DNA from: an uncultured Eubacteriales bacterium
GTDB taxonomy: Bacteria > Bacillota > Clostridia > Oscillospirales > Oscillospiraceae
DNA length: 53,117 nt
Assembly (NCBI GenBank): GCA_900321275.1
Contig: ONVI01000012.1
Location: 1-53,117 of the forward strand
Reading direction: 5' to 3'
The notes below the pieces were generated by a model. The model was not told the origin of the DNA. It worked only from the letters and a program-made list of their open reading frames with translations, and searched no databases. Shown in pieces: positions 1 through 53,117 of this stretch. The number at the start of each line of letters is the position of its first letter. The stretch's first letter is position 1. Both the position numbers and the translations under genes were made by a program.

Positions 1-1776
1 CGGAAGGACATGCAGCATTACGCCGACGACCTCAACGTGAAATACATCTATGACTTCGACCAGCGGGGCAGGGTTGTTGTGACCAATTCCCCGTATGACC
101 ATTACAGCCTCAGCGAAGATCCGGCCGATCCATCCTATGAGTTTCGTGCCCTGCTGGACGGCGTGTACGGCGTCATACAGGAACCCGCTCTCGACAAGCG
201 CTTTGATGAAGACGTCCAGTACGTCGGCATGAGCCTGCGAAACGAGGAGGATCTGTGCGACGGTTTCGTGATGATCGCGGTAGATCCTGCGCTGCGGAAT
301 GACCTCATCAGCCCGCTCACGGTTGAGACGGTGCTGTCCAACCTGATTATCGGGCTTCCGGAGCACGCCATTGCAGTCGATAAGGAGACGCTTAATATCA
401 TCGCCACAACAGGCATCGGCTTCAAGGGTGCCTCCGTTGAAGAGCTGGGAATCAGGAAGGAAAACCTCACCGAGGATTTCAGCGGCTTCCTGAAGATCAA
501 CGGCCAGACCTACTATGCCGGTGTCAGCGAGACGGAAGATCTGTATTTGGTGCCCATCGTGCGGCGCACGGCCACGCTGGACAATCTCATTGTCTCGCTG
601 TGGATGGCACTCTGTACGGCGGTCACGTCACTCATCATCCTCGCTCTCACACTTTGCGGCTATCAGCGGGTCGTGCTGGACGGCGCGCCCGCAGCGGCGG
701 AGGAGAAAGCGCCTCCTTCACATGGCCTGTTTTCGGGCATCTCCAATCTCATCCCCGTCCAGGATAAATGGGGCATGGAGGAGCGCTGGGGCATGGAGAG
801 TGTCCCCGAGGACAAGCAGACCCCGGAGCAGCGCATCAGCCGCATCGTCTATCGGCTGCTGCTGGTGTTCTGCCTGTTCATCCTGCTGCCCACGCTCTAC
901 GTCAGCCTCGATCGAAACGGGAGCGTCATGGACCTGGGGAATCTGGCTTACGTCATATCCGGCAACTGGCAGAAGGGCTTTAACATCTTCGCCCTGACCG
1001 CCTGTGTCTTCCTGCTGTGCGCCATGTATGTTTCGGTGGTGCTGCTCAACCGCATCCTCTATCTCATCGCCCGCGTCTCCGACATGCGGGTGGAGACGGT
1101 GTGCCTGCTGCTGAAAAACGCGATGAAATACATCTGCGTGGTAATTTTTGTCTACTACGGTCTGGCACAGTTCGGCGTCGACACCAGGACGCTGCTGGCC
1201 TCGGCGGGCATTCTCTCGCTGATGATCAGCTTCGGCGCCAAGGATCTGGTGGGCGATATCATTGCGGGCTTCTTCACGCTGCTGGAGGGCAGCTACAAGG
1301 TGGGAGACTTTATCACCGTGGGAAGCTGGTCCGGCACCGTGACGGAAATCGGCCTGCGCACCACAAAGGTCAACGCCTTCGCGGAAACCAAGATCTTCAA
1401 CAACTCCTCCCTGCGCGACATCGTCAACAGCGACGGCAAGGTGGCCCGCATGGTGCTGGACGCGCCTGTCTCCTATGACGCCGATCTGGCCGAAATCGAG
1501 GCGATCCTCGCGGAAGAACTGCCGAAAATGACGGACAAGATCCCGGGCCTTCTAAAGCCGGTCCAGTATGAGGGTGTGGACTCCCTCGGAGACAACGCCG
1601 TGAGTCTCAGGATCGTCATCTTTGTTCAGGCCGACGTCCGCTATCCGGCGCTGCGCGCTTTGAACCGGGAGGTCAAGCTCATGTTCGACCGCAGAGGGAT
1701 CGAGATCCCCTTCAACCAGATCGTGGTGCATCAGGCACAGGAGACCGGCAGGAACGGCGAGACGCCGATTCTCTGA
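1..1776 (+). CDS. Sensor-linked MscS-family mechanosensitive channel (5' end missing)
   Basis: The reading frame is open from the first base, so the true start lies upstream. The first in-frame ATG is at 10. The N-terminal ~190 residues are soluble and look like an extracellular Cache-like sensor (inference). A membrane helix follows near residues 195-215, then an acidic linker, then at least three more helices (about 275-295, 325-350, 370-400). The conserved MscS pore and beta-domain sequence follows, with the FGAKDLVGD block and GSYKVGDFITVGSWSGTV. MscS channels release solutes on hypo-osmotic membrane tension. The large sensor in front is not part of the minimal MscS fold and suggests a ligand-modulated channel. 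Family assignment is secure; the sensor class is not. Confidence 0.85.
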   Translation, partial: RKDMQHYADDLNVKYIYDFDQRGRVVVTNSPYDHYSLSEDPADPSYEFRALLDGVYGVIQEPALDKRFDEDVQYVGMSLRNEEDLCDGFVMIAVDPALRNDLISPLTVETVLSNLIIGLPEHAIAVDKETLNIIATTGIGFKGASVEELGIRKENLTEDFSGFLKINGQTYYAGVSETEDLYLVPIVRRTATLDNLIVSLWMALCTAVTSLIILALTLCGYQRVVLDGAPAAAEEKAPPSHGLFSGISNLIPVQDKWGMEERWGMESVPEDKQTPEQRISRIVYRLLLVFCLFILLPTLYVSLDRNGSVMDLGNLAYVISGNWQKGFNIFALTACVFLLCAMYVSVVLLNRILYLIARVSDMRVETVCLLLKNAMKYICVVIFVYYGLAQFGVDTRTLLASAGILSLMISFGAKDLVGDIIAGFFTLLEGSYKVGDFITVGSWSGTVTEIGLRTTKVNAFAETKIFNNSSLRDIVNSDGKVARMVLDAPVSYDADLAEIEAILAEELPKMTDKIPGLLKPVQYEGVDSLGDNAVSLRIVIFVQADVRYPALRALNREVKLMFDRRGIEIPFNQIVVHQAQETGRNGETPIL

Positions 1777-1858
1777 TATGAAGGGAGGACCCCTCTTCTA
1801 TCATATAGATCCCTCAGAAGCTATACACAACTAAGCGGAAATCAGAAAGGAAATGCAC

Positions 1859-3244
1859 ATGAAAAAAATCGTTGCCATTGCACTTGCCCTCGTGATGCTG
1901 CTCTCGCTGAGTGTCAGCGCCTGGGCAGACAACGTCGATACCGACGATCTTGTCAAGCAGCTCACCCTGATCAAAAACAGCTTCAATACCCTCAGGCAGT
2001 CTGACAATCCCACCGTCTGGTACTATGCCGTCACGGATCTGGACCACAACGGACGGGTGGAGCTGCTGGCCGCCACCACCACGAACGATGGCGAGAACGA
2101 TGCCAGGCTCAAGGCCTGGGAGGTCAGCGAAGACCGCAACACCCTCGCGTCCCTCAAGCTCGCCTTCGACCTGGATCAGGACGGCACCATGACGCAGAAC
2201 GATGAGTTCTTCAACCTCATGACCGACAGCGCCGACACCTATTACGACGAGGCGAACCGCGCCACCTACTATGTCTTCACCAACTTTGCCGACCTCTGCG
2301 AGGATCTCACCGGTGAGGAAGCCGCCGCAGCGGGCGGAACCCACTCTGACATGGCGATCACCTTTACCTGCGGCATTTCCAAGTATAACGACACGATCAA
2401 CGCCGGCACCCTCGGCATGAAGGTCGTGGAGACCATCGACAAAGGCACGCCGCAGGTGACCTGCGTCGATAAGAACAAGAACCCCCTTACCGACGATCAG
2501 CTTCTGAACATCGGCTATACCACCTTCAGCGGCCTGCAGCGCAGCAATACCAGCTTTGACTGGTTCAAGGCGAGCGAGGCCACGGATCTCAGCCGCTTTG
2601 TGAACAGCTACGCCGTCTTCCTCAACTATGTGGACGCTCCGGAGGAGACTCCCGCTCAGACGCCGGTTGTCACAGGGCCCGCCGTGTACGTCACCAAGAA
2701 CCCCTCCAATGAGAACCACACCGTGGGCGGCACGGCCATCTTCATCGCTTATGCCGCCAACGCCAGCTCCGTCAGCTGGAGCTTTGTCGATCCCTACGGC
2801 AACGTGAAGACGCCCGCCGAATTTGTCAGCGCATGCGGCGGTTCCTACAGCGGCGAGAACGGCACGACGCTGAGCGTTTACAACGTCAATTCGAGCATGA
2901 ACGGCTGGGGCGCCTTCGCCACCTTCTACGGCAACAACCAGAGCGCCCGCACCACGACCGCCTACATCTACGTCAGCAGCGCTGTCCAGAGCGCGCCCAG
3001 GCAGCAGCAGACCTATACGAACTACAACAACTATAACTATAATTACGGTCTGACCGATGAGGAGCAGCTTGCCCTCGGCCTGCTGGTTCTGGCGGCCGCG
3101 GAAGAGGAATACTACGGCTACAACGACTGGGGCTATAACGATTGGGATTACTCCTATTACGTTGAGCCGGACTACAGCGATTACTGGGGCGGCGGCTACG
3201 ACGACTGGGGCTACGGCTGGGACGACTACGGCTGGGGCTGGTAA
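1859..3244 (+). CDS. Secreted protein with Tyr/Trp/Asp/Gly-rich tail
   Basis: I chose the ATG at 1859 over the one at 1853 because the AGAAAGGA site at 1844-1851 lies about 7 bases from it and would abut the earlier ATG. The 461-residue product begins with a Sec signal peptide ending at SAWA. The body has no family I can name with certainty. It carries an EF-hand-like acidic stretch (DLDQDGTMTQNDEF, near residue 105) and an Ig-like segment around 280-370. The C-terminal ~75 residues are low complexity. In the last 47 there are 12 Tyr and 7 Trp among Asp, Asn and Gly. The upstream channel gene ends 82 bases before it. Function is unknown; a surface or matrix role is a guess. Confidence 0.8.
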   Translation: MKKIVAIALALVMLLSLSVSAWADNVDTDDLVKQLTLIKNSFNTLRQSDNPTVWYYAVTDLDHNGRVELLAATTTNDGENDARLKAWEVSEDRNTLASLKLAFDLDQDGTMTQNDEFFNLMTDSADTYYDEANRATYYVFTNFADLCEDLTGEEAAAAGGTHSDMAITFTCGISKYNDTINAGTLGMKVVETIDKGTPQVTCVDKNKNPLTDDQLLNIGYTTFSGLQRSNTSFDWFKASEATDLSRFVNSYAVFLNYVDAPEETPAQTPVVTGPAVYVTKNPSNENHTVGGTAIFIAYAANASSVSWSFVDPYGNVKTPAEFVSACGGSYSGENGTTLSVYNVNSSMNGWGAFATFYGNNQSARTTTAYIYVSSAVQSAPRQQQTYTNYNNYNYNYGLTDEEQLALGLLVLAAAEEEYYGYNDWGYNDWDYSYYVEPDYSDYWGGGYDDWGYGWDDYGWGW

Positions 3245-3646
3245 GCTCCTCCCTCGACGACTGCTGACAGCATCGCATAAAAAGAGCGCAAGGCGCTGGA
3301 GCTGTTCTGCGAGCCGTTGAAGCGATCGAGTTTCTGACCGCACAGAAATCCGCTGCGACGTGATGAGAGCGGAGCCGTATCATCTGTGCGGCGTGAGATA
3401 CGACGGCCTCGAGGGTGTAATACTGTAAAAATGATGAGGACATGGGACAATCAATGTAAAACCGGAGCTTAGGTCCCTTGGCAACAAAGGGCGCACTTCT
3501 ATACGGGGTAACCGAGATTACCCCGTAGTGCGTCCTGCGGAGCCTGGATGCCTGTCCGAACAGCCATCCTCTGCGTCGCGGTGCTCCGTACAAGGGGCTG
3601 CACCCCTTGCGATGCTTCGCATCTATCCTTGCACAGCTATGAAGAA

Positions 3647-3674
3647 AGCAGTCTGGATGCCAGGCTGCTTTTTT
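3647..3674 (+). terminator. Rho-independent terminator-like hairpin
   Basis: AGCAGTCTGG and CCAGGCTGCT pair (one G-U) around an ATG loop and are followed by six T. It lies about 400 bases after the aromatic-tail gene, so which transcript it ends is unclear. Confidence 0.55.
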
Positions 3675-3699
3675 CATGGCTTTTCCTTCTTGTTCGACG

Positions 3700-3755
3700 G
3701 GCTTCACTGGACAACGCCAAACGGATGCAGTATAACTATATGAACTTTCCGTAAA
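3700..3755 (+). repeat. Imperfect direct repeat, copy 1
   Basis: 56 bases matching 3853-3908 at roughly three quarters of positions. Shared blocks include CTGGACA, GCAGTATAA and GTAAA. Both copies precede the small gene and recombinase remnant. Confidence 0.6.
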
Positions 3756-3852
3756 GTCAGCAGAGTATAGTAACAATTTACTGTTTGCTATGTCGTCAGT
3801 ATATGTAGATACTTTACCCTTCACGTGCGATCAGAATCCTTTTTACTCGGCA

Positions 3853-3908
3853 GGTTTTGCTGGACAGCACCATACAGACGCAGTATAATAATTTGAAATT
3901 TCTGTAAA
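3853..3908 (+). repeat. Imperfect direct repeat, copy 2
   Basis: Second copy of the 56-base repeat at 3700-3755. It ends about 60 bases before the start codon at 3970, so it may hold promoter or operator sequence for that gene (inference). Confidence 0.6.
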
Positions 3909-3969
3909 TACTTCTATTTGTAGTAATATTTTAATAGGTATTATGTCGTTAATAATTGGAGATCATCTT

Positions 3970-4206
3970 ATGCCTCCTCAGACAATCAGAATCCCATATG
4001 ACAGCAACCTTCGCTATCTGCCTCTCGTCTATCTGCTTCCCGACGAGCTGATGGCGAGATGCCCCACACTGATGAAGATTCCCCGCAATCCTTATCAGGT
4101 ACTCCAATCCAATGAATGGCTGCAATCCAATGAATGGCTGGACCTCATCGACAGCGATCAGTTCCTCGACGAGATCATGGACGCAGTATCTTCAGAGACA
4201 CTGTGA
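3970..4206 (+). CDS. Small hypothetical protein (78 aa) ahead of recombinase remnant
   Basis: ATG at 3970 with a TTGGAG site 8 bases upstream. The predicted product is acidic toward the end (DLIDSDQFLDEIMD). It contains an exact in-frame duplication, QSNEWL-QSNEWL, produced by an 18-base tandem repeat. I recognise no family. Its stop overlaps the point where recombinase homology begins in another frame, so it may be a small element-encoded protein whose downstream partner was deleted, or itself a truncated gene. Good initiation signals favour a real gene. Confidence 0.5.
   Translation: MPPQTIRIPYDSNLRYLPLVYLLPDELMARCPTLMKIPRNPYQVLQSNEWLQSNEWLDLIDSDQFLDEIMDAVSSETL
4105..4140 (+). repeat. Exact 18-base tandem duplication
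   Basis: Two identical adjacent copies (4105-4122 and 4123-4140) of an 18-base unit inside the small gene, adding six residues in frame. Complete identity suggests a recent slippage event. Confidence 0.9.
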
Positions 4207-5122
4207 TCCCGGACGGAATCCCGGCTATCGTACCGCAAGACTTGTTCGACCGTGTACAGGAAAAACTGGCGGTCAATAAAAAGGCCCCGGCTCGTCACAA
4301 GGCCGAGGAACGACTATCTGCTTACCACCAAGATATTCTGCGGCTACTGCGGCGCTTATCTCTGCGGCGAGAGTGGAACAAGCAGGACGGGTGAAGTCCA
4401 CCACTATTACAAGTGCGTATCTGTAAAAAAGAAGCGCACTGCTTGTGAGTGCAAACCTGTGCGCAAAGCTTGGCTTGAAAACCTGGTGCTGGATTCCATC
4501 ATAGAAATACTGGCAGATGACCGCACAATAGACGCGATCACATCAATGGTGATGGTCATGCAGGATCAGGAAAGTACGGCGCTGCCGATGTATGAACAGC
4601 AACTGCAGGAGGCCAACACCGGCATCAACAATCTGCTCAACGCGATCCAGCAAGGGATTCTGACGAAATCCACAAAGACCAGATTGGAGGAACTGGAGGC
4701 CATCCGCGACGAGCTTGAAAACAAGATCGCGCTGGAAAAGCTGGCCAAGCCCCGTGTCAGCGAAGAGCAAGTCCGCTTCTTCCTGCATCGTTTCCGGGCG
4801 CTCGATATAGCCAAGCCGGAGCAGCGAAAAACACTTATTGACGTATTTCTGAACGCGGTGTATGTTTTCAATGACAAGATCGTAATCTCATGCAATTACA
4901 AGGACGGCACTAAAACTATAAATTTTAGCGATATGGAGTGCGCGCTATCTCAGCGCGCCTCCGTCCCTGGTTCGGATTTGGATTGCCCCGGTGCACCACG
5001 TCAGAAGAACGCAGTTCCGCTCCGTTTCCGCGGTTTGCGTAAGTGCATGGCGACGCGCGGGAAACGTGCGACGAACAAGGCTTGCCGCGAAAACTGCGCA
5101 TCCGCTGCATCCTTCTTCCTTT

Positions 5123-5157
5123 CCGAAACGGGAGTCTCACGGGGACTCCCGTTTCGG
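5123..5157. repeat. Perfect 14-bp inverted repeat
   Basis: CCGAAACGGGAGTC and GACTCCCGTTTCGG flank a 7-base loop just after the recombinase remnant. There is no T-tract, so it is more like a REP-type palindrome or element end than a terminator. Confidence 0.6.
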
Positions 5158-5268
5158 TTATGGGGAACGTTTTGGATTAGAATTTCCCCTTTTTCCGGTG
5201 CCGCGCCTTCGGCGCGAAATGATCCGCTGCGCGCAAACGCGAAAGGGGATTCCCGTTTTCAATACAGA

Positions 5269-5317
5269 AACCTCGTGAAGCACCGCAGGAAGGCGGTGTT
5301 TCACGAGGTTTTTTTAT
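5269..5317 (+). terminator. Strong intrinsic terminator
   Basis: An 18-bp stem (AACCTCGTGAAGCACCGC with its complement, one G-U) and a 6-base loop at 5287-5292 are followed by a run of T to 5315. It ends plus-strand transcripts before the convergent VWA gene. Confidence 0.85.
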
Positions 5318-5421
5318 ATTGCTCCACACCGTCTCTTCCGGTCAGATAACGATGGGAGCTTCGTTTGAACATCCCGCGAGGATGCTTGGGGATGGCTGAT
5401 GCGAAGAATCAAACCGTTTTT

Positions 5422-8400
5422 TTATTTCGATCTATTTCTGCGGCGCAGGAAGCAGTACACGATGACAGGCACCAGCGTTGCCGGAAGCACGCTGCACAGG
5501 ATGATCCAGGTCATATCTTTCTCGGCAAGTCTGAATGGTATTTCGGCGCTCAGTCCAAGGGCGTCGGTTGCCTTGACGGTGAAATCGGCTTCTCCGATGC
5601 CGCAGCAATCCGCAATCAGCGTTTCGCCTTCGATTTTCAGCCTGCCTGCGTAATCATCGGACAGCGTGTATGCAAGCGCCGTCCCCTTGGGGTCTTCAAA
5701 GAGCCCATGAAGCTCTTTTTCCCATGTGCCCTTCTGAAACAGGCCGGTTTTAACGGTATCCGACACGCCGTCGGTCTTCGCGATGGGAGCCGGGAAGCGG
5801 AGCTCAAACGGAAGTGCTGCTTTCAAACCCAGGGGGTCTGTTGCCGTTACTGTAAAGCTGACGGATTCTGTGCCTTCCGGGCGCACCGTCAGGATGCCGT
5901 CTTCGATGGAAACCGTACCGCCGCAGTCGTCCGAGAGTGTATAGCGAAGCGCCGTTCCCTTCGGATCTTCAAAGAGCGCATTGAGATCCAGCGCCCAGCC
6001 GTCGTCGCTGAATTGGCCCTTTTCAAGCAGGTCGGCCTCCTGATCAAGCCTCGCCGCGGGGAAGGTGACCGCAAGATTGATCGGAAGATCCGCAGCCTGA
6101 CCGTATGTATTTTCTGTCGTGACAAAGAAGGACGCGTTTTCGGGAAGCTTCTCCAGGTCTGCAGACAGGACACCGTTTTCAATCAATACGGCACCGTTAA
6201 GATCGTCGGAGAGGGTGTAGGTGAGACCGCCGTGCTGAGAGTCTTCAAAGAGCTTGTCAAGATCCAGTTCCCAAACATTGTTCCGGATTTGTCCCTCGCT
6301 CAAATCTGAGATGTTGCTGGTTGTTGCCTGGGGAGACGGGAGCGTGAGCTCAATGGGAAGTTCGGAGGACAAACCGTACAAATCCTCCGCAATAACTTTG
6401 AAAGAAGCCGTTTTGTCGATTTGGTCAAGCTTTACGCGCAGGACGCCGTTTTCAATCTCTGCCGCGCCGCCGAGATCATCGGAGAGCGTGTAGCTGAGTC
6501 CGATACCGGTGGGATCGTCAAAGAGATTGGTGAGCGAGACCTCCCAGGTTTTATTCTGAACGCTCCCAATACCGGAAAGATCGTTTACGCTGTCCAGCTT
6601 GGGGGCGGGACGGAAGACGTTGAATGCGAAGGGGAGCTGCGCGGAAAAGCCGTAAGAATCGGTGGCGGTGACGGTGAAAGCGGCTTTCTCGCCGAGCTCG
6701 GCAAGCTTTACGCGCAGGACGCCGTTTTCAATTTCTGCCGCACCGCCGAGATCATCGGAAAGCGCGTAGCTGAGTCCGGTACCGGCAGAATCCTCAAAGA
6801 GACCGGCGAGCCTGACTTCCCAGATCTTATCATGTACAGTCCCGACAGCGGAGATGTCTTTCACACCGCCCGGTCTTGCTGTGGGATGGGGGACGGTAAA
6901 TTCAAAGGGGAGCACGGAGGAGAAACCGTAAGAATCTGATGTGGTGACGGCAAAGGAGGCCGTCTCACCCAGTTCGTCAAGCTTTGCGCGGAGAACGCCG
7001 TCCTCGATCGTGATGGCGTCGCCGAAGTCATCGGAAAGCGCATAGCTGAGTCCGGTACCGGCGGGATCGTCAAAGAGATCGGAAAGCCGGACCTCCCAGA
7101 TTCTGTCCTGTACGTTCCCGACACCGAAGACATCTGTAATGCCGCCGGATCTGGCGACAGGGCGGGAGACGCTGAGCTCGAAGGGGAGAGACGTAGTCAA
7201 ACCGTAAGGATCCGCTGCGACGACAGAGAAAGAAGCTTTTTCACCCAGCTCGTCAAGCTTTGCGCGCAGGACATCGTTTTCAATGGAAAGCGCGCCGCCG
7301 AGATCATCCGAAAGCGAATAGCGGAGACCGTCGCCGATGGAATCGTCAAAGAGATCGGAAAGGCGGACTTCCCAGATTCTGTCCCGTATGCTCCCCAAAT
7401 CGGAGTAATCCTTCACGCCGTCAAGCTTTGCGGCGGGATGAGAGACGGTGAGCTCGACAGGAAGCGAGGCGGTCAGACCGTAGGCGTCCGTCGCGGTGAC
7501 AGTGAAAGAGGCGTTTTCATCCAGCTCGTTGAGCTTCACGCGCAGTATGCCGTCCCGGATCTCCGCCGCGCCGCCGAGACTGTCTGAAAGCGTGTAGCTG
7601 AGCGCAGTGCCCTTGGGATCCTCGAAGAAGCCGTCAAGCGAAAGCTCCCAGGCGCTATCGCGGATTGTGCCGGAGCTCCTGTAATCGGATATCAGGCTTT
7701 GCTTTGCGAAAGGCTGCGGGACGTCAATTCTCAGCACGACCGAATCAGAGCGCACGTCAAAATCCTTGAGTTCCACTGAAGCGGTGACTTCATACTCCCC
7801 GCCTTTATCGAAGGTGAGCGCAAGACTGTAGCCGTCGGCGCTGACATCCATGGGGTAACGGGTCGTTTCGCCTGTGGAAAGATCCTTGATGACAAGCTTG
7901 CCCGGAATGTCTTTCAGCGTGACCTCGTCGATGTTCACATCGGTGTCGGTAACAACGGCACGGAAGAGAATCGGCTTGAGAACCTCGCCGCACTCTCTGT
8001 CGGCATCGCTGCTGAGGGAAATATTCATGGATGCGTTGTAGATCATGCAGACGTCGACAGAATCCCCGGGGGTGCCTCTCAGCGCGACCCGCCATTGACC
8101 GGACACAGGCTCGGGGATCTTGACAAGTTGGAAACGAGAGGCTTCCAGCATATGCGCATCGATGGGGTAATCACTGCCGTCCGGCGCAGTGACCCGGATG
8201 CTCTCAAGCCGGCTGAGAGCGTTCTCATGCTCAATGACGATATTGACCTCCTCTGTACCGAAAGCCGGAACCGAGAAGACGGTTTCCGTCTCACCCTGAT
8301 CGGAAAAGACCACCTTATTTGTGTTGTTATACTCCGTTTTGTTGATGATCGAATAGAAACGTGCGAAGGCCGCGGTCAGATCTTCCGGGCTGGCGACGGT

Positions 8401-9060
8401 CTGAATCTGCCCTCTCGTGCCGTCGGTGTAAAAGCGGATCTCATCCTCGCCATTTTGGGCCCTTCCGTCGACATTCAGGAGGATGCCGTGAATCGTGATG
8501 CCCTCTTCCCGCGCAATCTGCAGCGCTTTCTGCGCGGCGGCTTCGGACCGGTCATACAGGAGCCATGAGCGCGGGTTGCCGGAAAAATCCGTCATACCGT
8601 CCGTGAGCAGCAAAATGGCACACGGAAGACCGTTCCTGTCCTTCATACCGCTGAGCGTTTCCGCAGCCCGCAGGACGGCCAGACCGATGTCGGTATCATA
8701 GCTTGTGCCGAGGGCTTCCACGGCCTGAACAAGTTCCTTCTTGTCATCCAGACTGTCGACGGCTTTCAGGCCGGAGTCATAACGGATCGCTTCGTCAAAT
8801 GCAATGGTGCCGACATTGTTGCCGGTCTCTGTCAGAAGGCCGAGGAAGAGCCTCATCGCGTCAAAGCGCAGTCCGTCCGGATCCGTCCCGACACCGTCTG
8901 CGTTGCGAAGACTGCCGCTCTTGTCCATAACCAGCACAACATTGTAGCGGTTTGCCGTGGAGATGTTCTCTTCCGCGGCGGCGTCCGGCCAGACACTTGC
9001 CGCCGTACACGAAAAAACAAACGCGAGAAACAACGCGAGCAGTTTTTGAACACTTTTCAT
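5422..9060 (-). CDS. Membrane-anchored VWA-domain protein with eight ~90-residue repeats
   Basis: 1,212 residues. A signal peptide (1-30) is followed by a von Willebrand factor A domain (about 38-240) with an intact MIDAS motif DKSGS (D46, S48, S50) and LLTDG, so it can bind a metal-dependent ligand. A middle region (~260-450) precedes eight tandem repeats of about 90 residues (~454-1182). Each has a WEL/WEV..LF.D core, a YTLSDD turn and a closing TATD.YGL strand, typical of cadherin-like or Ig-like surface modules. A single helix near 1185-1203 and an RRRNRSK tail anchor it, leaving the repeats outside. An AGGAGG site lies 13 bases upstream of the ATG. Probably a surface adhesin or sensor; ligand unknown. 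Confidence 0.85.
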   Translation of the reverse strand: MKSVQKLLALFLAFVFSCTAASVWPDAAAEENISTANRYNVVLVMDKSGSLRNADGVGTDPDGLRFDAMRLFLGLLTETGNNVGTIAFDEAIRYDSGLKAVDSLDDKKELVQAVEALGTSYDTDIGLAVLRAAETLSGMKDRNGLPCAILLLTDGMTDFSGNPRSWLLYDRSEAAAQKALQIAREEGITIHGILLNVDGRAQNGEDEIRFYTDGTRGQIQTVASPEDLTAAFARFYSIINKTEYNNTNKVVFSDQGETETVFSVPAFGTEEVNIVIEHENALSRLESIRVTAPDGSDYPIDAHMLEASRFQLVKIPEPVSGQWRVALRGTPGDSVDVCMIYNASMNISLSSDADRECGEVLKPILFRAVVTDTDVNIDEVTLKDIPGKLVIKDLSTGETTRYPMDVSADGYSLALTFDKGGEYEVTASVELKDFDVRSDSVVLRIDVPQPFAKQSLISDYRSSGTIRDSAWELSLDGFFEDPKGTALSYTLSDSLGGAAEIRDGILRVKLNELDENASFTVTATDAYGLTASLPVELTVSHPAAKLDGVKDYSDLGSIRDRIWEVRLSDLFDDSIGDGLRYSLSDDLGGALSIENDVLRAKLDELGEKASFSVVAADPYGLTTSLPFELSVSRPVARSGGITDVFGVGNVQDRIWEVRLSDLFDDPAGTGLSYALSDDFGDAITIEDGVLRAKLDELGETASFAVTTSDSYGFSSVLPFEFTVPHPTARPGGVKDISAVGTVHDKIWEVRLAGLFEDSAGTGLSYALSDDLGGAAEIENGVLRVKLAELGEKAAFTVTATDSYGFSAQLPFAFNVFRPAPKLDSVNDLSGIGSVQNKTWEVSLTNLFDDPTGIGLSYTLSDDLGGAAEIENGVLRVKLDQIDKTASFKVIAEDLYGLSSELPIELTLPSPQATTSNISDLSEGQIRNNVWELDLDKLFEDSQHGGLTYTLSDDLNGAVLIENGVLSADLEKLPENASFFVTTENTYGQAADLPINLAVTFPAARLDQEADLLEKGQFSDDGWALDLNALFEDPKGTALRYTLSDDCGGTVSIEDGILTVRPEGTESVSFTVTATDPLGLKAALPFELRFPAPIAKTDGVSDTVKTGLFQKGTWEKELHGLFEDPKGTALAYTLSDDYAGRLKIEGETLIADCCGIGEADFTVKATDALGLSAEIPFRLAEKDMTWIILCSVLPATLVPVIVYCFLRRRNRSK

Positions 9061-9139
9061 TGAAAACCGTAGCCCTCCTTTATCTGTCTGTCTCTATCGA
9101 AACGCTGAATACACTTCGACATCGCCCTTCATTATTTTA

Positions 9140-9168
9140 ATTTTATTGTCCCGTCAGACATTTGTCAA
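9140..9168 (-). promoter_or_regulatory. Sigma-A promoter for the VWA gene
   Basis: On the minus strand, TTGACA (9168-9163), a 17-base spacer and TAAAAT (9145-9140), about 80 bases upstream of the start codon. Confidence 0.75.
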
Positions 9169-9251
9169 GGGGCATGCATGGAAAAGAACCGAACGACAGC
9201 GTTTCGGAAGGCCGCTGTTCGATTTTGCAAAAAAAAGAATTTTCCGAAAGG

Positions 9252-9280
9252 TGGAAAAACGGAACTGTTTGTGATATGAT
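9252..9280 (+). promoter_or_regulatory. Promoter for the hybrid histidine kinase
   Basis: TGGAAA (9252-9257), a 17-base spacer and TATGAT (9275-9280), about 95 bases before the start codon. With the opposing promoter at 9140-9168 this makes the 315-base gap a divergent control region. The rest of the gap shows nothing else I recognise. Confidence 0.55.
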
Positions 9281-9375
9281 GTAAGAAGATGGATATTTGA
9301 TGTTTCCGGAGCGCGTTTGGGAGATGCGCAGTCGCATGCACAGAACCATTTTCACACGGAAAGGAGACGGCCGAT

Positions 9376-11535
9376 ATGAGATCTTCACGGGGCTTCAGCG
9401 TCAGAGAGCTTTTTAAAACCATGGGCGCGAGAAGCGTTCTCGTTTCGATGCTCATGTTTTTGCTTACTGTTGCCGTAACCTGTGTCGTGGCGTTCCAGTT
9501 TTATCGTACCACGAAGGACAATATTCATCTGCAGGGGAGAGTGAACGCGGTTCAGTCCGCAAAGGAACTTGACGGCTATATCCTCGTGCGAAAGAACACG
9601 GTTATTCTTGCCGGACATGTGGTGGATGAGATGATTCGGGAGGGGAGATCAAACGATGAAATCCTGGATTATCTCACCGCCGAATCGCTCAGTATCAAAA
9701 AATCCATCGACAAGGACTATACCGGCCTCTACGGCTGGATCAACGGAGAATATCTCGACGGGGACGGCTGGGTTCCCGAGCCGGATTACGTACCCACAGA
9801 GCGCCCCTGGTATCTGGAGACGATCGCCGACGACGGCGATATCACCTTTGTCACACCATATATTGACGCGCAGACCGGGGCTGTCCTGACCACGGTATCG
9901 GAGAAGCTTTCCGACGGCGTCAGCGTGATTGCGCTCGACGTCACGCTGAGCCGCGTCCAGGAAATTACGGAGGAAAATGCGCGGCAGACGCCGGGATGCC
10001 TTGGAATCGTGCTGGACGAAACGGGCCTGGTGATTGCCCATTCCGACCGCGCGGAACTTGGGAAAAACTATCTGGAGGAGACGGATACGCTCGGCGCGGC
10101 GCTCGCCGAAAAGCTGCGCAGCGGAGACAGCGGCGCATTTGAGCTGAGCTGTCAGGGCCAGAAGTATATGGTCATCAGCGAAAAAATCGGCGACGATTGG
10201 CAGTCTGTTTCCCTCATCAATATCAGAGTGTTCTATCGTCCCCTGATGATCGTCATGTCGCTGCTGATTCTCTTTACAATTTTGGAGGCCATCGTTTTCC
10301 TGACAATAATCTATAACCAGAGCGTGAAGAATCTTGCGGTCGCGTCGGCCGAGGCGGCCGAGAACGCCAGCAGGGCAAAGTCCCGCTTCCTGTCCCGGAT
10401 GAGCCATGAAATCCGTACCCCGATCAACGCGATTATCGGATTGGACAGCATTGCGCTGAGAGATGAGAGCATTTCCCCGCACACGCGGGACGAGCTGAAC
10501 AAGATCGGCACCAGCGCCCGGCATCTGCTGTCAATCGTCAATGATATTCTGGATATGAGCCGCATCGAATCCGGTCGTATGGAACTCAAGGAAGAGATAT
10601 TTTCCTTCCGGGATTTTCTGGAACAGATCTGTATCATTGTGGACGGTCAGTGCGAGGACAAGGGGCTGCGTTTTGTCTGCAGCAGGGAAGAGGGACTCGA
10701 GGAATACTATGTCGGCGACAGCCTGAAGCTCAAGCAGGTGCTCATCAATGTTCTGGGCAACTCTGTGAAGTTCACCGACGCGCCGGGCACCATCACCTTA
10801 AACGCGGCGCAGACAGCCTGTAACGACGAGAGGGCCACGCTCCGCTTCGAGATGACGGACACCGGCATCGGGATGGACAAGGAGTTTATCCCCAAGCTGT
10901 TTGAAGCCTTTTCGCAGGAGGATACCGGGAACACCACCCGCTATGGCGGCAGCGGCCTCGGTATGGCGATTACCAGGAGCTTCGTCGAGATGATGGGCGG
11001 CACAATCCGCGTCGAGAGCGAGAAGGGCTTCGGCTCGTCCTTTACGGTAACGGTGACGGTTGGCCGCGCGAAGGAGAACGAGAAAGCGGCGACTGCCGGC
11101 AAAGATGCGAAAAGTGCAGAAGTTTTGCCGGATAGGCTGCATTTACTGATCGTGGAGGATCAGGAGATGAATGCGGAGGTTTTGGCTGATCTGCTGGAGC
11201 TGGAGAACATCAGTTCCGAATGGGCGGAAAACGGCAAAAGGGGCGTGGAGATGTTCGCTGAAAGCGAGAAAGGCCGCTTCGATGTGATCCTGATGGATAT
11301 GCGTATGCCTGTTATGGACGGTCTGACCGCAACAAGGGAGATCCGAAAGCTCGACCGCCCAGATGCCTCGACCATCCCGATCATTGCACTGTCCGCAAAC
11401 GCCTTCGAGGAGGATGTGCGACAGTGTCTCGAAGCGGGCATGAATGCGCACCTGTCAAAACCCGTGGATCTTGACCGCCTGAAAGAAACCCTGGGCAGGC
11501 TTCTCGAAACACGGACGGAGAAAACCGGTAATTGA
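9376..11535 (+). CDS. Hybrid sensor histidine kinase with Cache-type sensor and receiver
   Basis: 719 residues, ATG preceded by AAGGAGA at 8 bases. Membrane helices at ~20-41 and ~288-313 enclose a ~245-residue extracellular sensor of dCache type (the WYLETIADDGDITFVTPYID pattern is typical). There is no obvious HAMP. The HisKA phospho-acceptor is H344 in SHEIRTP. The HATPase follows, with a DTGIGMD box and GGSGLGMAI. A C-terminal receiver has the phospho-acceptor D641 in LMDMRMPVMDG. All catalytic residues appear present. No output regulator is adjacent; phosphotransfer to a distant partner or a receiver-based switch is likely. Probably responds to an extracellular metabolite. Confidence 0.9.
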   Translation: MRSSRGFSVRELFKTMGARSVLVSMLMFLLTVAVTCVVAFQFYRTTKDNIHLQGRVNAVQSAKELDGYILVRKNTVILAGHVVDEMIREGRSNDEILDYLTAESLSIKKSIDKDYTGLYGWINGEYLDGDGWVPEPDYVPTERPWYLETIADDGDITFVTPYIDAQTGAVLTTVSEKLSDGVSVIALDVTLSRVQEITEENARQTPGCLGIVLDETGLVIAHSDRAELGKNYLEETDTLGAALAEKLRSGDSGAFELSCQGQKYMVISEKIGDDWQSVSLINIRVFYRPLMIVMSLLILFTILEAIVFLTIIYNQSVKNLAVASAEAAENASRAKSRFLSRMSHEIRTPINAIIGLDSIALRDESISPHTRDELNKIGTSARHLLSIVNDILDMSRIESGRMELKEEIFSFRDFLEQICIIVDGQCEDKGLRFVCSREEGLEEYYVGDSLKLKQVLINVLGNSVKFTDAPGTITLNAAQTACNDERATLRFEMTDTGIGMDKEFIPKLFEAFSQEDTGNTTRYGGSGLGMAITRSFVEMMGGTIRVESEKGFGSSFTVTVTVGRAKENEKAATAGKDAKSAEVLPDRLHLLIVEDQEMNAEVLADLLELENISSEWAENGKRGVEMFAESEKGRFDVILMDMRMPVMDGLTATREIRKLDRPDASTIPIIALSANAFEEDVRQCLEAGMNAHLSKPVDLDRLKETLGRLLETRTEKTGN

Positions 11536-11554
11536 TACGGAAGGAGGGAAAGTT

Positions 11555-12031
11555 ATGTTAACCTTTCGCTATGCGGAAAGAAAAGACTGCGGGCTGATTC
11601 TGGCCTTTATCCGCGCGCTTGCGGAATACGAGAAAATACCGGATCAGGTGGTGGCGACGGAAAAGCTGCTGGAACACTGGATCTTTGATCTGCGGAAAGC
11701 GGAAGTGATTTTTTCCTGTATTGACGGGAAAGAAGTGGGCTACGCCCTGTTCTTCCATAACTTTTCAACCTTGCTTGGCAGGGCGGGCATCAATCTTCAG
11801 GATCTGTTTATCCTGCCGGAGTACCGGGGAAAGGGCTGCGGCAGGGCGATGATGAAAATGCTTGCGCAGATTGCGGCGGAACGCGGATGCGGCCGGCTGG
11901 AATGGTGGTGCCTCAACCGAAACAAGCCGGGCATTGACTTTTATCTCTCTCTGGGCGCAGAGCCGATGTCTGACCGGACGACATACCGTATCGCAGGGGA
12001 TACCCTGATGGAGCTGGCAAAAGGGCCATAA
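11555..12031 (+). CDS. GNAT N-acetyltransferase, SSAT-like
   Basis: 158 residues with an AAGGAGGG site, 19 bases after the kinase gene and so probably cotranscribed. It spans a full GNAT fold: an N-terminal LAEYEKIPDQVVATE helix region, WIFDLRKAEV, the central strand HNFSTLLGRAGINLQDLF, and the acetyl-CoA loop PEYRGKGCGRAMM. It then has RLEWWCLNRNKPGIDFYLSLGAEPM. This pattern matches diamine/polyamine and thialysine N-acetyltransferases, which acetylate a primary amine using acetyl-CoA. The substrate here is inferred from family resemblance only. Confidence 0.85.
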   Translation: MLTFRYAERKDCGLILAFIRALAEYEKIPDQVVATEKLLEHWIFDLRKAEVIFSCIDGKEVGYALFFHNFSTLLGRAGINLQDLFILPEYRGKGCGRAMMKMLAQIAAERGCGRLEWWCLNRNKPGIDFYLSLGAEPMSDRTTYRIAGDTLMELAKGP

Positions 12032-12152
12032 CAAGGGCAGCGCCGTGTATTGCTCCGGGGGTTCGTCCGTACGAAAGGCAAAACTGTTCCGGGATTTTCG
12101 GCCGATGGGACGTATCATGAAGTGTTTGACAGCTTGACAGAGGTATTAATAT

Positions 12153-13286
12153 ATGCGAAATACAATGAAGAAAGCAAGGCTTTTCATAACGATATTAACA
12201 GGGGTGCTGCTTTTTACTGCCTGCGCCGCTTTTTGCCGTGCGGAGGGATCGGGGGTTTTTTTACCCCTGACGGAAGCACAGAATACGGTCGAAGCCGGTT
12301 CCAACGGGGAAAACGTCATCAAATCAACGGAATCCGTAGCGAGCGCGGTAGATTTTGACCATGTCCTGGATTCCTATGTTCCTAAGAAGGATCATTATAA
12401 TTTTTATTTTACCTATAAAACGGTGCACGCGTGGTGGGACGCCGTAGCGCTGGGAATGGAAGAGGCGCAGAGACAGTTTCTGGAAAAGGGGATAACCGTC
12501 ACGTACGAGTATATGGCCCCGCAGGGGGCTTCCGCCGAGGATCAGACCAGGCGGCTTCTTGCGGCGGAAGAGAGAGACTATGATGTAATTGGCGTAGACG
12601 TAGCGGATGAAGAGATCATCTCCCCGATTCTGGACAAAATGGTGGATGCCGGGACGAAGGTTATGACGTTTTCCAGTTCTGACGCCGCCGAAGGCTGTAA
12701 AAGAATCGCTTATGTCGGAAATACGCACAATTATCAGGACGGCGCAGATCTGACAGAGGCCCTCTGTGAGAGGCTGGGCTACAGGGGAAAGGTCGCCATT
12801 CTTGTGGGCAGCGTCGGCGCGCCCTGCCATGAGGATCGCGCAAAGGGCGCGAAGGATACCATAGCCAAGTATAAGGATATGGAGATCGTGGCGATGGAAT
12901 ATGATATGGATTCCGTTGACCTGGCCTATGAGCTCACGCAGAAGATCCTGAAAGACTGTCCGGATCTGGACGGGATTATCTGCTGCAACATGAGCAATCC
13001 CGTCGGCGCCGCCAGGGCGATCACAGAGACGGACAGCCATGCGGTTATTGTTGGCATGGACCATGATCAGGAAGCGCTCCGCTATCTGAATGACGGCGTG
13101 ATCTACTGCCTTGGGGTACAGGATTGCTATTCGATCGGTTTTGATACACTTCAGATCGCGGTCAAAATTGCCGACGGCAATCTGCCCGGCGAACTGTTCC
13201 CGGAAAAGACGGATGAGATAACCACGGTAATCTATCAAAATGACGCGGCTTTGATGCTTGAGCTGCTGTATGGTGATGTTGCATGA
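12153..13286 (+). CDS. Periplasmic-binding-type (RbsB-like) substrate-binding protein
   Basis: 377 residues. The hydrophobic N-terminus ends in a Cys (C24, TACAA), so it may be a lipoprotein, though the lipobox is weak. The remainder fits the two-lobed sugar-binding fold of the LacI/RbsB type: an ALGMEEAQRQFLEKGITVTYEY start, YDVIGVDVADEE, KVAILVGSVGAPCHEDRAKGAKDTI, DLDGIICCNMSNPVGAARAI and VIVGMDHDQEALRYL. No ABC permease or ATPase lies nearby. Its stop overlaps the start of the GGDEF gene (ATGA), so it is more likely a ligand receptor for that sensor than part of a transporter (inference). Confidence 0.8.
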   Translation: MRNTMKKARLFITILTGVLLFTACAAFCRAEGSGVFLPLTEAQNTVEAGSNGENVIKSTESVASAVDFDHVLDSYVPKKDHYNFYFTYKTVHAWWDAVALGMEEAQRQFLEKGITVTYEYMAPQGASAEDQTRRLLAAEERDYDVIGVDVADEEIISPILDKMVDAGTKVMTFSSSDAAEGCKRIAYVGNTHNYQDGADLTEALCERLGYRGKVAILVGSVGAPCHEDRAKGAKDTIAKYKDMEIVAMEYDMDSVDLAYELTQKILKDCPDLDGIICCNMSNPVGAARAITETDSHAVIVGMDHDQEALRYLNDGVIYCLGVQDCYSIGFDTLQIAVKIADGNLPGELFPEKTDEITTVIYQNDAALMLELLYGDVA

Positions 13287-14782
13287 TGAAAAAGAAATCT
13301 GTCACAAATAAGACCTTTTTGCTGACGGCAGTCATCGGCAGCCTGCTTCTGGTGGCAATGGTGACGGCCAATTCGATCTGGGCCTCAAAGCAGACCCTCT
13401 CCGCAGCCGATCAGGCTGTCTCCGCGGTCAGCTCCTTCTATCTTGAAACGATGGCGGACCGGCGTGCAAGGATGGTTACAAATCAGATCGACAACAGCTT
13501 TGACCAGATGGAAAAGGCGCTGGTTTATATCAAAGAGGAAGGCATCGAATCGCAGGAGGAGCTGCGCCATACGCTGGGCAAGCTTAAAGCTCTGCTGTCG
13601 CTTAACGGATTGGCACTGGTGGATGAAGACAATATCGTGTATACGCAGTACACGACCTATACCGGCGGGAGCCGGCACAGCTTCCTTTCCGAAGGAAAGC
13701 TGGAAGAGCGCACCATCAGTACGGTGTCTCTCTACGGCTCCTCCAAGCAGCTGTGCCTGGCGGTCCCGACCCCGGGGCTGATGATCATGGGGAAGCCGTT
13801 CAAAGCCTGCTTTGTTCAAATCGATATGAAGGATATCGTCGACCTGCTGGCGCTTGACGATCAGGGCGGAACCTATTTTGCCGTGTACTCAAAAAAGGGG
13901 GGAAATCTGTCCGGAACCGAACTGGGCCCGACTGTCTCAACCCGCAATATTCTGGAAGCGACAAAGGAACTTGTTCCGGAAGAAGTCTGGAAAAAGAACG
14001 TCGACAATTTTTCGGACGAAGCAAGGGGCGAAATGTCGTTTTCCTATGACGGAGTCAGAGAGACGCTGAGCTATGTGCCGATTCAGGGCACGGGGTGGGA
14101 GCTTGCGGTTTTGATCCATGAGAGTGTCATACTGGATCAGATCCGGGGCATCAGTGAAAAGAATCTTGCCGTCAGTCGAAATCAGATTGCTTTCACACTG
14201 TTCGCGGTGGTGCTGCTCTGCTTTGTCCTTCTGCAGCAGCTGAGAGCTCTCACCCGGGGCGAGCTTGAAGCGCAAAAAGAAGTCAGCAGGGCCTTCCTCA
14301 ACATAGCGACAACGGATTCTCTGACGGGCGTAAGAAACAAGTATGCCTATACCGAGCATGAAGCGGCTATCGATGAGAAAATCCGGAGCAAAGACATTCA
14401 AAAGCTGGCCGTTGCCGTCTGTGATATCAACGGGCTGAAGGAAGTCAACGATACCAGGGGGCATGCGGCCGGGGATAAGCTGATCAAGGACGCCTGCGCG
14501 TTGATCTGCGAATATTTTTCACACGGCGCGGTCTTCCGAATCGGCGGTGATGAGTTTGCGGTTATCATTCAGGGTGAACACTGCGATACGCTGGATGAAG
14601 TGATCCGTGCGTTGAACCGCAAGGTCGAATCCAATATCAAGGAGAAGGACGTGGTCGTTTCGGTCGGCTGTTCCATGCTGCAGCCGGACGACCGGTGCCT
14701 GCATGATGTGTCTCACAGGGCGGATCAGTTGATGTACAAACGGAAGAAGGAACTGAAAGACATGGGCGCGAATTCCAGGTAA
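13283..14782 (+). CDS. Membrane sensor diguanylate cyclase (GGDEF)
   Basis: 499 residues, starting inside the stop of the binding-protein gene (ATGATG at 13283). Helix one is near residues 10-30, followed by a ~260-residue extracellular sensor and a second helix near 298-315. The GGDEF domain occupies the last ~165 residues, with TTDSLTGVRNK, DINGLKEVND and an intact GGDEF signature (RIGGDEFAV). This signature supports synthesis of cyclic di-GMP from two GTP. The inhibitory RxxD site expected just before the signature is absent, so product inhibition at that site is unlikely. There is no EAL domain. Probably transduces the state of the coupled binding protein. Confidence 0.88.
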   Translation: MMKKKSVTNKTFLLTAVIGSLLLVAMVTANSIWASKQTLSAADQAVSAVSSFYLETMADRRARMVTNQIDNSFDQMEKALVYIKEEGIESQEELRHTLGKLKALLSLNGLALVDEDNIVYTQYTTYTGGSRHSFLSEGKLEERTISTVSLYGSSKQLCLAVPTPGLMIMGKPFKACFVQIDMKDIVDLLALDDQGGTYFAVYSKKGGNLSGTELGPTVSTRNILEATKELVPEEVWKKNVDNFSDEARGEMSFSYDGVRETLSYVPIQGTGWELAVLIHESVILDQIRGISEKNLAVSRNQIAFTLFAVVLLCFVLLQQLRALTRGELEAQKEVSRAFLNIATTDSLTGVRNKYAYTEHEAAIDEKIRSKDIQKLAVAVCDINGLKEVNDTRGHAAGDKLIKDACALICEYFSHGAVFRIGGDEFAVIIQGEHCDTLDEVIRALNRKVESNIKEKDVVVSVGCSMLQPDDRCLHDVSHRADQLMYKRKKELKDMGANSR

Positions 14783-14793
14783 GCGCGTTAAGA

Positions 14794-14939
14794 GACTGTC
14801 TCAAAATGCATTTTAAACCAAAACCGTAGGGGTCGATCCCAAGATCGACCCGCTGCATTACGCACATTGTCATAAAACAGCGGGCCGATGAAGGCATCGG
14901 CCCCTACGATTTCGCATGGTTATGCATTTTGAGACAGCC
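14794..14939. mobile_element. MITE-like repeat element (~146 bp)
   Basis: Terminal inverted repeats CTGTCTCAAAATGCAT (14796-14811) and its exact complement (14922-14937) enclose a second inner inverted pair (CGTAGGGG.CGAT and ATCGGCCCCTACG). There is no coding capacity. A solo copy of the same end lies at 45853-45874. Such nested palindromic non-coding elements are typical MITEs. Confidence 0.7.
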
Positions 14940-15011
14940 TGTTGCTTTTCAGACAAAGTCAGGCGGAAAATCCGCCTTCAGGATGTGCGCGGGGATTAAT
15001 TCAGGGTTTTG

Positions 15012-16586
15012 TCAGGTCGCCTCAAAGCAGTTTTCATACCAGAGTACGAAGATATAGAGCACAGTCCAGTCGCGGTCGTCGCCGTTCAGAAAAGAATTCC
15101 AGCGATCCCGCAGGAGCGCTTGAACAAAATAGGCCCCGGAGACGCTTCCGAAAAGCGCCCGTTCAATCTGCGGGCGAAAGCGTTCCGCCCGAAACCATTG
15201 TTGGACCGGAACGGAAAAGCCCTGCTTTCTGCGGAAGGCTATCTCATGGGGAAGCCGCTTTTCGGCCGCTCTGCGCAGGATGTATTTCGCTGTCCCGTCC
15301 TTTCGCTTGAGGGTGGAGGGGATGGCCGCGCTGAGTGCAAACATGCGCCGGTCGGAAAAGGGCAGCAGCAGCTCAATGCCGTTTGCCCGGGCCGAGCGAC
15401 CGACGCCAAACAGGATATCGCCCTCCAGCCACAGCGCTGTGTCGACAGCCAGCATACGCGACAGCGGTTCCGCGCCCTGCGTCTGCACCAAGCACTCCGC
15501 GACCAGACCTTCGAGCGGTACGGCTTTTTCGTCGCCGAGAAGCTGCATCCCCGATTCCTGCTTCATAATGCCGGAGCAGCCGCAGTAGAGCGCGCCTTCC
15601 CGGCCCAGTTCGTCGGCGCGGGCGTAAACGTAGTAGCCGCCGAAAAACTCGTCCGCGCCCTCGCCGGAGAGACAGACGGAAGATTTCTCCGCTGCGCGCT
15701 CACAGCCGAGCGCCCAGAAAGGGGCACAGAGATCAGCCAGCGGCAGCTCAAGATTGAGAAGAAAGCGCGGGATGGCATCAAAAAACTCCTCCGCGCGGAT
15801 GCAAACTTCATGCAGGCGCGCACCCATCGCCCGGGCTGCTGCGGCGGCGGCGGGAAGCTCGCTGACTTCCGCCTCTTCAAAGCCGATTCCGAAAGCTTCC
15901 CGTACGCCGGAGGAAGCCAGCAGATAGGACGAATCCACGCCGCCGGAGAGAAACGAGCCGCAGCGTGAAAAATCAAAGCGGGCTCTGTCCTCGTTCAGAA
16001 TCTCCTGCAGGTTCCGATCGATTTCTTCAGCCCACGCCTCCTCGGAAACCGTGGGGTTCGGATGAAAGGAGAGCGTGTGCCACCGGTTGATCCGTACGTT
16101 GGTCCCGTTCCAAATGAGAATACAGTCCGGCGGCAGCTTCCGAATGCCCGCATAGAGCGTCCTGTAGCCGACGGGATATCCGAACAGGGCGTATAGCTGC
16201 AGCGCCTGCCTGTCCAGCGCTTTCCGGTATTGGGGGCTTTTGGTGATCTCACGAAGGTCGCAGCCGTACAGTAGCACGCCGTTATCGGTTTCACAGTAAT
16301 AAAAAGTCTGTATGCCGAAGGCATCGCGGGCGCAAAAAAGCTGTCCCTCTTCGTCCCGGATGACAAAGGCAAAGGATCCATGCAGATGGCAAGGGAGTTT
16401 ATTCCCCCAGCGCCGGTATCCGGCGGACAGAATGGCAAGCTCTGTCTCCCGCGCATCATTGCTCCGGGCAAGGCCGAGCTCGCCGCAGAGCGGGACGCGG
16501 TTGCGCAGGCTCCCCTCATACATAAGAATATTCACAGAGGCATCTTCCTTTCCGGCATTCCGTGCACGTTGACTTGACATTTCCAT
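15012..16586 (-). CDS. Asparagine-synthetase-like protein lacking the N-terminal glutaminase cysteine
   Basis: I prefer the ATG at 16586 (524 aa). The frame extends to 16667, but that extension runs through a terminator hairpin. Homology to AsnB starts at NILMYEG and continues with GELGLARSNDARETE, ARDAFGIQTFYY and the ATP-pyrophosphatase P-loop SGGVDSS. SGEGADEFFGGY and the C-terminal RRKQGFSVP region follow. Canonical AsnB begins Met-Cys-Gly with ~50 residues before this point, the Cys being the glutaminase nucleophile. That segment is absent. It may use free ammonia or amidate or adenylate another substrate. No peptide precursor is adjacent. Family certain; function open. Confidence 0.75.
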   Translation of the reverse strand: MEMSSQRARNAGKEDASVNILMYEGSLRNRVPLCGELGLARSNDARETELAILSAGYRRWGNKLPCHLHGSFAFVIRDEEGQLFCARDAFGIQTFYYCETDNGVLLYGCDLREITKSPQYRKALDRQALQLYALFGYPVGYRTLYAGIRKLPPDCILIWNGTNVRINRWHTLSFHPNPTVSEEAWAEEIDRNLQEILNEDRARFDFSRCGSFLSGGVDSSYLLASSGVREAFGIGFEEAEVSELPAAAAAARAMGARLHEVCIRAEEFFDAIPRFLLNLELPLADLCAPFWALGCERAAEKSSVCLSGEGADEFFGGYYVYARADELGREGALYCGCSGIMKQESGMQLLGDEKAVPLEGLVAECLVQTQGAEPLSRMLAVDTALWLEGDILFGVGRSARANGIELLLPFSDRRMFALSAAIPSTLKRKDGTAKYILRRAAEKRLPHEIAFRRKQGFSVPVQQWFRAERFRPQIERALFGSVSGAYFVQALLRDRWNSFLNGDDRDWTVLYIFVLWYENCFEAT

Positions 16587-16614
16587 CAGGGAATAAAATG
16601 CGTTTTCCTGAAAC

Positions 16615-16659
16615 AAAGAAGCGGATTCGCAGAAAAATATAATGCGAATCCGCTTCTTT
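16615..16659 (-). terminator. Intrinsic terminator downstream of the DtxR-type gene
   Basis: Perfect 17-bp stem (16615-16631 with 16643-16659), 11-base loop, T-rich tail on the minus strand. The flanks are A/T on both sides, so it could act both ways. It separates the regulator from the asparagine-synthetase-like gene. Confidence 0.8.
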
Positions 16660-16718
16660 ATATCCATGACGGTTGAGTTTATTCAGCGTTTCCCATGATG
16701 AACAGGGCACAGGAGGAT

Positions 16719-17096
16719 TCACGCGCGGTACTCCTGTGCATGCCTGCGGATCGCGTCAAAGGTTTCCTCACTGAGGTCATGTTCGATTTTGCAGGCGTCT
16801 TCCTCTGCCGTTTCGGGACTGACGCCGAGGCCGATCAGCAGCTCGGTCAGGAGCTTGTGGCGCGCAAGCATCTTCTCCGCAATTTTGAGCCCCGGCTCCA
16901 GCAGCACGATCATTCTCGCCGGGTCATAGGTAATATACCCGTCCTCCCGCAGACGCTTGGTCGCGTAACTGACGCTGGGCAGAGTCACGCCGAGCTTGTC
17001 CGCAACGTCGACTGCACGGACATATCCCCGCTCCTCCTTGAGCATCAGCATGGCTTCAAGATAATCTTCCGCAGATTCATGAATGTTCATATTCAT
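16719..17096 (-). CDS. DtxR/MntR-family metal-dependent regulator
   Basis: 125 residues. A GTG at 17099 precedes the ATG at 17096; I chose the ATG. The N-terminal winged helix (ESAEDYLEAMLML, VRAVDVADKLGVTLPSVSYATKRLREDGYI) is characteristic of the family. The dimerisation and metal-site helices follow (RHKLLTELLIGLGVSPETAEEDACKIEHDLSEET), with the usual E-x-x-A-C-K-I-E-H ligand stretch. The C-terminal SH3-like domain is absent, as in MntR. It should repress metal uptake or homeostasis genes when bound to Mn or Fe. No transporter target is adjacent. Confidence 0.88.
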   Translation of the reverse strand: MNMNIHESAEDYLEAMLMLKEERGYVRAVDVADKLGVTLPSVSYATKRLREDGYITYDPARMIVLLEPGLKIAEKMLARHKLLTELLIGLGVSPETAEEDACKIEHDLSEETFDAIRRHAQEYRA

Positions 17097-17126
17097 CACC
17101 GTTTACAGCAAAATAATGATTCTGAA

Positions 17127-17144
17127 GTGACAGGGTACGGTCAC
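17127..17144. promoter_or_regulatory. Possible operator dyad upstream of the DtxR-type gene
   Basis: An 18-base imperfect dyad, GTGACAGGGTACGGTCAC, lies about 30 bases upstream of the regulator's start. It is positioned for autoregulation but does not resemble known MntR or IdeR boxes closely. Confidence 0.25.
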
Positions 17145-17309
17145 AATAAAATAATAACATGGTTTCTTACAAAAAGCAAGAAAATGAAGACAGATATGAG
17201 CTGACCGCAGCCCGGATCATGGCGGTTGGCGATCATATGAGCGCAAAGTAAGGGTAAAGACCTTCGACTTCACGTGTCATTTTCGGGAGGCTTTTTGTAC
17301 CGGCCTGTA

Positions 17310-17339
17310 TTGTAAAGGAAAGCGGCAGTGTGCTATAAT
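17310..17339 (+). promoter_or_regulatory. Sigma-A promoter for the GH3 gene
   Basis: TTGTAA (17310-17315), an 18-base spacer and consensus TATAAT (17334-17339), 42 bases before the start codon. Confidence 0.65.
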
Positions 17340-17381
17340 CAGCGCATCTATGGAATCGTTAATATAAGGAGATTGCTCAGC

Positions 17382-19316
17382 ATGAACAGCAATGTCAAGA
17401 AATTCGTCACGTTACTCGTTTCGATTATGATTATTCTGGGGTTTTCTGCGATTCTGGAAAAGCAAAGGCAGGATCCTCTTGAAAAGCAGGTTTCAAGCAT
17501 GAAGCTGGAGGATAAGGTCGCGCAGATGATGATTGCCTCTTTCCGGGTATGGAAGGAGGTGCCGGAAACGGAGGACGAAGTGCAGCCACAGCAAGAGCCG
17601 CCCGCCGTAAACATCACCGAGCTGAACGATGAAATCAGGGACATGCTCGGCCGCGATCACTTCGGCGGCGTCCTGCTGTTCGGTGAAAACTTCGTGGACG
17701 CGGAACAGACGCTCCGGCTGACCGCGGATATGCAGAACGCAAACAAGAGCGGGGGAGGACTGCCGCTGATGTTCTTTGTGGATCAGGAGGGCGGAAATGT
17801 CAGCCGGATCGGTTACAGCACGATCGGCGTCAGCAATATGGCGCTCGCCGCAACGGGCGATCCCGAGAATGCACGGAAAATGGCCTCCGTTCACGGAGAG
17901 GAGATCGGACTGCTCGGCATCCGGGCTGATTTTGCGCCGGTGGTGGACGTCAACAACAATCCTGCAAATCCGGTGATTGGGAATCGATCCTTCTCCGATG
18001 ATCCCGAAACGGTCTCAAAATTCAGCTGCGCTTATCTGAACGGCCTGCATGACGTCGGAATCGCCGCGACGCTCAAGCATTTTCCCGGTCACGGAAACAC
18101 CGATACGGACAGCCATACCGGCTTCCCGCTTATCAACAACAGCTATGAAGAGCTGAAAGCCTGTGAGCTGATCCCCTTCAAGGCCGCGATCGACGCCGGG
18201 GCAGACATGGTAATGACCGCGCATATCCAGTACCCCCAGATCGAAACGGAGACTTATACCTCCGTATCCACCGGCGAACAGGTTTTCCTCCCCGCCACGA
18301 TGAGCCGCAAGATCCTGACGGATATTTTGCGGGGCGATATGGGCTTTCAGGGCGTGATTGTGTCAGACGCGCTGGATATGACGGCAATCACCGACTTCTT
18401 CAGTGTGGAAGACATTGTGAAATATACGATTAACGCGGGCGCGGATCTGCTGATCCTGCCGGGGGTGAAAGACACGAAGCTGTTTGCGCTGACGCAGACA
18501 TATCTGGACACTGCGGTTTCACTGGTCAAAGCAGGGGAGATCGACGAGGCGCGGATCAATGACGCCGTTCTCCGCATTCTGAGACTGAAGCAGAAGTACG
18601 GTATCCTGGATCAAAAAGACTTCGACGTGACGGAAGAGAAGATCAGCGCTGCGAAAAACGGGGTCGGCTCCGCCGCACACAGGGAGACCGAGCGGCAGAT
18701 CGCCGAAAAAGCCCTGACCCTGGTGAAAAATGAAAACAACGCTTTCCCGATTGAAATGAAGACGGGAGAGACAACGCTGATCCTGTTCGCGGATTCCTGC
18801 GCCAGCCGCGCGGGAGCGGGAGAGCTGGCCCGGGAGCTGCTGGAGGAAAAACAGGCCCTGCCGGAAGGCGCCGAAATCCTCGTGATGAAGAACACAAGGG
18901 ATAACGAAGCCGATTGCATCGAGGCGGCGTGCAGAGCCGATCATGTGATCCTCGTGCACCGGGTATACGCCGCGGCCTGTCTGGATTCTGAGACTGGGGA
19001 CGGGTTTTCGTCCGGTACCTTTGACAGGCTCATTGACGCAGTACATGAGAAGGGAAAGACCGTGATCGTGGTGAGCTGTCAGCTGCCCTATGACGCGGCG
19101 CGTTTCCCGGCGGCGGACGCCGTTCTCCTGACCTGGTGGGGCAGCGCGATGCCCACGCTTCCCCTGGAAGGGAGCACATGGTCCTCGAATCTTCCCGAGG
19201 GGCTGCTGGCCTGCTTCGGTCAGGGCAGCGCGGACGGCAGGCTTCCCGTCAACATCCCGACGCTGGATGAACAGTACAGGACAACGGATCAGATCTTGTA
19301 TCCGAGGTCGGCATAA
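17382..19316 (+). CDS. Glycoside hydrolase family 3 beta-N-acetylhexosaminidase-like protein
   Basis: The start at 17382 has AAGGAGA 9 bases upstream; an earlier in-frame ATG at 17328 has none. The 644-residue product has an N-terminal signal or anchor helix (~10-28). The GH3 barrel follows with DQEGGNVSRIG, the NagZ-type KHFPGHG loop (~232) that carries the catalytic His, and nucleophile D329 in IVSDALDM. A C-terminal GH3_C-like domain fills residues ~430-644. NagZ-type enzymes cleave N-acetylglucosamine from muropeptides or glycans. The signal or anchor sequence suggests action outside the membrane. Confidence 0.85.
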   Translation: MNSNVKKFVTLLVSIMIILGFSAILEKQRQDPLEKQVSSMKLEDKVAQMMIASFRVWKEVPETEDEVQPQQEPPAVNITELNDEIRDMLGRDHFGGVLLFGENFVDAEQTLRLTADMQNANKSGGGLPLMFFVDQEGGNVSRIGYSTIGVSNMALAATGDPENARKMASVHGEEIGLLGIRADFAPVVDVNNNPANPVIGNRSFSDDPETVSKFSCAYLNGLHDVGIAATLKHFPGHGNTDTDSHTGFPLINNSYEELKACELIPFKAAIDAGADMVMTAHIQYPQIETETYTSVSTGEQVFLPATMSRKILTDILRGDMGFQGVIVSDALDMTAITDFFSVEDIVKYTINAGADLLILPGVKDTKLFALTQTYLDTAVSLVKAGEIDEARINDAVLRILRLKQKYGILDQKDFDVTEEKISAAKNGVGSAAHRETERQIAEKALTLVKNENNAFPIEMKTGETTLILFADSCASRAGAGELARELLEEKQALPEGAEILVMKNTRDNEADCIEAACRADHVILVHRVYAAACLDSETGDGFSSGTFDRLIDAVHEKGKTVIVVSCQLPYDAARFPAADAVLLTWWGSAMPTLPLEGSTWSSNLPEGLLACFGQGSADGRLPVNIPTLDEQYRTTDQILYPRSA

Positions 19317-19420
19317 AAAAACAAGGATGGGCAAAACGTTCTGACGATCCGAATAAGAATCTGAAATTGCTGAAATCAGAAGACCGAAAAAGGAATAATA
19401 GTTTTTATATTGGAGGCAGA

Positions 19421-19460
19421 TTTGGGCGAATACGTCATCTTCAGATCGTATTCGCCCAAA
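19421..19460. repeat. Perfect 14-bp inverted repeat before the RCK_C gene
   Basis: TTTGGGCGAATACG (19421-19434) and its exact complement (19447-19460) surround a 12-base loop, 43 bases before the next start codon. There is no continuous T-tract, so a leader stem-loop or operator is as likely as a terminator. Confidence 0.6.
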
Positions 19461-19503
19461 AGAGTATTGTTTTCGGTGAAAACGCCGCAGAAAGGAGAGA
19501 CCG

Positions 19504-20220
19504 ATGAATATTTACATGGAGCTGGCCCTTTTCGCACTGATCATTCTGATCTATTGGATCATCACGGAGCTGTTCACCATACTGTTTCGCTTCACCGGAC
19601 TTCCGGGGGAAAAAGCGCAGTTTCAGGTCATTTCTCTTCTGACGGGCTGCGGGTATACGACCAGGGAGAGCGAGATGTTCCTCTCCACCAGGAAAAGACG
19701 ACATCTCGCAAGGGTTACCATGCTCTTCGGATATGCCTTCAGAATGACGCTTGTATCCGCTTTTATCAATGTGTTTTTATCCCTGAAGTTAACCCGGGCT
19801 GAGCACGTTTTTTTGGGAATTTTGATCCCGATAGCGTTCTTCTTAATCATATACGTTTTTATGCGCTTTCCGAAAATCCGCGCGTGGGGCGACAGCATTC
19901 TGCTGAAAATCGCTCACCGCATTGTCGGCAGAACGGACGGTACCAATACAGTGATGCTTCTGGACTATATCGGGTTGGATTCCATAGCGAGCGTTATGCT
20001 CAACAGAATTCCGGAACAATTTCGGGGCGTTCCGCTTTCCGAAACCGGGCTGAAGACAAAGACGGGCATTCTGGTGATGCTGATTGAAAAGCCGGGAAAA
20101 CCGGCCGTATCGGCCGGAGCAGATACAGTTTTTACGGAAGGCGACAAGATAACCGTATTCGGAAATTATTCCATGATCTGCAAAGTGTTCCATGCACGTG
20201 AACGCTTCGCCGATGATTAG
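19504..20220 (+). CDS. Membrane protein with C-terminal RCK_C (TrkA-C) domain
   Basis: 238 residues, with GAAAGGAGA before the ATG. One helix is at ~5-27 and two more at ~80-125. The last ~80 residues form an RCK_C domain: GVPLSETGLKTKTGILVMLIEKPG, then VFTEGDKITVFG. RCK_C domains bind small ligands (c-di-AMP in several Firmicutes K+ transport regulators) and control ion channels or transporters. The central segment (ISLLTGCGYTTRESEMF) is conserved-looking and may contribute to a pore. No K+ transporter gene is adjacent. Ligand and transported ion are not determinable from the sequence. Confidence 0.75.
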   Translation: MNIYMELALFALIILIYWIITELFTILFRFTGLPGEKAQFQVISLLTGCGYTTRESEMFLSTRKRRHLARVTMLFGYAFRMTLVSAFINVFLSLKLTRAEHVFLGILIPIAFFLIIYVFMRFPKIRAWGDSILLKIAHRIVGRTDGTNTVMLLDYIGLDSIASVMLNRIPEQFRGVPLSETGLKTKTGILVMLIEKPGKPAVSAGADTVFTEGDKITVFGNYSMICKVFHARERFADD

Positions 20221-20392
20221 GGAAACGCTGAAAAAATCGCCGCGCTCGGCTTGACGGCATATTTCCCGTCTGTCTTCGGCTGAAAAACTTGAAATACACA
20301 AAGTATTCCTGTGCTTTTCAGCTTTCGATAGCAAAAAAACCTGCTCGCAAATCCGCGCACGTCGATTTCATCAGCGCTTCCCAAGAAAAAGT
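20220..20392. mobile_element. MITE-like repeat with 20-bp terminal inverted repeats
   Basis: The ends GGGAAACGCTGAAAAAATCG (20220-20239) and CGATTTCATCAGCGCTTCCC (20373-20392) are complementary at 17 of 20 positions. The ~170-base body has no coding capacity. It abuts the stop codon of the RCK_C gene, sharing its last G. Confidence 0.6.
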
Positions 20393-20413
20393 ACAATATC
20401 TGAAATAAAATCC

Positions 20414-20442
20414 TTCATATAAAGCGAGGGTTATGATATAAT
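20414..20442 (+). promoter_or_regulatory. Promoter for the YdcF-like gene
   Basis: TTCATA (20414-20419), a 17-base spacer and TATAAT (20437-20442), 35 bases before the GTG start. It lies just outside the repeat element. Confidence 0.6.
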
Positions 20443-20477
20443 CTGCCCGGAAATGAAATCAAGGAGGGAAAACCCCG

Positions 20478-21350
20478 GTGAAAACAGCTTCGATCACGCG
20501 CTTTTTAAGCTTCGTTCTTGCTTTTGCTGTTTTCTGTTCCTGTTCCGCTTACGCGCATGCGGAAGAAAAAAAGGATAAACAGAAGATCATTGAGGAAATG
20601 GTCGTGGATTACGGCAGCTACGGCGAGGAGGCAGAGGAGCGCGTCTGGGATCTCCTGAAGGAATTGAGAAAGCTTGATGCCGACGCAGCGGATCGGTGGG
20701 AGAGCATCATGGCGCTATGGAGAAGGGCCAATACGGCTTTGACGCTTCATGAGGGGGTGCTGCCGGACGGCCTTCCGGATACGGACGAGCTGTGCATCGT
20801 GGTACTCGGCTTTCAGCTCAACCCGGACGGGACTATGCGCGATGAACTGCTTGAGCGGCTGCAAACGGCAAAACGCAGCGCGGAAAAGTATCCAAACGCG
20901 ATGATTGTCTGCACCGGGGGCGGGACGGCTTCAGAGAACGAGTTTGCAACAGAAGCGGGAGAAATGGCAAAATGGCTGATCGAAAACGGAATCGCGCCCG
21001 AGAGAATCATCGTAGAGGACAAGTCCCTCACAACGGCACAAAACACGGTTTTCACCCTTAACATTCTCGAAGAGAATTATCCGCAGGTAAAATCGCTGGC
21101 AATCGTGTCCAGCGACTATCATATTGCGACGGGTACGCTCCTGTTCGGGGCTGAGGCTATCCTGCGCTCGGCGAAGGCTGACAGCCAGGACACGCGCGTC
21201 GTCTCCAGCGCCGCCTGGAGAGCGCCTTCCGGAAGCCTGTCGACGATGTTCCAGGCCGGGGCGCTGATCGAGCTGTCCGGTGATGAGCGCACGGCTTATA
21301 AAATATACTTTGATACCTATGATATTCACGATCTGCCGCCGCTGAAATAA
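20478..21350 (+). CDS. YdcF/SanA-family (DUF218) exported protein
   Basis: GTG start with AAGGAGGG 9 bases upstream; 290 residues. A signal peptide ends near AYAHA. The DUF218 domain spans ~100-250: VVLGFQLNPDG, RLQTAKRSAEKYPNAMIVCTGGGTASE, EAGEMAKWLIENGIAPERIIVEDKSLTTAQNTVF and AIVSSDYHI, all hallmark blocks. The family is widespread in envelopes and poorly characterised. Some members affect vancomycin sensitivity or lipid-linked precursors. The ~70-residue helical acidic N-terminal extension is extra to the core fold. Confidence 0.88.
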   Translation: MKTASITRFLSFVLAFAVFCSCSAYAHAEEKKDKQKIIEEMVVDYGSYGEEAEERVWDLLKELRKLDADAADRWESIMALWRRANTALTLHEGVLPDGLPDTDELCIVVLGFQLNPDGTMRDELLERLQTAKRSAEKYPNAMIVCTGGGTASENEFATEAGEMAKWLIENGIAPERIIVEDKSLTTAQNTVFTLNILEENYPQVKSLAIVSSDYHIATGTLLFGAEAILRSAKADSQDTRVVSSAAWRAPSGSLSTMFQAGALIELSGDERTAYKIYFDTYDIHDLPPLK

Positions 21351-21444
21351 GTGTTCGTTCAACATACCGTATCCCAAAATATACAGCGGCGTTGTGAGAG
21401 ATGAGGAACTGACAATCGGCAGATCGCAGAAAGGGAGACTGAAC

Positions 21445-22350
21445 GTGAAAAAAAGCAATCGAAATCCGGGCCCGGCGCTGATCATCCTTGCCGCCTGTTT
21501 CTGGGGGAGCATGGGCATATTTGTCCGAAAACTCAGCACATACGGGTTCAGCTCCATCCAGATTGTGGCGATCCGCGTCACCTTGGCCGCACTGGTTTTC
21601 TGCGTTCTGCTGCTCGTCAAAGATCCCGGCGGTTTTCGGATTTCCCTGCGGGATATTCCCCTATTTCTGGGGCTCGGGTTCGGAAGCATTCTCTTTTTCA
21701 CCGTCTGCTATTTTACCGCCATCACGATGATGCCTCTCTCCACCGCGGCGATTCTGCTCTATACCTCGCCTATATGGATCATGCTGATGTCTGTGCTGTT
21801 CTTCCGTGAAAAGCTGACCGCGAGAAAGCTTCTGGCCCTGGTGCTTGCCTTTGCCGGTTGCGTCCTGGTTTCCGGGGCATCCGGAGGAGGAATGACCGCG
21901 GCGGGATTGCTGATCGGCCTCGGCTCCGGCATCGGGTACGGCTTGTACAGCATTCTGGGCACGATAGCGCTCCGACGCTACTCTCCCTATACGGTCACGA
22001 CCTATACATTTTTGTTCGCGGCAGTCGGCTCCTGGCTGATCTGCCGTCCGGGAGATATGATTTCAAAGTTTGCCGCCGCAGAAGATGGGAGTGCCCTGCT
22101 TTTTCTCTGCTTCCTGACTGCGGTGATCACAGCCGTCATTCCGTTTCTGACCTATACGCTCGGCCTTCGTACTGTTGAGGCCAGCAGGGCAGGGATTCTC
22201 GCAACCGTTGAACCGATGGTTGCGGCTCTGATCGGCGTAATTGTCTTTTCGGAACCGATCACAATCCAATCCGGAGCGGGTATTCTTCTGATTTTGACCG
22301 CTGTTATTCTGCTGAACTGTGCGGACAGACGGGTTCGAATTGACAATTAG
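21445..22350 (+). CDS. EamA/DMT-family transporter
   Basis: I chose GTG at 21445 (AAGGGAG 7 bases upstream) over the ATG at 21394, which lacks a site. The 301 residues contain ten hydrophobic helices in two five-helix EamA repeats (first from ALIILAACFWGSMGIFVRKL, second from TAAGLLIGLGSGIGYGLYSIL). The typical end is ASRAGILATVEPMVAALIGVIVFSEPI. Drug/metabolite transporters of this type exchange or export small metabolites or amino acids. It follows the YdcF gene by 94 bases. Substrate unknown. Confidence 0.88.
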   Translation: MKKSNRNPGPALIILAACFWGSMGIFVRKLSTYGFSSIQIVAIRVTLAALVFCVLLLVKDPGGFRISLRDIPLFLGLGFGSILFFTVCYFTAITMMPLSTAAILLYTSPIWIMLMSVLFFREKLTARKLLALVLAFAGCVLVSGASGGGMTAAGLLIGLGSGIGYGLYSILGTIALRRYSPYTVTTYTFLFAAVGSWLICRPGDMISKFAAAEDGSALLFLCFLTAVITAVIPFLTYTLGLRTVEASRAGILATVEPMVAALIGVIVFSEPITIQSGAGILLILTAVILLNCADRRVRIDN

Positions 22351-22459
22351 CGCAGTTGGCTGTAAAATTATAGTAGGGAAACGAATTGGCGGCGGCGATA
22401 TTCTGACTGTTGTGTGATCTGCCGCGGAATACAACAGAGATAAGCAGCAGAAAACGGAG

Positions 22460-22506
22460 AAAAGGACATCGCGGCTGCGCAAACTGCAGGTTTATGATGT
22501 CCTTTT
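22460..22506 (+). terminator. Terminator after the EamA gene
   Basis: AAAAGGACATC (22460-22470) pairs perfectly with GATGTCCTTTT (22496-22506). A smaller CTGC/GCAG pair lies inside. The T-tract is short. Confidence 0.6.
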
Positions 22507-22558
22507 GTCATGTCCGCTTTTGACGATTGAACCGGAAGTCTGTGGATGGAGGCAGTTC

Positions 22559-23446
22559 ATGTATCTGAAGGGAAAAATAGATTTGCATATGCACACTACC
22601 GTGTCCGACGGCAGCGATTCTCCGGAGGAAATCCTGCAGGCAGTGAGAACAACAGGTCTTGTGTTTTTTGCTGTAAGTGATCATGATGCGGTAAAGGGCT
22701 GCCGGATCGTGCGCGGGCTCTTGCGGGAGGGGGACCCGGCCTTCGTGAACGGGGCGGAGTTTTCGTGCAGGGACGATCTGGGAAAGTATCACATTCTGGG
22801 CTATGCCTACGACCCCGCGGCGGCGGCCATGAGGACGCTTATCGGCAGGGGGCATGGCCTTCGGATGAAGAAAGTGAAGGCCAGACTGGACTTTATCAGG
22901 GATGAATTCGGGTTTTCATTTCCTGAGGAGGAGATACAGTCGCTCCTGGCCCTGGACAACCCGGGCAAGCCGCATATCGGCAATCTGATGGTGAAGTACG
23001 GCTATGCAAAGAGCAAAGAGGAAGCCATACGTGACTATATCAACCGGAAGCATTTCAAAAACGAGTTCGTCCGTCCGGAAGAGGCCATTGCCGGCATTCT
23101 GAAAAGCGGCGGTATCCCGGTTCTGGCGCATCCCTCCTTCGGCAGCGGCGATGAACTGATCGTCGGCGAAGAAATGGATCAGCGTCTGAAACGCCTGATC
23201 GGATACGGGCTGCAGGGCGTGGAGGCTTTTTACTCAGGTTTTTCTCCGAAACTGAAAAGTGAGATGCTGAAATACGCGGAGCAGTATCATCTGTATGTGA
23301 CGGCGGGCAGCGATTACCACGGAAAAAACAAGCTCATCCCGCTCGGCGATACCGGCATGGAGGAGAATATGCCTGTGCCTGAAGGCATGCTGCGCTTTAT
23401 GGAGGCCGTTGACCCGAAGCTGCCGGACCTTCTTCTGTCCCGCTGA
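22559..23446 (+). CDS. PHP-domain phosphoesterase (YciV/TrpH-like)
   Basis: ATG at 22559 with GGAGG 6 bases upstream; 295 residues. All four PHP metal motifs are present: DLHMHTTVSDGSDSPEE, VSDHDAVKG, PVLAHPSF and GSDYHGKN. The glutamate in NGAEFSC is also present. Family members hydrolyse 3'-5' phosphoesters. E. coli YciV/RNase AM trims 5' ends of RNA and short oligonucleotides, and others act on phosphorylated metabolites. This length and motif spacing fit the YciV type. It sits 115 bases before the synthetase operon with no terminator visible between, but a functional link is not evident. Confidence 0.88.
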   Translation: MYLKGKIDLHMHTTVSDGSDSPEEILQAVRTTGLVFFAVSDHDAVKGCRIVRGLLREGDPAFVNGAEFSCRDDLGKYHILGYAYDPAAAAMRTLIGRGHGLRMKKVKARLDFIRDEFGFSFPEEEIQSLLALDNPGKPHIGNLMVKYGYAKSKEEAIRDYINRKHFKNEFVRPEEAIAGILKSGGIPVLAHPSFGSGDELIVGEEMDQRLKRLIGYGLQGVEAFYSGFSPKLKSEMLKYAEQYHLYVTAGSDYHGKNKLIPLGDTGMEENMPVPEGMLRFMEAVDPKLPDLLLSR

Positions 23447-23561
23447 TGGGGCCTTGATACTGTATAACTGTGGTTCTTTTGCATGCGCAGCAACCGAAAG
23501 TGTTATCAGCGAGCAGGATGCTTCTTCTGACGAATACCTGTATTGTAAAGAGAAGGGTGAA

Positions 23562-26555
23562 ATGATGAAAACGATTATCCATACATTGCAGCAATACACA
23601 AAAGAGAGTCCGAATGCAGCGATCCTTTTCGATGACGTACATACAAAGGGCGTCACTTACGCGCAGCTGGACGAGATGTCAGGGCGCGTTTACGCCTGGC
23701 TGAAAGCGCAGGAAATCGGGAAGGAGGCCTTTGTCCTGATCGATCTTCCGCGCGGTGTCCTGCCGGTCGTCGCCATGATCGGCGTCTGGAAGGCGGGCGC
23801 GGCCTGGACCCTGGTGGAGGACACCTACGCGCCGGAACGCATCGAATTTATCCGCCGTGACTGCGGCTGCAAGGCGGAAATTTCATCGGAAACCTGGGAC
23901 GAGATCATGCATACCGAGGCGCTTGCCGGATATGAAGAGGTCGGCGCACACGACGCGGCCTACGCCATTTATACCTCCGGCACGACGGGCAATCCCAAGG
24001 GCGTCCTGCATGAGTACGGCAATCTCCAGCGCGCCATCGACTCCATCACCATCGGCGGCAAGGTTCCCTTTGACGGGAAGGACAGACTGGCAACGCTTGC
24101 CCCCATGAACTTTGTCGCCACGGTTATCGTCATCCTGTCTGCGCTGAACGTGTTCGAGGGGAAAAACTATATTGTCTCCTACGCCACGATCAAGAATCCC
24201 ACGGCGCTGGCAAAGTTTTTCCTCACCAAGCGCATCACCATCACATTCCTGACGCCCTCCTATGTCCGCAAGCTCGGCACCAACACCGGACCCTTCCTGC
24301 GGATGCTGTTCGTCGGCTCCGAGCCCGCGAACAATCTCTACAACAAAAACCTCAAGCTCATCAACATCTACGCTGCCAGCGAGAGCGGTTTTGCGGTCGG
24401 CTTCTTTGAGATCGACAGGCCCTACGAGGTGTGTCCCATCGGCCGGCCCCAGGTCGAGACGGAAATCCATCTGCTCTCCGAAGACGGCACGGAGGTTCCG
24501 GAAGGGGAGACGGGCGAGCTCTGCTTTGTCAACCCCTATGTCCGCGGTTATATCAACTTGCCGGAGGAAACTGCCAGGGCTTTCCGTGACGGGCTTTATC
24601 ACACCGGCGATCTGGCGAGGCGTGACGAGAACGGAAATCTTCTGCTGCTCGGCCGCACCGGCGACATGATCAAGATTAACGGCAACCGCATCGAACCCGC
24701 CGAAATCGAGGCCGCCGTCAAGCAGGCACTGGGCATCGACTGGTGCGCCGCCCGTGGATTTGAAGAGGATGGGAAGAGCTATCTGTGTGCTTATTACACG
24801 GCGGACATAAAGGTCGATCCCGCCGCGCTGCGCGAGGAGCTCTTAAAACGCCTGCCCTATTATATGATCCCTGCCTACTTCATGAAGATCGACTCGGTAC
24901 CCCTCAAGGCAAGCGGCAAGCTGGACCGCCGCGCCCTGCCCGCACCGGATGCCAAAGACTTCCAGAGTGGCTACAAGGCGCCGGAAAACGAGACCCAAAA
25001 GGCGCTTTGCCTGGCTATGGCTGCTGTTCTGGGACTTCAGCGCGTGGGCATCCACGATGATTTTTACGAGCTGGGCGGCGATTCCCTCGGCTCCATCGAC
25101 CTTGTCAGTCAGAGCGGTTTGCCGGGCCTCAGCGCGGCGCTGATTTTCCGCGGCAGGACGCCGGAGAAGATTGCTGCCCTGTATGACGAAGAGATGGCGA
25201 AAGGCGGTGGAGAATCGCCCGATGAGAAGAACGATGAGGCCATGACGCGCTCGCACGCTTTGACTGCCGAGCAGCTCTACATGATCGACTACCAGCTTTA
25301 CACGCCGAATTCCACCATGTACAACCTCTTCTCCGTCATGCGCGTAGATAAGGAGATGTTCGAGCCCGAGAAACTGGCGAAGGCCATGCAGACTGCGATC
25401 TCCAATCATCCGGCCCTGCTGACCACCTTTGCTTACAACGGGGACGGAGATCTTGAGCAGCGTTACACGCCCGAAATCCGGCAGGACATTCATGTGGAAA
25501 AGCTCTCGGAGTTCGAATTCCGCTATATCAAGGACACGCTGGTCTATCCTTTCAAAATCGTCGGCGGAAAGCTGTATCGCTGCAAAGTGTTTGAGACGGA
25601 AAAGGCGGCGTATATCTTCTTTGACGTACACCACTCGCTGTTTGACGGCAGTTCCCTCAAGGTCTTCCTCTCGGACGTTGGCAAGGCCATGATGGATATG
25701 CCGATGGAAAAGGATTATTATTATCTCATGCTCCAGCGCAGGGAAGACGCGCAGAAGGCCGGCTTTTATGAGGAAAGCCGCCGTTATTTCGAGAAACGCT
25801 ACGATAATGTCAACTGGGCGGGCTATCCGAAAACCGATCACGAATCCCGCGACAATGCGATGGGTGAGCTTTTCGCGCCGCTGGAGATCGCCCAGCCGCA
25901 GATGCGCGCGATGGAGAAGGCCTACAAAATCAGCCGCAACGAGTTTTTCATCACCGTGGCGGGACTTGCGATCTCTATTTACAACAATATGCCCGATATC
26001 AAGATCAGCTGGATCTACAACGGGCGCGAGGATCTGCAGATGATGAACACGGTGGGCCTTCTGTTCCGCGACCTGCCGGTAGCCTTCCGTTTCAAGGACA
26101 GCGATACCCTGCGCGATGTCTTCCACGACGTACATGAGCAGGTACGCATGGGAATCGAGCACAGCCTCTACCCCTATGTGGATCTCAACAACCGCGTAAA
26201 CGGCGAGCAGTCCGCCTACCTCCTGTATCAGCAGGACATCCGGGATATGGGCGGACTGGAGGACTTCAGCGTGGAGACTGTGGACGTGCGGCAGAATCAG
26301 GCCGCCTCGCAGACCATCCTGGATATGGAGATTCTGGACGGCGCGGACGGTCTGCAGCTTATGATCGACTTTGCCGCGAGCCGCTACATGAAGGAGAGCA
26401 TCGAACACTTCCGGGATCTGTTCGTGAAGCTGGCACAGTGCATGGTCACGCACAACTCCCAGAGCGACGTGACCGTGGGCCAGCTGAAGGCAAAGGTCTC
26501 CGATCAGAAGAACTTCTTCCGAATGGTGAAGGGTATCTTCACCTGGAAGAAGTAA
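23562..26555 (+). CDS. Compact nonribosomal-peptide-synthetase-like protein (A-T-C)
   Basis: About 997 residues from ATGATG at 23562, with GAAGGGTGA upstream. The adenylation domain (~1-485) has the A3 loop YTSGTTGNPKG (137-147), TGDLARRDENG, GRTGDMIKINGNRIEP and the A10 lysine K453 in SGKLDRR. The carrier domain has the phosphopantetheine serine S508 in GGDSLGS. A terminal condensation-type domain (~565-995) has HHSLFDG (690-696). The order A-T-C with no loading C or thioesterase implies the tethered acyl group is passed to a soluble or second acceptor. The Asp that normally holds an amino-acid amine is replaced (F184-V185). The 12-base gap to the MATE gene indicates one operon. Confidence 0.9.
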   Translation: MMKTIIHTLQQYTKESPNAAILFDDVHTKGVTYAQLDEMSGRVYAWLKAQEIGKEAFVLIDLPRGVLPVVAMIGVWKAGAAWTLVEDTYAPERIEFIRRDCGCKAEISSETWDEIMHTEALAGYEEVGAHDAAYAIYTSGTTGNPKGVLHEYGNLQRAIDSITIGGKVPFDGKDRLATLAPMNFVATVIVILSALNVFEGKNYIVSYATIKNPTALAKFFLTKRITITFLTPSYVRKLGTNTGPFLRMLFVGSEPANNLYNKNLKLINIYAASESGFAVGFFEIDRPYEVCPIGRPQVETEIHLLSEDGTEVPEGETGELCFVNPYVRGYINLPEETARAFRDGLYHTGDLARRDENGNLLLLGRTGDMIKINGNRIEPAEIEAAVKQALGIDWCAARGFEEDGKSYLCAYYTADIKVDPAALREELLKRLPYYMIPAYFMKIDSVPLKASGKLDRRALPAPDAKDFQSGYKAPENETQKALCLAMAAVLGLQRVGIHDDFYELGGDSLGSIDLVSQSGLPGLSAALIFRGRTPEKIAALYDEEMAKGGGESPDEKNDEAMTRSHALTAEQLYMIDYQLYTPNSTMYNLFSVMRVDKEMFEPEKLAKAMQTAISNHPALLTTFAYNGDGDLEQRYTPEIRQDIHVEKLSEFEFRYIKDTLVYPFKIVGGKLYRCKVFETEKAAYIFFDVHHSLFDGSSLKVFLSDVGKAMMDMPMEKDYYYLMLQRREDAQKAGFYEESRRYFEKRYDNVNWAGYPKTDHESRDNAMGELFAPLEIAQPQMRAMEKAYKISRNEFFITVAGLAISIYNNMPDIKISWIYNGREDLQMMNTVGLLFRDLPVAFRFKDSDTLRDVFHDVHEQVRMGIEHSLYPYVDLNNRVNGEQSAYLLYQQDIRDMGGLEDFSVETVDVRQNQAASQTILDMEILDGADGLQLMIDFAASRYMKESIEHFRDLFVKLAQCMVTHNSQSDVTVGQLKAKVSDQKNFFRMVKGIFTWKK

Positions 26556-26567
26556 AGGGAGCGCGGG

Positions 26568-27902
26568 ATGGATCAGGAACAGGAGCTGGGGCAGGACTTT
26601 AGCTTCGCCTCCCTGGGTAAATTTGTCGCCCCCAGCATTTTTACTTTCGTTTTCATCGCGGTCTACCAGATGGTGGACGGGCTTTTTATCGAACGCTTCG
26701 TCGGGGAAATGGCCATCAGCGCCATCAACCTCTATTATCCCATCATCAGCCTCTTTATTGCCATCGGCGTCATGATCGGCACCGGCGGCAACGCCGTCAT
26801 CGTCAAAAAGGTAGGGGAGGGCAAGCGGAAAGAGGCGGGCGAAACCTTCTCCCGCGTCATCAGCTTTACGATCCTATGCGGCATTGCCTGTACTGCGATA
26901 TGCCTCGTATTCGCCGATCCTGTTATGCGCCTGTGCGGAGCAACGGACGGAAATATCGAATTTCTCCGCCCCTATTACCTCACGCTCAGCACCTTCTGCA
27001 TCGCCATCCTGCTCCAGTCGGAGCTCGGCATTCTGATCATCGGCGAGGGGAAAACCGTCGTTGCCGCAATCGTCATTATGGTGGGCGGCGTGCTCAACTG
27101 CGTGCTGGACTATGTCTTCATGCGCAATCTGAACATGGGCATCCGCGGCGCCGCCATCGCCACGGTGATCGGCTACTGCACCACGATCGCCTACGCGATC
27201 TGGTTCTATGTGATTGCCCGCAAGAGCTCCTATCATCTTGAGCTTGCAAAACCCGACCTGAAGGAGATCGGCTTCATCTGCTTCAACGGCTCCTCAGACA
27301 TGATCTCCAATCTCGCCCAGGGCGTCACGGTGCTGTTCATGAATCATCTGGCCTATCGCTGCTACGGCGAGGTCGGCGTCAGCGCTTTGACGGTGGTGAC
27401 CTATGTGCAGGTACTGATCATGATGGTCTTCATGGGCTTTACCTCCGCGGTGGAGCCGGTGTTTTCCTACCATTACGGCAGCGGAAACACGGAGATGCGA
27501 AGGAAGGTTTATCGACTCAGCATCCGGTGGTGCCTGGTGCTTGGCGCGGCGATCATGCTGCTGCTCTTCTTTTTCCGAAGCCAAGTGATCGATGTTTTCT
27601 TTGATCCGGGGACGTCTTTTTTTGACATCGCCTCGCTGGGCTATCTGCTCTCGCTGCCGGCCTGCCTTTTCGTCGGCGTCAACATCTTCGGCTCCGGGCT
27701 GTTTACGGCATTTTCCAACGGACTCGTATCAGGATTTTTGTCATTCGTGCGAACCTTCCTGATCCTGACAGCCTGCCTGTACGGTCTGACTGCTTTCTTC
27801 GGCGGCCCCGGCCTCTGGAGCGCCTGGCCGGCGGCGGAGTTTTTCAGCTGCCTTGTGACTGTATTTTTCCTGCGAAAGTATCGCAGCCGTTACCAATACT
27901 GA
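26568..27902 (+). CDS. MATE-family efflux transporter
   Basis: 444 residues, AAAGGGAG before the ATG, 12 bases after the synthetase. Twelve hydrophobic helices in two MATE halves: VAPSIFTFVFIAVYQMVDGLFI and INLYYPIISLFIAIGVMIGTGGNAVIVKK at the N-terminus, and SDMISNLAQGVTVLFMNHLAY starting the second half. MATE proteins export cationic or amphipathic small molecules using H+ or Na+ gradients. Its position directly after the synthetase makes the synthetase product the leading candidate cargo (inference). The N-terminus DQEQELGQDFSF is short and cytosolic. Confidence 0.92.
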   Translation: MDQEQELGQDFSFASLGKFVAPSIFTFVFIAVYQMVDGLFIERFVGEMAISAINLYYPIISLFIAIGVMIGTGGNAVIVKKVGEGKRKEAGETFSRVISFTILCGIACTAICLVFADPVMRLCGATDGNIEFLRPYYLTLSTFCIAILLQSELGILIIGEGKTVVAAIVIMVGGVLNCVLDYVFMRNLNMGIRGAAIATVIGYCTTIAYAIWFYVIARKSSYHLELAKPDLKEIGFICFNGSSDMISNLAQGVTVLFMNHLAYRCYGEVGVSALTVVTYVQVLIMMVFMGFTSAVEPVFSYHYGSGNTEMRRKVYRLSIRWCLVLGAAIMLLLFFFRSQVIDVFFDPGTSFFDIASLGYLLSLPACLFVGVNIFGSGLFTAFSNGLVSGFLSFVRTFLILTACLYGLTAFFGGPGLWSAWPAAEFFSCLVTVFFLRKYRSRYQY

Positions 27903-27918
27903 ATAAAGGAGAATCACT

Positions 27919-28218
27919 ATGCTGAATATCACCACAAAACGCGAGGGCGAAAACCTGCTTGTCCGTCTCGACGGACAGCTTGACAGGCTGACGGCACCGC
28001 AATTGTACGATACCCTGACAGCCAATCTGGACGGCGTAAAGAATCTCACGCTGGACTTTGAAAAGCTGGATTACACCTCCTCCGCAGGTCTGCGCGTGCT
28101 GTTGGCCACGGAGAAGGAAATCGGGAAGAAGGGCCGTATGGAGATCATCCACGTCAACGAGATGATCATGGACGCCTTTGAAGTCACGGGACTGGTGGAT
28201 ATATTCAATATTGTCTGA
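27919..28218 (+). CDS. STAS-domain anti-sigma factor antagonist-like protein
   Basis: 99 residues, a single STAS domain with AAAGGAGA upstream, 16 bases after the MATE gene. RLDGQLDRLTAPQLYDTL and LTLDFEKLDYTSSAGLRVLL follow the SpoIIAA/RsbV pattern. S55 aligns with the serine phosphorylated by the partner kinase. In partner switching the unphosphorylated form sequesters an HATPase kinase, and a PP2C phosphatase regenerates it. The next gene is such a phosphatase. No kinase or sigma factor gene is in this operon, so its target is the main open question. Confidence 0.93.
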   Translation: MLNITTKREGENLLVRLDGQLDRLTAPQLYDTLTANLDGVKNLTLDFEKLDYTSSAGLRVLLATEKEIGKKGRMEIIHVNEMIMDAFEVTGLVDIFNIV

Positions 28219-28256
28219 GCCAGCTTCCTTCGGGAAAAACCGGAAAGAGCTTTCAC

Positions 28257-29936
28257 ATGAAGAAAAACATATCAATCCGTTTTAAGCTCAATATTCTGAT
28301 CACCGGCATCATTCTGCTGGTCTCGATAAGCCTGGTTTTCGTCTACTATCGCGTACACTGCGAGACGGTGGATGAGCGCAACTTTGAGCTCGTCAGAAAG
28401 GCTGCGGTCTCGTCGAAGGATTATGATTTTATCAACGATGTCAGACAATTGCGCGAGACCATTTTGACCGAGAGCTTTCAGGAGCTTCGCCGGGAAGCGC
28501 TGGACGCGCAGGACCCGGAGATGATCCGAAACTATCTGGACGGCATCGAATGCGAGAGCCGCTACAGCGCTACGCTGCTGGAGTCTGTCGAAAACGTCGG
28601 GGATACGCTCATGGTGGCTACGGAGCTTTTCGGCGTGGACACGATCTACTTGCAGTTCGACCAGAACGGCGTGACCTATAACCTGGTTGATCCGTGCGAG
28701 GATATTTTCTGGATCGGTTCGATCGAGGAATCAATCTATGAGTTTGAGGAATACGAAGATAATGTGCGTATTCCGCCCACGGTCTACCATTCGGTCTACG
28801 GCTGGCGCTGCACGGCCTGCGAGCCGGTCCAGGACCCGGAGACGGGAGAACCGATATATTCTGTGGGCGCCGATGTAGACATGAATCAGGTCATACAAGA
28901 GCGGCACGAGTTCTTCTTTCAGAGCATTCTGCTTGTATTGATTCTGACGGTACTGGCCATCCTTATCTCCACACTTATGGCAAAACGCATGATCACGCAT
29001 CCGCTTCGTCAGCTCTCCGAAGCCACAAAGGCGTTCGCACATGAAGAAAACGGCTGTTCCAGAGACAGCGTTGCCAATCTTGATATACGCTCCCAGGATG
29101 AGATCGGGGAACTGTACCGTGACATTCGTTCCATGGAGGAGCGCATTGTGGTTTACACAGAAAATCTGACACGGATCACGGCGGAGCGGGAGCGCACGGA
29201 AACCGAACTGCGCACCGCCGCGGGAATCCAGATGTCCGTGCTGCCGGAGATCAGCGAATCCATTTCGGAGCGTCCTGAATTTGAACTTGCCGCCAGCATG
29301 AGCCCGGCGAAAGAGGTCGGCGGCGACTTTTACGATTTCTTCTTCATCGATGGGGATCATCTTGCGCTGGTGATCGCCGACGTGTCCGATAAGGGCGTGC
29401 CTGCGGCGCTGTTCATGATGTCTTCGAAGATCCTGCTTAATTACCGTGCCCGTCTGGGCGGAAGCCCGTCGGAAATCCTCAGCGCCGTGAATGTGGAGCT
29501 CTGCCGCAACAATCCCACCGATATGTTTGTGACGGTCTGGCTCGGGATCCTAGAGCTTTCGACAGGCCGTCTGTGCTGCTGCAACGCCGGACATGAGTAT
29601 CCCTTCCTCAGACAGAACGGGCGGTTCGCGCTCTATAAAGACAAGCATGCCCTGATGGTCGGTGCCCGTGAAGGAGTTCGTTACCGGGATTGTGAAATTC
29701 AGCTGTCTCCCGGCGACGCAATCTTTGTTTACACGGACGGCGTGCCGGAGGCGAAAAATGCGGAGAACGATTTTTTCGGACTGGAGCGCACGGAGCAGGT
29801 GCTCAACAACGCTGAAAAGGAGAGCGCTGAGGGAATCCTTGACGCCATCAGGCAGGTGACGGACGCCTTCCGGGGAGAAGCGCAGCAATTTGACGACCTT
29901 ACCATGCTCTGCGTGATTTATAAAGGCCGACAATAG
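28257..29936 (+). CDS. Membrane-anchored SpoIIE/RsbU-type PP2C phosphatase with HAMP
   Basis: 559 residues. Helix one (~10-28), a ~190-residue extracellular sensor, helix two (~222-242), a HAMP segment beginning KRMITHPLRQLSEATKAF, a short coiled coil, then the PP2C domain (~320-559). The metal-binding acids are in place: GGDFYDFF, IADVSDKGVPAALFM, FVYTDGVPEA and QFDDLTML. It should dephosphorylate a phospho-STAS protein, most simply the product of the preceding gene (38-base gap), in response to an external signal. The ribosome site is GGAAAGAG. This completes the synthetase-MATE-STAS-phosphatase operon. Confidence 0.93.
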   Translation: MKKNISIRFKLNILITGIILLVSISLVFVYYRVHCETVDERNFELVRKAAVSSKDYDFINDVRQLRETILTESFQELRREALDAQDPEMIRNYLDGIECESRYSATLLESVENVGDTLMVATELFGVDTIYLQFDQNGVTYNLVDPCEDIFWIGSIEESIYEFEEYEDNVRIPPTVYHSVYGWRCTACEPVQDPETGEPIYSVGADVDMNQVIQERHEFFFQSILLVLILTVLAILISTLMAKRMITHPLRQLSEATKAFAHEENGCSRDSVANLDIRSQDEIGELYRDIRSMEERIVVYTENLTRITAERERTETELRTAAGIQMSVLPEISESISERPEFELAASMSPAKEVGGDFYDFFFIDGDHLALVIADVSDKGVPAALFMMSSKILLNYRARLGGSPSEILSAVNVELCRNNPTDMFVTVWLGILELSTGRLCCCNAGHEYPFLRQNGRFALYKDKHALMVGAREGVRYRDCEIQLSPGDAIFVYTDGVPEAKNAENDFFGLERTEQVLNNAEKESAEGILDAIRQVTDAFRGEAQQFDDLTMLCVIYKGRQ

Positions 29937-29965
29937 TATAAGATAAATAGTACAAAAATATATGG

Positions 29966-30005
29966 AAATCCCCCCGAGTACGATGGTTCGTATGCGGGGG
30001 GATTT
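29966..30005 (+). terminator. Terminator of the synthetase-MATE-STAS-phosphatase operon
   Basis: AAATCCCCCCGAGTACGA pairs with TCGTATGCGGGGGGATTT around a 4-base loop (one mismatch). A short TTTCT tail follows. Confidence 0.75.
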
Positions 30006-30049
30006 CTCCGCCTGAACTGTCAGAAGAATTTCAGCGGCTCGTCGTCTGA

Positions 30050-30628
30050 TTATTTCCGGCGCAGGATGCGATGGAGGAACGGTTTCGGACCGGTATGCTT
30101 GATGCTGCTCCCCTGGAAGAAATCTTTAACCGCGGCGTATTTATCCGCGGTAGAAACAATCACGCCCTCAAGGGAATTCGGATGTTTGCTGTGCGCAGCC
30201 GGCCACATATGCCGTTCAATGATATCTGCGGATTTGTCACTCAGATTGTTTGCCAGCGCACGCGCAATTACTACGGAGTCGATCGGATGCTGCCGATAGC
30301 ATTCACGATTGCCCGAAAATTTCTCATAACGGCCGAGAATCCCAAGATCGTGACAGAGCGAAGCTTTTACAACATCGGGAATATCCGTCTTGATATGGAG
30401 TCTGTGCAGCAAGTAGCACATGGCAAGACTCGCTTTTGCGACACGGAGCGTATGCTCGCCAACCGTGGACCAGTTATGATGCGTTTGCTGAAATGCCTTT
30501 TCCATTTCGCCGGAGTGAAGTATTTCCCCTCCATAGCGCTCCAGATCCTGCATGACCCGGTCATTTCTTGTGGCGCGTCTGTCATGCGCGATCCCTGATG
30601 AGGAATTTTGTTCAGACCTTCTGCTCAT
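30050..30628 (-). CDS. HD-domain phosphohydrolase
   Basis: I chose the ATG at 30628, which directly follows a long purine-rich site (GGAGGGAGGAGAGAG); an in-frame ATG at 30649 precedes that site. The 192 residues carry an HD fold: HNWSTVGEHTLRVAKASL, CHDLGILGRYEKF with the HD dyad, YRQHPIDSVVIARAL and ERHMWPAAHSKHP. A basic C-terminus follows. HD proteins hydrolyse phosphate esters of nucleotides or other small molecules; the substrate here is unknown. It converges on the phosphatase operon and is probably independent of it. Confidence 0.85.
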   Translation of the reverse strand: MSRRSEQNSSSGIAHDRRATRNDRVMQDLERYGGEILHSGEMEKAFQQTHHNWSTVGEHTLRVAKASLAMCYLLHRLHIKTDIPDVVKASLCHDLGILGRYEKFSGNRECYRQHPIDSVVIARALANNLSDKSADIIERHMWPAAHSKHPNSLEGVIVSTADKYAAVKDFFQGSSIKHTGPKPFLHRILRRK

Positions 30629-30857
30629 ATCTCTCTCCTCCCTCCGCATTCCATAAAGGGGATGGCATATAACCTGATATAAAAAAGTATAGCAAAGAAC
30701 GGAGCCCGCTGCAATTATATTTATCCTTTAAAATTTCTTAATTCAAGTGAAATCATAAACGATTGTTTCCCGGTCGATGATTTTATTGATTTTATCATAC
30801 GGTTGTGAGATAATACTTTTCGAAATGGAGCGGTGCTGATATGGAAAAATACAACAT

Positions 30858-31071
30858 ATGAGGCAGCGTATCGTATTCAGAAGCAGTTCGGTTATGGTAT
30901 TTCTGCTGCTTGTGTTTTCGGTGATTTTGAGCTTCTTCGGATACAGCGCCTTTACCGATGCAGTTGCTGAAAAACGTGCAGATGGCAGGCAAGGCGTTTG
31001 TAAAGGATGCGGAGCAGTCCGACGAGCTGACCATGATGTGTATGAAATATAAAGGGCCGCAGCGACAGTGA
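30858..31071 (+). pseudogene. Internally deleted remnant of a second SpoIIE/PP2C phosphatase
   Basis: From 30858 an open frame encodes a short basic start, a membrane helix (VMVFLLLVFSVILSFFGYSAF) and the beginning of a sensor. In a different frame, bases ~30973-31068 encode [21 protein letters not shown] followed by a stop at 31069-31071. That is the characteristic end of a PP2C domain (compare QFDDLTMLC at the end of the intact phosphatase ending at 29936). Sensor, HAMP and catalytic core are missing between the two parts. The simplest reading is one phosphatase gene collapsed by a large internal deletion. Confidence 0.7.
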
Positions 31072-31142
31072 GCTGTGCCGGCAGTACAGCCGCGCCATGG
31101 ATAATGAACGCATCATTTTTATACGACAATAAGGAGATCAGG

Positions 31143-31748
31143 ATGAAAAAGGTATTGATTTTATGCTTCGTATTTGCTCTGCTGCTAACAGGCTGCGGAA
31201 AGAAAACGAATGACACGGGACCCGCCGTTCAGCAGGCGGCCGAACCATTTCAGAAAACGCGGCATGCGGAAATCAGCGTCAGGGACTACGGGACGATAAA
31301 GTTGGAACTCGATGAAGGCAGTGCCCCGATCACGGTTGCCAATTTTATCAGGCTTGCCTGTGATGGCTTTTATGACGGCCTTACATTCCATCGCATCATG
31401 GATGGATTTATGATTCAGGGAGGAGATCCGGACGGAAACGGAACCGGCGGTTCTTCCGAAAAAATCAAAGGGGAGTTTTCACAGAATGGTGTAAGCAACC
31501 CGATCAGCCATGTAAAAGGCGTAATCTCCATGGCGCGTGCCAATGATCCTGACAGCGCCAGCTCGCAGTTTTTTATCACGGTTGCCGATTCTACCTTCCT
31601 GGACGGAAGCTACGCGGCATTCGGACGCGTGACGGACGGGATGGACGTTGCCGAAAGAATAGCAAAAGACGCGAAACCCGTTGACAATAACGGAACGATT
31701 CCGCCGGAGCAGCAGCCGGTAATAGAACGTATTGTAATCACAGATTGA
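31143..31748 (+). CDS. Cyclophilin-type peptidyl-prolyl isomerase lipoprotein
   Basis: 201 residues, AAGGAGA upstream. The signal peptide ends in the lipobox LLTGC (lipid anchor on C18). The cyclophilin domain contains [56 protein letters not shown] and [14 protein letters not shown], including the Arg, Phe, Met and Gln residues of the active site. It catalyses cis-trans isomerisation of proline bonds in secreted proteins outside the membrane. It stands alone between the phosphatase remnant and a regulator gene. Confidence 0.93.
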
Positions 31749-31827
31749 TGACAGGATTCTCAAAGTTTACTCTTCTCGCGGAAATGTATATTGGATCAGA
31801 ATCAAATCATGGAAAGGGGCTGTCATT

Positions 31828-32412
31828 TTGAATCTCAAGGAACTTCGTGAAAAAAGGGGGCTCACCCAGACTGCGCTTGCAAAATCCCTCGGGGTGAGCA
31901 GCAACGCCGTTTCCGCAATCGAAAGCGGACGACTCAAACTCAGCGGAAAGCTATCCGACAAGATCAAAGAGGTTTACGGAGAAGTCATCGAGCCTGAGAC
32001 GAGGAAAGCCAAGGCTGTGAAGATCAGCGTCGAAGAGAAGGCGGAGGCGATGGAGAAGAAAGCGGAAGCGATCCTTGAAACCGCGGGAGCCGAGGCTGTT
32101 CTTGATGCCGAAAAGAAGATAGAGGAAAAGACGAGGAAAAGAAAGGCAAGGAAACAGGCGGCGAAGCCCGCTGTTGAAGCCGGCGCTTTGGCTGTAGCCG
32201 CCGTTGCCGCTGATGTTGAAAAGAAAATTGAAAACACGATAAAAAACACAAAGAGAACAAAAATCGTGATTCAGTCTCAGATGGGCAGAGAAATAACGCC
32301 TGACGAAATCCTGGCAAAAATCGGCGAGGCGGATACGGTCTATATCCGCGTCGATCAGAACAAAGCGTATTGGGTGAAAGGCAAAGAAACGGGTTCTGTC
32401 GATTTGTGGTAA
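31828..32412 (+). CDS. XRE-type HTH protein with C-terminal DUF6465 domain
   Basis: TTG start with AAAGGGG 8 bases upstream; 194 residues. Residues 1-55 form a Cro/CI helix-turn-helix (LKELREKRGLTQTALAKSLGVSSNAVSAIESGRLKLS). Residues ~65-145 are a charged Ala/Lys/Glu-rich coiled coil. The last ~50 (KIVIQSQMGREITPDEILAKIG, then YIRVDQNKAYWVKG) match DUF6465. Many Clostridia encode such regulators; the target is unknown. A terminator follows, separating it from the galactoside genes. Confidence 0.85.
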   Translation: MNLKELREKRGLTQTALAKSLGVSSNAVSAIESGRLKLSGKLSDKIKEVYGEVIEPETRKAKAVKISVEEKAEAMEKKAEAILETAGAEAVLDAEKKIEEKTRKRKARKQAAKPAVEAGALAVAAVAADVEKKIENTIKNTKRTKIVIQSQMGREITPDEILAKIGEADTVYIRVDQNKAYWVKGKETGSVDLW

Positions 32413-32420
32413 AAATATGT

Positions 32421-32460
32421 CTCCGGATGATTTGCTTTGCATCATTCCGGAGGCATTTCT
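32421..32460 (+). terminator. Terminator after the XRE/DUF6465 gene
   Basis: CTCCGGATGAT and ATCATTCCGGAG pair with a single bulge around a 9-base loop, followed by a T-rich stretch. Confidence 0.65.
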
Positions 32461-32618
32461 TTTCGGAATGATCCGGGTTATGGAGTGGGTTTGGAGGGCC
32501 GGACCGTGCATATGGATAATCCTTGAGCAGGCTGCACAAATCATATGAGACTCATTTGTGTACACTGCCGGAGAAACAGGCTTGTGACGGAATTGACGAT
32601 GAATTGATAAAAAAGCTG

Positions 32619-32648
32619 TTGCATTATAGGCACTTTGCATGGTATGAT
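32619..32648 (+). promoter_or_regulatory. Promoter of the galactoside ABC locus
   Basis: TTGCAT (32619-32624), an 18-base spacer and TATGAT (32643-32648), about 100 bases before the binding-protein gene. The 336-base gap also holds the preceding terminator and a 7-bp dyad (CACAAAT / ATTTGTG) near 32535-32560. No gene is visible in it. Confidence 0.55.
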
Positions 32649-32748
32649 AGGTTCACAGCATGATTAAAGCCTCGAGAATTGTCAGTTTTGCACAGACGGC
32701 ACTTTTCGGGGAATTCATGCACGGAAAATAATATTTGGAGGCTACATC

Positions 32749-34032
32749 ATGAAGAAACTCTTCGCGCTCCTTCTCACCGCGGCAATGGTCTTTTCGTTTA
32801 TGGCCATGTCCGGCTCCGCATTCGCCGCAGACGACAACACCCTGTCCGTCTATGCCTGGGACGCAAACTTCAACATTCCCGCGCTGAAGGCTGCCGAGGC
32901 CGCCTTCCAGAAGGTCAACCCCGACTTCAAACTTGAGATCGCCACGCAGTCCGGCTCCTCCGACGTCGAGCAGGCTATGACCCTGGCCGGCTCCTCCGGC
33001 GATGTGAGCTCCCTGCCCGACATCGTCCTCTTCCAGGATCACTTCATTCAGTCCTACGTCGCGGACTATCCTGACTGCTGGATTCCCCTCGAGGGCGCCA
33101 ACATCAACTGGGACGATTTCGGCGCTGAGAAGCTGAGCTACAGCACGATCGACGGCCAGCACTACGGCGCTCCCGTCGACAACGGCACCGCCATCTTTGC
33201 CTACCGCACCGACGTGCTTGAGCAGTGCGGCTATACCCTTGCCGACTTGACCGGAATCACATGGGATCGCTGGCTTGAGATCGCCCGTGACGTCAAGGAG
33301 AAGACCGGCTTTGCGCTTCTCTCCATGGATCACTCCGGCGACGACCTGCCTTACATGATGATGCAGGCCGAGGGCCTCTCTCAGTGGAAAGACGGCAAGC
33401 CCTTCTTTGCCGACAATGAGCCTCTTGAGCGTATCATCGGCGTCATTGTCCAGGGCGCCAAGGACGGCACCATCCTCCTTGCCAACTCCTGGTCCGAGTA
33501 CTGTGATCAGACCATCGTCGGCAACCAGGTTGCGGGCGTCATGAACGGCAACTGGATCATCCCCACGATCGAGCAGGTCGCTGACAACAGCGGCAAGTGG
33601 GCCCTGACCACCATCCCCACGCTTGACGGCGGCAAGGAAGGCTACGCGGCCAATGGCGGCTCCTCCCTGTACATCACCGGCAACTGCAAGAATGTCGACC
33701 TTGCCAAGGAATTCCTCGCCTACACCTTCGGCGGCGGCGAGGGCTCCATGGAGACCTATGACAATGCCCTGCGCAACGGCGGCGTTATCACCTGCTGCAT
33801 CTCTGCCGGCGGCTCCGATGTTTACAAGGAAGGCGTCCCGTACTTCGGCGGCCAGGCCATTTACAGCGACATCGTCGGCATGGGCGCTTTTGTCCCGGTC
33901 GTTGAGCAGAACGATTTCCATTACACTGCCCGTACTTACATCGGCAACGCCATCACCAACATCATCAACGGCGCCGATCTGAAGGGCGAGCTCCAGTCCG
34001 CGCAGGAGCAGGTCGAGTTTGAGATGGGCTGA
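32749..34032 (+). CDS. ABC transporter sugar-binding protein
   Basis: 427 residues. The signal peptide ends SAFAADD; no lipobox Cys is present, unusual for a Gram-positive binding protein. The mature part fits the SBP_bac_1 family for oligosaccharides: LSVYAWDANFNIPALKAAEAAFQKVNPDF, PDIVLFQDHF, GAPVDNGTAIFAYRTDVLEQCGY and AGVMNGNWIIPTIEQ. It captures an extracellular sugar for the two permeases that follow. The neighbouring beta- and alpha-galactosidases suggest galactose-containing oligosaccharides. Its codon use is strongly biased to C-ending codons, as expected of a highly expressed gene. Confidence 0.92.
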   Translation: MKKLFALLLTAAMVFSFMAMSGSAFAADDNTLSVYAWDANFNIPALKAAEAAFQKVNPDFKLEIATQSGSSDVEQAMTLAGSSGDVSSLPDIVLFQDHFIQSYVADYPDCWIPLEGANINWDDFGAEKLSYSTIDGQHYGAPVDNGTAIFAYRTDVLEQCGYTLADLTGITWDRWLEIARDVKEKTGFALLSMDHSGDDLPYMMMQAEGLSQWKDGKPFFADNEPLERIIGVIVQGAKDGTILLANSWSEYCDQTIVGNQVAGVMNGNWIIPTIEQVADNSGKWALTTIPTLDGGKEGYAANGGSSLYITGNCKNVDLAKEFLAYTFGGGEGSMETYDNALRNGGVITCCISAGGSDVYKEGVPYFGGQAIYSDIVGMGAFVPVVEQNDFHYTARTYIGNAITNIINGADLKGELQSAQEQVEFEMG

Positions 34033-34065
34033 TCCTGTCGCCCAAACTCCCGTATACACCAAAAA

Positions 34066-34104
34066 CGGCATTGCCCCGTCATGCGATATGGCGGGGCAAT
34101 GCCG
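34066..34104 (+). promoter_or_regulatory. Intergenic stem-loop after the binding-protein gene
   Basis: Perfect 13-bp stem (CGGCATTGCCCCG with its complement) and a 13-base loop, no T-tract. Such stem-loops between binding-protein and permease genes commonly stabilise the upstream message or attenuate the downstream genes. Confidence 0.7.
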
Positions 34105-34177
34105 CTAAAGGCGGAATCCTGCTTCGCTTTTGCATTCATCCGCGATTGAGAACGCTCATCCGATTGGAGGGATTTCT

Positions 34178-35050
34178 ATGGAGAAGAAAACCAACCGCTG
34201 GGGCTGGGCCTTTCTGATCACGGCCTCAGCCATGATTATGATTTTCAGCTTTTATCCGATGATTGCCGCGCTTATCACCTCGTTCAAAACCGGCTCGAGC
34301 GCCAACATGAAATGGGCTGAGCCGTGGTACAACAACTATGCCCGCATGTTCAAGGACAAGACCTTTATCACCTCGCTGAAAAACACCTTCCTGTATCTGA
34401 TCATACAGGTGCCTGTGATGCTCGTGCTGGCGATCCTGCTTGCTCAGCTGCTCAATAATCCCCACCTCAAATGCCGGGGACTGTTTCGCACCTGCATCTT
34501 CCTGCCCTGCGCAATCTCACTGGTCTCTTACTCGCTGATCTTCCGCACCCTGTTCTACGATACCGGCCTCATAAACTCCGTGCTTATGAAGCTGGGGATC
34601 ATCCATGAGAACATCAAATGGCTCGGCCAGACAAACACCGCCCGCGGCGTCATTATCTTTGCGCTGATCTGGCGCTGGACGGGGTATAACATGGTGTTCT
34701 ATCTGGCGGGACTGCAAAACCTGGATTACCAGGTCTATGAAGCCGCACAGATCGACGGTGCCAACGGCTGGCAGACCTTCTGGAAGATCACCGTCCCGCA
34801 GCTTCGCCCCGTCATCATCATGACCGTTATCATGTCCATCAACGGCACCCTCCAGCTCTATGACGAATCCGTCAACCTTACAAACGGCGGCCCGGCGGGC
34901 ACCACGATGACCATGTCGCACCATATCTATAACACCGCGTTTCAGGGCAAGGCCAACTTTGGCTATGCCTCGGCGCTGTCCTTCGTCGTTTTCATACTGG
35001 TGGCGATTCTTGCCGCGATCAACCTGAAAGTTGGTGATAAACGTGACTGA
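34178..35050 (+). CDS. ABC sugar transporter permease, MalF/LacF type
   Basis: 290 residues. ATG at 34178 is chosen for its TTGGAGGG site; an ATG at 34130 has none. Six membrane helices. The ATPase-contact EAA loop reads YEAAQIDGANGWQTFWKITVPQLRP. It pairs with the next permease (8-base overlap) to form the translocation channel for the sugar bound by the preceding protein. No ATPase gene is present in the locus. Confidence 0.92.
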   Translation: MEKKTNRWGWAFLITASAMIMIFSFYPMIAALITSFKTGSSANMKWAEPWYNNYARMFKDKTFITSLKNTFLYLIIQVPVMLVLAILLAQLLNNPHLKCRGLFRTCIFLPCAISLVSYSLIFRTLFYDTGLINSVLMKLGIIHENIKWLGQTNTARGVIIFALIWRWTGYNMVFYLAGLQNLDYQVYEAAQIDGANGWQTFWKITVPQLRPVIIMTVIMSINGTLQLYDESVNLTNGGPAGTTMTMSHHIYNTAFQGKANFGYASALSFVVFILVAILAAINLKVGDKRD

Positions 35051-35888
35051 ACGGAAGAAACCGGATATGATCCAGCGCCGTTTGATCCCGAGCTATATTT
35101 TTCTTATCCTCTTTTCTGCCTTCTCGATCTTTCCGCTTTTCTGGATGGTGACCGCTGCGACCAACACGACGGTGGATGTGTCGCAAGGCCGCCTGTGGTT
35201 CGGTATGTTCAGCGCGGAAAACTTCAAGACCCTGCTTGACGGGATGCCCTTCTTTGAGTCCAAGCTATGGAGCGCCATGCGCAACTCCTTCGTCTTTGCC
35301 GCGGTGCAGACAGTGCTCAGCCTGCTGATCTGTTCCCTGGCCGGCTTCGGTTTTGAACTTTACCACGACAAAGCAAAGGACGCGCTGTTCGGTGTTCTGC
35401 TGATGGCAATGATGATCCCGGGTGTTGCCACGATGATCCCGCTGTTTACCATGATGAGCAAGATGAAACTCCTGAGCAGCGTGTGGGGCTTTATTCTGCC
35501 CTCGATCGCCACGCCCTTTCTGATCATGATGTTCCGGCAAAATTCACGAAACTTCCCGATCGCCCTGCTGGACGCGGCGCGCCTTGACGGACTTTCCGAA
35601 ATCGGCATCTTCTTCCGGATCTACATGCCGGTCATGAAGTCCACCTATGCGGCCGCAGCGGTCATCACCTTTATGAATGCGTGGAATGCTTATCTTTGGC
35701 CGCGCGTCGTGCTGAAGGCTCCGGAATCCCAGACCATGCCGCTGTATATTGCCAATCTTGCCGGCGGCTATACCATCGACTACGGCGCACTGATGATGAG
35801 CGTTTTGTTCTGCTCGCTGCCCACGGTCATTATCTTCTTCATCCTGCAGAAGCAGTTTGCGGAAGGCATCACCGGCGCAGTCAAATAA
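35043..35888 (+). CDS. ABC sugar transporter permease, MalG/LacG type
   Basis: 281 residues from a GTG at 35043 that overlaps the previous gene and has GGTGA 5 bases upstream. An ATG at 35067 is an alternative. Six helices, and an EAA loop LLDAARLDGLSEIGIFFRIYMPVMKS. The C-terminal FAEGITGAVK is typical of the family's end. It completes the heterodimeric permease. A terminator-like hairpin follows, then a structured leader before the beta-galactosidase gene. Confidence 0.92.
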   Translation: MTERKKPDMIQRRLIPSYIFLILFSAFSIFPLFWMVTAATNTTVDVSQGRLWFGMFSAENFKTLLDGMPFFESKLWSAMRNSFVFAAVQTVLSLLICSLAGFGFELYHDKAKDALFGVLLMAMMIPGVATMIPLFTMMSKMKLLSSVWGFILPSIATPFLIMMFRQNSRNFPIALLDAARLDGLSEIGIFFRIYMPVMKSTYAAAAVITFMNAWNAYLWPRVVLKAPESQTMPLYIANLAGGYTIDYGALMMSVLFCSLPTVIIFFILQKQFAEGITGAVK

Positions 35889-35910
35889 TCTGTCCTTTTT
35901 CCTCGCTTCG

Positions 35911-35951
35911 GGCGCCTTCCGCCGATACCCGGTTGACGGAGGGCGCCGTTT
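35911..35951 (+). terminator. Terminator-like hairpin after the permease genes
   Basis: GGCGCCTTCCG (35911-35921) pairs with CGGAGGGCGCC (35937-35947), one G-U, followed by a short GTTTATT. Probably a partial terminator between transport and hydrolase genes. Confidence 0.5.
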
Positions 35952-36011
35952 ATTGATGTTCCTGGTCAAGACAGCGATGAATGCAGGCACATCAATCATG
36001 ATTGAATTGTC

Positions 36012-36094
36012 GTTTCGCTCGCCCCTGGCGGGGCAACCGCGAAACATGGCAAAATTGCTCCCCAACAAATTCAAGAATTTATTGGGGGCGCAAT
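36012..36094 (+). promoter_or_regulatory. Structured leader of the beta-galactosidase gene
   Basis: Two consecutive stem-loops end 28 bases before the start codon. In the first, GTTTCGC and GCGAAAC enclose GCCCC/GGGGC (36012-36045). In the second, ATTGCTCCCCA pairs imperfectly with TGGGGGCGCAAT (36054-36094). They may stabilise the message or serve as operator or attenuator. Confidence 0.45.
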
Positions 36095-36122
36095 AATAAT
36101 TGCATAACAAGGAGCGTTTTCC

Positions 36123-39100
36123 ATGAATGAATTCAGCTTTGACCGGGTTGCGAGAAACCCGGCAATTTTTGCGGTGGGGCGTCTGCCGGCCCACTCCGAC
36201 CATATTCCGTATCGTACGGCGCAGGAGCTGCGCGCGGGCGTAAGCAGTCTGCGGCTCCCGCTCGACGGCGTGTGGCGCTTTCATTACGCGAAAAATCCCT
36301 CCGCCGCGCCCGAAGGCTTCTGGGCGGCGGATTACGACGTCAGCGGCTGGGACTGCATCCGCGTCCCGGCGCATATCCAGATGGAGGGCTATGACAAACC
36401 CGCCTATGTGAACACCCAGTACCCCTGGGACGCGGACGAGGAACTGCAGCCCGGCGAAATGCCGACGGTTTTCAACCCTGTGGCCGACTACGTACTGGAT
36501 TTCCGACTTCCCGCAGGCTTTTGCGGCGGGGAAGTACATGTCCTGTTTGAAGGCGTGGAGAGCGGCTTCGCCCTCTGGCTTAACGGAAATTACGTCGGCT
36601 ACAGCGAAGACAGCTTCACACCTTCGGAATTTGACTTGACTCCCTGGCTGCGGGAAGGGGAGAATCGTCTGGCTGTCCGCGTGTACAAATGGACGCCCGG
36701 GAGCTGGTTTGAGGATCAGGACTTTTACCGCTTTTCCGGCATCTACCGCAGCGTCTGGCTCTGCCTTGTCCCGGAGACGGCGGTGCTCGATCTCTCGGTC
36801 GTGCCGCTGGTATCGGAAGAGCTCACGGCGGGCACTGTGGAAATCACCGCAACAACAAAGGGCGCGGGCAGCCTGCGCCTCACGCTCACGGATGAGGGGC
36901 GCACCATCGCTGCGGGAGAGGCCTTCTTTGAAGACGGGTTGGCCGCCGCCGAGCTTGCGGTTCCCGCGCCGGTTCTTTGGAGCGCCGAGTTTCCGAAGCT
37001 CTACACGCTTCTCCTCGAGGTCTGCAGTCAAGAGGGGAGCGTCACGGAGGTCATTCGCCAGCGCCTGGGCTTCCGCCGCTTTGAATTAAAAGGCGGTCTC
37101 ATGCTGCTCAACGGAAAGCGCATCGTCTTCAAGGGCGTTGACCGCCATGACTTCAGCTCCAAACAGGGCCGTGTCCCCGATCGGGAGGAGCTTGTGCGCG
37201 ATATCGTCACCATGAAGCGCAACAACATCAACGCCATCCGTACCAGCCACTATCCCAACCAGTCCGCGCTCTATGAACTCTGTGATGAATACGGCCTCTA
37301 TGTCATGGACGAGAACAACATGGAGACCCACGGGAGCTGGGACGCGCTCTTCCGTCAGCAGGCCGGAACCGATTACGTGATCCCTAAGGACCACGAGGAG
37401 TTTGCGCCCCTGCTGCTGGATCGCGTCAACAGTACCTATCAACGGGACAAGAACCACCCCTGTGTGCTGATCTGGTCCTGCGGCAACGAGAGCTTCGGCG
37501 GCAAGGTGATCTATGAGATGAGCGAGCTTTTCCGTCGTCTTGATAAGCATAGACTCGTCCACTATGAGGGCATTTTTAACGACCGCAGTTATCCGGCCAC
37601 CAGCGACATGGAGAGTCAGATGTATACCCCCGCCGCCGAGGTCGAGCGCTTCCTTGCCGAAAATCCGGACAAGCCCTTCATCCTCTGCGAATATACCCAC
37701 GCCATGGGCAATTCCTGCGGCGCAATGCACAAATATACCGAGCTGTCCGACCGTGAGCCGCGTTATCAGGGCGGCTTCATCTGGGACTATGTCGACCAGT
37801 CGCTCTGGAAAAAGGATCGCTGCGGCAAGTGGTTCCAGGCATACGGCGGAGACTGCTGTGAGCGGCCCACCGATTACAACTTCAGCGGCAACGGCATCGT
37901 CTACGGCGGCGACCGCACTCCCTCGCCCAAAATGCAGGAGGTTAAATATAACTATCAGAACATCTCTGTCATTTTTGACGAAACCGGCTTCACGGTCAGG
38001 AATAAAAACCTTTTCCTGAATACCGACATGTATACTGCTGCTGCCATTTTGCAGCAGGACGGAACAGAGCGCCTGCGCATACCGCTTGACATATCGGTAC
38101 CGCCGCTGTCGGAAGCGTATTTTGCCATTCCTGCTGCCGTCGAAGAGGAAATGCGTGCGCAGGAGGCCACGGCCTCGCAGCCTGGAAGATCGCTGCCTGA
38201 GTTTGCGGTGACGGTCTCCTTTTGCCTGAAGGAGGATACGATCTGGGCCAAGGCCGGGCACGAGATTGCCTTCGGTCAGAAGGTTTTCAAACGCGAGAAG
38301 GCTGCGTTTGTCTGTGATGAGCCCCTTCGTGTGGTGCGGGGCAAATGGAATCTCGGCGTACACGGCCGGAACTTCTCGGCGCAGTTCTCCGCGATCCGCG
38401 GCGGTCTGACCTCCTATATCTTCAGCGGTACGGAGATGATTGAGCAAATCCCCATGCCCAATTTCTGGCGCGCGCCGATTGACAACGACCGCGGCAACGG
38501 TATGCCCCAGCGCTATGCCCAGTGGAAGATCGCAAGCCTCTATGGAATCGGCATCGGCCCCCAGGCGCCGCTGTTCCCGGAGGTCGAGCAGAAAGAGCAC
38601 AGCGTTGCCGTCACCTTCGACTATCTTCTGCCCACCAATCCTCTGAGCGGCTGCAGGCTCCGTTATGAGGTGTTCGGGGACGGAACCGTGCAGACGACGC
38701 TCTCCTACAAGGCGGTCGAGGGCCTGTGTGACATGCCGGAGTTCGGCGTGATGTTCAAGCTCAATGCCGACTACGACCGCGTAGTCTGGTACGGCCTTGG
38801 GCCGGAGGAGAGCTATGTCGACAGGCAGAAGGGGGCAAAGCTCGGCGTATACGAAAAGAGCGTGGCGGAGAATATGGCGCGCTACCTTGTGCCGCAGGAG
38901 TGCGGAAACAAGTGCGGCGTACGCTGGGCGAAAGTCGTGGATCGGCGCGGCCGCGGCATGGAGTTTTCCGGGGACGAGCTGTCCTTCAGCGCCCTGCCCT
39001 GGACGCCGCATGAACTGGAGAACGCCGCCCATGACTATGAGTTGCCCACGGTACACTATACCGTGGTTCGTGTCGCACTGCAGCAGATGGGCGTCGGCGG

Positions 39101-39191
39101 GGACAACAGCTGGGGCGCGCAGACGCATCCCGAATACCTCCTGCCAAAGAACAAGGATCTGACATTTACCTTCCGTTTCAAGGGGATCTGA
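36123..39191 (+). CDS. lacZ: GH2 beta-galactosidase (LacZ type)
   Basis: 1,022 residues, the usual length of LacZ, with AAGGAGC before the ATG. Domain order is jelly-roll (~1-215), Ig-like (~216-320), TIM barrel (~320-620), Ig-like, then the large beta-sandwich typical of long LacZ proteins. The acid/base is E456 in SCGNESFGG. The nucleophile is E523 in ILCEYTHAMGNS. DENNMETHGSWD and the IRTSHYPN block are also intact. It hydrolyses terminal beta-galactosides such as lactose. No signal peptide, so it acts in the cytoplasm on imported sugar. The alpha-galactosidase starts 2 bases after its stop. Confidence 0.95.
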   Translation: MNEFSFDRVARNPAIFAVGRLPAHSDHIPYRTAQELRAGVSSLRLPLDGVWRFHYAKNPSAAPEGFWAADYDVSGWDCIRVPAHIQMEGYDKPAYVNTQYPWDADEELQPGEMPTVFNPVADYVLDFRLPAGFCGGEVHVLFEGVESGFALWLNGNYVGYSEDSFTPSEFDLTPWLREGENRLAVRVYKWTPGSWFEDQDFYRFSGIYRSVWLCLVPETAVLDLSVVPLVSEELTAGTVEITATTKGAGSLRLTLTDEGRTIAAGEAFFEDGLAAAELAVPAPVLWSAEFPKLYTLLLEVCSQEGSVTEVIRQRLGFRRFELKGGLMLLNGKRIVFKGVDRHDFSSKQGRVPDREELVRDIVTMKRNNINAIRTSHYPNQSALYELCDEYGLYVMDENNMETHGSWDALFRQQAGTDYVIPKDHEEFAPLLLDRVNSTYQRDKNHPCVLIWSCGNESFGGKVIYEMSELFRRLDKHRLVHYEGIFNDRSYPATSDMESQMYTPAAEVERFLAENPDKPFILCEYTHAMGNSCGAMHKYTELSDREPRYQGGFIWDYVDQSLWKKDRCGKWFQAYGGDCCERPTDYNFSGNGIVYGGDRTPSPKMQEVKYNYQNISVIFDETGFTVRNKNLFLNTDMYTAAAILQQDGTERLRIPLDISVPPLSEAYFAIPAAVEEEMRAQEATASQPGRSLPEFAVTVSFCLKEDTIWAKAGHEIAFGQKVFKREKAAFVCDEPLRVVRGKWNLGVHGRNFSAQFSAIRGGLTSYIFSGTEMIEQIPMPNFWRAPIDNDRGNGMPQRYAQWKIASLYGIGIGPQAPLFPEVEQKEHSVAVTFDYLLPTNPLSGCRLRYEVFGDGTVQTTLSYKAVEGLCDMPEFGVMFKLNADYDRVVWYGLGPEESYVDRQKGAKLGVYEKSVAENMARYLVPQECGNKCGVRWAKVVDRRGRGMEFSGDELSFSALPWTPHELENAAHDYELPTVHYTVVRVALQQMGVGGDNSWGAQTHPEYLLPKNKDLTFTFRFKGI

Positions 39192-39193
39192 GC

Positions 39194-41419
39194 ATGAATA
39201 TTGTTTACCATGCCAAAAGCAAAACCTTTCATTTGTATAACGACAGCCTCAGCTATATCATGACCGTGCTGCGAAACGGCCATCTCGGACAGCTCTACTG
39301 CGGCGAACGCATTCACGACCGTGAGGATTTCTCATATTTTCTGGAGCTTGCGCCGAGGGCCATGAGCGCGTGTCCCTATGAAAACGACCGCAGTTTTTCT
39401 CTGGAGCATATCAGGCAGGAGCTGCCATCCTTCGGCACGGGGGATTATCGCGACGGCGCTGTGGAGCTTTTGCAGGCAGACGGCAGCCGTCTCACGGATT
39501 TTCGTTATGTAAACCACAGTATCACACCGGGCAAGCCCAGACTCAGAGGCCTGCCCGCCACCTATACGGAGTCGGATGACGAAGCGATGACTCTGCTTGT
39601 CACCCTTCGCGACGATTTGACCGGCGTCACGGCGGAGCTCGGTTATACGATCTTTCGAGATTTCGGCGCAATCGCAAGAAGCGTTCGCTATATGAATGAG
39701 GGGGAGAAGACCGTTACGCTTACCCGTGCAATGAGCCTCTGCCTTGATCTGCCGGATTGCGATTACGACTGGCTGCAGTTTTCCGGCTGCTGGACGCGGG
39801 AACGCAAACCCATCTGCCGCAGACCGGAGCAGGGGATCCTTGCAGTCGGCAGCAGGAGGGGACACTCCTCTCATGAGCAGAACCCCTTCGTCGTCCTCAA
39901 ACGTGCGACGGCGGACGAGGATCAGGGAGAGGCGTTTGGCCTTTCACTCGTATACAGCGGCAACTTCCTGATCCAGGCGGAGGTCGATGCGCACAGCACG
40001 CTGCGCCTTTTGGCGGGCATCCACCCGGAGGGTTTCGGCTGGCGTCTCGAACCGGGGGAAGCTTTCCAGAGCCCGGAGGCCGTGCTGGTCTACTCCGCCG
40101 GAGGCCTCGGCGAGATGAGCCGTACTTTCCACCGCCTGTACGGGCGACGGCTTGCGCGCGGCGTCTGGCGGGATCAGCCTCGTCCCATTCTGATCAACAA
40201 CTGGGAAGCAACCTATTTTGATTTTAACGAGGATAAACTGCTGCGCTTGGCGCGCCAGGCAAAGGACTGCGGAATCGAGCTCTTTGTCCTGGACGACGGC
40301 TGGTTCGGCCGCCGCAAGGACGACCGCGCAGGCCTCGGGGACTGGACGCCGAACCCAGCCCGTCTGCCGAACGGAATCAAAGGTCTTGCCGAAAAGATCG
40401 AGGAACTGGATATGCGCTTCGGCCTCTGGTTCGAACCGGAGGCCGTCAGCAAAAACTCAGCGTTGTACGAGCAGCACCCGGACTGGCTGCTGGCCACGCC
40501 GGGCCGCACCGCTTCGCTGGGGCGCTATGAGTACATCCTGGACTTTTCCCGCCCTGAGGTTGTGGACAATATCCATGCCCAGATGGCGTCGGTACTCGGC
40601 AGCGCAAAGGTCTCCTATGTCAAGTGGGACATGAATCGCAGCATCAGCGAGTGTTATTCTGCCGCCCTGCCGCCGGAGCGTCAGGGTGAGGTATATCACC
40701 GCTACATTCTCGGCGTGTACGATCTCTATGAGAGGCTGACGTCTGAGTTTCCGCAGATTCTCTTTGAATCCTGCGCCAGCGGCGGCGGGCGCTTTGATCC
40801 GGGTATGCTCTACTATGCCCCCCAGTGCTGGACGAGCGACAACACCGACGCCGTGGAGCGCCTGCGCATCCAGTACGGTACCTCCTTCTGCTATCCGCTC
40901 AGCAGCATGGGCGCACATGTCTCAGCGGTGCCGAACCACCAGATGTTCCGCGTAACCCCTCTGGAGACACGGGCGAATGTGGCCTGCTTCGGCACCTTTG
41001 GCTATGAGCTTGACCTTGGACGGCTCAGCGCTGAGGAGATTGAGGAGATCAAAAAGCAGGTCATCTTTATGAAGGAGTACCGGACGCTTCTGCAGTTCGG
41101 GGATTTCTATCGCCTGAAAAGCCCCTTCAAAGGCAACACCGCCGCCTGGATGACGGTAAGCGCGGACAAGCGCCGTGCCATTGCAGGCTTCTACCGCATC
41201 CTGAACACCAGCAACGACGCCTATACCCGGCTGCGCCTGCGCGGTCTCGACCCCGACAGGCTCTATCGGATCAAGGGGGTGGAGACCTGTCATTACGGGG
41301 ATGAGCTGATGCGCGCCGGACTCATCACGTCGGACTCCACCGCCGGAGAGCTTTTGAACGGTGCAAAGCCCTGCACGGATTTTTCATCACGACTGTATAT
41401 TCTTGAAGCACAAGACTGA
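39194..41419 (+). CDS. GH36 alpha-galactosidase
   Basis: 741 residues, AAGGGGA upstream, two bases after the beta-galactosidase and clearly in the same operon. An N-terminal supersandwich (~1-320) leads to a TIM barrel with NNWEATYFDFNEDKL, VLDDGWFGRRKDDR, the nucleophile D479 in YVKWDMNR, and the acid/base D549 in CWTSDNTDA. A C-terminal beta domain follows. It removes terminal alpha-1,6-galactose from raffinose-family oligosaccharides, melibiose or galactomannan fragments. It has no signal peptide, so import through the upstream ABC permeases precedes cleavage. Confidence 0.95.
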   Translation: MNIVYHAKSKTFHLYNDSLSYIMTVLRNGHLGQLYCGERIHDREDFSYFLELAPRAMSACPYENDRSFSLEHIRQELPSFGTGDYRDGAVELLQADGSRLTDFRYVNHSITPGKPRLRGLPATYTESDDEAMTLLVTLRDDLTGVTAELGYTIFRDFGAIARSVRYMNEGEKTVTLTRAMSLCLDLPDCDYDWLQFSGCWTRERKPICRRPEQGILAVGSRRGHSSHEQNPFVVLKRATADEDQGEAFGLSLVYSGNFLIQAEVDAHSTLRLLAGIHPEGFGWRLEPGEAFQSPEAVLVYSAGGLGEMSRTFHRLYGRRLARGVWRDQPRPILINNWEATYFDFNEDKLLRLARQAKDCGIELFVLDDGWFGRRKDDRAGLGDWTPNPARLPNGIKGLAEKIEELDMRFGLWFEPEAVSKNSALYEQHPDWLLATPGRTASLGRYEYILDFSRPEVVDNIHAQMASVLGSAKVSYVKWDMNRSISECYSAALPPERQGEVYHRYILGVYDLYERLTSEFPQILFESCASGGGRFDPGMLYYAPQCWTSDNTDAVERLRIQYGTSFCYPLSSMGAHVSAVPNHQMFRVTPLETRANVACFGTFGYELDLGRLSAEEIEEIKKQVIFMKEYRTLLQFGDFYRLKSPFKGNTAAWMTVSADKRRAIAGFYRILNTSNDAYTRLRLRGLDPDRLYRIKGVETCHYGDELMRAGLITSDSTAGELLNGAKPCTDFSSRLYILEAQD

Positions 41420-41450
41420 TCGGCACAGCGCCCCCTGACATACCCAATAT

Positions 41451-41500
41451 ATGCCGAAAGGCTGAGATTCCTTCTCGATGGAATCTCAGCCTTTCGGCAT
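41451..41500 (+). terminator. Terminator of the galactoside operon
   Basis: Perfect 21-bp stem (41451-41471 with 41480-41500) and an 8-base loop, followed by a T-rich tail. It lies between convergent genes. Confidence 0.8.
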
Positions 41501-41591
41501 TGCTTATTCTGTTTTCATTCGGGAGCAGATTCCGGTGGCTGATCTGCTCCCTGCCAGTCAAGATCAAACAAGGAACAGGTGAAAACCAATA

Positions 41592-43508
41592 TCAGGCTGC
41601 GGCGTTGAAGGAGATGCTGCCCTGATTGATGATGAAGTCGGCATTCGGGGTGGCATAGCTGCCGCCGAAGATGTCATTGATGCAGAAGGAATACAGATAG
41701 TCTCCATCCGGCAGAGGCCCGAAACCAAGGGTGTCGCCGTCGGTCCAGATATACTCGTCGCCGGTAAACTCAGACGGTTCAAAGGTCTCCGCGTCGTAAG
41801 CGTCATAGGCGGGAATGATATGGTCACCGACCTTCAGAGACTGATCCGGGCGGGCGGCGATGCCGTTATCGCCGACGCCGTCCCAAAGGTCCAAAAGCTC
41901 GACCTCACCCGTGTCATGATGCCAGGCAAAGCGGAGATTGGTGAGCTCATCGTTGACCATGACAGGGCTGGTGTAGAGGTCATAATCATCACTCTCGCTG
42001 ACGAGCTTGACGAAGAGGTTCTGTCCGTCGGGCATCGAAAACCAGTAACCGTCAAAATCGTCTTCAATACGGCCGGTATTCCAGTCAGCCAGCACGTCGC
42101 TGGTTGTACCGAGAGAAATGACGTTCTTCTTGTCATCTGTGTACATATAGACCGTTGCTTCCACAGACACGGTATTGTTCAGACCTTTATCCGAGAGGAC
42201 GAAATAGTAGACATCGTTTTCATCGACAGTGGGCTCCTCCTGGAAGGTGATGGCCGTGCTCTGTGTGTAGTCGGGAACCATGGAATCAAAGTCCCAAGGG
42301 GTGTTCGGGTCATATCCCGCCCAGCTGCCGCCGTTGGCAAAGCCATAGGCGATCTTGCTGACCAGAGCGAGATAGTGGGTGCTGACAGCGACATCCCGGA
42401 AAACGGACAGCTCCTTGGAGCCCTGTACCTGGAGAGGATAATAGACCGAAAGGCCGCTGGCATTGGGGTGGTTTCCTCCCCGGACCTGGTAGACGACCGC
42501 GGCATTCTCCGCATCGCGGACAGGCTGGGCGTTGGAAGACCATTTGGATCCGGCGTCAACCAGACCGCCAAGGTCGACCATGTTGGTGTAGCCCTCGCTG
42601 CGGTTGTTGCCGCCAAAGTTTTCCGCAGCGACGATGGCACGGCAGATGGGGGCAAAGTTTGTTTCGTCCTCCGTCGCGTCATAGAGATGCTCGGCATAGG
42701 CCTCGAAGGCAGAGCAGAGCGCGCTGATTTTGCTCAGGTCGATCAGGGCAAGCGTAGCGCCGGCACTCTCGTCATTATCCACACAGTTCTGATAGAAACC
42801 GTCGCAGATGGCCTTGCCGAGCGTGGCAGCGTCGACAGCGGGGTCCGCGGCGGTCGCTTCGCCGATCGCCTTATAGTTCCAGCCGGTGCCGGGCTCGACT
42901 TCCTGGGAACCGATCATGTATTTTGCGTGAGAGGAAAGCATATTGGCGTTTTCAAGGGTGCCCATCAGGCAGGCGTCATAGCCGATGAAGTCGAAGCCGC
43001 CCGGCAGTGCGTCCTTCGTATTGTTGAGCGCATCGTCGATCGTCCTCAGGGTGAGACTCTGGCTGTCAAAATTGTCATCAAAGCAGACACCGGTAATGCT
43101 GCCGCCGCCGTGGTCCCAGAAGACCAGACCGTTGTGGGCGGAAGGATACGTTGTAAGACCCCAGCGGAGGAAAGCTTCCAGCGTCTGGGAATCGCCCATG
43201 CTGGCCTGGGGCTGCCGGTCGACGATCGTGCTGGTCCCGCCGGCGATTTCAAAACGATCCAGCTCGTTCGGCGAAGCGTCGTTTTGCCAGGCGCTCGCGC
43301 CGCCGGTCTCAACGATAAAACGCACGCTGGAGTTTGCGGTCGCGTCGATCATTTCCTGCATGTTTACACTGGCGTAGCCGTCCTCGCTTTCAAGGTTCGA
43401 CCCGCAGATATACACAAAGATCGTCCAGCCGTCATTGTCAGCGAAGGCAGAAGTGCAAAAAGACATGCACAACACAAGCGCGACAAGAATTGCAATGAAT
43501 TTTTTCAA
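41592..43508 (-). CDS. Secreted clostripain-family (C11) cysteine peptidase
   Basis: 638 residues from a TTG start with AGGAGG 8 bases upstream. The signal peptide ends at TSAFA. The C11 catalytic dyad is H133 in FWDHGGGS and C180 in GYDACLMGTLENA. FVYICGSNLES, GSQEVEPGTGW and VSKIAYG segments are also typical. Family members cleave after Arg or Lys and often self-activate. The ~200-residue C-terminal part (after ~430) is rich in beta structure and may bind substrate or cell wall. It is transcribed alone from a strong promoter. Confidence 0.92.
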   Translation of the reverse strand: MKKFIAILVALVLCMSFCTSAFADNDGWTIFVYICGSNLESEDGYASVNMQEMIDATANSSVRFIVETGGASAWQNDASPNELDRFEIAGGTSTIVDRQPQASMGDSQTLEAFLRWGLTTYPSAHNGLVFWDHGGGSITGVCFDDNFDSQSLTLRTIDDALNNTKDALPGGFDFIGYDACLMGTLENANMLSSHAKYMIGSQEVEPGTGWNYKAIGEATAADPAVDAATLGKAICDGFYQNCVDNDESAGATLALIDLSKISALCSAFEAYAEHLYDATEDETNFAPICRAIVAAENFGGNNRSEGYTNMVDLGGLVDAGSKWSSNAQPVRDAENAAVVYQVRGGNHPNASGLSVYYPLQVQGSKELSVFRDVAVSTHYLALVSKIAYGFANGGSWAGYDPNTPWDFDSMVPDYTQSTAITFQEEPTVDENDVYYFVLSDKGLNNTVSVEATVYMYTDDKKNVISLGTTSDVLADWNTGRIEDDFDGYWFSMPDGQNLFVKLVSESDDYDLYTSPVMVNDELTNLRFAWHHDTGEVELLDLWDGVGDNGIAARPDQSLKVGDHIIPAYDAYDAETFEPSEFTGDEYIWTDGDTLGFGPLPDGDYLYSFCINDIFGGSYATPNADFIINQGSISFNAAA

Positions 43509-43636
43509 TCAGAATTCCTCCTTCGTTTTTTCTCCGTGGTGAATTTGTATGCAGTTTATGCGCTTGCATGCACCGCCATATAAGGTTCTTCGACGATGAA
43601 ACAACCATTTTTTGCCAAACTGCTTATATAATATAT

Positions 43637-43664
43637 ATTATATTCATGGGTCCGAGAAAGTCAA
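43637..43664 (-). promoter_or_regulatory. Sigma-A promoter of the C11 peptidase gene
   Basis: On the minus strand, TTGACT (43664-43659), a 16-base spacer and TATAAT (43642-43637). It sits in an AT-rich TATATATA tract about 130 bases upstream of the start. Confidence 0.7.
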
Positions 43665-43715
43665 TGGGGATGCTGCAAAATTTTGCAGGATAAAAGGCCG
43701 TTGATCGTTAATGAT

Positions 43716-43735
43716 GAACGCGCCCCGGCGCGTTC
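43716..43735. repeat. Palindrome at the edge of the degenerate tRNA unit
   Basis: GAACGCGCC and GGCGCGTTC pair around two C, directly before the segment shared with the intact tRNA unit. Three different palindromes stand at the corresponding position beside the intact unit (45904-45971). Confidence 0.7.
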
Positions 43736-43874
43736 GATGATGATTCGATCTCCATCGGACAAAACAAAAAAGCCACCGAATGGTGACTTTTGTTTTGGTG
43801 GACGCGAAGTGGATCGAACCCTCAAACCTCACGGATGAGAAGCGTGCGCTATCCCATACGCGAGAGTTATGACC
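43735..43874 (-). pseudogene. Degenerate tRNA-Ala copy with its terminator
   Basis: 140 bases similar to 45971-46109, the intact tRNA-Ala plus terminator, in the same orientation. Within it, 43796-43874 is tRNA-like and keeps the CCA end, T-arm and part of the anticodon arm. The acceptor stem no longer pairs, the anticodon stem has a mismatch, and the anticodon loop now reads TTCTCAT (CTC) instead of TTCGCAT. A working tRNA is unlikely. It and the intact copy bracket the MATE-HATPase gene. Confidence 0.8.
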
Positions 43875-43908
43875 TTAACCTTATGTAGTGATACGCTTTT
43901 CTTATCCC

Positions 43909-43937
43909 TTGCATTGCGCCGCTTTTGTGCGTATAAT
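43909..43937 (+). promoter_or_regulatory. Sigma-A promoter of the MATE-HATPase gene
   Basis: TTGCAT (43909-43914), a 17-base spacer and consensus TATAAT (43932-43937). It supports a start codon well downstream of the tRNA-like sequence rather than the in-frame ATG at 43869, which lies inside that sequence. Confidence 0.75.
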
Positions 43938-44018
43938 GGATATACGGTGTTCAGCGATCTGTCGAGCCTGCTGAATCTTCCGTTTCTTTCACAGGATCAT
44001 TGTATGGAGGCGCTATAC

Positions 44019-45788
44019 TTGAAACAAAAATCAAACGAATACAAGCTGCTGACCGAGCTGTATTTCCGGCTTTTGCCCTATCAGGTTCTGCTGCTTGCCA
44101 TCAACGCGATCAACGGGATTGTGGACACCCTCTATGCCAGCAACGTGATCGGGAAGGCAGCGATGAGCGCAATCGGGATTTTCGGGCCGATCAACATCTT
44201 CCTCAGCGCAGCGAGCCTTATGCTGGTCAGCGGCTCACAAATCCTCTACGGCCGGTACGTGACCACGAAAAGAGAGAAGCTCCCGGAGTTGTTTACGGTT
44301 GATCTGCTGATCGCCCTCGGCATCTCCCTGCTGTCCACTGCGGTATTGGCTCTCGCCGTGGCGACGGGCCTGACGCGGCTTCTGCTTTCCCAGCAGCCGG
44401 ATCTGCAAATGCTGAACCGGTATATCCTCGGACAGCTTGGCGGGATTCCGCCGCTTTTGATGGGACAGCAGCTTTTTTCATTCCTCTCCCTGCAAAATCA
44501 GACGCGGCGCACCATGATCGCAAGCGTTGCAAGCTTTTTGAGCAATATCGTGTTCAACCATCTTTTTATTGTGATCTTTCCCATGGGCACGTTTGGCCTG
44601 GGGCTTGGAACCGCGCTCTCAAACTGGGTGTTTTTCGGCATCCAGGCCGTCTATTTCCTGCGGAGGCAAACGGAGCTGCGCTTCTCTCTGCGCACGTGGC
44701 GGCGCGAGGAGGGCAGACAGATCATCAGACTCGGTTATCCCGGCGCGATCGCCCGCTTTGGGGAGATGCTGCGCTGCCTGATCGTGAATTCGCTGGTGCT
44801 GAAATATGTCGGGAGCGTCGGCATTTCCTCGTTCTCCGCGTCCAATTCTCTTCTGTCCATCATCTGGGCGGTTCCCTTCGGCATGGCTGCCGTGTGCAGG
44901 ATGCTTTTCAGCATCAGCATCGGGGAGGAGGATCGCAAATCCCTGGTGAATACGATGAAGATCACGATGACGAAGGGCATGCTCCTGATGTTCATGATTG
45001 TGGCACTGCTGATTCTGTTGGCTGAACCGCTGACCCGTCTGTTTTACCGGGAGCCTGCCGATCCCGTGTATCATATGACGGTGATGGGCTTTCGCCTGCT
45101 GCCGCTTTGTATGCCCTGGTCCATGATCAGCATACACTTTGCATGCTACGCGCAGACTGCGGAAAAGCGGAGGCTGGCGGTGGTGCTGCCGGTGGTTGAC
45201 GGAGTGATCGGCGTGGTACTGTTCAGCTTCCTGCTGATCCCCTCCATGAAGATGAACGGACTGTACATTGCCAATAGCTGCAACGGCATGCTCTGCGCGG
45301 CGGTGGTCGTAGTGGATGCGTGGATTTCGCGCGGGAGCTTCCCGCGTAACCTGGAGGAACTAATGGCGATTCCGGAGCGGATCGGCGTACCGGAAAACGA
45401 GCGCATCGACATCAGCGTGAACAGCATGGCGGAGGTTGTGAGCGTCTCCCAACAGATCGGCGATTTCTGCCTGGAGCGGGGAATCGACCGACGCAGGGCA
45501 TATTTCGCCGGCCTGTGCATGGAGGAGATGGCAGGCAACGTTATCAAACACGGCTTCGTGAAGGACGGAAAGAAGAACCACATCGACATACGTGTGGTAC
45601 ACAAGGGGGACGACATGATCCTGCGCATCCGTGACAACTGCACGGCCTTTAATCCGGCCGAGCGCGCAAACGCGATGGAGCCGGGCGAAACGGGGAAAAA
45701 CATCGGCATCCGCATGGTCTACAAGATCGCCGGGGATGTGAGTTATCAGAATTTGCTGGGCCTGAATGTACTGACCATACGAATTTGA
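44019..45788 (+). CDS. MATE transporter fused to a C-terminal RsbW-like HATPase domain
   Basis: 589 residues from TTG at 44019, with GGAGG 8 bases upstream. Alternatives are the ATGs at 44004 and 43869, which lack a site. Residues ~1-445 form a MATE transporter of twelve helices (YFRLLPYQVLLLAINAINGIVDTLYA; second half from YPGAIARFGEMLRCLIVNSLVLKYVG). A ~20-residue linker leads to a GHKL ATPase domain (~465-589). This has the N-box EEMAGNVIKHGF (N507), the RIRDNCTAFNP box and a GKNIGIRMVYKIAG lid. That arrangement is the anti-sigma-factor serine kinase type (RsbW/SpoIIAB), not a sensor-kinase type, as no HisKA is present. It could phosphorylate a STAS protein such as the one at 27919-28218. 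The fusion is, to my knowledge, not a described architecture. Confidence 0.88.
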   Translation: MKQKSNEYKLLTELYFRLLPYQVLLLAINAINGIVDTLYASNVIGKAAMSAIGIFGPINIFLSAASLMLVSGSQILYGRYVTTKREKLPELFTVDLLIALGISLLSTAVLALAVATGLTRLLLSQQPDLQMLNRYILGQLGGIPPLLMGQQLFSFLSLQNQTRRTMIASVASFLSNIVFNHLFIVIFPMGTFGLGLGTALSNWVFFGIQAVYFLRRQTELRFSLRTWRREEGRQIIRLGYPGAIARFGEMLRCLIVNSLVLKYVGSVGISSFSASNSLLSIIWAVPFGMAAVCRMLFSISIGEEDRKSLVNTMKITMTKGMLLMFMIVALLILLAEPLTRLFYREPADPVYHMTVMGFRLLPLCMPWSMISIHFACYAQTAEKRRLAVVLPVVDGVIGVVLFSFLLIPSMKMNGLYIANSCNGMLCAAVVVVDAWISRGSFPRNLEELMAIPERIGVPENERIDISVNSMAEVVSVSQQIGDFCLERGIDRRRAYFAGLCMEEMAGNVIKHGFVKDGKKNHIDIRVVHKGDDMILRIRDNCTAFNPAERANAMEPGETGKNIGIRMVYKIAGDVSYQNLLGLNVLTIRI

Positions 45789-45852
45789 CAGGAAACCGCG
45801 TTTACGAAACATTTTTAGGGACGGTTGCCGTTATTTTTACTCTTTTTTCATG

Positions 45853-45874
45853 GATGCCTTTTGAGACAGCCCCT
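45853..45874. repeat. Solo MITE-like end
   Basis: TGCCTTTTGAGACAGCC matches the terminal repeat of the element at 14794-14939 (TGCATTTTGAGACAGCC). No partner end is nearby, so this is a relic. Confidence 0.55.
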
Positions 45875-45877
45875 AAG

Positions 45878-45898
45878 TGGTGGACTCGAAGGGGATCG
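45878..45898 (-). repeat. 21-bp duplicate of the tRNA-Ala 3' end
   Basis: Identical to 46033-46053, the CCA end and acceptor/T-arm side of the tRNA gene, in the same orientation 155 bases away. Duplicated tRNA 3' ends are the usual trace of site-specific integration, but no integrase lies between them. Confidence 0.8.
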
Positions 45899-45903
45899 CT
45901 TGC

Positions 45904-45971
45904 ATCGGCTGCGCCGATATAGGTATTCACCAGCGTGCGCGCTGGTTCATGCACATGCCGCCGGCATGTGC
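45904..45971. repeat. Three consecutive G+C-rich palindromes
   Basis: ATCGGC-TGC-GCCGAT (45904-45918), ACCAGCG-TGCG-CGCTGGT (45929-45946) and GCACATGCC-GCC-GGCATGTGC (45951-45971). All have tight 3- to 4-base loops, and they sit between the tRNA-end duplicate and the tRNA terminator. Confidence 0.8.
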
Positions 45972-46002
45972 GATGATGATTCGATCCCCTTCGGACAAAA
46001 CA

Positions 46003-46028
46003 AAAAAGCCACCACATGGTGACTTTTT
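46003..46028 (-). terminator. Terminator of the tRNA-Ala gene
   Basis: On the minus strand, AAAAAGTCACC and GGTGGCTTTTT pair (one U-G) around ATGT, immediately after the CCA end, with a T-tract. The same hairpin follows the degenerate copy near 43770-43792. Confidence 0.8.
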
Positions 46029-46032
46029 GTTT

Positions 46033-46109
46033 TGGTGGACTCGAAGGGGATCGAACCCTCGAACCTCACGGATGCGAACCGTGCGCTCTCCCAGCTGAGC
46101 TACGAGCCC
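46033..46109 (-). tRNA. tRNA-Ala (anticodon CGC)
   Basis: 77 nucleotides including an encoded CCA. Acceptor GGGCTCG pairs with CGAGTCC, giving the G3-U70 pair that identifies alanine tRNA. The D-arm GCTC..GAGC, anticodon stem CACGG/CCGTG with loop TTCGCAT, and T-loop TTCGATC are all well formed. It reads GCG codons. Confidence 0.92.
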
Positions 46110-46143
46110 TTATTTAATTGCTGCTTCATCTGACAGCTTTTGT

Positions 46144-46171
46144 ATTATAGCACACTTTTCAAAAAAGTAAA
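46144..46171 (-). promoter_or_regulatory. Promoter of the tRNA-Ala gene
   Basis: On the minus strand, TTTACT (46171-46166), a 16-base spacer and TATAAT (46149-46144), 35 bases upstream of the tRNA. Confidence 0.55.
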
Positions 46172-46182
46172 GAAAAATTTTA

Positions 46183-46211
46183 TTGAAATTTTCAAAAAGA
46201 TGGTGTATAGT
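46183..46211 (+). promoter_or_regulatory. Sigma-A promoter of the SRP RNA gene
   Basis: TTGAAA (46183-46188), a 17-base spacer and TATAGT (46206-46211), with the RNA beginning about 10 bases later. It is divergent from the tRNA promoter. Confidence 0.8.
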
Positions 46212-46221
46212 ATCGTCGTGG

Positions 46222-46511
46222 CTTTTGACAAGGCTGCACTAGTTGGGGAGCCAGCGGTGCCCTGTAACCTGCAATCCGCTACAGCAGGGATGAATTCCCG
46301 ATCGAGGATATGTTCTGTGTCGTCTGACCCCGGTAAGCAGCGTTGACGATCCGGTCTCGCGCAACGGGAACCCGTGAACCATGTCAGGCGGGGAACCGAG
46401 CAGCATTAAGCGGTGCTTTTCGTGTGCCGTGAGGCAGCCGGGTCCGAGCCGGCTGCCGGCGTAACGGATATAGGACATTATTCGGAGTCGGGTGTGCAGT
46501 CTTGTCAAGAG
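46222..46511 (+). ncRNA. ffs: Signal recognition particle RNA, large Gram-positive type
   Basis: About 290 nucleotides. The ends pair over ~18 bases (CTTTTGACAAGGCTGCAC with GTGCAGTCTTGTCAAGAG). The 5' part has the Alu-like folds (TGGGGAGCC, CCTGTAACC, GCAATCCGCTAC). The Ffh-binding helix 8 motif is at ~46383-46412 (ATGTCAGGCGGGGAACCGAGCAGC). Location immediately upstream of dnaX is the standard Firmicutes arrangement. It scaffolds the particle that targets nascent membrane and secreted proteins. Confidence 0.93.
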
Positions 46512-46544
46512 CCATGATGTTTTTAAACCGAGGGAGGGGAGCGG

Positions 46545-48212
46545 ATGTATCAGGCGCTTTACCGGAAATGGCGGCCTCAGACCTTTGACGAGGTCGTGGG
46601 GCAGAAGCATATTACGGAAACGCTGAAAAACCAGGTTAAGACCGGCCGCCTTTCTCATGCCTATATCTTTATCGGCACAAGGGGGACGGGCAAAACAACC
46701 TGCGCCCGCATCCTGGCCAAAGCCGTCAACTGCGAAAACCCGGTGAACGGCAATCCCTGCGGGGTATGTCCGGCCTGCCGCGGGATCAGCGAGGGCTCCG
46801 TGCTTGACGTGGTGGAGCTGGACGCCGCCTCCAACAACTCTGTGGACAATGTCCGTGCCCTGCGGGAGGAGGCTGTTTTCAGCCCGGCGACGGTGAAGAA
46901 AAGAGTATACATCGTGGACGAGGTGCACATGCTCTCGACCTCGGCCTTTAACGCTCTGCTCAAGATCCTGGAGGAGCCGCCGGAGCATCTGATGTTTATC
47001 CTCGCCACGACGGAACTCCAGAAGGTCCCGGCGACGATCCTTTCCCGGTGCCAGCGACACAGCTTCAAACGCATTGACGCACCTGCCATCGCGGAGTATC
47101 TTGAATTCATCGCCGGAAAAGAGGGTTTCAGGCTCGAGCATGACGCGGCGGAGCTTATCGCACGCCTGGCCGACGGCGGCGTACGCGATGCGCTGAGTCT
47201 GCTTGACCAGTGCTCTGCCAGTGAAATCATCAATCTCGACGCGGTTTACTACGCCATGGGTCTCTCAGGAAACCGGCGGACTGCCGCCCTGATGGGGAGC
47301 ATTCTTGACCATCAGACGGAGAAAGCGATCAAGGATTTTAACAGTCTGTGGATGGACGGGAAGGATCCCACCGTCCTTTTGACGGAACTGAGCAGCCTGC
47401 TGCGCGACACGCTGATGATGAAGATCGCTCCGCAGGGCGGGCAGAGCCTGATCTCCGGCGGCTATGACAGCGAAATGCTGGAATCGCTCGGGTCGCGCAT
47501 GACGAAGGATGAGCTGATTTGCGCCATGGAGACGCTGCAGACCGCGCAGACGAGGATCCGCGCCGGTGCAAGCCCCAAAACGACTGCGGAGCTGTGTCTT
47601 GTAAACCTCTGTGACAGCACGCTGGAAGACAGTATTGCGACTCTCCGGGCGAGAATATCAAGACTGGAAGAGCAGGTCAAAACCGGAATAACCGTTTGTG
47701 CCGTTCCTTCGCCGCCCGTTGAGGAAGAACTTCCGCCTCCGCCGGAGGAGGAATACCCAGAGCCCGCATCCTTCGAGCCGCCGTCATATATTTCACCGGT
47801 TTATGAGCCGGTATCGATGCAAACGGAAGCGGCTTCACCGCCTGCGGAAGCTTCTCAGGCGGCGGAACCGATGGAGATGCCGCCCGCGGAGAACAGCGCG
47901 ATCAGCGTGAGCTGGAAGGAAATTGCCGCGCAGACAGCGCCGGTTCTGCCCAAGGATATCAGCACCAGGCTCGATGATGAAAAGAGTGTACGCGGCAGGC
48001 TGGAAGGGCCGGTTCTGCGTCTGGAGGTAATTCCCGGATTCCTGTACGGGAGATTTAACCGTCAGGAAGTGCTGGCAAAGTTTTCGGAGACGGCAAGCAG
48101 ACTTGCTGGATATGAGGTTCGCGCGCAGCTGTCGGAATTGTCAGATGATCCCGGCAGCTCGAAGCGCAGCCTGGACGATCTCAAAGCATTTAAGGAAGTC
48201 AGATTTGTTTGA
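46545..48212 (+). CDS. dnaX: DNA polymerase III subunit gamma/tau
   Basis: 555 residues, GAGGGGAG before the ATG. The AAA+ ATPase occupies ~1-240 with Walker A GTRGTGKTT (K50), the zinc-binding cysteines (NPCGVCPAC), Walker B YIVDEVHML and sensor SRCQRHSFKRI. The domain III clamp-loader region follows. A Pro/Glu-rich linker (~385-465) then leads to a C-terminal tau-type domain. It is the motor of the clamp loader that places beta clamps on DNA. Confidence 0.97.
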   Translation: MYQALYRKWRPQTFDEVVGQKHITETLKNQVKTGRLSHAYIFIGTRGTGKTTCARILAKAVNCENPVNGNPCGVCPACRGISEGSVLDVVELDAASNNSVDNVRALREEAVFSPATVKKRVYIVDEVHMLSTSAFNALLKILEEPPEHLMFILATTELQKVPATILSRCQRHSFKRIDAPAIAEYLEFIAGKEGFRLEHDAAELIARLADGGVRDALSLLDQCSASEIINLDAVYYAMGLSGNRRTAALMGSILDHQTEKAIKDFNSLWMDGKDPTVLLTELSSLLRDTLMMKIAPQGGQSLISGGYDSEMLESLGSRMTKDELICAMETLQTAQTRIRAGASPKTTAELCLVNLCDSTLEDSIATLRARISRLEEQVKTGITVCAVPSPPVEEELPPPPEEEYPEPASFEPPSYISPVYEPVSMQTEAASPPAEASQAAEPMEMPPAENSAISVSWKEIAAQTAPVLPKDISTRLDDEKSVRGRLEGPVLRLEVIPGFLYGRFNRQEVLAKFSETASRLAGYEVRAQLSELSDDPGSSKRSLDDLKAFKEVRFV

Positions 48213-48240
48213 ATAAACTATATAAATGGAGGAATAAGCA

Positions 48241-48594
48241 ATGGCAAAAGGCGGATTTCGCGGGGGCTTCCCCGGCAACCAGGCGAACATGATGAAACAG
48301 GCTCAGAAGATGCAGCAGGATTTTCTGAAGATGCAGGAAGAGCTGGAGAGCAAGGAATTTGAATTTACTGCCGGAGGCGGCGCGGTCAAGGCGACCATGG
48401 TCGGTACCCGCAAGCTTCAGAGCGTTGTGATCGACCCCGAGGTTCTGGATCCCGACGACGTGGAAATGCTGCAGGATATGATTGTCGCTGCGGTCAACGG
48501 CGCCATGCAGCTTGCCGATGAAGAGACCAACAAGGCCATGGCCAAGCTGCAGGGCGGCCTCGGCGGGCTGGGCGGTCTCGGCGGACTCTTCTGA
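48241..48594 (+). CDS. ybaB: YbaB/EbfC-family nucleoid-associated protein
   Basis: 117 residues, GGAGGAA upstream, 28 bases after dnaX. A Gly/Phe-rich start is followed by helix MMKQAQKMQQDFLKMQEELESKEFE, strands GGGAVKATMVGTRKLQSVVIDPEVL, and DPDDVEMLQDMIVAAVNGAM. A GGLGGLGGLGG tail closes it. The protein is a dimeric DNA-binding tweezer-like fold, normally encoded between dnaX and recR. Confidence 0.96.
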   Translation: MAKGGFRGGFPGNQANMMKQAQKMQQDFLKMQEELESKEFEFTAGGGAVKATMVGTRKLQSVVIDPEVLDPDDVEMLQDMIVAAVNGAMQLADEETNKAMAKLQGGLGGLGGLGGLF

Positions 48595-48603
48595 CAGCAG
48601 GGT

Positions 48604-50298
48604 ATGAAAACACCCTGGGGAGAGCGGCTTGATCCCAAACGGCCGCTTCCGGAGTACCCGCGTCCCCAAATGCGGAGAGACAGCTGGCTGAATCTGAACG
48701 GCCTCTGGGACTATGCGATCACCGGGGACGGTATCCGCCCCAATGCTTTTGAGGGGGAGATCGTCGTTCCCTTTTCTCCGGAGGCAGAGCTCTCCGGCGT
48801 CGGACGGATGCTCAAGCCGAATGAGTACCTTTGGTACAGGCGAGAAGTGACAGTACCGTCCGCCATGCGCGGAAAACGCCTGCTCCTGCACTTTGACGCC
48901 GTGGATCAGGAGGCGACGGTCTGGATCAACGGACGTCTCATGCTGTCGCACCGCGGCGGTTATCTGCCTTTCTCGGCGGATATCAGCGGAGCGGTCTCGG
49001 GCGAGCGGTTTGAAATTCTTGTCCGCGTGCGCGACGAGACGGACAAAGGTGAGCGCTGCCGCGGAAAACAGAGCAGCAGGCGCGGCGGTATCTGGTACAC
49101 GCCGCAGAGCGGTATCTGGCAGACTGTGTGGCTGGAGGCTGTTCCGGAGGCGTATATCAAAGCCCTGCGCATTACGCCGGATTTTGACAGGGGAGAAGTC
49201 GTGATCGGCGCCGATCTTGTCGGGAAGGGAACGGCCGCCGCTCACTTTGACGGGGAAAACTATGTCCTGCCCGCACGGATTCCGGTGCCGGATTTTGAAG
49301 CCTGGTCGCCGGAGAACCCGAAGCTTTACGAATTCAGCGTCAGCTTTGGCGAAGATCGCGTGCAGAGCTATTTTGCGATGCGGAAATTCTCCGTCGAAAA
49401 AGACTCTGTAGGTGTGCCGCGGCTGTTCCTGAACAACAAGCCGTATTTCCACAACGGCCTGCTCGATCAGGGCTACTGGCCGGACGGACTGTATACGGTG
49501 CCCTCGGATATGGCCTATGTGTACGATATCCGCAAGGCAAAGGATATGGGCTTTCATATGCTGCGCAAGCATATGAAGATAGAGCCCCTGCGATTTTATT
49601 ATCACTGTGACAGGATGGGCATGCTCGTCTGGCAGGATATGCCATGCGGCGGCGGACACTATTGCCCGCTTGTGGTCTCAGCCCCGCTTATCACGGGGAT
49701 AAACCTGCGCGACAAGCAATACAGGCTGTTTTCAAGGCGTAACGCCGCCTGTCGGGAGAGCTTCCGGCAGGAGCTGGCGGAAATGGTCAAGCATCTCTAC
49801 AACTGTCCGTGCATCTGTATGTGGGTGCCCTTCAACGAGGGCTGGGGACAGTTCGACGCCGCGAAGATCCACGACTTCATCCATGCGATCGATCCTACGC
49901 GCACGATTGATCACGCCTCCGGCTGGCACGATCAGGGCGTGGGCGCGGTGAGAAGTCTGCACGTCTATTTCAGGCGCTTTATTTTCCGTCCGGATGAAAA
50001 AGAACGCGCCGTCCTGCTCAGCGAATTCGGCGGATACAGCCACCGGGTAGAGGATCACTGCTTTAACGAACGGTATTTCGGATACAAAAAGTTCAAGACG
50101 CCGGAAGCACTTGAGAAGGCACTCAAAGCTCTCTACCGTGACGAGATTGCCCCGGCAAAAAAGTACGGCCTTGCCGCGGCGGTCTACACGCAGCTGAGCG
50201 ATGTGGAAGACGAGCTGAACGGACTGATCACCTGTGATCGAAGAGTTGTCAAAATACAGCCCGAGAAGATGAAGGAAATCGTTTCCGTCATAAAATGA
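48604..50298 (+). CDS. Short GH2-family glycoside hydrolase
   Basis: 564 residues, starting 9 bases after ybaB with only a weak site (AGCAGGGT), so it may be translationally coupled. A sugar-binding jelly-roll (~20-185, with YRREVTVP, WINGRLM and GGYLPFSADI) leads to a short Ig-like segment. A TIM barrel follows with acid/base E412 in PFNEGWGQF and nucleophile E474 in LLSEFGGYS. It lacks the extra C-terminal domains of LacZ and lacks a signal peptide. Substrate could be a beta-galactoside, glucuronide or mannoside. It occupies the position normally held by recR. Confidence 0.88.
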   Translation: MKTPWGERLDPKRPLPEYPRPQMRRDSWLNLNGLWDYAITGDGIRPNAFEGEIVVPFSPEAELSGVGRMLKPNEYLWYRREVTVPSAMRGKRLLLHFDAVDQEATVWINGRLMLSHRGGYLPFSADISGAVSGERFEILVRVRDETDKGERCRGKQSSRRGGIWYTPQSGIWQTVWLEAVPEAYIKALRITPDFDRGEVVIGADLVGKGTAAAHFDGENYVLPARIPVPDFEAWSPENPKLYEFSVSFGEDRVQSYFAMRKFSVEKDSVGVPRLFLNNKPYFHNGLLDQGYWPDGLYTVPSDMAYVYDIRKAKDMGFHMLRKHMKIEPLRFYYHCDRMGMLVWQDMPCGGGHYCPLVVSAPLITGINLRDKQYRLFSRRNAACRESFRQELAEMVKHLYNCPCICMWVPFNEGWGQFDAAKIHDFIHAIDPTRTIDHASGWHDQGVGAVRSLHVYFRRFIFRPDEKERAVLLSEFGGYSHRVEDHCFNERYFGYKKFKTPEALEKALKALYRDEIAPAKKYGLAAAVYTQLSDVEDELNGLITCDRRVVKIQPEKMKEIVSVIK

Positions 50299-50304
50299 AA
50301 AAGC

Positions 50305-50332
50305 GTCACGGCGGAGGCAGCTCTGCCGTGAC
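50305..50332 (+). terminator. Hairpin after the GH2 gene
   Basis: GTCACGGC (50305-50312) pairs with GCCGTGAC (50325-50332). The following sequence is AT-rich (ATATTTAT) but not a pure T-tract, so termination may be partial. It lies 15 bases before the next start codon. Confidence 0.5.
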
Positions 50333-50347
50333 ATATTTATAATACTT

Positions 50348-51175
50348 ATGCTGAAAAAGGTCTATCTGGAAATCACCAATATCTGCAATCTGGCCTGCGC
50401 CTTCTGTCCCGGCACAAAGCGGGAAAAACGTATGCTGAGCCGCAAAGAGTTTGCGGTTCTGGCTGCGAGGATTCGCCCATATGCGGAGTATCTCTACTTT
50501 CACCTGATGGGCGAGCCGCTTTTGCACCCCGATCTGGAGGCGTTTCTCGCAATAGCCGGCGAACTCGGCTTTCGGGTTATGATCACAACCAACGGCATTC
50601 TCCTGCGGGAAAAGGGAGAAATCCTTTGCAAAAGCCCGGCGCTTATCAAAGTCAACATCTCTCTCCAATCCTTCGAGGCAAACGAAGGCGGAGAGCTGAC
50701 AAACTATCTTGACGGCTGCATCACCTTTGCCGAGCAGGCCAACGCGGCGGGAAAGCGCTGCGAGTTCCGGCTGTGGAACCGGAACGGGCTTGACAAGCTG
50801 AACCCCGCAATTGAGGCCCGGCTGGAATCCGCCTTTCCGAAGCCTTGGAAACAGAGTCGTGAGGGCTGGCGGCTGCGGGAAAATCTGTGGCTGGAGCCGG
50901 GAGAACGCTTTGACTGGCCCGATCTGGAATCCAGCGACAGGGGAGAGGACTGCTTTTGTTATGGCCTCCGCGATCAGATCGGCGTTCTGTGCGATGGGAC
51001 GGTCGTGCCTTGCTGCCTCGATCATGAGGGGGATGTTCCCCTCGGAAATCTCTTCATGCAGGATCTGGGTGAGATTCTTGACAGTCCGCGCGCAAAGGCG
51101 ATCCGTGAAGGCTTTTCAAATCGGCGCGCAGTGGAGGCGCTCTGCCGCCGCTGCGGTTACGCCAGAAGGTTTTGA
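50348..51175 (+). CDS. Radical SAM/SPASM-domain protein
   Basis: 275 residues. The iron-sulfur motif is C13-x3-C17-x2-C20 in ICNLACAFCPG, followed by the GEPLLHPDLE and TTNGILL blocks of the SAM fold. A C-terminal SPASM-type segment has several Cys (CFCYGL, VLCDGTVVPCCLDHEGDVPLGN, LCRRCGY) for auxiliary clusters. Members of this class modify peptides or enzymes. No small precursor gene is visible next to it. No clear ribosome site precedes the ATG; the hairpin lies immediately upstream, so expression may depend on readthrough. Confidence 0.88.
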   Translation: MLKKVYLEITNICNLACAFCPGTKREKRMLSRKEFAVLAARIRPYAEYLYFHLMGEPLLHPDLEAFLAIAGELGFRVMITTNGILLREKGEILCKSPALIKVNISLQSFEANEGGELTNYLDGCITFAEQANAAGKRCEFRLWNRNGLDKLNPAIEARLESAFPKPWKQSREGWRLRENLWLEPGERFDWPDLESSDRGEDCFCYGLRDQIGVLCDGTVVPCCLDHEGDVPLGNLFMQDLGEILDSPRAKAIREGFSNRRAVEALCRRCGYARRF

Positions 51176-51305
51176 GCAATTGCTGCAAATTTTACAAAGC
51201 GCTCATGTTTTTTATCGCAGGATGTGCTAACGTATACGCAGCCCGACGGAACGGGAACAATTTTGTTTTCACCTCGTCCCATATCTGTCCGAAAGGGGAG
51301 ATTTC

Positions 51306-52187
51306 ATGAAGAAAAGAATCGTAAGCATCCTTCTGTGCTTGATCCTGCTGCTGTCCCTCTCCGCCCCTGCGTGGGCGATCAACCAGAGCAGAACAGTGAT
51401 CGGCGCGGATCTGAATCCGATGCAGGTGGACATGGTCTACGCAAGCTTCGGCATGAGGCGGGGCGATGCGATTGAGCTTACCCTAACCAACGCAGAGGAG
51501 CGGCGTTATCTGGAGGGCTTTGTGGATGACCGAATGATCGGCACGCGCTCGATCTCCTGCGTTTATGTTGAGCTTCTGCCGCCCGGCAGCGGCATGTCTG
51601 TTTTTACGAACAATGTTACCTGGTGCACCGGGGATATGTATGTAAACGCCCTCGCCACCGCGGGCATCACGGACGCTCGCATCCTGGTATCCGCGCCCTT
51701 CGAGGTCAGCGGCACCGCCGCGCTTGCGGGCGTCTACAAAGCGTATGAGGATATGACGGGCACCAGCCTGGATGATACGGCAAAGCTTGTCGGTACGCAG
51801 GAGCTCACCGTCACGGGCGACCTTGCCCAACAGATCGGCAGCATGGATTCCACTTCCATCGTGGGAGAGCTCAAGCTGATGCTCGATCAGACCCAAAATA
51901 TGAGCGATGACGAAATTCGAGAGGTTATCATCGGTATCGCCGACCGCTACAACGTCCGGTTGACCGAAACCCAGATCAGACAGCTCATCTCACTATGCCG
52001 CTCTCTGGAAGGATTGAACCCCGACCAGCTCAAGCAGAAGGTAGAGGATGTGCAGGGAACCCTGCAAAAGATGTCCGACGCAAAAGACAAGATCGCCGTT
52101 TATGCGGAATCGATAAAACAGTTTATGGACTCCGCCAGCGACCTCTTTGACAAGGTTCGCGATTTTTTGAGCAGATTTCAAAAATAA
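51306..52187 (+). CDS. DUF1002 (YpuA-like) secreted protein
   Basis: 293 residues, AAAGGGGAGA upstream. The signal peptide ends at PAWA. The DUF1002 domain covers ~30-260: TVIGADLNPMQVDMVYASFG, CTGDMYVNALATAGITDARILVSAPFEVSGTAALAGVYKAYE and the IADRYNVRLTETQIRQL helix pair. A helical C-terminus follows. The family is conserved in Firmicutes and has no established function. The protein would be outside the membrane. Confidence 0.9.
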   Translation: MKKRIVSILLCLILLLSLSAPAWAINQSRTVIGADLNPMQVDMVYASFGMRRGDAIELTLTNAEERRYLEGFVDDRMIGTRSISCVYVELLPPGSGMSVFTNNVTWCTGDMYVNALATAGITDARILVSAPFEVSGTAALAGVYKAYEDMTGTSLDDTAKLVGTQELTVTGDLAQQIGSMDSTSIVGELKLMLDQTQNMSDDEIREVIIGIADRYNVRLTETQIRQLISLCRSLEGLNPDQLKQKVEDVQGTLQKMSDAKDKIAVYAESIKQFMDSASDLFDKVRDFLSRFQK

Positions 52188-52315
52188 CGTTTTACCCGCC
52201 TTTGATCACGCAGATCAAAACTTCATACCATATTCCTTGTGTATTGGAAACGCTTTGATAAACGGCCGGATTCCGCCGACAAATATAATTATTGCGGGAA
52301 GGAACGTGAAAAAAC

Positions 52316-52888
52316 ATGTTAACACTTGACAGGGCGATTGAGCTGAACGCAGAGATGGTTTCCGAAGAATCCCTGCTGCTTCATGCAAAAAATGTCTGCT
52401 ACGCGATGGGCGCAATGGCGGAGCATTTCGGGGAGGAACCGGAGCGCTGGCAGGCCATCGGCATGCTGCATGATTATGATTATGAAAAGTACCCTGACGA
52501 GCATCTTCGACACACGGCACAACCTCTGCGGGAGGCGGGCGTGTCCGAGGAGGATATCCGTGCGATTCTCAGTCACGGTTATGGCGGCTGCACCGACGTG
52601 AAGCCTGAGACGAATCTTGAAAAAAGCCTGTTTACCGTCGATGAACTGACCGGTATTATCCAGGCCTGTGCCAGAATGCGGCCGAACGGAATACAGGATC
52701 TCGAAGTCAAAAGCTTTATGAAAAAGTATAAGGATAAGCGTTTTGCCGCCAAATGCAATCGGGAATTGATCCAGCAGGGCTGCGACATGCTGGGAATGGA
52801 CATTCGAGAAGTTGCGGAGATCTGCATTGCGGGTATGAAGCCGCACGCGGAAGAGCTTCACCTGCAGGGCGAGGCAGCAGCGCTTTGA
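52316..52888 (+). CDS. HD-domain hydrolase
   Basis: 190 residues. The HD motif lies in LLHAKNVCYAMGAMAEHFG and GMLHDYDYEKYPDEHLRHT, with a later RAILSHGYGG. The remainder (FTVDELTGIIQACARMRPNG) is the typical continuation of the small HDIG-type hydrolases annotated in Clostridia. It probably cleaves a phosphorylated small molecule; the substrate is unknown. The ribosome site is a weak GGAACG. It is followed by a strong hairpin. Confidence 0.85.
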   Translation: MLTLDRAIELNAEMVSEESLLLHAKNVCYAMGAMAEHFGEEPERWQAIGMLHDYDYEKYPDEHLRHTAQPLREAGVSEEDIRAILSHGYGGCTDVKPETNLEKSLFTVDELTGIIQACARMRPNGIQDLEVKSFMKKYKDKRFAAKCNRELIQQGCDMLGMDIREVAEICIAGMKPHAEELHLQGEAAAL

Positions 52889-52940
52889 GGGAAAAAGCGG
52901 CGACATGTTTCCGGTTGCTGCCGACAATGGTTCGCCCAAA

Positions 52941-52980
52941 CGACAGCATTTTGTCACTCACAGGTGACAAAATGCTGTCG
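52941..52980 (+). terminator. Terminator-like hairpin after the HD gene
   Basis: Perfect 17-bp stem (CGACAGCATTTTGTCAC with its complement) around a 6-base loop, followed by TTAAAAATT. The T-tract is weak. Confidence 0.6.
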
Positions 52981-53117
52981 TTAAAAATTGTAAATGCTGT
53001 AGCTCTGGGATTTCAATATGTTGTACGTTTGTCAATGATGTGAGACTGAGAGTGAGTTTGAAAGAAAAGCGCGTTAGCTTCTGACGGAGGGAGGGCGTAG
53101 CCCGACTGGAGTCAGCA
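52981..53117. other. Window end without a recognisable feature
   Basis: I see no gene or clear signal in the last ~137 bases. The extreme end has a GGAGGGAGG stretch that could precede a gene beyond the window. Confidence 0.4.

Follow-up and report, generated by a model that had tools for sequence, protein, structure and literature searches.

A MATE exporter fused to an RsbW/SpoIIAB-type ATPase in gut and rumen Firmicutes, with relatives often located next to partner-switching genes

The fusion gene described here raises the question of what an RsbW/SpoIIAB-type ATPase might do when it is carried in one chain with a membrane exporter. The gene lies at positions 44019..45788 (plus strand) of the window, i.e. 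the whole 53,117-nt stretch of an uncultured Eubacteriales bacterium that was analysed. Partner switching is known mainly for the control of sigma factors and for a few other targets. An earlier note, made from the sequence of the window, had read the gene as a twelve-helix MATE transporter followed by a GHKL domain without HisKA, and had proposed that transport gates the phosphorylation of a STAS protein or that STAS binding gates transport.

The gene forms one intact frame up to the stop at 45788. A start at the TTG at 44019, giving 589 aa, is well supported by a putative Shine-Dalgarno-like GGAGG at 44006..44010 and by the length of many close relatives (588-590 aa); an alternative upstream ATG at 44004 would give 594 aa and is the basis of the residue numbering used below. 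The frame carries two Pfam domains, namely a MATE domain (residues 12-445, 44037..45338), with 12 membrane helices predicted by homology, and an RsbW/SpoIIAB-type HATPase domain (PF13581; residues 467-594, 45402..45785). MatE scored 72 bits for a cut-off of 24.9 and HATPase_c_2 scored 32.8 bits for a cut-off of 27.4, and no Pfam match to HisKA was found at E<=0.01. The curated cut-off of TIGR00797 was not reached (130.5 vs 147.4 bits), and the MATE half is, by its sequence, a divergent member of the MATE transporters; the ATPase missed the cut-off of the RsbW equivalog NF003144 (15.6 vs 145 bits).

The AlphaFold2 model of the full chain consists of a MATE fold and a C-terminal Bergerat fold, with a mean pLDDT of 83.3. 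Because the rows of the full-length fold search were taken up by MATE and related flippases, the ATPase domain was modelled separately (pLDDT 89.5), and the fold search with this model returned an RsbW-like fold. Against solved structures, the single ATPase sequence gave nothing useful and its profile no match at 0.01, so that the assignment to this class is based on Pfam and on the fold. A histidine kinase was considered and rejected, HisKA being absent at the above threshold and the fold being clearly better matched to the anti-sigma type. The architecture proposed in the earlier note, with its uninterrupted frame, its MATE part preceding an RsbW/SpoIIAB-type GHKL domain and its lack of HisKA, is thus upheld, and this ATPase is not a free soluble protein since it shares its chain with a membrane domain.

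A search of 5.8 billion proteins detected 949 that match the fusion at E<=1e-3 (among 7998 candidates scored), and both Pfam domains were found in 118 of the 120 homologues among the matches listed. One source automatically names a homologue "Na+-driven multidrug efflux pump/anti-sigma regulatory factor", so that the architecture is already visible in databases. Looking for such fusions across genomes, a check that the earlier note had suggested, yielded 62 loci in public genome contigs, mostly from rumen and gut Clostridia, Lachnospiraceae and Erysipelotrichaceae according to their titles. In a class-wide sample, the ATPase of the fusion was matched at 1e-15 in 22 of 391 genomes, and in a phylum-wide sample an ATPase match occurred in 8 of 398, one of which (G770) turned out to be a PP2C-ATPase.

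In a tree of MATE parts, which has several long branches, a branch with an SH-aLRT of 93 separates 86 fusions from 53 plain MATEs, the fusion/plain state changing once vs a mean of 42.6 times in shuffles. Because one branch divides the two groups, a single fusion event followed by divergence would be the simplest reading. The dN/dS of the window fusion relative to three relatives is 0.26-0.29 for the MATE part and 0.14-0.25 for the ATPase, and both halves are under purifying selection. Among 3000 random pairs drawn from 177 full-length fusions, distant pairs (MATE identity <30%) have a mean identity of 44% in the ATPase vs 23% in the MATE part, the reverse of the situation in close pairs, where the MATE part is the more alike. 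The transporter half does not look dead, because the TM1 position aligned with Asp41 of PfMATE (also Asp41 in the window protein, 44124..44126) is D in 159 of the 177 full-length fusions; cation-coupled export, with which this Asp is in keeping, is putative.

These data confirm that the fusion is real and maintained. The earlier note had named a sequencing error joining two genes as what would overturn its reading; such an error, or a chance join, is ruled out by the homologues with both domains, the 62 loci, the single branch and the low dN/dS. A fusion that is accidental or free of selection, or two genes joined by a frameshift in the assembly, might be suspected given that most homologues have no source name, yet with both domains in nearly all of the matches listed, one tree branch and low dN/dS in both halves this explanation is practically out of the question.

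In GHKL ATPases of this kind, the N-box Glu is catalytic and the N-box Asn is a ligand of Mg/ATP. The window protein has an N-box E508-M-A-G-N512 (45525..45539) and a D-box D544-N-C-T-A-F-N-P (45633..45656). An alignment of 182 rows was assembled from the 120 listed database matches, 61 locus ORFs and the query; it includes four copies of the window protein, reaches down to ca. 22% identity, and the distant fusions fetched later are absent from it. In this set E507, E508 and N512 are invariant (182/182) and D544 is D in 181 of 182 rows, the last one having a gap. The N-box Asn noted earlier as N507, which is N512 when counted from the ATG at 44004, and the D-box were therefore correctly recognised. 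The window lid reads K-N-I-G-I-R, with its end at N566-I-G568 (45699..45707), and has Asn where the usual G-x-G has its first Gly. This change recurs in 61 of 89 MATE-fused ATPases, a set that contains a few copies of the same gene, along with a D-box Gly to Cys replacement in 73 of the 89. The D-box Asp and the second lid Gly are 24 residues apart in 64 of these 89 fusions vs 28 residues in 21 of 25 other ATPases from the same stretches, and the lid Gly pair is kept in 23 of the 25 ATPases that are free-standing or joined to PP2C or STAS-APH.

In a later and wider set, 12 of 94 fusions (L086, L104, L106, L117, L118, L119, L163, L171, L175, L176, L178 and L179) lack the N-box Asn, and kinase activity is consequently not general among fusions; the MATE-attached ATPase of L171 and the ATPases of L175, L176, L178 and L179 were judged decayed by eye. 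The loss of ATP binding, which the earlier note had also listed as fatal to its reading, may apply to some relatives, the predicted ATP-site residues being nearly invariant in the 182-row set. One could argue that the ATPase serves mainly for docking or oligomerisation, its ATP turnover being of no importance and its role lying in STAS binding or something else, as its retention in the 12 Asn-less fusions would allow. This is improbable, considering that the Asn is kept in the other 82 and that Glu and Asn do not vary in an alignment of such depth. Among fusions that lie in gene clusters, in a tally made by hand, another ATPase occurs near 9 of 10 decayed ones vs 14 of 26 intact ones (p 0.06), so that a second kinase near decayed tethered ATPases is a tendency only. 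In L177, conversely, no kinase other than a MATE-fused ATPase with a full lid was found next to STAS and PP2C, on a contig that ends 0.8 kb later. The tethered domain may have begun as the kinase of its cluster and have turned, in places, into a docking receiver.

The gene neighbourhood of the fusions was then analysed in stretches of up to ca. 20 kb, with profiles for STAS, PP2C, ATPase and MATE that were built from the first loci and may miss remote members. In the class-wide sample, a STAS or SpoIIE-type PP2C gene occurs within 1 kb of 13 of 29 fusions, always on the same strand, and within 5 kb of 16 of 29; these 29 places include the window and a 348-aa fragment (L095) and exclude L086, a stretch retrieved on account of its PP2C and STAS genes. 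As controls, 42 plain MATE genes were taken from 40 stretches of the same genomes, one or two per genome, hand-picked from the top-scoring rows and hence not random. On the same strand, none of the 42 has STAS or PP2C within 9 kb; on the opposite strand, a STAS gene was found within 1 kb of two and within 9 kb of four. In the public genome contigs, many of which are truncated, STAS or PP2C lies within 1 kb of the fusion in 11 of 58 loci (10 on the same strand). Pooling was performed on clusters at 60% identity, leaving out L086, L163 and L171 (fetched for STAS/PP2C) and, among controls, the window trio described below, L165 and L168. It gave 15 of 38 fusion clusters vs 0 of 42 plain MATEs for the same strand within 1 kb (p 2e-6), 15/38 vs 1/42 for either strand within 1 kb (p 3e-5), and 20/38 vs 3/42 for either strand within 6 kb (p 1e-5). 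Overall, no STAS/PP2C gene lies on the same strand within 6 kb of 58 of the 89 fusions counted; with both strands considered, such a gene occurs at up to 6 kb from 6 of 52 plain MATEs. A fresh phylum-wide test comprised six loci outside the class: five, from three genera, hold a fusion, and all five adjoin PP2C and/or STAS on the same strand; the sixth has a PP2C-ATPase and a STAS gene without fusion.

Several of these loci occur as compact clusters. L099 encodes STAS, PP2C, MATE-ATPase and a STAS-APH-ATPase, L040 encodes PP2C-ATPase, STAS and MATE-ATPase, and L116, L117 and L119 are further clear cases. The genome of the window itself contains such a cluster (L086, 8763-12935), composed of a MATE-ATPase without the N-box Asn, a PP2C-HATPase and STAS. 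In a relative genome, G395, a single 1265-aa ORF (L171:4494-8288) encodes MATE, a decayed ATPase, a middle region, PP2C and an intact HATPase, with a STAS gene 0.8 kb downstream; this chain corresponds to the first two members of the L086 cluster, MATE-ATPase and PP2C-ATPase, joined in one protein. With the SigF-like protein of the genome as the one query, no SigF-like ORF was found within 6 kb of fusions; the two detected in all stretches are the query itself and one in L027, ca. 9.7 kb from the fusion. The association with STAS and PP2C genes and the four-part chain of L171 together make it most likely that the fusion belongs to a partner-switching module.

Some neighbouring genes were also found to encode STAS joined to an APH-type phosphotransferase (L014:11811-12986, L026:7903-9081, L048:15407-16567 and L099:9952-11541). 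PF01636 was found in L014 and L099, L026 and L048 being judged by similar length and sequence, and the L099 protein is further joined to a HATPase. No description of STAS-APH proteins was found in excerpts of the open-licence PMC literature.

The situation in the window is different: the coupling to a STAS system put forward in the earlier note finds partial support in the gene surroundings of relatives, and the window fusion stands alone, with a clostripain-like gene on one side and tRNA-Ala, SRP RNA and dnaX on the other, and no STAS or PP2C in 14 kb upstream or in the 7 kb downstream to the end of the window. In its branch of 26 members, several on truncated contigs, L014 alone has a same-strand STAS/PP2C gene at 6 kb or less. 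The nearest PP2C and STAS genes, 14-16 kb upstream, belong to a plus-strand trio composed of a plain MATE transporter (26568..27902), a STAS protein (27919..28218) and a HAMP-bearing SpoIIE-type PP2C phosphatase adjoining the STAS gene (28257..29936). This trio is a possible source of partners for the window fusion, and its STAS and PP2C are candidates only: the choice of this STAS as the partner is not supported by anything beyond the shared genome. In G391 a matching trio and the fusion are on different contigs, with no STAS/PP2C in 48 kb of the fusion's contig, and in G392 the fusion's contig ends ca. 0.3 kb upstream and is hence uninformative on linkage; the trio STAS proteins of G391 and G392 are 52-55% identical to that of the window.

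Elsewhere in the same genome, HATPase_c_2 exceeds its cut-off in SpoIIAB (C64), a PP2C fusion (C67) and the window fusion (C15), with four weaker matches (C54, C11, C22 and C23). Other profiles, or scores below the cut-off, reveal two further MATE fusions, one intact (C49) and one without N-box Asn (C67). STAS matches occur on C64, C67, C15 and C58, plus a ca. 630-aa protein on C43. Two free STAS genes (C15 and C58) and two intact MATE fusions thus remain unpaired, which is suggestive only, in a genome that is 93% complete.

Other features of the window were recorded. The trio is preceded by a gene for a 1048-aa adenylation-carrier-condensation protein (23409-29936 for the whole region), and the order MATE-STAS-PP2C is seen again in L165 and L168. 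At 34130-41419, two ABC permease genes stand ahead of genes for beta-galactosidase and GH36 alpha-galactosidase, together probably a sugar-use cluster. Direct repeats at 43725-43856 and 45961-46110, 88-91% identical, flank the fusion gene and hold part of a tRNA-Ala(cgc) and its flank; the downstream copy contains the intact tRNA-Ala(cgc) (46033-46109, minus strand), and a large bacterial SRP RNA lies directly upstream of dnaX (46234-46499). At the corresponding tRNA-SRP-dnaX site of G391 (L172), the stretch of 0.95 kb upstream from the tRNA has no counterpart in window positions 43400-46600. Because of this difference, and because the G391 fusion is on another contig, the tRNA site is possibly a variable spot for insertions.

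How the two halves might work together can be considered in the light of known systems, in which, according to excerpts of PMC7340262, the phosphorylation of a STAS Ser is determined jointly by a PP2C phosphatase and an RsbW-type kinase, and Glu49 of RsbW directly contacts Ser56 of RsbV. The Ser in the TSSAGL motif of the window STAS protein aligns with RsbV Ser56 and the fusion has a Glu at the family position, on which grounds the fusion was placed in a partner-switching module. We consider it rather likely that the fusion is a membrane-tethered member of the STAS-kinase class working in such a module, with the exporter replacing the sigma factor. This reading draws on the fusion itself, its fold class, the conservation of its ATP site, purifying selection, the single branch and the gene clusters of relatives; it would entail STAS binding, STAS phosphorylation, a coupling to transport with a given direction, and a window protein that behaves like its clustered relatives. 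The C-terminal ATPase would bind ATP and dock a small STAS protein, whose acceptor Ser it might phosphorylate, and a SpoIIE-type phosphatase, HAMP-bearing in the window, would reverse this step. The MATE exporter would be the covalently attached partner in the place of the sigma factor, and the exporter's state and the binding of the STAS protein in its unphosphorylated form would influence each other. Counting against this reading are the isolated position of the window gene and of nearly all its branch, the many fusions without a STAS/PP2C neighbour, those that have lost the N-box Asn, the shortened lid with its Asn, and the few plain MATEs that also lie near STAS or PP2C genes.

The gene neighbourhood is an association and gives no direction; STAS systems running in either direction have been described (PMC10120452, in excerpt). 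The order that we favour would be from a signal to PP2C, STAS and then the exporter, the occupancy by STAS gating export. Two observations incline us to it: tethered ATPases that have decayed are retained where a further kinase exists, and the PP2C of the window has a HAMP domain, as a sensor would. In its full form, in which a sensor phosphatase and the tethered kinase set STAS occupancy of the exporter's cytoplasmic domain, so that export is switched directly without transcription and a decayed kinase becomes a pure STAS-docking receiver in some lineages, this proposal is tentative. Nearly equal in likelihood is the reverse, in which STAS phosphorylation is gated by the exporter with bound substrate. 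The MATE part would then be a sensor whose substrate-loaded or cation-bound state switches the ATPase, with STAS phosphorylation as output, as transporter-like domains may do in CbrA-type histidine kinases. The near invariance of the ATP site in the 182 rows suits such a transceptor, as do loci in which the PP2C gene lies 2 bp from the fusion (L096 and L097) or overlaps it (L177), no second kinase being found: these look like antagonistic kinase-phosphatase pairs. CbrA offers a precedent, for it transports histidine and is a kinase in one protein, its SLC5 part appearing to modulate autokinase activity and histidine having no significant effect on its activities (excerpts of PMC7096432). Many clusters, however, already hold another HATPase near the fusion, and the decayed tethered ATPases nearly always do, in the hand tally given above, which leaves the transceptor somewhat doubtful.

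Many gut bacteria carry this fusion of an exporter to a kinase-like domain, and the frequent presence of the usual partners next to its relatives suggests a signalling switch wired to a transporter. If STAS-gated export or its reverse proved true, a switch built into an exporter would occur in a large family and would add direct control of transport to partner switching; it would also provide a tractable system for transporter-kinase communication within one chain, a function for numerous Firmicutes proteins of gut and rumen that have gone unnamed until now, and a lead on STAS proteins without an adjacent kinase gene.

When compared to known systems, the fusion differs from the anti-sigma serine kinases RsbW, SpoIIAB and UsfX in that its ATPase is joined to an exporter and has an altered lid, shares 12-15% identity with theirs in aligned structures, and has no SigF-like gene within 6 kb in the fusions examined. 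Unlike the MATE exporters PfMATE, DinF-BH and NorM, it has a C-terminal kinase-like domain, and it falls below the curated TIGR00797 cut-off in spite of its clear MatE match. The Rv1364c RsbU-RsbW fusion (PDB 3ke6) likewise joins an RsbW-type domain to another module, which is a phosphatase and not an exporter. According to excerpts of PMC7096432 and PMC13022988, CbrA, an SLC5-STAC histidine kinase, resembles the fusion in having a transporter and a GHKL kinase in one chain, but its transporter is of the unrelated SLC5 family and its kinase, a histidine kinase with a response regulator as target, is not of the RsbW type. SypE/SypA and other non-sigma partner switches are similar in combining STAS, an RsbW-type kinase and a phosphatase with an output other than an anti-sigma factor, yet SypE is a kinase-REC-phosphatase protein without transporter (PMC10120452, in excerpt). 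No description of a MATE-HATPase architecture, MATE-STAS module or such a gene cluster was found in excerpts of open-licence PMC papers. Each half was already known, as were partner switches with other outputs and, in a different transporter family, fusions to a kinase; what is new is their combination.
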